64,000 nucleotides of DNA from Sipunculus nudus (taxonomy: Eukaryota; Annelida; Sipuncula; Golfingiida; Sipunculidae): the NCBI GenBank assembly GCA_026874595.1, contig CM049320.1, positions 17,682,988-17,746,987 on the forward strand, given 5' to 3'. The notes under the pieces are model-generated. The model had not been told where the DNA came from and searched no databases. It worked only from the letters and a program-made list of their open reading frames with translations. This document shows, piece by piece, positions 1-64,000 of this stretch (positions within the stretch are counted from its first letter, which is position 1; every line of letters starts with the position of its first letter). The position numbers and the translations under genes were made by a program.

Positions 1-495
1 TCCCTATTAAAGAATGCAAGGATTGGTCTGAAAATCAAATTGACCGAAGATCTTGGATAGCTTTGTCTTCTGTGGAAGACATTTGGCGCCATCTTGTGTC
101 CTTTTTTGGTGTCCTTTTCACCTTTTAATACCCTATCATTGCCACTTGACTACTAGTACTGTGAGCATAATAAGTCAAAAACAAATGGACAGATTGGGCT
201 AAAATTGTGTATGTTCATTGTTCTTGGATACCTCTTATCTTGTATTCAATCATTTTTGTGTGGCTTCCATCTGTACGTTTGCTTTAGGTGATAATTGCTC
301 ACATCTCAGGAGTGGTTCAATGTTTTCGGTCTGAAATTTGGCGTGTACATCCATCTTAAAGAGCTTTTTCATCAACCACACAGGTGGCACCACCTAACAT
401 CCCGTTTTTGTAGAATAAAGTAATGCTCTTTTCTCAGGAGTGATTTGCCCCATTGTCCTGAAAGTATGCATATATATCTATAGATCTTGGACTCC
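1..495 (+). repeat. Old element fragments at the window start
   Basis: Positions 1-210 match, in diverged form, the interior of the element at 42.8-43.2 kb: the same order of an AAAATCAA..GACCGAAGATCTTGGATAG stretch and a GTGAGCATAATAAGTCAAAAAC stretch. Positions 250-495 are two degenerate copies of the roughly 126-bp unit seen again at 2.4, 9.2 and 10.9 kb (CTCAGGAGTG, a TGAAAT..GGC stretch, then GTGGCACCACCT). I see no coding signal. Confidence 0.6.
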
Positions 496-499
496 TCCA

Positions 500-2892
500 T
501 GGTGAACTCAAGAGTGGTACGTTAACCATAGCTATCTCAAAAACGGCAGGAACTAGCATCACCAAATATTTTGCAAATAATCAGTCATCCAGAAAACTAT
601 ATCGGATTTTGTTTATTTTTTTTTCTAACTGCATTTTCTTAGATTTTATAGGGAAAAAGCTAAAAAAGCTTTACAAATCTTCTTCTCTGAAACTTTCAAG
701 CCAAATTGTCCAATATTTCACAGAAATGATCCCTAGAACAATCTTTCTCAAGTTTTTTCGAATGGTTCCAGTCCGGAGATTTTTTGTCTAGATACAGGAG
801 GTTTAATTTTGTTAACTGGGCAAAAAAGCATATTAAAATTTAAATCTCAGAAATGGCTGTAGCTATCATCACCAAATTTTATGCCAATGTTGGTCACATA
901 GGTTATATCTTAATTGAGGTATTGGTGGCGCCACCGGCATTGGCCTTTTTTGTACAGGGTTATCAGTGCCTGTATCACACTGAGGGCCACAAAAAACTTC
1001 TTCTCTGAAACCATATGGCCAAAATGTTTAATATCGCACAGAAATGATCCTAGCGTAGTGCTTTCTGAATTTTGTTCAAATAGTCTCTTTTCAGTGACTT
1101 TTGGCTAGGTTATGGGAAGCTGAATTCAGTCATATCCCATAACAGCCCATTTTAGTTCAGTTGCTACAAAGATCTTCTTCTCAAAAACCACTGGGCCAAA
1201 TTTTTTAAATCTGACACATTAATTATCCTCAGATGTTGATAATTCAAGATTGTTCAAATGGTTTTGGTTCAGTGGTTTTTGGCTGAGTTACGGGAAGCTG
1301 AACTTAGCCATTTTGCTGTATCATCCTATATGAGATATAAACCTGCGTAACATTTTTCGACTGATGCCACTTAAGCCAGTTTGTTAAATATTTTACAAGA
1401 ATAATTCCTACAATAATTCTTATTATAATTGTCATTAATGGTTCAACATGAATGATTTATTTTTGGATGAATTATGGAGATTGAATTGAGTCATTTTACC
1501 ATATATGTTAGCTGTGTGATGCTGTTACATCTAGCCTGACACCAGTTTTTCAGCATCTATTTCATCATGCCACTAAACATTTAGATTTCAGGTTATCTTT
1601 GGTTAATATTGAAAATTAGGTTTTCTCAAAAACTTTTAAAAAATAAGATTTATGATTTAAGTTATTCATACCAGGCAATGTTACAATCATGGATATTCAG
1701 CTCTCTGTGGCTATATAAAGACAACTGTATGTAGATTATAAATTATTGGTATCCCTACTTAACTTAATTCAAGAATTTGCCATCAGTGAGATATATCTGT
1801 ATTTTAATTTTGCATTCAGTATGCAACCGTAATAATTTTACATATATTCCTGATTTCTTTTTTTATAAAAAGTCAGCTGAAAAGCATTTTGTATTGGGAA
1901 AATAAATAAGTTATTTCAAGTAGGGACCACTTTTGTGTTCAGATGGAAGCACTTGGTTTACCATAGGCAGATTGCCAGTGCCTTGATGTTGGCCATGAGC
2001 CAAGATGATGTCAGCTCTATAAATAATTTTGGCACAGTGCCAGGATTGGAAGAAGTGCAGCCAGGTATAGGTCAAGAGTTTACTCAGTGCAGTAGCTGCA
2101 TTCTATTTATAGCTTTGGCAGACTGCTCACTGCATCATATTTGGCAAAATCTATTTATAGCTTTGGCAGACTGCCAACTGTGTCAGATTATGCAACAGGT
2201 CAAGAGTTCATTCAGTGCAGCCAGGTACAGGTCAAAAGTTCACTCAGTCTAGCCAGGTGCAGGTCAAGAGTTCACTCAGTGCAGTAGCTTGAGGCAGCAA
2301 TTTGTCACAGGTCACTCGGGGGCAACTGCCTTACTCACCTAAGCCTTGTCAGCCCAGTGCATCAAACTCTGGGGGAGTTTGATGTATTGGAATAATATTT
2401 TGACCTGTCTATGCGTCTTTGATGGTATTCACTTTTACAAGACAGGTGGTGCCACGTACATTTAATTTTGCACAGTGTATTTGCCTGCTTATTTCTACAG
2501 AGGAATTTGATATATCAGCCTGAAATTGGGCATATTTATACATATGGAATATCTTTGTCATATACAAGACTGGTGGTGCCACCTGCAATAATTTTTGCAC
2601 AATGTGTGTCCCTGCTTATTTCTCAGGAGGGATTTGATATATCAGTCTGAGAATTGGCATATATCTGATAGCTTCTTGTTTACAAGACTGGTGGTGCCAG
2701 CTACAATCGTTTTTGTGTTGTGTGCACACATGCCAGAATTTCAGCTGTGATGTTTGTGTAATTGTTTCTTATTCAAAATGTTTAGTACTTGCATTGTTCA
2801 TATACATGAAAAGTAATGGTTCAGCATTAAAGCATTATGCTTGGTGTTTTTCCCAATGCACAGGTTTGCATTAGGCCTGTAGGCCTTGTTTA
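500..2892 (+). mobile_element. 5'-truncated dispersed element, family B
   Basis: This segment is collinear with 7708-9585: both run through a GGCAGGA.CTAGCATCACCAAAT block, repeated 'GAAACT..CCAAAATGTTTAATAT' blocks, a short 32-bp array with GTCAAGAGTTCACTCAGTGC (2198-2292), 126-bp units, and a 3' end GCATTAGGCCTGTAGGCCTT. The 3' end forms a small AGGCC-TGTA-GGCCT hairpin followed by TGTT. The start module seen in other copies (GAGCTTAAGCGATGGTGTGG) is missing here. Open frames within it are short and interrupted. Non-autonomous; superfamily not established. Confidence 0.6.
2385..2760 (+). repeat. Tandem 126-bp units
   Basis: About three degenerate units of roughly 125-127 bp. The motif GATTTGATATATCAG recurs near 2378 (diverged), 2505 and 2630, and each unit also carries AAGACTGGTGGTGCCACCT-like sequence. 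The same unit occurs at 9.2-9.8 kb and 10.84-11.3 kb. It forms part of family B elements. Confidence 0.65.
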
Positions 2893-3197
2893 AAATTGAG
2901 AAGAAAATGATATAATCAAATAACTGGACATTATTGAACATTTAAGATGCAAACTGCTGAACTGTCAACAGCTTATCACTGAGCCAACCATGCAATGATA
3001 ATGGCAAATAAGTAGATAGATCTTATGTTCACAGACTGCTCACATATACCTATTTGTTTCAACATCAGTAAAACATGCATGGTCAGATTAGAAAATATCA
3101 TTTCGAACATTTCTTACTCATCAATACAAAAAGTCATATCAACCATCCCTGGTCTTTAATATAGGTATCTTAGATCCTCTCAGATTTTATCATCATT

Positions 3198-5064
3198 TTT
3201 AGCTCAGCTGACTATAAGTCATCTGAGCTATAGTCGTGGTCCATTGTCCGTCGTCCGTCCGTCTGTCTGTCCGTCCGTCCGTCCGTAGATGTGGCACGTT
3301 TTGAAACCGTAAGACCTAGGAATAAAAAATTCAGCATAATGTTAGATGTCCCCAAGATCTCCTACCAAGCCGAAAACTGGGTCTTTGCGACTTCGTCCCT
3401 TTGAGAAATTAAGGAAAAACCTCAATTTTTTATTAAAAACCTATTTTCACACTTCAGGACTGCCTAATATCAAAACCACTCATCTGTTTTCCCTCATATT
3501 TACCATAAATATTCTTCTATATAGTTCCTATGTACATGCCAGAAATTATGTCTGTATTATATAATTTAAAAAAGTTATGGGCCCAAACATAATGCATTTT
3601 GTAAAAAATCAGGAAAGATATTTGATCACTTAACACAAAACTTGTTAAAGCTATGGACTTTTTTTCCAGTAATATAACTTTAATTTATAAAAATTAAATT
3701 GTATACCCAAAATTAGATCAAAATCTTTTAAATTTTTTAAAATATTAACAAAAATAAAAAATTGGTACCTTAAATTTTGCCCAACTTTGACCATGGCACG
3801 TTTTTTTTACTGTAAGTACTGTGGATTTAATTTTCTCAGCATGTTTTTGTTAGCATTTTGTCTGTTAACACCAAAAATTTAAAACCAGTTGATCAAAAAC
3901 TGTAGATTTTATTCAAGTTTTCAAGCACCATGTAACAAATTGTTTACATCAAGCTAGTGTTATGCAGTTTGCAAGAGCTCAGCTCCCCAGCTTCAGCTCT
4001 CAGTTCCTAAAATTTGGCATACAATTAAATGTCTCCAAAATTCCCTACCATGCCAAGAATTTGGTCACTAGGACCTAATACCCTCGAGATATTAATGAAA
4101 AACTTCATTTTTCCATTAAAAACCCATTGTTACACTTCAAGACTGCCTAATATCAAAACCACTGATGTGACTTTAATCATATATAATATACATATTTTTC
4201 TATACATTCTCTATGCATATGCCAGAAATGATGTCAGTATTGCGTAATTGTTTTAAGTTATGGGCCCAAACATAATGCACTATGTAAAAATTAAAAAAAT
4301 ATATTTACTCCCTTAACAAGGGGATTGCTGAAGCTAGAGTTTTTTTGCCAGGGATGTAACATTATTTAATCAAGATTCAATTGAATACCCCAAATTAATA
4401 AAAGCCATAAAACCAGGTACTTTTGATCATAATTTAAATGTGTGAATTTTGTATATTCTGGATTCTCAACATAATTGTTTGGTGAAAACTGAATAAATGC
4501 CAGTAATGGTGGGAATACTTTGCAATTGTATTTAAATACGAATATGAATATGTACTCCATTATAAAATGTCTTGCATAAAGAATTGGAATTCAGGTAAAA
4601 ATGAAAGTATATGAATACCAGTGCAAATACTTTCAAAATGTATTCATGAATGCATTCATGAATATATTCTTCAATATTATTTTAATAATCATTTCAGTTA
4701 TATTTCATTTTAAAAAATCATAAGATTCTCTAATTATTTTTTTTATAAAAATTATATTTGGGACAATATTTGTAATTTTTTTTAATAAATAGTTAAACTC
4801 TTATATCATATGTTCTGCTTATAAGTTATATGGCCAAGTCAAAATCTGTGTGACAATAGTACTCTATTTGTTAATAAAATAAATGAAATCAATCCTCTTC
4901 CCTGTCTCCAAAGATAATATCATAATCATACATAAGCTAAACACCAACAACTCATAATAAAGCTTATATTTATTACCACACCAAACCAGCATATGCCTCA
5001 TTCCTAAATCATATTTTTTAATCATATATAACAGCTGAGCGCCGTGACCCATAGGTCCCTTGTT
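3198..5064 (+). mobile_element. Hairpin-start element, family A, full length
   Basis: It starts with TTTAGCTCAGCTGACT; a 13-bp stem (3201-3213 with 3217-3229, one mismatch) is followed by a GTCC/GTCT run. It ends with CAGCTGAGCGCCGTGACCC and TTGTTT near 5064. The interior is duplicated with an offset of about 683 bp (from about 3346 and about 4029). Each half holds a homologous 72-codon open frame, but divergence includes radical changes and there is no recognisable domain. I read this as a non-autonomous element. The hairpin plus 3' palindrome plus TTGTT resembles Helentron-associated elements, which is inference. Confidence 0.6.
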
Positions 5065-5691
5065 TCTTATTATTTTATATTTTTTATTTCAAGGTCAGTT
5101 TTAGCTGAGCTCCATGATATTTTGGTTAATTGACATAAGGAACAATGTTGATCCTTATATATTTTCATTCAAGCATGTGTGAAAAAAATTCATAATTTGT
5201 AATACAGTGCAAAAAGCTACATGTGAGTTCTCTATCAAGGTTTCTCCCTTAATTGTCAATGCCCCAAGATTTTTCTGTCAATTTACAACAGACCATGTAT
5301 AAATTATGATTTTCATTATATAGATACAATACTAATTAACATGAGAGAGAGAAAGAGAGAGACCCCCTGACTCCTGAGACAGTGAGAGAGATCTAGACAG
5401 AGTTCAAACTTACTATGCAGTGGAGTACAGCTGTTAGCCTCTCGTCTTCCTAGTTTATCCCATTTCACTAAGTAAATATAAGTTGTATAAATTCTATCTG
5501 GTCTAATGAGTCCAATGAATATGCTAGACCTATCACAGAGTTGCTCTTTTTAAACTTCTATGAGAATTTATCAGAGCTAGCAGAACAAACCAGAACTTCC
5601 ACATGATAGCAAAAATGGCTGCCTTTCCCTCCAAAATTATTTAAGCCAATCACATTTGTTAAAGAGAGACACTGCTGCCTGCTGAGACAAA
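5065..5691. other. AT-rich spacer, no definable feature
   Basis: Contains an impure GA-rich stretch around 5344-5362 and otherwise low-complexity AT-rich sequence. I see no gene. Confidence 0.5.
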
Positions 5692-5910
5692 AGGAGCTGC
5701 CAACTCACTGCCCACTATTAAAGAAACAAAGTCGGAGCTGCCCATTCACTGCCAACTGTTAGAGAAACTAAGTCAGAGCTGCCCACTTACTACCCACAGA
5801 GTCAAACTCTAAGTTGGAGCTGCCTACTCACTGCCCACTGAGTCAAAACCTAAGTTGGAGCTGCCCACTAAGCTGCCTACTGTAAAATCAGTGGGCAGGA
5901 GCTGCACATA
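5692..5910 (+). repeat. Tandem 41-bp array
   Basis: Five to six units of about 41 bp. GGAGCTGC (or GAGCTGC) recurs at 5692, 5734, 5776, 5816, 5857 and 5898, each followed by CCACTCACTGCCCACT-like sequence. The minus-strand open frame running through it is a by-product of the repeat. Confidence 0.75.
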
Positions 5911-6320
5911 GTCTCTACCCACCAAACAGTGGGTAGCACATGTATAGCACATGGGTAGCCCATGGGCTGCCCACTCAATATTTTTGTATGGGTAATTAAG
6001 TGTCAAATGTAAAAATAAAATCTGTCTGTCCTGCTGGCTAGTTATATGAGGATCCGATATAGGATCTCTAATTAAGCCAGACCTATCTCGTGGGCCAAAC
6101 ACTTCAAAACCAGACAAGTTTCCCACGGGTTTGATGAAATTTAAGATAATAATACGCGCACATAGCACTATAAATTAGGCAAGTAGCAGGAAAAACATCA
6201 ACAAGAGGAAATCATGAACCTTTTCATTTGCTCAAATATAATGTGAATGTTAATCGTTTTTCGGTATAAACAGATTTCTTTTCGCTATCCATATTTGTAA
6301 AGCAGTGATGTCTGCTTCTA

Positions 6321-6500
6321 TTTAGCTCCGCTGACTGAAAGTCATCTGAGCTATAGCGATAACTCTTTGTCTGTCGGCCGTCCGTCTGGCCATCCAGCCA
6401 TCCAGCCGTCCATTAACAGGGCACAAATCATAACCGCTGAACCTGGAATCTTAGAAATTAGGTGTCTGTTACAACCTCTAGGGAGAGGTGACGGGGAGAA
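6321..6500 (+). mobile_element. Family A 5' fragment
   Basis: Starts TTTAGCTCCGCTGACTGAAAG with the AGTCATCTGAGCT stem partner, a GTCTGTCGGCCGTCCG run, then TTAACAGGGCACAAATC as in other copies (20.4 kb, 13.8 kb). No 3' end is visible, so it is a truncated copy. Confidence 0.6.
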
Positions 6501-7707
6501 TCCTCTCTGAGAACCCTAATTTAACACTAAACTGACATTAAGTCATGTAATTATTATAGTATCAGACATTTAATGTTATGAATATGATCATGTCATGTCA
6601 CTTCATCAGTATCTGGATCAATAAAGTTTTTATGGGAAATTACAGTGAGGAATGCTGCAATAGTCGTCAAGAATCTTTCCACGAGGCATTCGAAACAACT
6701 ACAGAGAGGCAGCGCCATTTGGCTGTTCCGTTAACCATTCAGTGTGTATCAAATGGTTGAATTATTTGATCAGATTATAGGGGGTTCAGACATTAAACAG
6801 AACAACGCCTTGTACACTTCACCGGCACTGTTCAATAATTTTTTTGGTAAAACTTTTCTCTTTGCTTAAAACGGCATTATTCTACTTGAGTTGATACAAC
6901 ACTGAAAACTTCCAGCGTGACCTACCTTGTAAGTAATGGCATGTGACATTTTTAAGAGACAGCCTTTAACGAAATGTGGTGGCTCGATCTTTATTCTCTG
7001 GCTACTTGAGAATAATAAGTGGAACGTGGTTTAGGTTGCGTTCAGGCGCACTAAAAAAACTCTTTTAAAAAGAAAATAAGGGGCACGATAGGGATAACAT
7101 CAGATGCCATGATTATTTATTTTTAACAAGTCATATAAAATAGTACAATTCATACCAATACAAGTAATAAATTTAGAAGGAAGAGCCAAATATAGGTTTT
7201 TTTTCTTTTTTAAAAAAGTGGGGTCCGGTAAAATCTTTGAGGTTCGGCACTATTTTTATGCTGCCAGACCCCAATGTACGGTGGCAATTTAAGCCCTGAA
7301 TATCCAGTTGATTCTTGGTAGGGTCATGGAAAGCTGAAGTTTGATTTCACAATTGTGGCCAATTAAGCCTCTTTCAAAATGAGGGCTAAAATAGTATTCT
7401 TCTGCAAAACATGTTGTTGTTTCAACTCCTGTAACATTGCACAGACATTATCCTTAGGTGATATAAAAGTATACTTTAATGAATTTTACCTGCATGATTT
7501 ATTGGACAGTCTGAGGACTTTGAGATACTTTGGTGAACAAAGCTATTAGATTTATTGTTGTAGAGGACCGATCGAGCTGTGTGGATATATAAGCAACATT
7601 ATGGGTGTCCATATCCAACTTATGTGTAAGCTGAATCCATGAATAAAATATCATCTGTATTCTCATATTGCTCTTAGAAGGTATCTGGTATTATTCTAAA
7701 CATTTTT
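6501..7707. other. Unassigned sequence between elements
   Basis: A minus-strand 41-codon frame (6718 down to 6593) begins in a good AAATGGCG context but lacks a credible splice donor and any recognisable similarity. A small inverted repeat (GGGGTCCGG / CCAGACCCC, about 7219-7271) is visible. The stretch 7280-7700 resembles diverged family B interior. No gene is supported. Confidence 0.4.
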
Positions 7708-9585
7708 TAACGAACCTGTGAGCTAATGTGATGGTGTGGCATCATTGTCCGGCGTCCATTGTCAGTCATCTGTACATAAACCCATACTATCTTAAAAATG
7801 ACAGGTGCTAGCATCAGGAAATTTAATGCAAAAAATTAGCTATCTGAAAAACTCTATCCGATTTAGCTTATTTTTTGGCTAACTGCATTTTCTTAGATTT
7901 ATAGAGAAAAAGCTAAAAAAAAACTTTAGAACTGAAACTGGCCAGCCAAAATGTTCAATATTTCACAATAATAATTTCTTATACCATCTCTCTCTCAAGT
8001 AGGTTTGAATGGCTCCAATTCAGTGAATTTTGGCCAAGTTACAGTTTGCTGAACTTGGTCATCTGTAAAAAAAATTGTACTGAAATTTCAATCTCAGAAA
8101 TGGCTGGAGCTATCATCACCAAATTTTATGCCAATGAAGGTCACATGAGTCATATCTGAAATTTAAAAGGTATTGGTGGTGCCACCTGTATTGGCCTTTT
8201 GTATGGGGTCATCAGTGCCTGTATTGTAATGAGGGCTACAAAGAACTTTTCTGAGACTATATAATGCCAAATTGTTTAATATCGCACAGAAATGATCCTA
8301 GGGTAGTGCTTTCTCAGGTTGTTCAAATGGTCTCTGTTAAGTGAATTTTGGCTGAGTTATGGGAAGCTGAATTTAGTCATATGCCATAATGGCCCATTTT
8401 AGCTCAGTGGCTACAAAGATCTTCTAAAAACCACTTTGTCAAATCTTAAATCACATACATTAATTATCCTCAGATATTGATAATTTTTTGTTTGTTTAAA
8501 TGGTTTTGGTTCAGTGCTTTTTGGCTGAGTTACGGGTAGCTGAATTTAGCCAGTTTGCTTTATTTTCCTATATAAGTGATAAACCTGAAAAAAAGTGAAT
8601 TTGTTTAAAATTTTACAAGAAAAATCCCCACAATAATTCTTATTATAATAATGTCTTTAATAGTTCCTCATGAATGATTTTTGGTTGAATAATGGAGATT
8701 GAATAGTCATTTTACCATATATTTTAGCTGTGTGAAGCAGTAACATCTAGTCTGGCACCAGTTTTATCAGTATCTATAACATCATGCCACTAGATTTCTG
8801 GTTAAATAGCTTGGCAGTCTGCCAACTATTTCAGATTTTGCAACAGTCCAAAGGTCAGCCTACATCTATTTATAGCTTTGGCAGACTAGCAACTGTATCA
8901 GATTAGGCAACAGGTCAAGAGCTCACTCAGTGCAGCTATAGGTCAAGAGTTCACTCAGCTGCAGTAGCTGGATTCTATTTATAGCTTTGGCAGACTGCCA
9001 ACTGTGCCAGATTATGCAACAGGTCAAGAGTTCACTTAGTGCAGCCAGGTTAAGTTCAAAAGTTCACTTAGTCTAGCCAGGTGGAGGTCAAGAGTTCACT
9101 CAGTACTGTAGCTTGAGCCAGCAATTTGTCACAGTTTACTCAGGGCAACTGCCTTAAATTTCTCACCTAAGCCTGGTCAGCAGGGGGCATTAAACTGGAG
9201 AAGTTTGATGTATTGGCCTGATATTTTGACCTGTCTATGGGTCTTTGATTTCTTTCTCAGTCAAAAGACAGGTGTTGCCACCTACAATGACTTTTGCACA
9301 GTGCATGTGCCTGCTTATTTCTCCAGAGGAAATTTGATATGTCAGCCTGAAATTGGGCAAATTTATACATATCGTAGAGCTTTCATATACAAGACTAATG
9401 GCACCACCTACCATAATTTTTGCACAGTGTATTTCCCTGCTTATTTCTCAGGAAGGGGATATCAGCCTGATATTCACCATATGTATACATCTCTGGTAAC
9501 TTGGTCATATCCAAGACATGTAGGCCTACTTGAAAAGTAATGGCCCATTGTACAGGATGGCATTAGGCCTGTAGGTCTATTTATA
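7708..9585 (+). mobile_element. Family B element, near full length
   Basis: The 5' module reads AACCTGTGAGCTAATGTGATGG followed by GTCC-type sequence. The interior is collinear with 500-2892. The 32-bp GTCAAGAGTTCACT array recurs around 8915-9105 and the 126-bp units at 9205-9545. The 3' end is GCATTAGGCCTGTAGG at about 9562. No transposase frame. Confidence 0.65.
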
Positions 9586-9589
9586 AGAA

Positions 9590-9772
9590 AATCTGATGAA
9601 TATATCAGCACGAAAAAAGGATTGTAACCAGAGTCGTAAAGTAAGAGCAAACAGATACTGCCAACAGGCAAAGATTAGAAGTTTTGTGTATCAGCTTGAT
9701 TTTTTGGCCTGTCCATGCATACATCTTTGATGGCTTTCTTCTACACAAGACTGGTGTCCCCACCTACAAAGG
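9590..9772 (+). repeat. 126-bp unit, left part, split by an insertion
   Basis: A further copy of the 126-bp unit runs through CTACACAAGACTGGTG and CCCACCTACAAAGG, then stops at 9772. The rest of the unit (GTTTTTGCATGGTCTATATC..CTGCTTATTTCTCAGG) resumes at 10837. The interruption defines the insertion annotated at 9773-10836. Confidence 0.65.
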
Positions 9773-10836
9773 TGTAACAGGGAACACCACATAGAAAACC
9801 GGGCATGAAAATCAGACTGCCAAGGCCAAGAGTATGTGATGACCAGTTTAGTCATATTGAAGAGAAAAACCCTGTTGAAATACATGAAATGGGAAGTGTT
9901 ATTTACACCGTTACTGTTCAACAGACCGGTTCAGTAACAGTGTTAGGTACATCGTTATTGGTATTTATTTATTGTTCAACAGACCGGTTCTATTATAGTT
10001 TCTTATAAAATTATATGAGCGTTAAATACAGTTGACATTAGAAATTCAACTGAGATATTATAATTGCGGCAACAATTTACAAGATAATATGCCTTATATC
10101 ACAATATCCCATAGATAATATGCCTGAACAATATGGAACAAGTCATGCCCTTTCAAGAGAGGATAGAGGCTAAACTGTGTTGAACATGACAGCAAGAACC
10201 CTCATGATGGCCACATGCCTTGTGATTATCATTGCAAGATGTACCGCTGTAGCAATAATATATTTGTACCTTGAAAATACCTGTCAATGTAACTTGCATT
10301 ACAGACACTGTTTTACCGTAAATAATATTACATACAGCCTTCTGGGCTTATAAAGCTTAGTATGTTATGTTAACCTCATACAGTTTAATAACTTATAATT
10401 AAGCGAAGAAAATAGTACAGTTTAGCGCAATGCAGTATACGAATATAAGTCGGTGCTTTTTAAACATTTGTACTGGTTTCAACTTAAATTATTACTGGTT
10501 ATTTGACAAGCTTAAACATTTTAAAGTGAAACTGTACATAGCGTACCGGTAGCAAAAGCTCATACTCTACGGAAATACTCAAGTATGCCTCCTGCAACGT
10601 TTTATGCAGTCACATTGGAGCAAGGTTTATGACAGAATGGCAACGGATGACCACGAGCCACCTACTTGAAATCAAAAACGTTTGTTTTCCCGACTTTGAA
10701 TTGTCTTCACTAGTTGGCTCAAAGCTAACTGAAATTGGCCATTCCTGTAAATGCATGCACTGACTAGAGTACATGGTAAACAACCGTGCTTGCCTAATTG
10801 TGACAAAAACAGGGATTGTGAAATCGCCCTGTAACA
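9773..10836. mobile_element. 1.06-kb TG...CA insertion, possible solo LTR
   Basis: This segment interrupts a 126-bp unit. It begins TGTAACAGGG and ends CCCTGTAACA, so the ends are TG and CA with a short inverted repeat. Flanking tetranucleotides are AAGG on the left and TAGG on the right, compatible with a decayed target duplication. Unlike its surroundings it has no GTCC run or tandem units, apart from a GTTCAACAGACCGGTT motif that occurs twice (about 9916 and 9975). Length and ends suit a solo LTR; a TIR-type non-autonomous element is the alternative. No gag, pol or primer-binding site can be assigned. Confidence 0.5.
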
Positions 10837-11330
10837 TAGGTTTTTGCATGGTCTATATCCCTGCTTATTTCTCAGGAGGGATTTGATATATCGATCAATC
10901 TGAAATTGAGCATGTCTATACATCTTCGAGAGCTTTTCATATGCAAGACTGGTGGCACTACCTTCAATAATTCTGCAGTCTATGTCAGTGTTTATTTCTC
11001 AGGAGGGCTTTTGTTATATCAGCTTGAAACTGTGCTTATTTATACACCTCGGATTGCTTCTTCTACACAAGATAGATTGGCATGTCTAAGTGATTTGACA
11101 TGTCAGCCTGAAATTATGCATGTTCAGTTGTCCATACATCTTGAATATTTTCATTGTATACAAGACTTACGGCACCATCTGCAATTGTTTTTTTTTATTT
11201 CATGCATTTATGCCCTTCCACTCAAGAGTGGTTTGAAGTATCTGCCTGAAATTTTTCATGTCAATCCATACATCTTTGAGTGCTTTCTTACACACAAGAC
11301 TTGTGGGGCATATGAGCTAAAACAATTACT
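10837..11330 (+). repeat. Tandem 126-bp units, right part
   Basis: About four units. CTCAGGAGGG at 10871 and 10998 gives a period of 127 bp, and later units are diverged or deleted (GATTTGACATGTCAGCC near 11091, GGTTTGAAGTATCTGCC near 11231). The open frame at 10906-11355 is repeat-driven: the same protein segments do not recur in one frame. Confidence 0.65.
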
Positions 11331-11637
11331 CTTTGTCCGTTGTCAGTTTGTCTGACCAACTGTCTGTCCGTCCTTCCTTCCATTAACAGGGCACAAAATG
11401 TAACCACTGTATCTGGAATCTACTAATTTGACATCCATGAATAATCTCCTTTGAAACCTGAAATTAGGTCTCTGTTACTCATATCATGTGAGCTATGCGG
11501 ATTGACAATACTCCCCAGAATGACACAAAAGCTCAAATATCTGAATATCTAATGCATTTATCACCATAATTTTTTTCATGCATATTGATCATGGAGTGTT
11601 TCATCATATCAAGCAGACTGGTGGCACCACCTGGATT
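11331..11637 (+). mobile_element. Family A interior fragment
   Basis: Contains the GTCTGTCCGTCCTTCC run and CATTAACAGGGCACAAA, then CTGGAATCTACT and AAATTAGGTCTCTGTTA, in the same order as at 6.4 and 20.4 kb. Both ends are missing. Confidence 0.5.
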
Positions 11638-12711
11638 TTTAGTGAACCTGTGAGCTTAAGCGATGGTGTGGCGGCGTCCGTTGTCTGAACATTAACCCAT
11701 ACTATCTTGAAACGGCAGGAGTTAGCATCACCAAATTTTATGTAAAAAATTAGTCATCTCAAAAACCATCTGATTTTGCTTATTTTTTGGCCAACTGCAT
11801 TTCTAAGATTTTATAGGGGAAAAGTTAAAAAATCTTGAAATCTTCTTCTCTGAAACTGTTCAGCCACTTCGTTAAATATTTCACAGAAAAAATTCCTGGA
11901 ACAATCTCTCAAGTTTGTTCAAATGATTTAAGTTGTTTGATTTTTGGCCAAGTTAAACTGGCATGGTCATCTGTCTAAAAACTGGCAAGCCAAAATGTTT
12001 AATATTTCACAGAAATAATTTCTTATACCATCTCTCTCAAGTAGGTGTTAATGGTTCCAATTCAGTGAATTTTTGACAAGTTACATTTAGTTGAACTGAG
12101 TCATCTGTTAAAAAACTCATACTGAAATTACAATCTCAGAAATGGCTGGAGCTATCATCACCAAATTTATGCCAGTGTTGGTCACACCAGTCATATTTGA
12201 AATTTAGGTATTGATGGTTGCATCTGCATCGGCCTTTTTTGTAGGGATCAGTGCTGTATCATACTGAGGGCTACAAAAAAATTTTTCTCTGAAACCATTA
12301 TAATGGCCAAATAATTTAATATAGCACAGAAATGATCCTAGGGTAATGCTTTCTAAAGTTTGTTCAAATGGTCTCTGTTTAGTGACATTTGGACAAGTTA
12401 TGGAAAGTTTAATTTAGTCATATGCTATAACAGCCCATTTTAGCTCAGTGGCTACAAAGATCTTCTCCAAAACTGCGTGGCCAAATTCGTAAATCTCGCA
12501 CATTAATTATCCTCAGATGTTGATAATTCAAGTTTGTTCAAGTGGTTTTGACTCAGTTTTTTTTTTTGGCTGAGTTACAGGAAGCTGATCTTAGCCAGTT
12601 TACTGTATCTTCCTATATGATTGAGTTATAAACCTGCAAATCATTTTTTTTTACTGACGCCACTGAAGCAAATTTGTTTAATATTTTACAAGAATAATCC
12701 CCACAATAACT
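11638..12711 (+). mobile_element. Family B element, 3' end replaced
   Basis: Starts GAGCTTAAGCGATGGTGTGG and runs collinear with the first 1 kb of the copy at 7708. At 12712 it abuts a different 5' module (AGGGCCCCACTTG). This may be an insertion or a mosaic junction. No coding capacity. Confidence 0.6.
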
Positions 12712-13452
12712 AGGGCCCCACTTGACAAGCAGTGCCCTATAGTGATCACCATGTCAGTCCTTCCTTCTGTCTTTCCGTCCTTTCGTCAGTGACACTTTCT
12801 TTAGCGCGATAACTCAATAACAACATACTTCAGCTTTTCCAAATTCATAGGGATGATTGGTACATATGAGGGCCTAGACCTATTAAATAACAAACCAATT
12901 GTCGGAATTCGGAATTCCAATATGGCCACCACTGCCATATTGCTGATTTTCTTTTGCGCGCAATAATTCAACAACAACATACTTCAGCTTTCCCGAATTC
13001 ACAGGGATGATTAGTACATATGAGGGCCTCAGACCTTTTGAATGACATGTCAGAATTCTATTATGGCGGCCACAGCCAAATAGCTGATTTTCCTTCTCAT
13101 GCGTTAACTCAACAACAACATACTTCAGCTTTCCGAAATTCACAGGGATGATTGGTACATATGAGAGCTCCAGATCTGTTGTATAACAGACATGTTGGAA
13201 TTACAGTGTGGCAGTCACAGCCCATTGGCTTATTTCTTTTGCGCGCAATAACTCAAAACAGCATTCTTCAGCTTTCACAAATTCACAGGGAGGAATGGTA
13301 CAGGTCAGAAATGTCCATTTTGTTATAATAATAATGACTAAGGTAGATATGCAGGACTTAAGAGGATCAATATTTAATTTTAAAAATAAACCTCCATTCA
13401 TACTCCCAAACTTTGCACAGGTTCGCATTAGGCCAGTAGGCCTTGTTATGAT
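12712..13452 (+). mobile_element. AGGGCCCC-start element with four tandem units
   Basis: The 5' end AGGGCCCCACTTG pairs with CAGTGCCCT as a small hairpin, followed by TCCTTCCTTCTGTCTTTCCG. Inside, four units of about 141-154 bp recur (CAACATACTTCAGCTTT near 12821, 12976 and 13117, diverged near 13260). The 3' end is GCATTAGGCCAGTAGGCCTT, shared with family B and, in reverse, with 45496-45660. Confidence 0.65.
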
Positions 13453-14385
13453 TGTTTCTGAAAACTTGTGCTGCTACTAAAAATATAATCTTTCCATACC
13501 TTAAATAAGGTCATGGTCATGGCAAATGTTCAGTCATACCTAGTATCACTATTCCCCTGATCCATCAAGTAATGCTTTTATGCATACAAATTTTCCTACC
13601 TCTCCCCAAAATTTTCTCAAAATTTGCAATCACTTTTTTTTCTAAATAAGATAACATTTGCAAAAATAAGGCCATTATCTCATGCTTGTCCGCTTAGCGT
13701 CATGAACCATTGGTCACTTGTTTAATTTTTACGCAGTTTTTCTCTATTATTGAGACCTTCAAATGAAGTGGTCATCTGTTAACAGGGCACATATTGTTAC
13801 TGTTTATACCAAGAATCATCTAACTTGACATCGAGGGTGGTCCCTGAAAAGTTCCCATGAAAACCTGAAATTAGGTTTCTGTTAACCATATAACACCTGC
13901 GCTAGTAAGTACCCCTTGCAATAATTAATAATTTGATAAAAACGATTCCAGTATCTGAATAACTTAATGCATTGATTGCCATGATTCTTTGCATGAAAAA
14001 ATCTCCTTGGAAACATGAAATTATGTCTCTATTAACCATAAATCATCCCAAGTTTTAGGGCTTAGAAGTACCCCCCCCCTAGAATAATGAAAAGTTTGAT
14101 ACAAAAGCTCCAGTATCTAAAAACTTAAGGCATTGATTGCCATGATTCCTTGCATGCATATTCATCATGGGGTTTATTAGTTCTGCAAACTGGTGATGCC
14201 ATCTGGATTTTTATGTCCCCCTCCCCCCAATATCCAGGAGAGGCATATTACGTTTTCAGTGCAATCATCATCTTCATCTGCAAGATATCTTTTGAAAGTG
14301 ATAACTTTGAGGGTTGCATATTGTCTGCTAACATTTGAAACGTTCAATGTTCATCGATCCAAATCTCAGAATTCTTTAAAAAAGC
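13453..14385 (+). mobile_element. Diverged family A pieces
   Basis: A 3' end resembling CATGAACCATTGGTCACTTG lies at 13695-13720. From 13740 the interior signature returns (AACAGGGCACATATTG, CTTGACATC, AACCTGAAATTAGG). A poly-C stretch occurs near 14070. No gene is visible. Confidence 0.5.
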
Positions 14386-15006
14386 AGTGACCTAGGCCTT
14401 CATCTTCAAGGTAAAATCTGCTAAAATAATATGTCAATTTTTTGTAAACCCCATAACTTTTGAAGTATTCCACATTTTGTCCTCAAAGTTCCCAGATGAG
14501 TTCAAAACCTGGTGTCCTTAACCAGGATGTTCAGGGTCAAATCAGCTTAATTATAATTATTGTCTTGTGAACATGATAACTTTTGAAAGTATTTAACATT
14601 TTTCCTCAAATTTGTTACACCAATTGATCCTACCAAGCTCTCAGAAGTCTAAAAGTGGTGACCTTGACCAGGATCTACAAGGTCAAATAAGCCAGATTTT
14701 AGTTTTTGTCATGTAGGACTGCATATTTTCCTTTAGAAATAAAAACACTCATTGTTCCACAAAAATGCCACTGGAGTTCAAAACCTGGTGTCCTTGCTTT
14801 TACTCTATATGGTTAAATCTGCTGAAAGGTAACATTTTTGTGAACTCAATAACTTTTGAAGTAATCCAAAGTTTTTCCTCAAATTTTGAAAACCTATTGT
14901 CACTACAAAGTTCTTGGACAGGTTCAAAGCCTGGTGACTAGGATTTTCAAGGTCATATCAGCTTAATTATAGTTATTGTCTTGTGAACACAATAACTTCA
15001 GAAGTA
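14386..15006 (+). repeat. Tandem units of about 140 bp
   Basis: Five units are marked by GGTGACCTTGA/GGTGTCCTTG-like motifs at about 14386, 14509, 14655, 14787 and 14931, each followed by AAGGTCAAATCAGC and AATAACTTTTGAAGTATT. The last unit is cut at the TA at 15005 by the element at 15007-16120 and resumes at 16121. Confidence 0.65.
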
Positions 15007-16120
15007 CAGTATAGCCCATGGACTTTGTCATACCGGTTAATAGAAAATCCTGTTTATTGTCACATAAATCTGAAATCCCAGACCATTTCCTATATAAACA
15101 ATGGTAAATCTGACCATTTAATATCATGGAATATTGTCATAATCCCGTTTATTGTCATGCCCTTGGCAGTGATACTCGTTCGCAGTTAATATCACATCAA
15201 ATGCCGACATGGCGATCAACAAGGCCAAGAACCTGTAATCGGTCAGGCGTATCAAATGATCACATCTCCCACCTGTGTGCGGCAGGTAAGTGCAGTGATA
15301 CATGCCAGTCACTCCCCGTCACTTAGCTAATTAACGTCTAAAGATACAACGGTAATCCAGACAATTGCGCTTCTTCGTATGTTAACAAGGGCGATGAATG
15401 CGATCACATATCAAACATAATGAACTCCTGGCCTTTGAAAGGCCGAAATTTACACATTTCGCCGAGATGATATGAAGCACAAGCTCTAAACAATGCTTAC
15501 GACTGGAAATCCTCTTTTAAGGGTAACGAAAGGCTGGGGGTTGGTGAGCACTGGAGGAGATACCTGGTCCAAAACCTCAATCGCGGTGAGACGATACCCG
15601 CTCCGCAAACAGTCCTTTCATTAAGACAATCATGGAATTTTTGAGTCTTTAATATGATATCCGAAAAATAAGGTGCAATAGTCAGGGAAAGAATTATCTA
15701 GTAAAATAGTTTGCCTACTCATAACGTGATGACTGTGCCGCATATTTCCAGACATTTGACCCCACCACCCAGACGCTACGTCTCCTTCTGTTGGCAAGTC
15801 GGATTTTTCTCAGTTACTGCGGCATGCGGCACAAAACTTACAGTAAATAAATTTTCAGGTGCGCATAAATGTAATTTGATATTCAGTTGTGCATAAAAAA
15901 AATATTCATAAACATTTGTTTCCTTTTTATTGACGATTTATTTAATATCATTTGAGACATAACACTTCTTCAATGATTCAAAAGGACATTGATGTTGAAG
16001 CCCGCATAATGATAATAACTGGGATGTGACATTGTCACATCCCAGTAATGTCACATCCCAGTTATTATCATGATTTGTGCATGCATGCACCATTGACATG
16101 ACAGTAAGCCAGCTTGACTG
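15007..16120. mobile_element. TA-flanked TIR transposon, non-autonomous
   Basis: The left end CAGTATAGCCCATGG and the right end (reverse complement CAGTCAAGCTGGC) are imperfect terminal inverted repeats, each abutted by TA (15005-15006, 16121-16122). Without the element the flanks read AATAACTTCAGAAG-TA-TTTAACATTTT, which matches the uninterrupted unit at about 14570 (AATAACTTTTGAAGTATTT..). TA duplication and CAGT ends point to the Tc1/mariner/pogo group. No transposase is visible; frames are at most 68 codons. It contains a long hairpin at 16009-16071 and a CAG|GTAAGT donor-like site at 15283, which I do not read as an exon. Confidence 0.7.
16009..16071. repeat. 24-bp perfect inverted repeat with embedded third copy
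   Basis: Arms 16009-16032 and 16048-16071 are exact reverse complements (ATGATAATAACTGGGATGTG.. on the left). The 15-nt loop carries another TGTCACATCCCAGT, so the left arm can also pair with the loop (16021-16043 is GGGATGTGAC-ATT-GTCACATCCC). Two mutually exclusive hairpins are possible. It lies about 50 bp inside the right end of the TIR transposon. Confidence 0.9.
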
Positions 16121-17228
16121 TATTTAACATTTTTTTTCTAAAAAATATATCCGAAAAGTTAAAAGCCAGTGACTTTGACCTTAATCTTCAAGGTCAGATC
16201 TGCCAAATTATAGTTATTGTCTTGTGAACACCAAGTATTTCATATTTTGTCCTCAAATTTGGTTACAGTTGCACTGCAGAAACAAAGCCATTTCAGTTTA
16301 AATTTTTATGCATTTGCATAAAAAAAAATTCTAGTTTCAAATTTTTTTCTCATTTTAATGTCAGTTTTTGAGAACTTCAAATGAAGCAGTCGTTCATTAA
16401 CAGGGCACAAATCATGAGTGTTGGAAGTAGAATCTTCTTACTTGACAGGCCTAGAGTTCCATGAATGATATCCTTGGAAACTTGAAATAAGGTCATTGTT
16501 ATCTATATTTTGCAAATAAGGAGAGAAAACCTGATTTTTAACCACCAAGTGAGTCAGATGGGGCACAAATTGTATCCATTTGGCCTAAAATCCTCATACA
16601 TGACTTTCAGGGAGGTCCCTTATTTTTCCTGGGAAACCAGAAATGTCACACTGATCCATTTTCTACAAGCTGTGTGAAAGAACTTAATTTCAACACTCAG
16701 TCAAGTAGGCACAAATGGTAGCAGCTTTATGTAGGATAAGGTCACTGTAACCTGTTGTCAAAATGCATGAATTTGAGCACTCTGGGAGTCTTTCTGCCAA
16801 TCGTTTAAGGCTCCTTGAATTCAGCTGAGCATCATGGCCCATGGGCCACTTTATATGCTGTTCGTCCATCTATCCGTTAACTTTGTGTCACCACAATAAC
16901 TTCCGGGTCTTAAGTGGATCTTCATAACCACTTCCCAATAGATGTCTCACCAGAGTTCTATTATACGCAAAATCCACAAACATTTAGTAAGGTCAGAGTA
17001 AGTTCAGTAAGGTCAAAGTTAGATCATTAGGCTACTTTGGGGTGTTGCTGCAATAACTTATGACAATAATGACGGATTTTGATAAAAAAAAGTTAATCAG
17101 TAATATATCTCACCTTAGTTTGATTTCTAGCAAAATCCATGCATGATAAATAGGTTCAGATTTCACAGCACTTTGGAGTTCCTTGAAATCCATGAAAATC
17201 CTTGCACATATTTACCAATAATGTTTCT
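16121..17228 (+). mobile_element. Family A-type interior and 3' end
   Basis: The interrupted 140-bp unit resumes, then come AACAGGGCACAAATC and CTTGACAGG blocks. A 3' end CAGCTGAGCATCATGGCCC with a GGCCCATGGGCC palindrome lies at 16829-16852. A second set of TCCGTTAACTTTG / AATAACTTCCGG / AGGTCAGAG blocks follows. No gene. Confidence 0.5.
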
Positions 17229-17448
17229 AAGCCTCAATTAAATTATTATCAATTTTCAGCATATTTAATGAGGTCAGAGGTCACCAGGGTGCTTTGTACC
17301 TGTAGGCCAATTTGTGGGTTCACCATGATTACGTTTCTTAGCCCCAATAAAATTATTATCAATTTTCAGCATATTTAATGAGGTCAGAGGTCACCAGGCT
17401 GCTTTGTACAGGCCAATTTGTGGGTTCACCATGATTACGTACAAGGAA
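17229..17448 (+). repeat. Recent 110-bp tandem duplication
   Basis: Two copies with period 110 bp (AATTATTATCAATTTTCAGC at 17241 and 17351), nearly identical through GAGGTCAGAGGTCACCAGG and GGGTTCACCATGATTACGT. The surrounding repeats are much more diverged, so this duplication is younger. Confidence 0.8.
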
Positions 17449-17800
17449 TATGATGGATTTTTAGATACTACTTAGTAGAAATGTTAATCAATAAACTCAC
17501 CTAAGTTCGTTTTTAAGCAAAATCCATGCATATTTACTTGGGTGGCACCACCCTGGCTGACCAACAGTCCATGTAAATCATGGTGAGTATTAACCAATAC
17601 AGTTTCTTACCTGAATTGCATTCTCAGCAAATCCACCCCTATATGATGTGGTCAGAGGTTACAAAATATACAATGGATGTATTATGCATGCACCAATTGC
17701 AGTGCTCTTGTTTCCTTTATTTTGAGACTACCAAACCATATTAAGACTAAAATTCTCAACTGATGTTTCATCTATTGTCCTGTAACCTTTTGTGATTATT

Positions 17801-18064
17801 AGGGCCCCACTTGAATTCTTGGATGCCTTATATTAATCACCCTTTCCATTTCCCTGTTTGTCCGTCTTTTGTTTCCAGATGACATATGGTTTATAGATGA
17901 AATATTGGTTTCAAATTTGAGTTTTATATGGCCACCCATGAAGTAAGAAATCTGTTGATTTTTACCTTGATCAAACTTAATCACAGGCCCAACATTTAGA
18001 AAAAAACTTGCAAAAAAGTCTTATTGACAAATTCAGCTGAGTGTCCAGAACCATGGGTCTCTAG
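17801..18064 (+). mobile_element. Short AGGGCCCC-start element, 264 bp
   Basis: The 5' end AGGGCCCCACTTGAATTC matches 12712, while the 3' end CAGCTGAGTGTCCAGAACC with CCATGGGTCTCTAGTT matches the family A type rather than the AGGCC type used at 13452. It is a compact member combining modules from two groups. Confidence 0.55.
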
Positions 18065-18413
18065 TTAACCAATTAAGTGACTAACCTGAGTTCATTTTTC
18101 TGCAAACAGTGTACAATTTAATTTGAATGAGTTCACAAGGCATAAAAAAGAATTAATTTGCAGTTATGTGGTGGTCTTGTCATTATTGTCAAATACATAT
18201 ATTGTAATGGCTCACAAATGAGCTTTATATGTCCCTGGGCCCAAGTTAAGTTCTTTTAATTTGTTTATACCATATTTGAGATAAGTCCGATAAATGATAC
18301 TTCTGCATTTTTAAATTATGGTTTTAACAGTTTGAATTTTCCTAGTTGTGTTTTGCTTATGGTCATACTTGTCCATAAATATTCACCGGTCTTCTCGTTT
18401 CTGTATTTCACAG
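18065..18413 (+). other. Probable intron upstream of the coding exon
   Basis: AT-rich sequence ends in a pyrimidine-rich stretch (TCTTCTCGTTTCTGTATTTC) and CAG at 18411-18413, a good splice acceptor. The open frame nominally extends upstream to an ATG at 18332, but composition changes abruptly at 18414, so I treat 18332-18413 as intron. No upstream exon was recognised. Confidence 0.5.
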
Positions 18414-19765
18414 AGAGAGCTGATTCAGTCGAGGTGGTGGCCGGTTTGCTGGCTGACGGTATGGCTGCAGGTAACCTTGCTCATCAGCAGGCCCTGACGC
18501 AGCTTCAGAACCTGCTGACCACGGCCCAGGGTCAGGTCACGCAGCTTCAAGCTGACAAGGGGCAGCTGCAGGATAAGGTCCAGCAGCTGCAGGGGGATGG
18601 GGAGCAGTTGCAGACGCAAGTCCGGCAACTGTCAAAAGACCATGCAGATTTAAACAAACAGTTGAAGGACTTGCGCCAGCAACTGCGGGGAGAAGGCAAG
18701 CTGCTGGATCATATCCAGCAGCTTGAGAGGGAAGGGCAACAGCTGCGTGACCGACTGACCCAGGCCCGTGACCAGCTGGATCGTTCCCGACAGGAAACCC
18801 ATAAATGTCGGGAGGAGCTGCGCTCGACCAGAGCCCGAAATGACAGTGGGGCTCTGGTCACAGTGAATAGCTCTAATAAAAATACAGATGATAGTGTCAT
18901 GCCATGTCGTTCAGATCAGCAGGGCCAGAAGAGGAGCAGCGACTCTGACGACTCTGGCCCTGCAAAGCGCCGCAGGGGGGACATTGGGGTTCATAGTATA
19001 ATTGATGTACCTACCATTTCTTTAGCACCACCATCTTCCCCCCCTGTCACCACTTCACCATCTACCTCTACCAGCACTCCACACCGCAGCACCCTGGCAC
19101 CTCCTCCCCACCCTTCACCTCATTCACGTTCCTCCCCCACCTCTCCGTCTGCTTCTCCACAGCTTTCTTCTACCTCCACCCGACGCTCTTCTTCCATTCC
19201 CTGGCGACCTCCTTCCGCCATTCCCAAGCCCTTTCCTTCTGCCTCACCTATACACGCTTCTTCTACTTCCACTCGGCACGCCCCTTCCACCTCTCCCCGG
19301 CCCTCTCCTTTCACCTCTTCACGTGCACAGCCCTCTCCTTCTACTTCAACCAGGCACGCCCCTTCCACCTCTCCCCGGCCCTCTCCTTCTACTTCCACTC
19401 GGCACGCCCCTTCCACCTCTCCCCGGCCGTCTCCTTCTACTTCCACTCGGCACGCCCCTTCCACCTCTCCCCGGCCCTCTCCTTTCACCTCTTCACGTGC
19501 ACAGCCCTCTCCATCTACTTCCACTCGGCTAGCCCCTTCCACCTCTCCCCGGCCCTCTCCTTTCACCTCTTCACGTGCACCGCCCTCTCCTTCTACCTCT
19601 GCCCATTCTGTCCCTCCACGGTCCTCTACCTCCCCCCTGCCTTCCCCTGTTGCCCCTCCCCAGTCTTCTACTTCCCCCCGGCCTTCCCCTTCTGCCCCTC
19701 CCAAGTCTGCTACCTCCCCCCGGCCTTCCCCTTCTGCCTCTCCCAGGCCCCCCTGGAGGTATTAG
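18414..19765 (+). CDS. 3' coding exon: coiled-coil protein with Ser/Pro-rich repeat tail
   Basis: One open frame of about 449 residues runs from a splice acceptor at 18411-18413 (phase 2) to TAG at 19763. It is far more GC-rich than its surroundings. Residue numbers count from the first full codon. About 20-140 are Gln/Leu/Arg-rich heptad sequence (QLQADKGQLQDKVQQLQ and similar), a long parallel-type coiled coil. About 170-190 hold an acidic serine stretch (SSDSDDSG) followed by a basic PAKRRRGD cluster, a candidate nuclear localisation signal. From about 205 to the end the chain is Ser/Pro/Thr/Arg-rich and disordered, with 16-residue repeats PSTSTRHAPSTSPRPS. No catalytic motif and no transmembrane segment are seen. 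I do not recognise the family; a nuclear scaffold or adaptor role is inference. The first internal ATG is at 18461. A retrocopy cannot be excluded because only one exon is visible. Confidence 0.62.
19258..19590 (+). repeat. In-frame 48-bp minisatellite in the coding exon
   Basis: Units encode P-S-T-S-T-R-H-A-P-S-T-S-P-R-P-S (48 bp), alternating with longer units that add a PFTSSRAQPS segment. Neighbouring units are almost identical at DNA level (ACTTCCACTCGGCACGCCCC recurs). All lengths are multiples of three, so copy-number change keeps the frame; length polymorphism between alleles is likely. Confidence 0.8.
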
Positions 19766-19945
19766 CAGGAGTGGAGGGAGAGAGCTGTGGTGATGTGAAG
19801 ACCTCTCCCCAACTCGCCCCTTCTGCACCTGCTAATACTTCAATCCTAAATCCCTCTTAACAGCTCTGGTGTCCAGCCAGGACCATCAGGCCAAGAGTTC
19901 AATGCACAAAAGACTACAATATCACAAACTATAAAAGGGCCATGA

Positions 19946-19951
19946 AATAAA
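19946..19951 (+). terminator. AATAAA polyadenylation signal candidate
   Basis: AATAAA lies about 180 bp after the stop codon of the exon ending at 19765, in a short AT-rich 3' region. It is a plausible cleavage signal for that transcript. The hexamer is common by chance in AT-rich DNA. Confidence 0.45.
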
Positions 19952-20328
19952 CTTGTAAAAGGTTAAAAAATAAGGTTTAAATAATGGTTAAAATGGTTTA
20001 TATATATATAAATGATTTTTTGGCACTCGTTCTTTTGGATAATTAAAATTGGTATAAGATAAACTTGTATTTATATATTTAATTAATATATAATTTCCTT
20101 TATAAGATTTTCATGATTATTTCTTTTTGGCATATTTTCATTGGACTCTAGGCTAGAACTGGTCACGGCTGGACACCCTACACTTCAGGGAGAGTACATC
20201 AATTATCCATCTGAAAGTTAAATGTACATGTACTGTTGGTTTCGGTTTCAAAATTTGGGCTCGTAGGGGGGTTGGGGCTCATGGGGGGTGGGTCTATAAT
20301 ACATTTCGGTAAAAATGTACATGTACTT
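19952..20328. other. AT-rich spacer downstream of the coding exon
   Basis: A TATATATATA stretch lies near 20000 and a G-rich stretch (GGGGGGTTGGGGC) near 20265. No gene or clear element is visible. Confidence 0.5.
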
Positions 20329-21314
20329 TTTAGCTCAGCTGACTGAAAGTCATCTGAGCTATAGCAATCACTCTTTGTCAGTCCATCTGTCTGTCCGTCT
20401 GTCTGTCTGTCTGTCAATTAACAGGCCACAAATTGAAAACACTGGACCTAGAATAATCTTACTTGACATCCAAGGAGATCCATAAAAAAATCTCCTTGGA
20501 AACCAGAAAATCTATCTCTGTTACCAATATCTTCTGAAATAAAACCCCAGAATAATTAAAAGTTTGATACAAAAGCTCCAATTTAAGAAGAACTAATGCA
20601 TTGATCAGCATTATTCTTTGCTTGCATATTGATAATGCAGTGTTAAATGATTTCCTGTACACTTGTGGCACCAAATTTTACACATTTTTTCTCAATTTTC
20701 GGGACCTTCCATGCTGCAGTTGTCTGTTAACTAGCTGCAAATCATACCACTAGAACTAGAAATTTCTAGCTACACACCCAGAGAAAGCCCTGGAAAATCT
20801 CCTGGGAAACCTGAAACAAGGTCTCTGTTACCCATATCTCCTGAGCTATCGGGCTCAGAAATACACCCCCCCCCCCCGCCCCCCATAATAATTAAAAATT
20901 TGATACAAAAGCACCAATATCTGAACAACTAATGCATTGATTACCATGTTTCTCTGTATGTATTTTAATCATGGAAAGTTTCATCAGTTCCTGCAGACTG
21001 ATGCTTCCCCCTTGATATTTTTTTTTTTAAATTTACACATTTTCTCTATTTTTGAGACCTTCAAAGATGTGGTTTTCCGTTAACAGGGAACAAATCGTTA
21101 ACATTGCACATAGAATCTTCTGACCCGATCTCCAGGGAGAACCATGAAGAAGCTCCTAAGAAACCTTAAATTAGGTCTCTGGTACACATATCCTCCACCC
21201 TTAACTTCAGTTGAATTGGGATACCACCTTCAAAATTTGGCATTCAGATGATAAAATTCATTTTGTGAATGTCTTCTTGATCAGCTGAGCATCTTGACCC
21301 ATGGATCACTTTGT
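20329..21314 (+). mobile_element. Family A element, full length
   Basis: The 5' end is TTTAGCTCAGCTGACTGAAA with stem partner AGTCATCTGAGCT, then a long (GTCT)n/(GTCC)n run, ATTAACAGGCCACAAATTG and CTTGACATCC blocks. It ends CAGCTGAGCATCTTGACCC, ATGGATCACTTTGTT. The interior block 'GGAAACC..GAAA..TCTCTGTTA' occurs three times. A poly-C tract lies at about 20865-20878. No coding capacity. Confidence 0.65.
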
Positions 21315-21477
21315 TTGATATTTTAAACAGGGGGAGGGAGGGTTTTAATCCATATTTCATTAATCATATCATTCATGTCTCATTATCATTTTACTCAGTT
21401 GGTTTTTATATTTTTATTTTGTGCATCATGGCTGGAATTTGCATTATCATTTTTCACATGCGAAATCTGTTTTGATT

Positions 21478-22375
21478 TTTATACTCCTGTCTTATGACAG
21501 GAGTATTATGGTATACCCACCGTCAATTCACCTGTTCGTCTGTCTGTTAGCTTTAAATCTCCCCCTGATTAATCTCCAGGGCTTTGATGGATTTTCATGA
21601 AATTCACAAGAACTACCTACCAATGGATTGTCTCTAAAGATCAATGGCAAAATCCATGCTTTATTGTATGTCGGATGTCACTAGGCTACAATTTGGTATT
21701 GCCGGCATTACTGATGGAGAATATTATGTATTTTGATAAAACTCAACAGAAATGATAATCAATAAAATTTCTAGTCTAAGTTAGATTTCTAGAAAAATCA
21801 ATGCATATTTAATGAAGTCAGAGGTCACTTCACTTTGGAGGCCCTGCGGTGACTTACCAAAAATCCTATGGATTTTCATCAAACTCCTTATACAAGTTTG
21901 CCAGTAGTTTCTTATCTCAATTGAATTCTCTGCAAAATTCACACACATTTAATGAGATCAAGCAAAGTTTACAAGATACACCATTCTTTCTGTTCCCACA
22001 TACATAAAGGTCTGCCCTTTCTGAGTGTCTTCAATCAGCACAGCATCTTTCCACCATCTTCCATATGCATTCTCTCTGCAATTTCCTCTGGTCCTATTAT
22101 TGAATCAGTGTCTGGATTCAGCTATTTGTCTTTCAATATTTGACCTGATAAGAACCTTTAGTGCTTAACTTTTTTAGTATCTTAGGTTTCAATAAAAAGC
22201 ATCTCTTCCATCTCCTAGGATTTTATCAAAATCTTTACGTAACTTGTGTTAAATGCCATCATCCTCATAAATCAGCTTGAATTACCACACAAAACCAAAA
22301 TTTGTCTACCCTTCTTCCAAATGATATATTATGATCATAAATAACAGCTGAGTGTTGTGACCCATGGGTCTCTTT
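21478..22375 (+). mobile_element. Short element with ATACTCCTGTC hairpin
   Basis: The 5' hairpin is perfect over 11 bp: ATACTCCTGTC / GACAGGAGTAT at 21481-21506, followed by ATGGTATACCCACCGTC and GTTCGTCTGTCTG. Interior blocks TTAATGAGGTCAGAGGTCA repeat. The 3' end CAGCTGAGTGTTGTGACCC with GACCCATGGGTC matches family A. A second copy of this 5' end is at 39010. Confidence 0.65.
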
Positions 22376-22683
22376 TTTTTATCTATTGTACCATTAAACA
22401 TTTTTTCTTATTGCATATTTTAGAATAACCTTTTATTTTATTTTTCTAGTATATATACCTTAAATGCCTTTAAATTCTAGCTGTGATGCATTTTAGGGGG
22501 AGCTATTCACTGAACTATAAAGGTGCAACAAATAATTGTTAATTCTTCCTCTCGTTCCCTTATAAACTGATACAGTCTTGCATATATTTTTATACATATA
22601 TATATACATTGTTGCATCAGTTCCCGAAGACTGTTGGTACCAATTGTGTATTGACCCTTTTATTATTGCATTCTTTCCTTAAT

Positions 22684-24015
22684 TTTTATTCCCCTGCCAT
22701 AGGAGGGGGACCTATAATTCAGTAATGTTTCTTTTAGGACTTTATGTTTCCAGAGCACTTACTGAGTGCAACATTTTCTGATTTCACATGTTTCCATACA
22801 TGGTGGAGAATCTGACTTCAACTCTGAGGAATAACTCAATCAATCATTTCCAGATTATGTAGACATATTGATCCCTTGACTTACATATGATTATAACCTG
22901 CAAGTGGCACCATTTGTTTTATGACTTTCTGCAGTCCAAAATTATCTTTTCCACTGCCTTTCAGTTAAGTAAATAAAAACATGTTAACCTTCAAACTGAT
23001 TCAATCCTTTCAGCTAGGGCAAATAATGAGTATTATATTGAATGGAATTAAAGTTTGCTGATTTAAATATTTCCTGATTTTATGTTTTCATATTTGGTGC
23101 AAATATTTACCTTTTATCTGATGAATTACTATATCACTAATTATCAAATTATCTAAACATGTTAATAATTTAATTTATAAATGATTTTACCAGCAGTTTT
23201 GAATTTGCCTATCTGAAATGGTATTTTCTCCTGATTCCAGAATTTGTTTGAAAATCTTGAAATGTTAGCTTTCCTTTAATGGTCAACTGCATCTTAGGCC
23301 AAGGAAAATTAAATGTGTGTGACTTTAATAGTTTATTTTCATAATGGCTTCTGTATGCATTTCCTAATGTTACCATCCTCAAAAATTTTCTTGTGTCTTC
23401 ATACATAATGTAACCATAAATTTAGTACATACCAAGTATCAAAACAACAAGACCTGTTAGCATTAAATGTGACAGGCATATTTTTCAGCCAAAACCCTGC
23501 CACCTATATTTGATAACCTGTCAACTGGGAACTGTGTAATTTACAATTTAAATCCTCCATCACTCCCTGTTGAAACTGGGTGATCTGAAAACTTAAATAA
23601 TTAATAATTAATGCATTTTATTTTTCAAATCCATTTTGTAATATGCATCTAGAGTTTTAAATTTAAATTTGTTCTAGCCAAGATATTGGATATCTGGGCA
23701 TCACTGATGATATACTTTAACAGTTAAGCATAACCAGGGGACTATTTGTGCCTTTGTTCCTTGTTGAGACTGTCAAATGACAGCAATGGTATGTTTCTCA
23801 TGCTTACTGAGCATGACTAAATTTAATCATTTTCATTTGGCAACATCTTAATTTTTTTCTATATTCATGTATTTTTAATATATTTTGAGACAGCAAAATT
23901 ATAACGGCAGTTTCCTCAGGACAACTAGTGCCAAAGATAAATGCATCTAGTATCATTGCTGCATATGGTACCAACATGTCGGTCACTGAAAGTCATGACC
24001 CATGGATCACTTGTC
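22684..24015 (+). mobile_element. Short element with TCCCCTGCC hairpin
   Basis: The 5' TCCCCTGCCATAGGAGGGG hairpin near 22689 is followed by a diverged interior (GAATAACTCAATCAATC, TGATGAATTACTATATC). It ends TCATGACCCATGGATCACTTGTC at about 24014, the shared 3' end. The boundaries are probable, not proven, because the interior is old. Confidence 0.45.
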
Positions 24016-24540
24016 ATTGTTGATCATATGTTAAAGGGGTTCCAAATGATATCCTGGACAAAAATGACAGCAAGTTTCAGATTCTTTCTCTCCCCCAGCT
24101 ATTTTTTTTTGTTTTGATAAATATATATATATTTATATATGCATAAATTGGGTATCCCAGCCAATTTGGTATCAAGGGAATTTCTTTTTAAATTATGAAT
24201 AAATTGCAGAATTTGAGGTGAATATTTATCAGATTTTGAAAAATTCTGATAGGGCCTGGAAAAGGAGTGATCATTATTAAATAATTTCTCATGTACAAAT
24301 TATATACCTATTTAATCATACATATGATTATGGTCTGATATTTTTTTAATCGAACATTATCACTGTATTAGCTATTTACTGAAGAATTCAAATTGGATAT
24401 AGTTTACTAATTCCTTTAATATTGATAATTCATTTTGGAAATCTCAGGAAATATGCTGGGAACCTGGCCTTTATGTGTGTGTTTATATATATATGTATTT
24501 GTTGCACCTTTATACGCGCCTGTTGCTAAGCCTAGGTTAC

Positions 24541-24594
<54 letters not shown>

Positions 24595-25694
24595 CTGGTA
24601 TAATTATAAGGTTTTGTTTGAATATTGTTTATTTAATTGTCAATTGGCACACATGACTTGTTAATTTGAAGATACCTCAAGCTTGCCAGTCACTAGTTAT
24701 AAATTATATTCTGTTCAAGCAACTCTGTCCACCTTATTTTTCACGTTATTTCTTTCAAATTTAATTTGTTAGCTGCAGCATTACAGCTGCTATAACAGGA
24801 AGTAATGTGGTGATTTATGTTAGTTTAAAAAAGTATGAAATAAACAAATTTACTCATTGATGCTGGGTCAGTGTTGACAGATTATCTTAGTCTGTCTTAA
24901 GCCTGGTATCTGTTCAGTTGTATTTAATTTTTAATTAACCAGTGAATTCATTCATCAATGAATGTAAGATTACTACTTTGCTGTCAGATAATCACCACAT
25001 TTGTCTGTCTGATTTGCCACGGGGACATTTTTACAAAAATTATTACAAAAAAGGTGGACAGTGAAAGTGGGATGGAGTATAATTTTCTGCCTGGAGTCAC
25101 AGGCCTTACCCTCCATTCAGTCATGGCCACCTCACAAATGTTTTATTTTGTCAATAAGGCTACACAAAATTGTTCTACAGATCTATGGTCTATATGTTTT
25201 GGTGGATAATGTTTGTAAAAGGATAAGATTTTGTTAAAGACAACCTGTCCTTGGTTATGTTGAAAACTGGTGGTCTTGATCCTTCTAAGAATTCTAAAAA
25301 GTACTGTGACATGGAAAATAATATGAACTAAATTGTTTGGCCTTCTTGCTTTTATGCACCATTTTAAAGAAAACAAAAGGCCATCTTTGTAATATTTGTG
25401 CAAGTTTGCAAAATTCCAAATATTTATTTAGACATTTAAGTTTCTTTTCAAAAGAACTTGCCTGCTTTGGTCATTTATATCTGTTGGAGGGTCTGTAGAA
25501 CAGTTTGTTTTCTTGTGTGGCTCAACAAGTACTTTTTATTTTAATTCTTGGAAAATCTGTAGTGAAGTGCTTCCATGACTATCTGGAATTTTACTTTTTA
25601 TCTTTAATACTTAGTATACACAACTTTTTGTCAGAAAAAGACAACTATCATGCAGCCAGTAGATTTCGCAGTTTGATGCAAGAAAAATATAAAT
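24016..25694. other. Unassigned AT-rich sequence with a TA microsatellite
   Basis: A pure TA repeat runs at about 24543-24593. An 83-codon frame at 24958-25209 starts with a hydrophobic stretch but has no recognisable similarity and ordinary composition. I do not call it a gene. Confidence 0.45.
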
Positions 25695-25760
25695 CTTTAG
25701 CTCAGTTGACTTTTAGTTAACTGAGCTATAGCAACCACCCATAATCATATATTGGTCAAT
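25695..25760 (+). mobile_element. Family A 5' end
   Basis: TTTAGCTCAGTTGACTTTTAG pairs with AGTTAACTGAGCT (25699-25728) and is followed by TATAGCAACC. The GTCC run is lost and no 3' end was found. Confidence 0.5.
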
Positions 25761-27619
25761 CAGACAACCACTTTAAACTGTTGAATATGTCACGTGTCAA
25801 ATCAGACATAGTGTTAGATGTCAGCAAATTCACCAAACCTGAAGCAATGTCACTCATAAATGTTCCCTTCTGAAATTAACAAGAAACCTCTGTTTAAACT
25901 TATTAATATTGAGGCTTCTATCTTAAATTTTGGTCCAGAGGATTCTACAATTTATTAATTCCTCAGTCTATGCTTGTATTTATAAGCTTAGCATGGTTCT
26001 GCATATTATAAAATGTTCAAATATACTACACTGAATCATAACTCAATATCTGACCAACAAAGCAAACAAGTTATTCATTAGAATATCTACTTTATATGAA
26101 AATATGAGTACACTTAAAAATTGAGAAGAATTTTGTCAATTAAGAAAATAATAACTTTAATTGAAAAAACAAGTGCATTGGAATTTCTCAAATTTAAAAT
26201 AGGCTGACCAATAATTTGATATGTTGTTGTAGTTTTAAGGCATCAGTGTATCATATCATTCCAGCGATGATCATTCAGTTGTTTTGCAGTTTGGCTCAGT
26301 GGGCTGGACATGGCTGCCTGTTCTGCCAGGTCAGCTAGTAATCCCCAGAGAGTATGTTCATGCATGCAGTTGATTTACCTATATTCAGATTATAAATTCT
26401 TTTTAGCCCTGAGAAATTATTTTTCTGGTACAGTTGAAAAAGTGAATGGATATTTTGTAACTTTTGCACTGCTTCTATGACCAACTTATACTCAAGTAAG
26501 AATGGTAGCCCCTCCCAAGGGAAAGACCTTATTTGGTCTGTCGTCATCCATTGTTGTCATGCAGTGTCATTTATTGTGTATGCGATAGCTTTTGTGTTAA
26601 CTCAGTATTTTTCCATGAAATTTGAAATTGAAATTGTTGCTAGAACTACCCATATCATGGACAATTTAAAAAAAGGCTGCAAGATAAATTTATTGAGAAC
26701 CCCATATCTTAAGAATACCTATAGCTATTTATGCAAAAACAACCTCAATCTAGTTTTTGTTTCTTTTAAGCATGTATTTTCAAGAATTCGTCATTTTTTT
26801 AATCAATCATTTGAAATCTGTAAAATAGAACTACCAGTGATTAGTACTAGATGAGACCTTGCATTAATAGATTAAGAATTTTATGGGGCTTTCTCTATTC
26901 TGACCTCTCATCTCTGTTGAATCGTGAACATTTAATTTACATTAATTTTACTCAGTTTTGACCAAGTGTGACCATTACAAACCTGACCCTCACTACAGCT
27001 TAAGTATACCTGAAAATATAACATGTTTAAAATATTCCTAGGTGATTTAGGTCTTCACAATCATTTGATGCTCCATTCATGTTAGTGTATTGATGTAGTA
27101 AGCAAATGAAACGATAATTTGAGCAGGATTATGAAAGTAATTTTGTTTGCAAAGACCATACATGACTCTTAATATTTCATGTAAGAGGTACAAAAGTAAC
27201 ATCATCCACAAAACCAATGAGACACTCACAGTCTCCTGAGAACTGAGAGAAAGAACATTTTCTTAGGGCTGTGAATTGTTGGGGAATTTAGAATTGATTC
27301 AATTATTGATTTTTTACATTCATTTCAATTCTCCATTCAATTCTTACTTGATGTAAATTTCAGACTTTAAAAAATAAAAGCAATTTTAACCAAAATGGAT
27401 GTAAGTAAATTTCAGCAAATAAATAAAAATGTAGATCTTCCTCAGTCTCTCCTTCAAATTTGAAAGCTCACAGAGCACTTTGTAATATGGTACATGCTAA
27501 AATATCATGAATTGATTCAGAGGTAAATGAACAATTACAGTTTAATCGAGGGGTTGCAATTGAATGCATCAATTCTTCAGTGCATGTATTCACCTCTAAT
27601 TTTCCATACAGACACAGGC
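25761..27619. other. Unassigned AT-rich sequence
   Basis: Nothing with convincing coding character. The 125-codon frame at 26477-26854 has no recognisable domain. An A-box-like TGGCTCAGTGG at about 26291 has no proper B box. A short palindromic stretch (GAATTGATTCAATTATTG) lies around 27290. Confidence 0.45.
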
Positions 27620-30066
27620 TTGGCTTAATTTTCATATTACTAAACAGATCTGTTTTTTTCTCAACTGTTAATATCTTGAGTCTCTCTTCTTAATGTTCAG
27701 ATTACTGAACATCTGTTGATTCTCCACTGTTAGTACCTTTAATTGCTTGTCTTAATGTTCATATAACTGAGCATATCTGTGTTTATTCCAAACTGTTGAT
27801 ATCTGGAGTCACTCTTAAGGTTCAGATCACTGAACAGATTTTTATTTCTGAGTCATTAAACATTGAGTCACTCTTCTTAATGTTCAGATTACTGAACAAG
27901 TGTTTAATCACCACTCTTTAAACATTGCGTAACTCCTATCAAAGTTCAGATTACTGAACAGGTGTTATTTCCCACTCTTTGAACTTTGTCTCTCTTCTTA
28001 ATGTTCAGATTACTGAACAGGTGTTTATTCCCCACTCTTTGTACTTTGAGTCTCTCTTCTTAATGTTCAGATTACTGAACAGGTGTTATTTCCCACTCTT
28101 TGTACTTTGAGTCTCTCTTCTTAATGTTCAGATTACTGAACAGGTGTTATTTCCCACTCTTTGTACCTTGAGTCACTCTTCTAAAGGTTCAGATTACTGA
28201 ACAGGTGTTATTTCCCACTCTTTGTACTTTGAGTCACTCTTCTGAAGGTTCAGATTACTGAACAGGTGTTTATTCCCAGCTCTCTGTACATTGAGTCACT
28301 CTTATCAAAGTTCAGATTACTGAACAGATGTTTAATTTCCCACTCTTTGAACTTTGAAACACTCTTCTTAATGTTCAGATTACTGAACAAGTGTTTAATC
28401 ACCACTCTTTAAACATTGCGTAACTCTTATCAAAGTTCAGATTACTGAACAGGTGTTATTTCCCACTCTTTGTACCTTGAGTCACTCTTCTAAAGGTTCA
28501 GATTACTGAATAGGTGTTTATTCCCAGATCTTTGTACATTGAGTCACTCTTATCAAAGTTCAGATTACTGAACAGATGTTTAATTTCCCACTCTTTGAAC
28601 TTTGAAACACTCTTCTTAATGTTCAGATTACTGAACAGGTGTTTAATCCCCACTCTTTAAAAATTGCGTAGCTCTTATCAAAGTTCAGATTACTGAACAG
28701 GTGTTATTTCCCACTCTTTGTACCTTGAGTCACTCTTCTTAGGTTCAGATTACTGAACAGGTGTTATTTCCCACTCTGTGTACTATGAGTCACTCTTCTG
28801 AAGGTTCAGATTACTGAACAGGTGTTTAATTCCCCACGCTTTGTACATTCAGTCACTCTTCTTAATGTTCAGATTACTGAACAGGTGTTTATTCCCAGCT
28901 CTTTGTACATTGAGTCACTCTTATCAAAGTTCAGATTACTGAACAGATGTTTAATTTCCCACTCTTTGAACTTTGAAACACTCTTCTTAATGTTCAGATT
29001 ACTGAACAGGTGTTTATTCCCCACTCTTTGTACATTGAGTTATTCTTCTTAATGTTCAGATTACAGAACAGATGTTTATTCCCCACTCTTTATACATTGA
29101 GTCACTCTTATCAAAGTTTAGATTACTGAACAGGTGTTAATTCCCACTCGTTGAACCTTGAGTCACTCTTCTTAAGGTTCAGATTACTGAACAGGTAATT
29201 ATTCCCCACTCTTTGTACATTGAGTTACTCTTCTTAATGTTCAGATTACTGAACAGGTGTTTATTCTACACTCTTTGTACACTGGGTCAGTCTTATCAAA
29301 GATAAGATTACCGAACAGGTGTTTATTTCCTTCTTTTTGTACATTGAGTCACTCTTATCAAAGTTCAGATTACTGAACAGGTGTAATTTCCCACTCTTTG
29401 TACTTTGAGTCACTCTTCTAAAGGTTCAGATTACAGAACATATGTTTATTCCCAACTCTTGGTACAATAAGTCTCTCCTCTCAATGTGCAGATTACTGAA
29501 CAGATGTTTAATTTCCCACTCTTTGAACTTTGAAACACTCTTCTTAATGTTCAGATTACTGAACAGGTGTTTATTCCCCACTCTTTGTACATTCAGTCAC
29601 TCTTCTTAATGTTCAGATTACTGAACAGGTGTTTATTCCCAGCTCTTTGTACATTGAGTCACTCTTATCAAAGTTCAGATTACTGAACAGATGTTTAATT
29701 TCCCACTCTTTGAACTTTGAAACACTCTTCTTAATGTTCAGATTACTGAACAGGTGATTATACCCCACTCTTTGTACATGGAGTTACTCTTCTTAATGTT
29801 CAGATTACTGAACAGGTATTTATTCTACACTCTTTGCACACTGGGTCACTCTTATCAAAGTTCAGATTACCGAACAGGTGTTTGTTCCCTTCTTTTTGTA
29901 CATTGAGTCACTCTTATCAAAGTTCTGATTACTGAACAGGTGTAATTTCCCACTCTTTGTACTTTGAGTCACTCTTCTAAAGGTTCAGATTACAGAACAT
30001 ATGTTTATTCCCAACTCTTGGTACAATAAGTCTCTCCTCTCAATGTGCAGATTACTTAACAGATAT
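27620..30066 (+). repeat. 62-bp satellite with palindromic core
   Basis: About 39 units (length divided by period) of 62 bp. Every good unit carries GTTCAGATTACTGAAC, a 6-bp inverted repeat around ATTA, then AGGTGTTTATTCCCCACTC and TTTGTACATTGAGTCACTC. The linker before the core alternates between CTTCTTAAT, CTTATCAAA and CTTCTAAAG classes. Distinct variants recur at multiples of the unit, for example GGTACAATAAGTCTCTCC at 29461 and 30020 (559 bp, nine units), so there is higher-order structure. Units are more diverged at the left edge. Open frames here are shadows. Confidence 0.9.
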
Positions 30067-33000
30067 GTTTGGCAACTGTTGGTATAACTAATTAGCCCAC
30101 CTAAGGGTTCTTTCATAGAACATTTTAGCTTGATCAACATTTCCGACCAAACCAGTTTTAGCAGTTGAACTTTATATTTACCAAAAATAGAACCTCCCAA
30201 AATGTCTATGATGATCAGTCGGTCACAGCATTTGTTGATATATCATGATTTACTCTCATTACATCTAAAACATGTTTAAATTTCTTTCTAAATAGAAATC
30301 ATGGTCAGATTTAATCATGTTTGACACCTGCATTATGTATTCAAAGTGTTGTCTAGATTTAACACTGTTGCCTTGTTTATGTTCTGTGTTTTTCAGTCTG
30401 TTCTTTCATTCTCCTTGTTTCATTAGATGATCAAGCTCTTCATCAGAATTGCCATTGCCTTTACCTGTGTGCATTATTTCACCATGTGATGAACTAATAT
30501 CACAGCACAAGATGACACATAAATTTTGAGACATAAACATGGTTTGATCCAAAGTGATCATCTCCAGCAATCTCCTTATTAAAATTCATAAGCAGTATCT
30601 TGATCAACTTCACTTTATTTAGCAAAAAATTTTTTATTGAGACCTAAAGTGAGAGAGGAGATTTTACCCTTTGATTCCTTGCACCAAGTTTCCATTTGAA
30701 GATGAAATTCATTTAATGATGAGTCTACCTAAGTCACAAGAACAACACTGAGACTTTAGTAAATTTTCTGCTGTTTTTTTTCAAATGAGAAAGTGAGTCT
30801 CTGTGATACTAAAAAGATAAGTCTACCAAGTTCAAAAGAACCTGTCAGGTAAATGAAATCAGTGGGATGGGTACATTTAAAATACAAAGAATACAGAACA
30901 TCACCATCACAGCAATACAAAAATCTCTACAATCCCAAGACAAAAAAAATGTTTTGCACAAGAAACGGGGTTGTTACACAAAAAAAGCTGAAAAGTGTGG
31001 TGATTGAAAAAAAAAATATTGCCATCACAAGCAGTAAAAAAAATTCTTGAAAATCCCAAAACAAGAAAAACTGTTTCCCACAAACAGCTGGGGTTGTTAC
31101 AAAAAGAAAGCTGAAAAGTGTGATGATGCAAAAAAAAAAAATTTAGAAAATGTACCTTCCCCATGATCCTTGCCTGTTAATAATATAAAAAAATTGCACA
31201 AGGCTCTCTACATTATCAAAAAAAAAAAATCCATGAAATTAAAAGCTTTCTGGATATTGAAACATTTTCATTCCAGCATTCATACCAACTTCCAGGAATA
31301 ATTGGTGCATTGAATCAGAACTTGTGATCTTATGACATTTGTCTTCATGTTCATCTTCACTTCATTAATGATGTCATTGATGATAATTATGAAAATAAAA
31401 AAATAGACATCATAAATAAAATATAAATATATATTAAACTGAAATCACATCTTCAATTTTTTTGGTTCAGTATTTAGCCTGCATTGCCTAGATTCAACAT
31501 TGTCTTTGCTTTATTCAATCTGTAATGGTGATACTTTGTTTGTGCTGTGACAATAGTGCATCATCAGAATTTTTATTTCTTATCCAATAACTTTATCTCT
31601 CATTATGATGTCAATGATGAACAAATTGTCAGAGAAAAAGATGCAATAAAATTCTGAGACATCATGAATAATTGTTACTGTCATTTCAACTCCTCTCTGT
31701 CAGCTTGTTAAAAAAAAATCTTTAACCAAAAAATCTCATGATCAAATTTAATCTCATGACTTTATGCAGTATTGCCTAGTTTCAACAGTGTTGCCATGTC
31801 AGTTTTGGGTTACTAATATTACCAATTATTTTAACTGTACACATTCATTTAACATTGTATTAACCTTTCATGATTGACCTTGATTCATCAGTGTTGCCTG
31901 GGTAGTTTTGGGTCTGTCATATTATGATTTTTTTTAACTGTACATATACATTAAACATTTTTTTGGCCTGTCTGGATATTGCCTAGATTCACCAGTGTTG
32001 CCTGGTTAGTTTAGTTTTTTCAATCTTGTTTACTCTGTTCATATGTCATTTAATTCTGTTATGGCTTATCAGATCTAATGAAAACCAATTTTTGTCATAC
32101 AAAATCTCACACCATATGATGTCAATGATGAAGATAAGCTCAAAATCTGAGACATCATGGGTCACTCATATTATGAAATATTTTAACTGTACAGGTACAT
32201 TGAACATTTTATTAGCCTATCAGGATATTACCTAGATTCACCAGTGTTGCCTGGTCAGTTTTTTTTTAAGTCTTGTTCACTCTATTCATATGTGTCATAT
32301 AATTTTATTTAGTCTCAACAGATCATGAAAAAACCCATTTTAGTCATTTTTTTCAACAAGTATTGGTTTGACAAATCTGCTATGTTAGGGGGGGGTATGG
32401 TTTAATGGCTGAGTGCACAAAAACTATTTTTGATAAGGCTTCTTTAAAGCTGTGGTGTAAGGGACCAGGATGGCAAAATTTGGTTGTGGTTCCATAGAAT
32501 TTATGGTATACTTAACTTTCTAGAGCACTTTTGAGTAATGATCCTGTTGGACTTAGTCCTTAAACTGCTGGAGAACAGCGCAGAAATAAGTTGTTGTTTT
32601 CTTACTGTGAGGACAGCTTAAACAATTCCAGCTATGTTTTGTCAATTTATTGCAATACTATGATCCATCAAGTCTTTGAACTATAAAATTCAGTATTCCT
32701 TGCATTCTCCATTTTTCTCAATTGCACAAGTTTTTAAAGATTTTCATCACTAAGGAATCAAGCTAAGATAGACTCTCAGGGTTCTCACTGAGGACATGCC
32801 AATTCTCTCACCATTTATCACATGACACTTTTGAATCATTCTATTGTATGTAAAACAGGCTCACACCACATGCTGATAATGAACCTCATGAAGTGTTGGT
32901 CTTCATGGGTCACTAATTTTATTAATTATTCTGAATTACATATATACATTAAACAATTTTAATTGTACCAAAACATTAACTATATAAACTGGACATGCAC

Positions 33001-33129
33001 ATTAATCATATTAAATTTATATATACATTAAACATTTTGACAGTAAACATACATCTAGCATTTAAGCATTTAATTAGCCTGTCAGGATTCTGAGAAACTT
33101 CATTAGCATTTGTCACCTGATGGTTTTAT
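30067..33129 (+). repeat. Diverged repeats flanking the large satellite
   Basis: Contains a 121-bp tandem pair at about 30895-31145 (AATCCCAA.ACAA and GGGGTTGTTACA recur at that spacing). Several copies of GATTCACCAGTGTTGCCTGG lie around 31800-32250, and scattered old units of the satellite at 33130 carry GATGTCAATGATGAAGAT and GAGACATCATGGGTCACTC. I read it as the decayed edge of the array. Confidence 0.6.
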
Positions 33130-36100
33130 CGATTACACTGTATATACACAATCTCACACCACATGATGTCAATGATGAAGATTGTGCTTAAATCCGAGAC
33201 ATCATGGGTCACTCATGAATTATTTTAACTGTACAAATACAATAAACATGTTAGCCTATAAGGATTCGGTATGAATTTTAGCCTATTAGGATTCAGAGAA
33301 AATACTGACTTCATCAGAATCACTCACCTGACAAGTTTTAACAATAACACTGTAAATACAAAATCTCACACCATGATGTCATTGATGAAGATAATGCTTT
33401 AAATCTGAGACATCATGGGTCACTCATTTTAGGAATTATTTTAATTTTTTATCAGCTTATCAGGATTCAATGAAAATACTGACTTCATAAGAATTACTCA
33501 CTTGACAAGTTTTAACAATTACACTGTAAATACAAAATCTCACACCACATGATGCCAGTGATGAAGATAATGCCTTAAATTCTGAGACATCATGGGTCAC
33601 TCGTTTTAGGAATTATTTTAATATTTTATCAGCTTATCAGGACTCAGAGAAAATACTGACTTCATCAGAATTACTCACTTGACAAGTTTTAACAATTACA
33701 CTGTAAATACAAAATCTCACACCACATGATGTCAGTGATGAAGATAATGCTTTAAATCTGAGACGTCATGGGTCACTTATTTTAGGAATTATTTTAACTG
33801 TACATATGCTTTAAATAAATTATTAGCCTAGCTATCAGGATTCAGAGAAAATACTGACTTCATCAGAATTTCTCACTGATTTTTTTAAACAATTACACTG
33901 ATCACTCATTTTAGGAATTATTTTAACTGTACATATGCTTTAAATAAATTATTAGCCTAGCTCTCAGGATAGAGGGAAAATACTGACTTCATCAGAATTA
34001 CTCGCCTGACAAGTTTTAACAATTACACTGTAAACACACAATCTCAAACCATGATGTCAGTGATGAAGATAATGCTTTAAATCTGAGACATCATGGGTCA
34101 CTCGTTTTAGAAATTATTTTAATATTTTATCAGCTTATCAGGACTCAGAGAAAATACTGACTTCCTCAGAATTTCTCACCTGATGTTTTTTAACAATTAT
34201 ACTGTAAATACAAAATCTCACACCACATGATGTCAGTGATGATGATAATGATTTAAATCTGAGACATCATGGGTCACTCGTTTTAGGAATTATTTTAATA
34301 TTTTATCAGCTTATCAGGACTCAGAGAAAATACTGACTTCATCAGAATTACTCACTTGACAAGTTTTAACAATTACACTGTAAATACAAAATCTCACACC
34401 ACATGATGTCAGTGATGAAGATAATGCTTTAAATCTGAGACGTCATGGGTCACTTATTTTAGGAATTATTTTAACTGTACATATGCTTTAAATAAATTAT
34501 TAGCCTAGCTGTCAGGATTCAGAGAAAATACTGACTTCCTCAGAATTACTCGCCTGACAAGTTTTAACAATTACACTGTAAACACACAATCTCACACCAT
34601 GATGTCATTGATGAAGATAATGCTTTAAATCTGAGACATCATGGGTCACTCATTTTAGGAATTATTTTAATTTTTTATCAGCTTATCAGGATTCAATGAA
34701 AATACTGACTTCATAAGAATTACTCACTTGACAAGTTTTAACAATTACACTGTAAATACAAAATCTCACACCACATGATGCCAGTGATGAAGATAATGCC
34801 TTAAATTCTGAGACATCATGGGTCACTCGTTTTAGGAATTATTTTAATATTTTATCAGCTTATCAGGACTCAGAGAAAATACTGACTTCATCAGAATTAC
34901 TCACTTGACAAGTTTTAACAATTACACTGTAAATACAAAATCTCACACCACATGATGTCAGTGATGAAGATAATGCTTTAAATCTGAGACGTCATGGGTC
35001 ACTTATTTTAGGAATTATTTTAACTGTACATATGCTTTAAATAAATTATTAGCCTAGCTATCAGGATTCAGAGAAAATACTGACTTCATCAGAATTTCTC
35101 ACTGATTTTTTTAAACAATTACACTGATCACTCATTTTAGGAATTATTTTAACTGTACATATGCTTTAAATAAATTATTAGCCTAGCTCTCAGGATAGAG
35201 GGAAAATACTGACTTCATCAGAATTACTCGCCTGACAAGTTTTAACAATTACACTGTAAACACACAATCTCAAACCATGATGTCAGTGATGAAGATAATG
35301 CTTTAAATCTGAGACATCATGGGTCACTCGTTTTAGAAATTATTTTAATATTTTATCAGCTTATCAGGACTCAGAGAAAATACTGACTTCCTCAGAATTT
35401 CTCACCTGATGTTTTTTAACAATTATACTGTAAATACAAAATCTCACACCACATGATGTCAGTGATGATGATAATGATTTAAATCTGAGACATCATGGGT
35501 CACTCGTTTTAGGAATTATTTTAATATTTTATCAGCTTATCAGGACTCAGAGAAAATACTGACTTCATCAGAATTACTCACTTGACAAGTTTTAACAATT
35601 ACACTGTAAATACAAAATCTCACACCACATGATGTCAGTGATGAAGATAATGCTTTAAATCTGAGACGTCATGGGTCACTTATTTTAGGAATTATTTTAA
35701 CTGTACATATGCTTTAAATAAATTATTAGCCTAGCTGTCAGGATTCAGAGAAAATACTGACTTCCTCAGAATTTCTCACCTGATGTTTTTTAACAATTAC
35801 ACTGTAAATACACAATCTCACATCACATGTTGTCAGTGATGAAGATAATGCTTTAAATCTGAGACATAATGGGTCACTCGTTTTAGGAATTATTTTAATA
35901 TTTTATCAGCTTATCAGGACTCAGAGAAAATACTGACTTCCTCAGAATTTCTCACCTGATGTTTTTTAACAATTATACTGTAAATACAAAATCTCACACC
36001 ATGATGTCAGTGATGATGATAATGATTTAAATCTGAGACATCATGGGTCACTTGTTTTAGGAATTATTTTAATATTTTATCAGCTTATCAGGACTCAGAG

Positions 36101-37420
36101 AAAATACTGACTTCATCAGAATTACTCACTTGACAAGTTTTAACAATTACACTGTAAATACAAAATCTCACACCACATGATGTCAGTGATGAAGATAATG
36201 CTTTAAATCTGAGACGTCATGGGTCACTTATTTTAGGAATTATTTTAACTGTACATATGCTTTAAATAAATTATTAGCCTAGCTGTCAGGATTCAGAGAA
36301 AATACTGACTTCATCAGAATTACTCACTTGACAAGTTTTAACAATTACACTGTAAATACAAAATCTCACACCACGTGATGTCAGTGATGAAGATAATGCT
36401 TTAAATCTGAGACATCATGGGTCACTCGTTTTAGGAATTATTTTAATATTTTATCAGCTTATCAGGATTCAGAGAAAATACTGACTTAATCAGAATAACC
36501 CACTTGACAAGTTTTAACAATTACACTGAAAATACACAATCTCACACCACATGATGTCAGTGATGAAGATAATGCTTTAAATCTGAGACTTCATGGGTCA
36601 CTCATTTTAGGAATTATTTTAACTGTACATATGCTTTAAATAAATTATTAGCCTAGCTATCAGGATTCAGAGAAAATACTGACTTCCTCAGAATTTCTCA
36701 CCTGATGTTTTTTAACAATTACACTGTAAATACACAATCTCACACCACATGATGTCAGTGATGAAGATAATGCTTTAAATCTGAGACATCATGGGTCACT
36801 CGTTTTAGGAATTATTTTAATATTTTATCAGCTTATCAGGACTCAGAGAAAATACTGACTTCCTCAGAATTTCTCACCTGATGTTTTTTAACAATTACAC
36901 TAAATACAAAATCTCACACCACATGATGTCAGTGATGAAGATAATGCTTTTAATCTGAGACGTCATGGGTCACTCATTTTAGGAATTATTTTAACTGTAT
37001 ATATGCTTTTAATAAATTATTAGCACAGCCATCAGGATTCAGAGAAAATACTGACTTCATCAGAATTTCACACTTGACAAATTTTAACAATTACACTGTA
37101 AATACAAAATCTCACACCACATGATGTCAGTGATGAAGATAATGCTTTTAATCTGAGACGTCATGGGTCACTCATTTTAGGAATTATTTTAACTGTATAT
37201 ATGCTTTTAATAAATTATTAGCACAGCTATCAGGATTCAGAGAAAATACTGACTTCATCAGAATTTCACACTTGACAAATTTTAACAATTACACTGTAAA
37301 TACAAAATCTCACACCACATGATGTCAGTGATGAAGATAATGCTTTTAATCTGAGACGTCATGGGTCACTCATTTTTAGAATTATTTTAACTGTACATAT
37401 ACATTTAATATTTTATTAGC
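33130..37420 (+). repeat. Satellite of 176/196-bp units
   Basis: About 23 units. Short units (about 176 bp) have TTAATATTTTATCAGCTTATCAGG. Long units (about 196-198 bp) have TTAACTGTACATATGC and ATTATTAGCCTAGC instead. All carry ACTGACTTCATCAGAATTAC, TTTTAACAATTACACTGTAA and CACACCACATGATGTCAGTG. Inside each unit CATGATGTC and GACATCATG form a 9-bp inverted pair about 35 bp apart; some units have GACGTCATG instead. A 1226-bp block is repeated (see findings). No coding content. Confidence 0.9.
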
Positions 37421-37539
37421 CTATTAGGATTCCAAAGAATTTCTGACTTTATCATCATTTCTCACCTAACAGTTTTAACAATAACACTGTATATACAAAA
37501 TCTCCATATGATGTCAGTGATTAAGATAATGCTTTAAAT

Positions 37540-37985
37540 CATTTGTATTGTCCCTGGGCACTTCCTTGGAACGGGGGACATAGACTTGGGTTTGTCTGTC
37601 TGTTCCTCTTGTCTGACCCTCTTGTCTCACTGTCTGTTTTGTCTGTTGGTCCGCCAGGCTTTCATTTCCATGGGATAATGTTTCAAAATATTATCTGGTT
37701 TCATTCAGATTTCGGTCAGTGATTGCTCTAATGCTTAACTTGTTTTGGATGGTTTTGGAGTGTCTGTCTCACAAGATAATAATACAATTTGTTTCATTTT
37801 AATATGATAAATCAGCACATTAAGTTTAACAAATCACCAACATGAGTTGTTAGCAGTTGACTTAAAATTACTTTTTTTAAGTAACTGCCCAGTGCTGCCA
37901 TCTGCTGAGTGTGGTTAAAATTATTTGCACTTATTCACCACTTGAAGGTGCAAACAGAGGACATTTATTCCTTGAATTTTCTTGT
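37540..37985 (+). mobile_element. Short element inside the satellite edge
   Basis: The satellite breaks at GCTTTAAATC (about 37540) and resumes at ATGAATTATTTTAACTG (about 37987). The insert starts with a TGTCCC..GGGACA hairpin (37549-37580), then GTCTGTCTGTTCCTC and a GTCTGTTGGTCCG run, the architecture of the other short elements with a new 5' hairpin. The 3' end is not clear. Confidence 0.5.
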
Positions 37986-38630
37986 AATGAATTATTTTAA
38001 CTGTACATATACATTAAACATTTAAATAGCTTATCAGGATTCTGAGAACATATTTACTTCATCAGCATTTCTCACCTGACAGTTTTAACAATTACACTGT
38101 ATATACAAAATCTCACACCTTATGATGTCAGTGATGAAGATTATGCTGTAAATCTGAGACATCATGGGTCACTCATATTATGAATAAATATTTTAACTGT
38201 ATAGCTAATTATCTACATTTAACAGCAAATCAGGTTTTTGAGAACTTACTGTTAATCAGCATTCCTTGCCCATTTTAAATGATTAAACTATATACATTAA
38301 GATATCTCCCACTATAATTTTACTCTTTATATACAAAGAAATCTAGGCCCAAATGTTGTCAATGATGACAGAGTGCCAAATCAAAAGGAAAGGCTTAAAA
38401 TCTGAGACATTTTGGGTTACCCTATAATCATAAATTATTTAACTAGTACATATATATTAATCATCTTAATAGCCTATCAGAACTCTACTTGAAACCATAA
38501 TTTCTGCAGCAGTATTTACTTCTCACTTATTTGTAACTGTTACATAATAAATACAAAAAATTCTAACACCAATTGATGTCAGTGATGAAGATAATGCTTT
38601 AAATCTGAGACATCATTGGTCACTCACACA
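37986..38630 (+). repeat. Diverged satellite units
   Basis: Three to four old units of the 33-37 kb satellite. The marker GTCAGTGATGAAGAT..CTGAGACATCATGGG recurs near 38130 and 38580, with an intermediate decayed copy near 38360. Confidence 0.7.
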
Positions 38631-39005
38631 GTATAAATTTTTTTTTAACACAGTACATGTACATGAAATAAAATTTATATGATTGCCAGTATCCAGCTCT
38701 GCTTATCACACTGGAATTATTACACTCGCAAGATATGTTTGAATTTTCGTTCCCCCCCAAACCACTTTATATTGGCAGTAAAAAAAGGGAGTGTTATACA
38801 TATACACATGAAAAAATGTTTCTTTTCTCAGTTCTCAGTTGAGTTTTCATTTGTTGTATCTTTGAAGTTGAACTATTGCTGGATAAATATAATAAAAGAT
38901 ATGGAGAGCCTTCTTATGGTCTTTGTAAACCTAAAACAATGATGCAAGTATTTTTTATTATAAGTAGTTCTGTAGATTTTTCTTCATGGTGGAAATTGCT
39001 TGCAA
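38631..39005. other. Unassigned spacer
   Basis: AT-rich sequence with no recognisable element. The overlapping frames at 38679-38942 and 38876-39079 have no domain signature. Confidence 0.4.
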
Positions 39006-39540
39006 TTTTTATACGCCTGTCATATGATTGGAGTATAATGGTATACCCACCATCTGTCCATCCGTCCGTTAACTTTTAGTGTCGCTGTGATATCTTATCA
39101 GGGCTTGAGTCAATTTCCACAAAACCCCCCGCAAGTATAAACCAACATATTATCTCACCTAAATTTGATTATTGACAACGTCTAGGCATATTCAATAAGG
39201 TCACAGGTCACGTACTCGTCTACTTTGTGGTTTTGCCAGGAAAACTTGCAAAGGATATGAAGGATTTTGATTAAACTCATCAGAAATGTTTATTGGTATA
39301 ATATCTGGCCTAAGTTTGAATTCCAGCAAAATCTATATATATATATTTAATGAGGTCAGAGGTCACCCCCTTTTGGAGGCATCTTGGTGACTTAACAAAA
39401 ATCCTATGGATTTTCATTAAACTCATACATATTTACCAGTAGAATTTCTCACTTGATTTATATTCTCATAAAAATTTACACTTATTTAATGAGGTCAGAG
39501 GTCACCAGATACACAACAGGCATATAATGCACGTTTGCCG
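39006..39540 (+). mobile_element. ATACGCCTGTC-start element
   Basis: Same 5' module as at 21481: ATACGCCTGTCATATGATTGG, ATGGTATACCCACC, then CCATCCGTCCGTTAACTTT. The interior AATGAGGTCAGAGGTCACC block occurs twice. The 3' end is not visible. Confidence 0.55.
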
Positions 39541-39775
39541 TCCTCTGTATTAATGCTAGCTTTACTGCATGTACATGTACATCTGAAAAATTCCATTCAG
39601 GTTTAGGTTTGAATGCAGTGTTTATCACCTGGTTGGTAAAAGACCCAAAACTGTTATCTTTAACAAGCTGCAACATTCTCAACTTCTGGGCCGAGTGAGA
39701 TAGTATAAAAAAAGTACAGCATTGAAAATGCCTTTCCATGCATGCGTACTTTTGTCCATTAGGACTAGCTCTGGA

Positions 39776-40325
39776 ACTTGCATGCAGATGGCTTTTTTCA
39801 TTGCTCAGGGACTTGCATGCAGATGGCTTTTTCCATCGCCCAGGTAAATGAGTAACAAAACTTAATTTCATGCAAACAGATGGTTTTCTCCACTGCTCAG
39901 GCACTTGCATGCAGATGGCTTTTTCCATCGCTCAGGTACTTGCATACAGATGGTTTTCTCCAATGCTCAGGCACTTGCATGCAGATGGCTTTTTCCATCA
40001 CTGAGGAACTTGCATGCAGATTTTTTTTTTCTTTGCTCAGGAACTTGCATGCAGATGGATTTTTTCCATCATTCAGGACATTCATGCAGATGGCTTTTTC
40101 CATCACTCAGGGACTTGCATGCAAATGGCTTTTTTCATTACTGAGGAACTTGCATGCAGATGGCTTTCTCCATCGCTCAAGGACTTTCATGCAGAAAGCT
40201 TTTTCCATCGCTCAGGGACTTGCATGCAGATAGCTTTTTCCACCACTGAGGAAATTGCCTGCAGATGATTTTTCTTTGCACAGGAACTTGCATGCAGATG
40301 GCTTTTTCCACCATTTAGAAACTTG
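39776..40325 (+). repeat. 35-bp minisatellite
   Basis: About 15 units of 35 bp with core ACTTGCATGCAGATGGCTTT, then TTCCATCGCTCAGG. Because 35 is not a multiple of three, the frame rotates, so the open frames on both strands are not coding. One unit is interrupted near 39843 by GGTAAATGAGTAACAAAACT, which also occurs alone at about 40669. Confidence 0.85.
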
Positions 40326-41665
40326 CATGGGTCATTGTATGTGAAAAGGTATTGGTCTCACTTGGTATTTATTTATTTTTTGTGGATTTTTTAATCTTTT
40401 ATCATAATTTCATATGCAAAGCAATATCTTAATGTTCCTAATATCCATTTCAAATTTATCGATAATGACTATCTTATGGTTTACCTTCAAGTTAATTGAT
40501 AAGGTGTAGGTGCAATTTTGGTTTATTTGTGAGTTTTTGCCCTGAATTCTGCATTAGTCACCTCCCAAGTTGTAAATCCCATCATAAAGCAAAGGACACA
40601 TTTCTCGTGTATGCGGGCAGGATATCAGGTCCTACAGAAATTTCCTAGTTACCAGTAAAAGCGCAATTGGTAAATGAGTAACAAAACTTTTATTTCATGC
40701 TGCTACGTATATCAGGGCCATTAACTTCTTTACAGAATCAGAGAACTATGATTCAGTGACATAACTCCCCGCCAGTTGTAATTACCAGTCTGTAAGTCTT
40801 AGGTTTGTCAACAAGGGAAAGTAACAAAGCATATCCACTGAGCCATGCAATCTATATTATAATATAAAGTATTTAAAAAATAAGATTGTTTTAATGACTT
40901 CTGGGTTCTTTGAGAGTACTGGTAATATATCTCGTCTCCCCTCCCAGTGTTTAGTCTTTCCTCAGTCATCATCATGTCATTTCTTGTGAATTTAATGCAA
41001 TAATTTTTGAAAGACCCAAAGTATTTTCTTGAAATTAACATTTAACGTTTCTACCAGTTCCTTGGTTGAGTTAAACAAACCAGTGATCTTGACCTTCATC
41101 ATCATAGTCAAATGGGCCTAAATTTTTTTATGAATGCCTATAACTTTTGAAGTATCGCATAATTATTTTATCATATTTAAAACACAAATTTTTTCAACTA
41201 AGTTTTTTAATGAGTTCAAAACCTGGTGACCTTGATCTGAATCTTTAAGGTCAAATCCGCTCAGATAGAAATTATTTGTTTACCCTCGCGTTAAAACCAC
41301 TGACATTAAAAATTTAAATTTGACTCTTGAAAAGTTTCTACCAAAAACTGGTGACCTTAATCTTCCAGGTGAAATCAGTCAGAATAGAAATTATTTATGA
41401 ACATTTGACTCTTGAAATAGTCAGTATTTTTACCTCAAATTTGGGGAAAGGCGGTCAATAGGGAGGGGAGACTTAAATGTTTTTGCATCCTCCATCTAGT
41501 TTGCATTAATATCCTTCTAGACAAGAGCTTACTTTTCTGGTAAGGTCAAACCACATAAACCTGCAATTCTATCTGCTGCATGTAAAGGTTGTTAATTATT
41601 CATGTGAAATGGCAAGCTTAGGTAATTTCCATTAAACAGTCTGTGTGCCAAATATTACAAAATTA
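40326..41665. other. Unassigned sequence with old element fragments
   Basis: 41070-41450 contains GTGACCTTGATC..AAGGTCAAATC and AACTTTTGAAGTAT motifs like the units at 14.4 kb, so it is a decayed copy of that group. The rest shows nothing definable. Confidence 0.45.
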
Positions 41666-41837
41666 AGTGGAACCTCTCATTACCGGCACCTGTGTACTAA
41701 GTCACCTCCTATTTAGGGCACTCACAGGGAGTGCTTTAAAAGTGGCTGCCAAATTTATAACAACCTTACTAAAGGCTATCTTTCTAGTGCAGACAAAATG
41801 TCCGTGTCAAAGTGTCAGTAATAAGAGGTTCTACCGC
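41666..41837. mobile_element. Pogo/Tigger-like MITE, about 170 bp
   Basis: The left end GTGGAACCTCTCATTACCGG and the right end (reverse complement CGGTAGAACCTCTTATTACT) form imperfect inverted repeats of over 20 bp. The GGAACCTCT..TTA pattern is typical of pogo/Tigger termini from general knowledge. There is no coding capacity. The target duplication is not clear. Confidence 0.6.
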
Positions 41838-41852
41838 AATTTTTCAACAACA

Positions 41853-42390
41853 TGAATATACATTGTCATTGTAACTGATGTACATGAATGTCCATCGTCA
41901 TTGTACCTGATGTAAATGAAAATCCATTGTCATTGTACCTGATGTACATGAATACCCATTGTCATTGTACCTGATGTACATGAATATCCATCATCATTGT
42001 ACCTGATGTACATGAATATCCATCATCATTGTGACTGATGTACATGAATACTCATTGTCATTGTACCTGATGTACATGAATATTCATTGTCATTGTACCT
42101 GATGTACATGAATATCCATAGTCATTGTACCTGATGTACATGAATATCCATTGTCATTGTACCTGATGTACATGAATATCCATTACATGTCATTGTACCT
42201 GATGTACATGAATATCCATTGTCATTTTACCTGATGTACATGAATATCCATTGTCATTGTACCTGATGTACATGAATATCGATCGTCATTGTACCTGATG
42301 TATATGAATATCCATTGTCATTGTACCTGATGTACATGAATATCCATTGTTATTGTACCTGATGTATATGAATATCCATTGGCATTGTGC
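41853..42390 (+). repeat. 32-bp minisatellite
   Basis: About 17 units of 32 bp with core TTGTACCTGATGTACATGAA and TATCCATTGTCA. Units are close to identical apart from single substitutions; one has an ACATG insertion near 42184. It starts directly after the MITE at 41666-41837. Confidence 0.9.
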
Positions 42391-42555
42391 TTGATGTGAT
42401 GTATTGAGATATGTCATAGAACTATTGAGTTGTAATGTGTTATTAAAAATTTTCAAGTTTGTGCATCATGGGAAGCATCACTAAATCATTTTTAAAAACC
42501 TTGTAAATTTTAATTGGCTTACGACTCTGATTAAACTCATCTTGTATATATAATT

Positions 42556-43424
42556 GTATCCCAGACAAAGTCAGGGGATACTATGTTTTCATGACGGTCC
42601 CACCGCCACCGCCGCCGCATATAAATCTTGTTGGTGCGATAACTCAAACAATGTTTCATTGATCTTTATCAAACTTGGTATATGTATAGATATGGGTGAG
42701 AGGACGACGCCTTTTGACCTTTACTAGGAGTGTCCTTGACCTTGAATAGGTCCAATTTAAGGGAAAATCACACAAATTCTTAAATATCTCAAGAAATCTT
42801 GCATGGATTGATCCCAAAATCAAGTTGATCAAAAATCATGGATAGGGTTGTCATGATCCAGAAACTGGTGGCACCACCTATTAATCTTTACTTGTTTTAG
42901 TGCTTTTTAATACCTACAAAATTGCCACTTGACAGTACTGTGAGCATATTATAAGTCAAAAACTAATGGACAGATTTCTTTTATATTATGCATATACATA
43001 GATATGGATTATGGAATGATTTTTATTTAATTTGGGGTCATGACCTTTCCTATGAGAGGGGCCTTGACCTTGAATAGTCCCATATATGGTGAAATTCACA
43101 CAATCTTTAATATCACAGTAAGGCATACATGAAATGATCCAAAAATCAAATTGACTGAAGATCTTGAATAGCTTTGTCTTTTGCAGAAGACAGGTGTGGC
43201 CACCTTGTGTTGTTTTCTTGCTAAAAAGATGTTAACGCAATAACTTTGTAAGAATTTGAGGTACAGTCACCAAACCCACAGGTTCGTTGCATCTTATCAA
43301 CGGCTAGGTCAAGTTCGAACATGGATGACATTGATGCATTTTTTCAAGGTCACAGCAGTGATTATGCTAAAATGATATTAGGGCAATAACTCAAAAAGAA
43401 TTGGTGGTACAGTCACCAATCCTA
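42556..43424 (+). mobile_element. GTATCCC-hairpin element, left part, split
   Basis: The 5' hairpin GTATCCC / GGGGATAC (42556-42581) is followed by a CCGCCACCGCCGCCGC tract, GATAACTCAAACAATG and GTCCTTGACCTTGAAT. From 43230 come AATAACTTTGTAAGAATTTG and AGGTACAGTCACCAA units. It stops at 43422 (GGTACAGTCACCAATCC) and continues at 55655, after the 12.2-kb insertion. Confidence 0.6.
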
Positions 43425-43436
43425 TCCCAGATAGCA

Positions 43437-44395
43437 TGCAAACAAGGGACCCATGTGGGACCAATATGTACAAACCCATGGGTCCCATATGGGCTAACCC
43501 AGTGGGCACCCGTGACTTTTTGCTCCCGGGTCCAATGTTGGCTAGGACGTGGGGCCAACATGGGTATACATGTGGGCCCATGGAGGGTACCAGGTGGGGC
43601 CTGTATATGGGGCCCACGAATGGCTACCAATAGGCTAAACAGGGGCAGACACAAGGGTCCTTGGAGGGTTTGTCACTACATGCAAACAAGGGACCCTTGA
43701 GGTACATGTCCATGGGCCCCATATGGGCTAACCCCGTGGGCACCCGTGACTTTTTGCTCCCGGGTCCAATGTTGGCTAGGACGTGGGGCCAACATGGGTA
43801 CACATGTGGGCCCATGGAGGGTATCAGACGGGGTCTGTATATGGGGCCCACGAATGGCTACCAATGGGCTAAACAGGGGCAGACACATGGGTCCTTGGAG
43901 GGTTTGTCACTACATGCAAACAAGGGACCCTTGTGGTACATGTCCATGGGCCCCATATGGGCTAACCCCGTGGGCACCCGTGACTTTTTGCTCCCGGGTC
44001 CAATGTTGGCTAGGACGTGGGGCCAACATGGGTACACATGTGGGCCCATGGAGGGTACCAGGCGGGGTCTGTATATGGGGCCCACGAATGGCTACCAATG
44101 GGCTAAACAGGGGAAAACACATGGGTCCTTGGAGGGTTTGTCACTACATGCAAACAAGGGACCCTTGTGGTACATGTCCATGGGCCCCATATGGGCTAAC
44201 CCCGTGGGCACCCGTGACTTTTTGCTCCCGGGTCCAATGTTGGCTAGGACGTTGGGCCAACATGTGTACACATGTGGGCCCATGGAGGGTAACAGGCGGG
44301 GTCTGTATATGGGGCCCAAGAATTGCTACCAATGGGCTAAACAGGAGCAGACACAAGGGTCCTTGGAGTGTTTATCACTGCATGCAAGCGGAGTT
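43437..44395 (+). repeat. 234-bp GC-rich tandem array
   Basis: About four units of 234 bp (CTACATGCAAACAAGGGACC at about 43675, 43909 and 44143). Each is rich in GGGCCCCATATGGGC, CCGTGGGCACCCGTGAC and GGCCAACATGGG. 234 is a multiple of three, so frames stay open in several frames on both strands (up to 251 codons). Because all frames look alike and the translation is a pure 78-residue repeat, I read it as non-coding. It forms the left terminal region of the 12.2-kb insertion. Confidence 0.85.
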
Positions 44396-44639
44396 GATAT
44401 AAATAAAGTTGGATAAAATCAATAAAGGATTATTTAAATTGATTTTTTAAAAATCATATATAAGTGAATGTTTACCAGCCCTAGATAATAAAATATGTGT
44501 TTTGGACAATTTTTCTTTGTTCTTGAAAGCATGAGCATGATTTATTTGTCCAGAATAATATGTACAAACTTGCCACTTTATCTTACATGAATGGTACAAC
44601 TGGTCATAAAAACTAACACAAGACATTCTCCATGGCAAG

Positions 44640-44790
44640 GATGGTGGCGTGCGGTAATCTGTTAGGGGGGAGGAAACAAGGGGACCTAGACAGGCCACTA
44701 CAACTCGCTCTCATAGCCACTTGGGATTGAACTCGGGTCACCAGGTGCCAGCAGGGAACGCTTACCGTTTTACCACTTTTCTGTTTTCAC
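44640..44790 (-). mobile_element. tRNA-derived SINE-like fragment
   Basis: On the minus strand AGTGGTAAAACGGTAAGCG (A-box-like, about 44777-44758) is followed about 35 bp later by GAGTTCAATCCC (B-box-like, about 44733-44722), a tRNA-type internal promoter. No cloverleaf acceptor stem is visible, so it is not a tRNA gene. It lies inside the 12.2-kb insertion. Confidence 0.5.
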
Positions 44791-44799
44791 TGTGTAATA

Positions 44800-45203
44800 C
44801 AGTGGTGTTCCGATTAATCGATTGATGACTGGTCTTTTTTTCCAAAATTAATTAATCGATTGCATTTTGCATAATCGGGTAATATGATTATGCATGCATA
44901 TGCAAAGAATCCTGTCAGAGATATGCGAACACAAAATAACAATGTATAGCGAACAGCATCACAACAGAACCTTGCGGCAGCCAACAATCGTCCGTCGGCA
45001 AGTTCGACTTGGCTACGGGTGAATGATTTGTTTCATTATGAATAGTGATGTACAAGTCAGACTATTTACTAGGGTCAATATTTATGGTACTAGTATACAG
45101 TAGATTACACGGTAATATAGAAAGTACATAAAATAATTCGATTAAATTATCGATCATCAGCCGTTTTTATTTTTTAATCATCGATTATGATTTAAAACCA
45201 TTA
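44800..45203 (+). mobile_element. hAT-like MITE
   Basis: Starts CAGTGGTGTTCCGATTAATC with several ATCGATT motifs. The far side has AATTATCGATCATCAGCCG and AATCATCGATTATGATTT in the opposite sense. CAGTGGTGTTCCGATTAATCG-type ends are familiar from hAT non-autonomous elements. The right end is decayed and no 8-bp target duplication was confirmed. Confidence 0.45.
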
Positions 45204-45495
45204 CCTACAACTTATATATATACACACACACACATTTGAAAAGCTCAGAGGAAATAGCCCTGCTCACTGGTGATAATTACATATTAACTATATATTTGTC
45301 ATAATAATAATGTGTACTTTTATGGACTATATCAAAGGTGGAGGTGTCTCTCATGATAAAATAATTCTAGAAGTATCCTTATTTCAGCTATGTGACAGTG
45401 ATATGTGCATAAAATAATCATGGAACCTGTCACTTATAAAACAAGGAATAATGTGATACACATTTTATTTATTAGCTGAAATAAAATGCTCCCAA

Positions 45496-45935
45496 AACAA
45501 GGCATACAGGCCTAATGCGAGCCTGTACAAAGTTTGGGGAGCATGAATGGAGGTTTATTTTTTAAATTTAATATTGTTCCTCTTATGTCCTGCATATCTA
45601 CCTTCGTCATTATGATTTCAGCAAAATGGACGTTTCAGACCTGCATTTTTCGGCCTAAGACATTATAAAACTAGGATGTATCAGTCAGGATATTTCGGAT
45701 ATGTTTTCTTTTCTTTTTCTGCCAGGGATGATTATTGGGACGGATGAACGCGCAATTTGGCAGCATGGTTTCGGACAAGAACATTTTTTAAATGTTTAGC
45801 CAAGAAATAAGAATATTTTAGATGACTAATTTTTTTGCAAAAAAAAATGGTGATGCTAGCTCCTGCCCTTTTTGAGAAAGCTATGACGCACGACAGACGA
45901 TGGCACACCATCGCATAAGCTCACAGATTTGCTAT
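45496..45935 (-). mobile_element. Compact family B element
   Basis: Read on the minus strand it starts CTGTGAGCTTATGCGATGG at about 45925 and ends GCATTAGGCCTGTATGCCTT at 45496. Its 3' 150 bp are the reverse complement of 13300-13452, including CATTCATGCTCCCCAAACTTTG. At about 440 bp it is the smallest copy in the window with both family ends. Confidence 0.65.
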
Positions 45936-46006
45936 AAATGCAAACCAAGTTTTTTTTCAAAGAGTTGAAAGATATAGTTCCACTAGTTCTAACCTGGGCA
46001 TTCTGC

Positions 46007-46048
46007 GTCTAGACGATGTGTCTAGACGTCTAGACGATGTGTCTAGAC
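46007..46048. repeat. Tandem pair of palindromic GTCTAGAC units
   Basis: A 21-bp unit GTCTAGACGATGTGTCTAGA(C) occurs twice in a row. It holds four GTCTAGAC palindromes in 42 bp, flanked by AACCTGGGC on the left and CCAGGTCAG about 10 bp to the right. Function unknown. Confidence 0.8.
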
Positions 46049-46334
46049 ACCAAACAGAGCCAGGTCAGTTGCCATGGTGATGTCTGGACCTAACCTGGTT
46101 GAACTGAGTGACCTCCTGACTTGGCATGTTGAAACTTGGCATGTCAAATCTGTTTTCAAACACTGAAAGCCTTTTCCAATTGGCTACACTGGCCAAAGCT
46201 GCATTTACCCAATCTATTCTTATAAAACTGACAGAACCCTACCATTGAATAATTCTTGTAAAGTTTAAACCAATCAGCTTAACAGTTTCATCATAAAAGT
46301 GTATAGGCTAGAAGAGTCTAAAATTACATTTTTG

Positions 46335-46851
46335 CTTGTAAAAAAGGTCAATGTTAGTGGCGCCACCAATACCTCAATTTAAGATATGACTTATGTGATA
46401 AAACATTTGCATAAAATTTGGTGATACTAGCTCCAGAAGTTACTGAGATCATTTTCATTTAGTGTGCGTTTTTGGACAGATGACTAAGTTTAACCTCCTG
46501 TTACTCGGCCAAAAATCTCCGAACTGGAACCATTCGAACAAACTTGAGAGAGATTGTTCCAGGGATAATTTCTATTAAATATTGGACAATTTGCTAGGAC
46601 AGTTTCGGAGAAGAAGATTTTTAAATCTTTTTTAGCGTTTTCCCTATTAAATCTAAGAAAATACAGTTAGAAAAAAAAATTAAACAAAATCCGATAGAGT
46701 TTTTCAGGTGACTGATTATTTGCAAAAAAAAAATGATGCTAGCTCCTGCCATTTTTGAGATAGCTATGGTTAACGTACAGACGACGCACGACACAAGACG
46801 CACTTACGCACTACGGCGCATCATCGCATAAGCTCGCAGGTTGGCTAAAAA
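46335..46851 (-). mobile_element. Family B 5' fragment
   Basis: On the minus strand it starts AACCTGCGAGCTTATGCGATG and follows positions 500-950 closely (GGCAGGAGCTAGCATCA, GGTTCCAGTTCGGAGATTTT, GGTATTGGTGGCGCCAC). It breaks off near 46335 before the 3' end. Confidence 0.65.
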
Positions 46852-46996
46852 TTGAAAATTTTATTTTCAAATGAACATAAGCTAAATCTGATAAGTATAC
46901 ATGTATATTGTACTCACTGTGTAAAACATTGATATTTTGGCCTCTTATCGTTAATAATGCAATCATGAAAAAAAATTTATGTGCTTTAGATAAGTT

Positions 46997-46998
<2 letters not shown>

Positions 46999-47037
<39 letters not shown>

Positions 47038-47056
47038 GGGAGGGGGGGGGGGGGGT
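46999..47056. repeat. GA microsatellite and poly-G tract
   Basis: Pure (GA)n at about 46999-47032, then GGGGAGGGGGGGGGGGGGG to 47056. Confidence 0.9.
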
Positions 47057-47059
47057 ATT

Positions 47060-48149
47060 AAAGAATGCTTATAGGAAAAGAGTTGATTAAACAAAGAAGA
47101 TGAACAGATGGCACTGGTCCCTTTATGTCACATACTGCTGAGGCAAGAACATAATATGTTTCAATTATATCCTTTTTTTTATTACACTGATTTTTTTTTC
47201 TCATTTAATAAATCCCTATATATTTGCTATTAAACTAATGGGCCAGTCCACAGGTGCAGGTGCTCAATGGCAAGAGAAAGGGGGTGTTACTGGTGAGAGG
47301 TGAAATTTAAGGCAACAGTACTTACGGGAGGAAATGTTTATTCATAATTGTAACAAATTTAAAAAAAGACAGACAGGTGGAAAAACAAAGCCAATCACTT
47401 TATTTTATCTTATGCTTAGGCAGGAAAATAATGAAAAAAATATTTGCATAAGATCCTCATTATTTTCATCACATCAATCTTTTTTTTTCAAGATAAAATA
47501 TTATACATTTGCAATATATCATATATATATCTGAATATATAAGTTGATTTACAATTCTTAATAGCATCTTCATTTATCCCAAATTTTGTCCAAAAACAAC
47601 ACATTATACATTCACATGTATTATTTTTTTACCACTAATAATATATATATTTTATAAATTTGCAAAACAATAAATATCTGAAAATTTAACTTGATTCAGA
47701 ATTTACAATTTTAAATTGCACCTTCATTAATCCATAATTTGGCTCATATATTATCATATTACGTATCCTGTTGGGTTTAATTTTATTTTTAATTTGTCAA
47801 AATTATTGAAAAGGGAATTAATTTATTTAGAGTATTTCATTATGTCTAGAAAACCAAGTAAGCTTTACATTTCAATGTAATTTCTGTGTCAATAAAGGAA
47901 GAATTCAAACGATAGGTTTCACATTACATTTGGTGCCGGGGGGGGGGGGGGGGGGGTTGATATGAAAATTAATGTACACTTGTTACAGCAGGGGATGTCC
48001 CAAGTGACCCATTATGAATCAGGTAAGCAGAGAGAGATGCATTGAATGCCCTCCAGTGACCAAAGTGGGCTGCATGACAATGCAATTGACACAATAAGAG
48101 CCTCTAAAAATATTTTAATAACTAGCTTAATTTTGCCATTACACACTTA
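47060..48149. other. Unassigned AT-rich sequence, G19 tract
   Basis: AT-rich, with a run of 19 G at 47938-47956. No gene is visible. Confidence 0.5.
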
Positions 48150-48960
48150 AGTCTTTTTTGCAAACCCTTCGTACGGCTGCGTGGCAGAACAACGTTAACC
48201 AAGTTGGAACGATCATGTTAGTTAACTTGATTGAGCGCGGTTTGCTTCTGGATTGGCGTACAAAACAGTGTCCGATCTAGAGCACGGGAGGTATAGGGCT
48301 ATTTCCGATCGTGTATATTTTAACGCAGCTCCCCCCCCCCCCCCCATATTTATTACGTATTATGCAAATTAAATTTATTTGATAATAGCCAGTTATTCTA
48401 CTTGAAATGATGGACCGCTTACTTTTGAAAACATTCAAAATAATATCAGCGAGGTTTGTAATATTCTCCACGAGGTGTCCGAAAATGTCCGGCTTTTATA
48501 TGGTCCTGCCGAGATCAGTTTCGGAATCATCCTCCACGGAGGGTCACAGACTATAGCGACATTCTTGACATCGCGTGGATAAATCCTCTACAGGCAATCC
48601 TAAGGCCGAAAGCGGAAAAAGCCGACCTATTTAAATCTCTTTGTTAAAATGGCTGCGAACATGTGACTATGAGGTTTTGATTTTGAAAATTCAGAATGAA
48701 GTAAGCTAATTTGGATATCCGATCGCCATATACCTATGCTTGCAGCATCGCATTTGTGAGCACTAGAATTGTTGCACATGCACGGACTATTTCCCGCTAT
48801 GAAACCACATGAATGAAACTACACTCGCATGCGCGTAGTGTACTATGAATCTCAGATTGGCTTTCTTTCTAGGGCTGCTGGGCGATCGCAGCTAATCGCA
48901 TGGAAGCCCGGTAGGTCGTCTTATGCAAATAAACTCTTTAATCAAATATACACACAATGA
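48150..48960. promoter_or_regulatory. CpG-rich segment, possible promoter
   Basis: CpG dinucleotides become frequent here (CTTCGTACGGCTGCGTGG, CATCGCGTGGAT, GGCCGAAAGCGG, GGGCGATCGCAG) in otherwise CpG-poor DNA. AAAATGGCTGCGAACATG near 48649 resembles a YY1-type start-site motif, but the frame closes after five codons. On the minus strand TTTTCAAAA|GTAAGC (about 48410) looks like a splice donor after short frames. A C15 tract lies at 48331-48345. A weak 5'-exon or promoter call only. Confidence 0.3.
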
Positions 48961-49049
48961 AAATGCTAAAAATTGCGATAGGCACCTGTGTTATTTGTGG
49001 CCAATGCCGCGTTATACCGCTATTCTAAGGGCTCCGAATCGTTTGATGC

Positions 49050-49074
49050 AAAAAAAAAAAAAAAAAAAAAAAAA
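49050..49074 (+). repeat. A25 tract
   Basis: Pure poly-A of 25 bases directly after a CpG-containing stretch. It could be the tail of a retroposed sequence, but no body was recognised. Confidence 0.85.
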
Positions 49075-50139
49075 CATTCTAAAATGATGTTCATCAGGAA
49101 ATACCTACGTTTGATATATTTGTTTATATTAGTTTGTCATTTTTCCTTGCATTTGTTTACATTTCTAAGGGGTAAACTTTTAATTAATTTGATATATATG
49201 ATTAAATTCCCGACTGGTATAGTTTCACCATATTTTACATATTGTGTTTTTTTAAATGTGTTTCTGAGGTTTTTTTTTCGATGATTGACAACAGATAGAT
49301 CCTACCTTAAAGATGTTTTATGTGATATTTTAAAGAAAAAGACTGTTTGCTTATTTTTCTTGATTTCTGACTGGGTGGCTCTGATGAACCCTGATATTGC
49401 TAACATGTGCGTTTGTTATTCGAATTGTATATTACATGGCTATTTTTATTTGCCTGAACTTTCCTTTACTTGTTGTTAGCTTTTTATTGCCACCGACCAT
49501 ATAACATACTTTAAATTAATAGTTTAATTTGCAACAAGTGTCCTATACCGGTTATTATAAACTTTTAAGTTGTTTAAGTGAGAAAAATAGATTGATTGGT
49601 TTTACAAAATTGTTTTAATGGACTGATTAGTTTTACAAAAATGTTTAAATTGATAAAAGTTTAAAAAGAAAAAATCTTGATTTTTTAAAAGTTTTTCACT
49701 GGCCCATCAAGAAAATAATGAGGATATCCTGTAGATACTGAGAATACTTTATTTGCACTACTCATTGTAAAAGGGAACATATAGTTCCTATCTATTCATG
49801 TCATCATTTGCAAAATTTATATGGAAAAATGGCGGTTTTTATATCTTTAATGTTTGAATTATATTTATTTTTTTATTTTTTCCCTTCTCCTTCCCATCAC
49901 TGTCCATTTCTTTGTTCGAGATACTTTTTATTAAATATGTAAGGCCTTATAATTAAGAAAGGGCTCACAACTTCAAGAAATTACACAATACTGACTAATT
50001 TCTGGTATGTACATGGCAAATATATAGAGAAATATCTATATCAAATATGATCAATATCAGATCAGAAATTTTGATGATCTTGAAAGTTAAGAACTGGCTT
50101 TAAATGGAAAATTTAATTTTTACCTAAATATTTAAAAGG
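49075..50139. other. Unassigned AT-rich sequence
   Basis: Frames here are AT-driven with no domain. I see no element. Confidence 0.45.
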
Positions 50140-50325
50140 TACGAAGTTGAGCGACCCAATTTTCGGTATGGTAGGGTTTTTTTGGGAGAACATCTTACCA
50201 TATGCCGCATTTCGGATTCATATGTCCAACGGTTACAAAAAATACCCTACTAACGGACGGACGCCCGGACGACGGACAATGGACATGGCTATAGCTCAGA
50301 TGACTTTTAGTCAGCTGAGCTCAAC
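50140..50325 (-). mobile_element. Family A 5' fragment, minus strand
   Basis: On the minus strand it begins AGCTCAGCTGACT-AAA-AGTCATCTGAGCT (50321-50293), then CATTGTCCGTCGTCCGG and CGTCCGTCCGTTAG, and ends around 50140. Confidence 0.6.
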
Positions 50326-50403
50326 ATATAATTATCCCTAGACTGAATGGGAAATTTTCAAAGCAAATAAATCACTCTGAACATAATATTAAGGACTTCA
50401 TAC

Positions 50404-50409
50404 TTTATT
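50404..50409 (-). terminator. AATAAA candidate on the minus strand
   Basis: CACCAATAAAGTATG on the minus strand could serve the candidate transcript starting near 51.8 kb. It is one of several chance-prone AATAAA hexamers in AT-rich DNA. Confidence 0.25.
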
Positions 50410-50859
50410 GGTGGTTCACCAGAATGTTAATTACAAACATTATTTAGAATTACAAAATAACATGGATAATATACATCTGAAACTTGAAAGTACTATATCT
50501 ACCAAGGGATTATTCTACGCTTTTCTATGGTCCTTTATATATGTGCCACATCCCATCTGAAATTTTTTTTTTCTTTTAACAAGAAATTCACCATTCATCA
50601 ATTTAGGCTCCACTTTGAACTTTGAACCTTTTTAAACTTAACAGCTCATAAATAATCCTTCTTTCGCAAAAAAGGGATTCTTGAAAGATAGAATAATTCC
50701 TGGTATCAATAAATCTTCCATAAAAAGGTTCGAAATATATGTCCGTAAAATCTGAGTTTCTGGTGTGACTTTCACCTATTCCAACTTGTGCTACTATCCT
50801 TTGAATACATAAAATGAGTGCATTAATGGAGTAAATTTTATATTGAACTCATCAATTGT

Positions 50860-50989
50860 TCAGAACATAGGATCCAGATCCATTGTTATTTTGCTTGCCT
50901 GGACATTCCCTGCAGTCCAAAATGACAATATGTATGGGCTTGAATAGGAAGTTGGGTTGAGTTCTCTCCATGTGTGTTTTCCCATATAT
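50860..50989 (-). other. Candidate downstream exon, minus strand
   Basis: A good acceptor (GTTTTCTGCTTTAG) ends at 50990. All three minus frames then stay open for over 30 codons; one contains MGKHTWRELNPTSY and ends in TGA at 50862-50860. Joining the donor at 51691 directly here would make TG|A, a stop, so these two cannot be adjacent coding exons as read. It may be a missed-exon gene, a non-coding transcript, or chance. Confidence 0.25.
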
Positions 50990-51690
50990 CTAAAGCAGAA
51001 AACTTTGTTTTAATATTTTTAAATACTTAACTTACAATAGGAACTTAAAAAAAACTAACATTAAAAAAAAATATTATCAACTTTATTATTCATTAAAAAA
51101 ATCCATTTTAATACTATTAAACGATGTGTACTAAATTTTCCCTTTTGTCTGTGGATCTAAAAAAACCCACAAACCATAGCATGCATACTATACAAAGACA
51201 CATGATATCAGGTGTCAGATTTACTAGAATTCTCTGCATGAACTGCTCTAAACCAAACTATTTTCAAAATATATTAATAATATAAAATGATTTAATTAGC
51301 ATATTGATTTTTTTATTATGGGGAACTTAATATGAAACTTCCTATTACTGTAGGTAAAAAAAAAGAAAATAAACTGAAACCCTAATGGATAATTTTTTTT
51401 TTTAATATGGTCATGATATATAGTGTAAACAAGGCAACATGACAGCCTATATGTACATCTGCAAAAAAAAATATTTATATATACTTCTATATACTTACAG
51501 TTACAGTGACATTGTTATTTGTATAAAAAAAATATTAAATTTTAAAATTTACATGACAATCTTTAACAATAACACTTACACTAAGTAATAGATAAACCGT
51601 GTGAAAATGTAACATTATTGATTCATTTAAAGAGCATGACGTGATTATTCATGGTCATATGGCATAGTTTGTCAGTAATCCATGGCTCAC

Positions 51691-51785
51691 CATAGCAATT
51701 TATTTGCGTCTTGCAGGCCCTCCGACTTCGGACACCGAACATCCCGGAATACAAACCAGCGTCCTTGAGATTTTGACATAGCCAT
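51691..51785 (-). CDS. Candidate first coding exon, minus strand
   Basis: Starts at AAAATGG on the minus strand (ATG at 51785) with a second in-frame ATG at 51779. The frame begins MAMSKSQGRWFVFRDV and runs 31 codons plus two bases to CTATG|GTGAGC, a good donor. If not spliced it would stop one codon later at TGA (51689). Base composition is more GC- and CpG-rich than its surroundings, and the segment directly upstream looks like a promoter. I do not recognise the protein and found no matching downstream exon in phase, so this is a candidate only. A frame-shifted alternative on the same strand lacks an upstream ATG. Confidence 0.35.
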
Positions 51786-52095
51786 TTTGGCTGACGACAA
51801 TTCCGCAACTCGCTGCGCTTAACCGTTTATCAAACACTGTAGAAAAAGCGTACTCCAGTAATATTGTATCCTCTGTGAAAATGAAGTCTATAGAACGTAG
51901 AAACTATAAAATTATGAACTTCTTAACGAAACTTAGTGTTCCACATGCCGAAATATCCCCGCCTGACAGTCCCGCCCAGCAGACGACATGACTATAGTGC
52001 TCTCCTTCTTATCACTACGCGGGCCCACACGCAGCGTGACGTCAAAGAGACCGCGGATTACGCTACACGAAATAGTTCTTTCTTTGTAAGCAAAT
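51786..52095 (-). promoter_or_regulatory. CpG-rich promoter with CRE and GC box
   Basis: A 300-bp CpG-rich island lies between very AT-rich sequences. It contains a perfect cAMP-response element TGACGTCA at 52037-52044, a GC box CCCGCCC at 51971-51977, and GGGCCCACACGCAGCG. Its low-coordinate edge meets the candidate first exon at 51785 on the minus strand. On the + strand a donor-like TTT|GTAAGC near 52086 would also allow a divergent transcript. This is the best promoter-like region in the window. Confidence 0.45.
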
Positions 52096-52619
52096 ATGTC
52101 GTCAGACTGTGTGCACGTTATATTCATCAAGTTTAAATTGCTTGAAATTGCACAGTATAAACAAACGGTCAAGATATAAAACTGACATTTTGAAGATTAG
52201 TTAAGGGTTTCCTGAAAATATGAGATATATTAAAACCTGATATTCAATTTAATTTGTTCTTATCAAGTTAAATAAATGTAAGATTCATTTAAAATAAAAA
52301 TATAAATAAACTAAAAATTAAATTATTTTATTAATATTTTATTATATTTATTTATTTGATTATTTATTATTAATATGATATTGTTTAATACTATGAATAT
52401 ATTATTTTCATTATAACTATCATTAGGCCTCTTATTGCAATATTTAGTCATCAAAATTAAAATTGATCATAAAATCAGAAATAATATATTAATGACATTA
52501 TATTAAGATATCATAATGTAATATAAATAATTATTGTAATTCAAATGATAATTATAATGAAAAAATAATATTAATAGCATTAAAAAATAGAATATTTGAA
52601 TACATATTCAATAATATAA
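52096..52619. other. Extremely AT-rich spacer
   Basis: Almost only A and T from about 52230 to 52680 with many ATTAATATT motifs. No element or gene. Confidence 0.6.
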
Positions 52620-55480
52620 ATAAGAAATAAACTATTTTATTAATATTTTATAATATTTATTTATCTGATTATATTCATAATATTCATCATGTTACCATAG
52701 TTTCCTATATGTTACTATGGGGTCTTACTCCTAGCTGTGTTTTCCTAAAGGCATTGAAAATTAACTATAATACCTCAAATATATTACTAATTAATTTCCT
52801 ATATTTTACTGTAACCCCTATAGGTTACTATAGATGTATATAGTAAACTATAGGATATTTTCGCTGGGTAAATACGGACTTTATATGGTTATTATCCAGA
52901 AACGTGATGTTTATATGGGTATTACATCGACAATCCCGGAGGGACCCTTGTGACTTAACCCACCTTTCTCCCTCGACCTAATCTTATTTCAGAAGTAAAT
53001 CCTGTGATGAGTTTAAATAGAAAAATACATGAAAATACGTTACGTAGAACAATTTCGCAGTTTGATAATAACTTTTCAAAGATTTAATAATATATTATTG
53101 TTGTTTATTTTATGTAACCAAACGAACATGCCACGTGGGGCCCGCCATGGGCCCACATGGGGAACAATGCAGGACAAACTGGACAATGTCCTCATGGGCC
53201 CTACGTGGGCACTACCTACATGCACTAGTACTGTTCTATTTTATGTTATATAAATGAAAGTTATTTTAATATAAACTATAGCTTTACTTTATGCTTACAT
53301 AAAATGATATTAAAGGAAACTACAAACTAATATATGCTTTGAAAAATTGACAAAGATACTCCACGTTACTAAAGTTCCTTATATGTGACTATAGACTCCT
53401 GCAGTTAAGAATTTTCTTTAGGTATTGAAAATTGACTATAATATTCATCGTGTTACCATAGTTTCCTATATGTTACTATGGGGTCCTACTGCTCGGTGTG
53501 ATTTTCCTGGAGGCATTGAAAATTGACTATAATACCCCAAATATTACTACTTCGTTTCCTATATTTTTCTGTAACCCCTATAGGTTACTATACATGTAAA
53601 TAGTAAACTATAGGATATTTTGGCTGGGTAAATACGGACTTTATATGTTTATTATCCAGAAACGTGATGTTTATACTGGTATAACATAGGCTAGCCTGGA
53701 GGGACCCTTGTGAATTAGCCCGCGTGGCTCCCTCGACCTAATCTCAGTTGAGAAGTAAATCTTGTGATGAGTTTAAATAGATAAAAAAACATGAAGATAC
53801 GTCCCGTAGAACAATTTCGCAGTTAATTAATTACTTCTCAAAGATTTAATAATATATCATTGTTTTAATTTATTTTTTGGTAACAAATACGAACATGCCA
53901 CATGGGACCCGCCATGGGCCCACATGTGGAATAATGCAGTGCAATCTGGACAATGCCCTCATGGGCCCCATGTGGGCACTACCTGTGTCCGCCCATATTC
54001 AATAATATGAATTAGAAATAAATTATTTATTAATATTTTATAGCAAAAAATTACTTATCTGATTATTTTCTAATAATATTCTAATATATATTATATTAAA
54101 TGATATTAATGGAAACTACAAACTAATATATGCTTTGAAAATTGACAATAAATACTTCAAGTGACAAAAGTTTCCTTTTATGTGACTACAGACTCCTGCA
54201 GTTAATTTAGATTTTTCTATAGATATTGAAAATTGACTATAATACCCATCATGTTACCATAGTTTCCTGTATGTTACTATGGGGTTCTATTGCTAGGTGT
54301 GATTTTCCTAGAGGTATTGAAAATTGACTATAATACCCCAAATATTACTAATTAGCTTCCTATATTTTTATATAACCCCTGTAGGTTACTATACATGTAA
54401 ACAGTAAAATAAAGGAAATTTTGGCTAGGTAAATACGGATTTGATATGGATATTATCCAGAAAAGTGATGTTTATACTGGTATTTCATGGGCTAGCCTGG
54501 CGGGACCCTTGTGACTTAACCCACTTGGCTCCCTCGACCTAATTTCAGTTCAGAAGTAAATCTTGTGATGAGTTTAAATAGACAAAAACATGAAAATACG
54601 TCACGGAAAACAATTTCGCAGTTAATTGATTACTTCTCAAAGATTTAATAATATATCATTGTTTTTTATTTTTTGTAACAAATACGAACATGCCGCATGG
54701 GACCCGCCATGGGCCCACAATTAGAACAATGCAGGACATTCTGGACAATGCCTTCATGGCCCCATGTGGGCACTACCTGTGTCCCCCCATATTCAATAAT
54801 ATGTATTGGAAATAAATTATTTTATTGATATTTTATAACAAAAAAAATTTATTATCTGATTATTTTTTAGTAATATTCTAAATTATGTTACATAAAATGA
54901 TATTAATGAAAACTACAAACTAATATATGCTTTGAAAATTGACAAAAAATACTCCACATTACTAAACTTTCCTTTTGTGACTACAGACTCCTACATTTAA
55001 TTAAGATTTTCCTATAGGTATTGAAAATTGACCATAATATTCATCATGTTACCATAGTTTCCCATATGTTACTATGGGGTCCTATTTCTAGCTGTGATTT
55101 TCCTAGAGGCATTGAAAATTGACTATAATGCCCCAAATACTACTAATTAGTTTCCTATATTTTTATATAAACCCTACAGGTTACTATACATGTAAATAGT
55201 AAACTACAGGATTATTTTGCCGGGTAAATACAGACATTATATTGTTATTTTCCAGAAACGTGATGTTTATACTGGTATTACATGGGCTAGCCTGGCAGGA
55301 CCCTTGTGACTTAACCACATGGCTCCTACGACCTAATCTCAGTTCAGAAGTAAATCATATGATGAGTTTAAATAGACAAAAACATGAAAATACGTCACGT
55401 AGAACAATTTCGCAGTTAATTAATTACATCTCAAAGATTTAATAATATATCATTGTTTTTTATTTTATGTTACAAATACG
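52620..55480 (+). repeat. Tandem units of 760-800 bp
   Basis: GTTACCATAGTTTCC recurs at about 52691, 53452, 54253 and 55048 (spacings 761, 801, 795). Each unit has TACTATGGGGTC, repeated ATTGAAAATTGACTATAAT, TGGCTGGGTAAATACGGAC, CCTCGACCTAATCT and a GC-rich core CCATGGGCCCACATG..GGGCACTACCTG. The GC-rich core resembles the right terminus of the 12.2-kb insertion. Units differ by a few percent to 10 percent by eye. Confidence 0.85.
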
Positions 55481-55652
55481 AACATGCCACATGGGACCCG
55501 CCATGGGCCCACATGTGGAACAATGTAGGACAATCTGGACAATGCCCTCATGGGCCCCATGTGGGCACTACCTGTGTCCGCCCATGCCCATGTCTGCCCA
55601 TGTGAAGCCCATATATACCCACGTGGGCCCCTCGTATATGTGCTATCAGGGA

Positions 55653-55990
55653 TAGTTTAGATGCATCTTATCAAGGGCTAGGCCAATTTCGAATATGGAT
55701 GACCTTGATGCATTTTTACAAGGTCACACAGGCGATAACGCTGAAATGATGTTAACTTTTAATATGTCACTGAGGATTCAAATGCATGGATCGGTCCAAA
55801 AATTAAATTGACATAAGATCTTTGATAGCATTGTTTTCTGCAGAAGACAGATGTCACCACCTTATGTTGTTTTCTTGCTATAATGATGTTTAAATGGAAT
55901 AACTTTGTAAGAATTTGAGGTACAGTCATCAAACACACAAGTTTGATGCATCTTATCAACAGCTAGGTCAAATTTGAACATGGATGACCA
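55653..55990 (+). mobile_element. GTATCCC-hairpin element, right part
   Basis: Continuation of the element interrupted at 43424: GATGCATCTTATCAAGGGC, GGATGACCTTGATGCATTTT, CAAGGTCACACAGG, then another AATAACTTTGTAAGAATTTG / GGTACAGTCATCAAAC unit at about 55905-55990. Confidence 0.6.
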
Positions 55991-55994
55991 TTGA

Positions 55995-58330
55995 GTTGTT
56001 AAGTGGTTAATGTAACATATATAGTTTTGTTAATAAAAATGTTATCTGTTCCAGAAAGTTTGCTCTGATTAGTGTTTTCGCTGTAATTTAGAATTTGTAA
56101 TATATAAAAATATAAAAAAAGGATGTAGAATATTTTTTTACAAAGATACTTTATTCAAATTCACTCCAAATTATGTTGTTTAAATTGGTGGTTAGCAAAA
56201 TTCTGTGCAAACAAAAATTCAAACAGCTAAATGTAATTTCTCAAAGAGCAGTGTGTTAGAAAATCTTTCTAAAAATGTTTACACATATTAGTGCCAAGAA
56301 CATAAATAATAAGAGGTCATGCTACAATAATTATGATAATGGAAAACGCATTCAGAAATTTGAATTTAATGAGCTAGTTTGCTGTCTTTCAGGAATTTTT
56401 TCCCCTTTATCTTCACCTATGTGTACACATTTTGTCATCGTTGCATATGTTTCTATTAGTTTTGTTCATTTGATTTATAATTTATCAACTGTTTTAAAAA
56501 AAAGTGAAAAAAATGAAAAAAAAATAAAAATTGTTAAGAAAAGGTCAGATTAAAAAAAATGTTAAAAAAGTTTCCTTTTTTTTCAAGTTTTAGTTTTGAT
56601 CTTGTTACTTATTGGATTTTTCCCCTTTAACTTCACATATGTGTATTCATTTTATTATACATGTTCCTTTAGACAATTTAAATATTTTTGTATTACATTG
56701 TATTGTTAGGTGGTAAGCTGTTTTGTCATATGAAAAGGTTATGTTCCAGAAAGTTAGCTAGGATTTTACTAAAATAATTTTTTTTAGAAATGTGGTATGT
56801 TTGTGTTTTTATAGTTATTATATAGAAACTGTAATATATTGAAAAAAAGGATGCAGATTATTTTTTTAAGTTACCTTATTCAAATGGTGTTTAAATTGAT
56901 GGATAGCAAAAATCAGTGTTAACAAAGTAATTCAAACAGTGTAATTTCTCAAAGAGCAGTGTGTTTGAAAATCTCTCCAAAAATGTTAACACATATTAGT
57001 GTCCAAGACATTAATAGTAAGAGGTTAAGCTACACTAATTATGATTATGAAAAAAAAATTTAGAAATTTGAATTTAATGAACTAGTTTGTTGTGTTTGCA
57101 TGTATTGTTTTTTTTTCTTAATCTTCAATTTTGTGTACTCATTTTGAAATCTTTGCACATGTATCTATTAGTTTTGTTCAATTGTTGTACAATTTAATTA
57201 TCAACTGTTAAAAAGAGGTTAACAAAAATGTTAAAAATGAAAATTGTAAAGAAATTGCAATTAAAAAAAATCATAAAAATGTTTTTCTTTTCACAAGTGT
57301 AAGTTTTGATCTTGTAACTTATTGGATTGTTGTTTCCTTTATCTTCACATATTGGTTCTCATTTAATTATTTGTGTACCTTTAGACAATTTAGACATTTT
57401 GTTGTATTACATTGTATTGTTAAGTGGTAAGTGTAGCTGATATAGTTTTGACATACTAAAAGGTTATCTGTTCAAATATGCAAAGTATGTTATTTAAATT
57501 AATGGATAGCAACATTTAGTGTAAACAAAAGAAATTCCAACAATATAATGAACCGGTTTGCTGTCTTTGCATATTTTGATTTTTGTACTCATTTGTACTC
57601 TATATGTACTCATTTTGTAATCTTTCTACATGTATCTACTAGTAGGTTTGATCATATGTTGTTTAATTTATCAACTGTTAAAAAAGGTGTACAAAAAGTT
57701 TTAAAAAGTTAACAAAATTTAAAATAAATTGTTAAGAAAGGTTAACAAAATACATTGTTAAAAAGTTTTTCTTTTAACATGTTAGTTTTGATCTTGTTTC
57801 TTATCGGATTGTTTTTTTCCCTTTATTTTCAAATATATATGTACTTATTTAATTACTTGTGTTATTTAGAAATTTTGTTGATGTACATTGTATTGTTAGA
57901 TGGGATGTGTATCTGATAATTTTTTTTTTCATTTTAAAAAGGTTATCTGTTCAAGAAAGTTATAGCTCTGATTATATAAAAGAACTCTCTCTTTTAGAAA
58001 TTTTGTATACTTGTGTTTTTGCTGTTATAATATAGAAGTTGTTATATATTGATATAAAAAGCTTGTTAATTAATTTTTACCAAAGTTACTTTATTCAAAT
58101 TCTCTGCAAAGTAAGTTGTTTAAATTATTGGATAGCAAAAATCAGTGAAAACCAAGTAAATCAAACAATGGAATTTCTCAATGAGCAATTTGTTGGAAAA
58201 CACTCTTAAAAATTGTTAACACATATTAGTGCCCTGGATAGTAATCATAAGAGGTCAAGGTTCAATAACTATCATTTTGAAAAACATGCACATTCAAGAA
58301 TTTGAATTTAATGAACTAGTTAGTCTTTGC
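55995..58330 (+). repeat. Old tandem array of about 700 bp per unit
   Basis: Four units are marked by GGTTATCTGTTC..GAAAGTT at about 56045, 56738, 57465 (with a deletion) and 57943. Shared blocks include TTTCTCAAAGAGCAGTGTGT, AACACATATTAGTGCC, TTTGAATTTAATGAACTAG and ATTACATTGTATTGTTAG. Many substitutions and A-run length changes indicate age. Small frames are not conserved between units. Confidence 0.8.
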
Positions 58331-60244
58331 AGGGAATAAAGGTCATTGTCTAACCCTGATATTTAATTCAAACTGTTTCAGAAAACGGGCTCTGACACAG
58401 GACTTTACAAATACATTATAAAAACAAGATGGTCAGAAAGGCTAAACGACCAACATTCATCCTGAATTGTTTACATCTTGACCTGTCTGCTGATCCCTGA
58501 CAGAATGGCATCTCAGGATCTTACACAACACTGGTAGGTGGCAATACTTTGTGCTCAAAACACTAAATGATCCTTTTCTACATCAAAGAGTTTCATCAAA
58601 ATTTATTACCTTCCATTTTCAGGGAGACAGATACATGTGATCTAATGTGTGCTTTTTGTTTCACTGAAAAATAATATGGCTGCTGTCAGGTACTGATTGT
58701 GTGCTTAAAGTATTCTGTTCATTTCTATAAACGACATGTTTGTTTAATTAAATCCCAAGATCATTTTGTCAGCAGAGGTCAGTTTCTATAAAATACTATA
58801 ACAATCTTCAAAATACCTTAACAATCATCAAAATTAATTTCAGGTAGCCATTTTTGTTTTATGAGAGCTAGATGATATCCATGCAGGTAGTATTTTTTTA
58901 ACCCTGTTATTGATAGCCTTTTGTTTTCCTGTGAAGCTTGGCAGTATTTTAAATAATAATAGGACACAAATATTTGTAAGATTAACAAACTTGAAATCCA
59001 GGGAGGTCCTAATTGAATAAATATAGACCGATATTTGGCAGGAAATAGAGCAATAACATGGTTTGGAGCATGTGAACTTTGGAAATTTGATGACAAATAA
59101 CCCAGTACAAGTAAATTTAATACAAATGAAAGCTACAATAACTTGTTACTTATCATATGTATTAACATTAAATTAACACAAAATATATTTCCTCCTTATA
59201 AAAAATTCAGACCAAGAAATTGTTTCTCAGTAATTAATACGTGCTCTTTATCTGTTATTCAAGCATTATAACTTACGAGACTTGTATTAAAGTGGTAAGT
59301 TTTATTTTTCAAGTTTACAATCCAGACCTGTCATTCATTCAGTGCCAGGTTATTTTACCTCATCTTTGTATAACTTTATCAGTTCCTTCCCAGGAAGCAA
59401 GTCCTGCTCTGCTATGTCATGAGGCAGAAAAAATCTATCCTTTAATAACTTTCACACTGGTACAGTATCTTTATGTGCAATGTCTGTACCCTTTGACCAG
59501 TGTATTGAATGCCTTATGCAAGGCATCATGACTACAATCTGTAAGGAAAAGTAACTTCTTTGTACATTATAATAGCTACTTCCCTGAAAAGACTCCTTTC
59601 TCATCCTAACTTTTAATCTTCCTAACTAAGCAACCCATTTAACAATTCTGCATTTTCTTTGATTACAAAAAGCTTTTTGCTTATACACCAAGCTGCATGC
59701 ATAATCACTGAGCACCATGGCCAGCCTATTATGTACTTTACAATTTCCTTATCAAGGATTGGTTTTTGTCTTTCATTTTTTTAGGATATATTTTGTTGAA
59801 CTTATTTTAACATTATCTCAGATAATTATTTTCTTAAGCATATCCATCTTCACTTAAATTGCCTTATTCAATTCAGTTCCAGATTAACTACTTGAATAGC
59901 CTTTTAAAACTGAAGTGTTGAAAATTTGTGTGTAACACATATCAACTGTTGTTGAAAAGAACTAGTTTTACTTATAGAAGTAAAAAGAAATGGAGTTTTG
60001 TATTATGAGCTGTTTAGCCATACCCAATAGCTTGATAATTCTTTAATCTATTAGAAATATGCAAGATATGGTATTTTGATCAATGTTATGGGATTTAAGA
60101 GAGCCTGAATCTAGCCTGCAAATGATCTTGGGACCTTAATTGGGTCAATTTTCACTTGAAATATTTGAACATTTCACCATCAAATTCAGATGTACATCCT
60201 GTTGGTTTGAAACATTAGATCTGAATTAAGTAGATAACCCATCA
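58331..60244. other. Unassigned sequence
   Basis: No element or gene supported. A 60-bp stretch near 58380 (GACACAGGACTTTACAAATAC) loosely resembles 61400 (GATACAGGATTTTGTAACAAAC), suggesting that both edges of the neighbouring array share sequence. A CCATGG-containing CACTGAGCACCATGGCC near 59707 may be a decayed family A 3' end. Confidence 0.4.
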
Positions 60245-61375
60245 CACATCACCTAATTGAACATACATGTCTATGACCTTAATATTACACATACATTACA
60301 TGTCTGTGGCCATGAAATCACACAGACATTACATATCTATTACCAAAACATTACACAGACATTACATATCCAAGACCATGACATCACACAGACATTACAT
60401 ATCTATGACCATAAAACAGACGTTACATATCTATGACCATGACATCACACAGACATTTCATGTCTATGACCATAAAATTACATATTACATATCAATGACC
60501 ATGAAATCACACAGACATTACATATCTTTGACGATAACATTACACAGACAAATTGTCTATGACCATAACATTACACAGACATTACATATTTTTACCATAT
60601 GGAATCACACAGACATTACATATCTATGACCATGGCATCATAAAAACATTACATCACTATGACCATGGCATCACATAGACAGTACAGACTTATCATATCT
60701 GTGACCATGACATCACACAGACTAGACATATCTATGACCATAAAATTACATATTACATATCTATGACCATGAAATCACACAGACATTACATATCTATGAC
60801 TATGGCATCACACAGACAAATTGTCTATGACCATAACATTACACAAACATTACATATCTTTTACCATATGGTATCACACAGACATCACATATATATGACC
60901 ATGGCATCACATAGACATTACATAACTATGACCATGACATCACATAGACAGTACAGACTTATCATATCTGTGACCATGACATCACACAGACTAGATATAT
61001 CTATGACCATGACATCACACAGACATTCCATATCTATGACCATGACATCACACCGACATTACATATCTATGACCATAAAATGGCACAGACATTAAATACA
61101 GATCTATGACCATAACATCACACAGACATTACATAGGGATATATGACCATAACACTCTACAGACATTACATATCTAAGGTCATGCCTTCACACCAACATT
61201 ACATATCTATGACCGTAAAGGTACACAGACATTACATATATATGACCATGACATAACACATATATTTATTAGCATAATGTCACACAGGTATTACATATTT
61301 ATGCCCATTATATCACACAGAAATTACATATATATGACCAGACCATTGCATATTTATGATCATAACACTACACAG
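60245..61375 (+). repeat. 33-bp minisatellite
   Basis: About 34 units with consensus ATGACCATGACATCACACAG and ACATTACATATCT. The 33-bp period is eleven codons, so frames of 110-120 codons arise (HRHYISMTMTS repeats). Because neighbouring units differ by one- or two-base indels that break the frame, I do not call it coding. An eight-unit higher-order repeat of about 269 bp is visible (CAGACAAATTGTCTATG at 60545 and 60813). Confidence 0.9.
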
Positions 61376-61662
61376 ACAGACACTACAACAAAACCTGCCA
61401 CTTGATACAGGATTTTGTAACAAACAAGATCTTACAGACTAGTATTCCTTACACTATTTTGGCTGCTTCTTAATGCAGACAAGACATGACATTTCACACG
61501 ATTTCATATATAGACATTTTCCTGAAGGACATATTTCTATTATTTCACAAAATTAAGACAACAAGGAACTATAAAAAAACATAATTAAGGAAAGCATGTA
61601 AAGTAGTGAAATTTTGATTTTTTTTCCAGATTCCATAAAGATCTTCTGAATTTGATGAAGTG

Positions 61663-61737
<75 letters not shown>

Positions 61738-62437
61738 TCTCCAGTTGTTGTTAAGCTTAGTAGAATTATTTTGCACAGGGTTTGTTTCATGAGGTCTTTA
61801 TTTGACAGCAGCTGTATTTATTTTTCCTTTAGCATACATTTGGATGACAAAATGCCACAGGACATTTACTGTACCAACACTGAAGTGACATGGGACAAAC
61901 TGTCACTGCATGTGGAATTAACAATAAGTCACAATTTACCATAATTTGTGTGGCTTAGTCATGCATGGCCATACTGTATTTTGGTATACTGTGGCCATTA
62001 TATGTGTGTGTGTGGCTATGTATATGTGTGTTTAAATATATATAATTATATATATGTGTATATTCATATAATATTTATTATAATATATGTATGTGTGCAA
62101 GTGTGTACTAAGAATATCAAAAGATAATTTTTATTGATTATCAGGGTTTCATCAAACCTACAAACATAACTGTCAGACACATAAATATAGACAATTAAAA
62201 GTGAAATATAAATTATAAAAGCATAGAATTGATAGTTTATAATTTTAGTTAAAAAAATATCTTCCATTTTAGTTAAGAGATAGCTTTTGAAAAAAAGATT
62301 TTTTGCATGAAACTTGTAAAATGTGTTTGTATTCATCATTCTTCCTGAAAACTGTTAATTCTTATTACCCTAGAAATATGACTGACATTAATCATTTATT
62401 CCCATACATGTACACATATATTTATATTTTCACACAC

Positions 62438-62506
<69 letters not shown>

Positions 62507-64000
62507 CTGTACATATATAGAGTTCAGTATATTTATAACTTAGTACATATAAGTATATAAATGAAAATAAAGTAGACAGATAGTGTTGAGGCAAGGTTGT
62601 TTTATTAATGTTTATAGTCATTAAAAAACACATTAGAAATATCATTTTAATTTAATTGTTTTTAAATAACAATGATTATTATTTGCAAATAAAAAATAAG
62701 GGATGCTTGCATGGTCATGCATGATGACGTTTCCAAATGTTATGGTAAGTTGTGATGTTTGTTGATTTTTTTTGCATCATTTTGTTCTGTGAATACTTTG
62801 TCTTGGTACATTTTGTCCTGGGGTATTTTGTCCAGTATTGTTTGCCTGGATCTTGCCCCCCTGAGAATGGAAGGTAAAGAATTTTGATGAAACTCAAATA
62901 GGGTTCATTTAGTGTAGCACAAAGTGTTGTTGTCTGCCAGTTTTGAGCAAGGTTCTGGGACAGGCTGTGATTGGCCAGGGTCAGCAGAGCAGAACCAATC
63001 AATATTTACCAAGTGAATGTATGCAATTCAGGGTGAATTTTTCCCTTTACCAAATGTGAGATGGTTGTATTTTCTATTTCACTTTATTATTTTATATTTT
63101 ACTTTATATTACTTGGGCTAATATGAACCAGTAGTTTATCAGTTTGAACATTTTACAATTCCATGTGAAAACCATATGCAATTTCTTATCTGATGTCAAC
63201 ATGACTTTATGATATCTGACCTGATAGCAAATTTGATGAAAAACCTTATACATGTACTCCTTCAGTGGGAATTTGTTTTCCTATCGCATGTAGCCTTCAT
63301 ATTGAAAGATAAAACATTTAAACCTTCCAGGACCTAGCTGTGTGCTGCTGTGTAAATCTGTCATACAGCTAAATAATGACATGACTGTGCCTCATTTGGC
63401 CAACATTATCAAATTATGTGAACAAATTGTCATTGCAGAATTCCATTGTTGGGTACTTTGGTTGGAATCCAAAATCTGCTACTCATATCTTCTTGGCTCA
63501 AGCAGTCATGCAAATTATCTTAAACAGACTTTGGTTCCTGCAGAATGCTAGATATTGCTAATAGGATTCTGTGGTTAATGAGTAAGGTTTAATGCAAAAT
63601 CAGGGTGCGACTATAAATAGACGTGCAGTGATGAAAAGAGAATTTACGGTACTCAAAAGTGAGACGCCTTTTTATCAGTGGTGTATAGCCTGAGCAACTA
63701 CATCACTGCTTATACTCTATGAGAGGAAGCGTACTTTTGAATAATAACAATCAAAAATCCATTTTAGCAACCAAAACCCATATTTTAATTCAATTGATGT
63801 GTATTGTATAAAGAATTATCTTAGCCATAACTGTGATGTTATTTTTGGTGCACGTTGGTGTTCAGACATCCTGGGTCTTGAAATTTGTTTATTGCATATA
63901 TCCTTTCAGGGACTTGGACACCAGGGCTCTTTATTTAGTAGATTTACTATCCCACTTATTGCTAGTTAAGAGAACTTTAAGCCTTGAGAAAGCAGCAAGC
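61376..64000. other. AT-rich sequence with two TA microsatellites
   Basis: TA repeats lie at about 61664-61738 and 62441-62497, and GT-rich patches near 62000. Frames such as 62715-63002 (minus) and 63342-63551 show no domain. No gene is supported. Confidence 0.5.

Follow-up and report, generated by a model that had tools for sequence, protein, structure and literature searches.

What kind of sequence separates the two parts of a host repeat by some 12 kb in Sipunculus nudus, and how could it have moved when no transposase is visible in it? The locus lies on contig CM049320.1 and was read in a window of 64,000 nucleotides, the whole stretch of DNA that was analysed. Our best explanation, which we consider probable, is that the unit is a young, giant, non-autonomous TRC/CACTA-like transposon that exists in dozens of copies and is moved in trans, its superfamily being read entirely from the ends, the target-site duplication (TSD), and the subterminal repeats. 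A unit of ~12 kb that has multiplied without a recognisable gene is a natural experiment on the cis requirements of a CACTA-type transposase.

An earlier note on this DNA had located two ends, a divided host repeat, and arrays, and all of these were confirmed at the stated positions (Table 1). The unit that it delimited at 43425..55652 is real, while the exact element lies one base inside each limit, and the likeness of the terminal inverted repeats (TIRs), first put at ~27/35, was measured as slightly lower. The element boundary is identical in all 11 full copies (this copy and 10 others). Each 234-bp unit of the left array repeats the TIR-like CATGCAAACAAGGGACCC, and GGGCCC and CCCAYRTGGG boxes are present in this array; in the right array the orientation of the CCCAYRTGGG/GGGCCC box is inverted relative to the left one. 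The window has 10 CCCAYRTGGG boxes, all of them within the element and spread over both arrays, and a 43-bp inverted box is common to the left and right array units, with complementarity of up to 81%.

Table 1. Positions of the element, its parts, and its insertion site, counted from the first letter of the window.
Feature	Position	Strand	Remark
Host repeat, left part used in test	43366..43423	+	gapless match of joined flanks
Left TSD copy, AT	43424..43425		flank comparison
Whole element	43426..55651	+	12,226 bp; CCC start, GGG end
Left TIR, imperfect, about 35 bp	43426..43460	+	26/35 match to right end
Left subterminal array	43435..44387	+	unit 234 bp, about 3.9 units
Core without recognisable gene	44390..52640	+	conservation flat among 11 copies
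Right subterminal array	52645..55585	+	unit about 795 bp, four units, first more diverged
Right TIR	55617..55651	-	paired with left TIR, 26/35 positions
Right TSD copy, AT	55652..55653		flank comparison
Host repeat, right part that aligned	55654..55728	+	gapless match of joined flanks

The proposal that the two flanks rejoin into an intact host repeat was borne out. After removal of one AT, the joined flanks gave a gapless alignment (113/135 identical, score 160) with an intact copy that lies beyond the flank used, at about 43,220-43,354; the same copy gave lower scores (152-154) with 0, 1, or 3 bases removed. The repeat copy near 55,918 aligned with 4-6 gap positions, and its score was 92 after removal of one AT, 95 after removal of one base, and 94 for the unshortened flanks; another alignment to it gave 94 vs 96, and the TSD length is likewise undecided by this copy. 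Across the genome, identical 2 bp were found on both sides in 28 of the 29 left/right pairs inspected (11/11 and 17/18), the single exception being a pair whose right end has lost its last five bases. Setting aside this damaged pair and one duplicated locus, matching 2-bp TSDs are present at 27/27 independent sites, with nine different dinucleotides and no match extending to 3 bp. The duplication, which had been described as TA, is thus 2 bp long and variable in sequence, and it is AT at the window copy. Membership in Tc1/mariner, with its TA duplication, was rejected on these figures (TA in only 8/27 sites), as was membership in piggyBac, with its TTAA duplication (TSDs of 2 bp, 0/27 reaching 3 bp); Kolobok also uses TTAA.

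The same data bear on a rather unlikely reading in which the element, though a giant non-autonomous transposon, belongs to another superfamily with a 2-bp TSD, either ISL2EU/PHIS or an undescribed DDE group, and its TRC-like ends are convergent. Short duplications do occur in several superfamilies, no partner of the element was found, and CC[C/T]T starts are found in piggyBac too, although piggyBac uses TTAA (excerpt of PMC2872659). ISL2EU, of the PHIS superfamily, shares the 2-bp duplication and has reported animal hosts; it differs in that its duplication is reported as AT only, in A|AT|T sites, and its TIRs mostly start with GG (excerpt of PMC4482050). Neither property applies to this family, and ISL2EU membership was rejected because AT accounts for only 7/27 TSDs.

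Scans of the genome detected 56 left ends (<=2 mismatches, first 27 bp) and 43 right ends (<=2 mismatches, outer 27 bp), with 0 matches to reversed control patterns in the same scans. The family is spread over contigs C1 to C17. Exact matches to the query 27-mer make up 42 of the left and 29 of the right sites, and CCC starts were seen in 54/56 and 40/43, respectively. Of these ends, 36 left ones have a right partner in the correct order and on the correct strand no more than 25 kb away; 1000 shuffles, for which the size of contig C6 was assumed, produced 0.04 such pairs on average and never more than 1. The pairs span 7,458-17,971 bp (median 12,742), with no intervening end site (<=2 mismatches) in 36/36, and the 10 other full copies fetched are all colinear with the window element, with internal insertions and deletions. 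It could be supposed, on no other ground than that the two ends match imperfectly, that chance has put two separate short elements into one repeat at a distance of 12 kb. This reading, to which we give practically no credit, is refuted by the genome-wide pairing of the ends, none of them within 5 kb of its partner, and the colinear copies and matching duplications also speak against it. The earlier note had held that a single unit moved in, and had named as contrary findings ends that never occur together or that have nearer partners; what was found is that the ends co-occur at 36 loci without a nearer partner.

Unpaired at <=2 mismatches are 20/56 left and 7/43 right ends. Among these left ends, at least three (C4:68.47, C16:0.57, and C3:85.13 Mb) do have a right end, which falls short of the pattern threshold; another, at C15:55.35 Mb, leads straight into core sequence and is a deletion derivative, whose right end was not found and where a shorter element is possible. 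A supposed coding relative at C7:80845188 was actually a degraded family copy with about 670 bp of foreign DNA in its first array unit.

Spread of the family through segmental duplication, not transposition, is scarcely credible. The C4 loci near 0.14 and 0.86 Mb do have identical printed 20-bp flanks and the same TSD, but comparison of 300-bp flanks among the 11 full copies gave no cross-copy match at E <= 0.001, the printed 20-bp flanks of other pairs differ by eye, and both the matching 2-bp TSDs and the intact empty-site match argue for transposition. The C4 pair itself is one segmental duplicate.

Identities in BLAST, gaps included, are about 92-97% for long pieces of the other copies and 99.7% for the closest. 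In the core, the pairwise identity of aligned letters is 96.7-99.1% per 250-bp interval among the 11 copies, and the closest of the 10 others differs from the window element by 0.13%, both figures ignoring gaps; the family has thus moved recently. The divergence may be underestimated because the 10 compared copies were chosen among the best-scoring matches. Since the best 40 of 67 (left end), 207 (right end), and 714 (core) candidates were scored in the DNA similarity searches, the copy numbers from these searches are lower bounds.

No recognisable protein was found in the 11 copies (open frames, tblastn, and a Pfam subset of the window copy), in agreement with the earlier observation that no transposase is visible; captured or accumulated cargo, which had also been envisaged, is not supported by the interior, in which no recognisable gene was found. 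The core of the window copy has 39 frames of >=50 aa; 20 of these and two frames of the left array were compared with Pfam, and none gave a match above cut-off. Weaker matches, with a best E of 0.026 for the core and 0.0029 for an array frame, are taken as chance, and a captured gene or hidden transposase was rejected for the frames scanned. The longest left-array frame varies from 154 to 349 aa per copy, its length not being kept among copies, and these long open frames accompany the 234-bp unit, a multiple of three. Rfam at gathering scores gave nothing in 43,000-56,100, and the window has no tRNA. It is highly improbable, in our view, that the unit is autonomous and that its transposase escaped recognition through divergence or through division into many small exons. 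CACTA transposase genes with many exons exist (excerpt of PMC2613891), and the Pfam scan covered the frames just named; against this, the longest frame outside the left array is 131 aa in the 11 copies, and the core is flat over 250-bp intervals among these copies, with no conserved or exon-like islands. In addition, tblastn with host Transposase_21 frames detected no remnant in the 11 copies (best E 0.089, chance level), while the same frames gave 115 matches outside their own loci (E <= 1e-5). An origin by decay of an autonomous element, which is the usual route, is therefore not visible here. The giant non-autonomous transposon proposed in the earlier note is supported by the 36 end pairs, the 10/10 colinear copies, and the lack of a recognisable gene.

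Published TRC elements combine CCC termini with Transposase_21 and a region of tandem repeats, and SmTRC1 of Schistosoma mansoni has 2-bp direct repeats in 7/14 copies; SmTRC1 (about 4.7 kb), the Tribolium element (about 5.2 kb), and the Aedes element (9.2 kb) all carry the Transposase_21 gene (DeMarco 2006, PMC1636069, excerpt). The window element resembles this TRC branch of animal CACTA/EnSpm in its CCC termini, 2-bp TSD of unfixed sequence, short TIR, and tandem repeats inside the ends, and its right end matches the Tribolium TRC terminus CCCTAGTAGCAC at 10/12 bases (PMC1636069, excerpt). It differs in that no recognisable protein, and so no Transposase_21 gene, lies within it, and in the size of the family pairs (7.5-18 kb). 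The lack of this gene in the copies speaks against an autonomous member of TRC, not against a non-autonomous one.

In Hydra, Spongebob (EnSpm-4N1_HM) has CCCAGCCAACATTGAC termini, a 2-bp TSD, and a 5.8-kb consensus; like the window element it starts with CCCAG and has many copies, with no intact transposase found according to the excerpted report, although it has its own consensus and an unlike TIR sequence (PMC4298943). Large plant CACTA elements are similar in size and in having subterminal motifs, direct and inverted, that include a GC-rich part, but have CACTA termini and a 3-bp duplication; Tgmt*, of 20.5 kb, is coding, and the subterminal repeats of Spm/En are bound by TNPA (excerpt of PMC2613891).

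For the TRC/CACTA-like transposon that we favour, movement may be pictured as follows. Another element would supply a transposase of the Transposase_21 (DDE) type, and this enzyme would recognise both the CCC[A/T]GATAGCA termini and the many GGGCCC/CCCAYRTGGG boxes of the subterminal arrays, excise the whole unit of about 7-18 kb, and reinsert it with a 2-bp stagger, which would leave the 2-bp duplication. Both the Transposase_21 class of the enzyme and the role of the boxes as putative binding sites are what we infer from sequence.

Seven Transposase_21 loci above cut-off are present elsewhere in the genome, with open frames that include 973, 897, and 858 aa. No transposase-coding element with the family ends was found in the DNA read around them (about 1.5 kb either side of six loci and 9.4 kb at the C8 locus). 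The C8 locus was rejected as the autonomous partner because the family ends are absent from its surrounding 9.4 kb; CCCAYRTGGG boxes are absent there too, and it carries a different, 63-bp array.

The common view of non-autonomous DNA transposons is that they succeed by shrinking into miniature elements. Among the 36 pairs (sites at <=2 mismatches) none shorter than 7.4 kb was detected, which indicates that this family multiplied as a giant and not as a miniature element. An unlikely though not negligible explanation is that the large noncoding interior, the long arrays, or both are required in cis, for instance as a platform of many sites onto which the transposase or its DNA-binding partner must load, and that short derivatives are immobile. 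Such a requirement would explain both the lack of shorter pairs and the spread in giant form, and the family would then represent a non-autonomous DNA transposon under selection for staying large. The paired copies alone contribute about 0.46 Mb of noncoding sequence (36 x 12.7-kb median).

The window (C15:17,682,988-17,746,987) was searched against a genome of 1.43 Gb in 153 contigs. The two ends described in the earlier note were found at the places given there, and 10 further copies compared in full fixed the limits of the element at 43426 (CCCAGATAGCA) and 55651 (TGCTATCAGGG). The T before and the A after these limits, which the note counted as part of the unit with TA outside it, belong instead to an AT target duplication. 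The left and right terminal inverted repeats (TIRs) agree at 26/35 positions.

Over the whole genome, 56 sites match the outermost 27 bases of the left end when up to two mismatches are allowed, 42 of them exactly, and 43 sites match those of the right end (29 exactly), while reversed control patterns of both ends gave none; the left end is present on each of the contigs C1 to C17. A same-strand right end lies within 25 kb downstream of 36 left ends, at spacings of 7,458 to 17,971 bp (median 12,742), and random placement, with an assumed value for the length of C6, gave a mean of 0.04 pairs and a maximum of 1 in 1000 trials. At the same threshold of two mismatches, a further end site intervenes in 0/36 pairs, and no left and right end lie less than 5 kb apart in any orientation. 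The reading of two ends of one unit, rather than of two short elements each with its own nearer partner, thus passed the test proposed for it. No partner was assigned to 20 left and seven right ends; for at least three of these left ends, the reason is that the partner right end falls below the threshold. For the core segment 48,080-48,900, the best 40 of 714 candidates were scored (93-100% identity), and 37 of these 40 have a listed left end no more than 14 kb upstream.

The 2 bp outside the left end equal the 2 bp outside the right end in 11/11 full copies and 17/18 further left/right pairs, the 18th having a right end without its last five bases. Leaving out this damaged pair and one duplicated locus (C4, ~0.14 and 0.86 Mb, same flanks), the 27 independent sites carry TA (8), AT (7), AA (3), GG, GT and TT (2 each), and GA, CA and AC (1 each), with three-base agreement between flanks in 0/27. 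The target is rich in A+T and its sequence is not fixed; the TA duplication suggested earlier does not hold, since the window copy has AT and only 8/27 sites have TA. ISL2EU, mariner, and piggyBac do not fit the duplication pattern. Bases 5 and 6 before the insertion site are purines in 21/27 and 24/27 sites, and the mirror positions after it are pyrimidines in 20/27 and 20/27, raw counts that suggest a weak two-fold symmetry around the target. The duplicated locus consists of copies at C4:139055-152470 and C4:856942-870351 (fetched loci L028, L029, L070, L071), ~0.72 Mb apart, identical in 20 bp of flank per side and both with a GG duplication; it reflects either a segmental duplication or haplotypes that the assembly left uncollapsed.

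Insertion into a pre-existing host repeat, as the earlier note proposed, is backed by both repeat copies. When 60 bases of left flank and 128 of right flank were joined with one AT removed, they matched the intact repeat at ~43,220-43,354, which lies outside the flank used, over 135 gapless bases (113 identical, score 160); removal of 0, 1, or 3 bases instead of 2 lowered the score to 152-154 and introduced a gap. Against the second copy near 55,918 the joined flanks match with 4-6 gap positions, and scores of 92 (two bases removed), 94 (none), and 95 (one) do not separate the cases. The exact 2-bp step is supported by one repeat copy and by 28/29 pairs.

Each end has a tandem array on its inner side, with ~3.9 units of 234 bp at the left and four of ~795 bp, the first more diverged, at the right. 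The inner TIR sequence CATGCAAACAAGGGACCC is repeated at the left-array units, and left and right units have in common a box of ~43 bp, oppositely oriented, with complementarity of up to 81%. The element holds 10/10 CCCAYRTGGG boxes and 21/26 GGGCCC sites of the 64-kb window. CACTA subterminal repeats have the same layout, with repeated boxes opposite at the two ends, and those of Spm/En are described as bound by TNPA (PMC2613891). Part of the size range reflects right-array length, a 15.5-kb copy having ~7 units; a 14.9-kb copy has instead ~2.9 kb of extra DNA in its core.

No gene was recognised in the 11 copies compared, where stop-to-stop frames outside the left array reach at most 131 aa. 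In the window copy, no Pfam match above cut-off was found in 20 of the 39 core frames of at least 50 aa or in two frames from an array. Frames from host loci with Transposase_21, the TRC transposase domain, gave a best tblastn E of 0.089 against the 11 copies; the same frames had 115 hits with E <= 1e-5 outside their own loci. Core conservation is flat (96.7-99.1% of aligned letters), without exon-like islands in 250-bp windows. A short core stretch, window 50253-50321, recurs in the neighbourhood of host transposase genes at four loci, with ~84-91% identity across 35-70 bases, and is probably a dispersed host repeat.

Animal TRC elements are related to CACTA (DeMarco et al., 2006, PMC1636069), and are described there as having CCC termini, 2-bp direct repeats (7/14 SmTRC1 copies), Transposase_21, and a tandem-repeat region; the non-coding features so named are also shown by our element. 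CCC termini and a duplication of 2 bp are likewise described for Spongebob of Hydra (PMC4298943). The element would work like the TRC/CACTA group, of which it is probably a non-autonomous member. In the host, seven Transposase_21 loci score above cut-off, and we infer that their proteins may be tied to the element. The element's ends are absent from 9.4 kb around one of the seven (C8), which has its own, different 63-bp array with CAACGTTGCTGCAAC motifs. Two of the seven, at C8:57.458 Mb and C2:44.917 Mb (L081, L082; with L086, L087), look nearly identical by eye. Their open frames span 973 and 858 aa, and they look like a coding family of young age within this genome.

The 11 copies differ in the core by 2.3% on average (range 0.13-2.76%, not counting gaps) and have 398 singleton and 115 shared two-state sites. 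Inner branches of the tree are mostly short and terminal ones longer, a pattern consistent with a burst from similar sources after which the copies decayed independently. The window copy and that at C1:65.76 Mb differ by 0.13%, have different duplications (AT vs GG), and lie in unrelated flanks; movement was therefore recent. Unusually, a 7.5-18 kb unit that lacks a recognisable gene multiplied at this size, and ends matched at up to two mismatches gave no short pair. Recent descent from one large source may simply explain this, or older, more diverged ends may escape detection; a bolder reading is that arrays or interior may be required in cis. Deletions do arise, since one left end (L091, C15:55346930-55347252) joins straight to the core at ~window 49,430 as a deletion derivative.

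A degraded copy of the element at C7:80845158-80847500 (L093 and L096) carries in its first array unit ~670 bp of foreign DNA, bordered by short inverted CTACGCT sequences and by 8 bp over which the array match seems to overlap; this insert is probably another small transposon. Elsewhere in the window, a 501-aa open frame (18260-19765), in which Ser/Pro/Thr-rich repeats come after a Gln-rich part that looks like a coiled coil, is possibly a host gene.

Tandem arrays of the window lying outside the element
Feature	Window position	Unit (bp)
Tandem array	27624-30062	62/125
Tandem array	33280-37540	176-198/374
Tandem array	39877-40329	35
Tandem array	41850-42397	32
Tandem array	60264-61340	33
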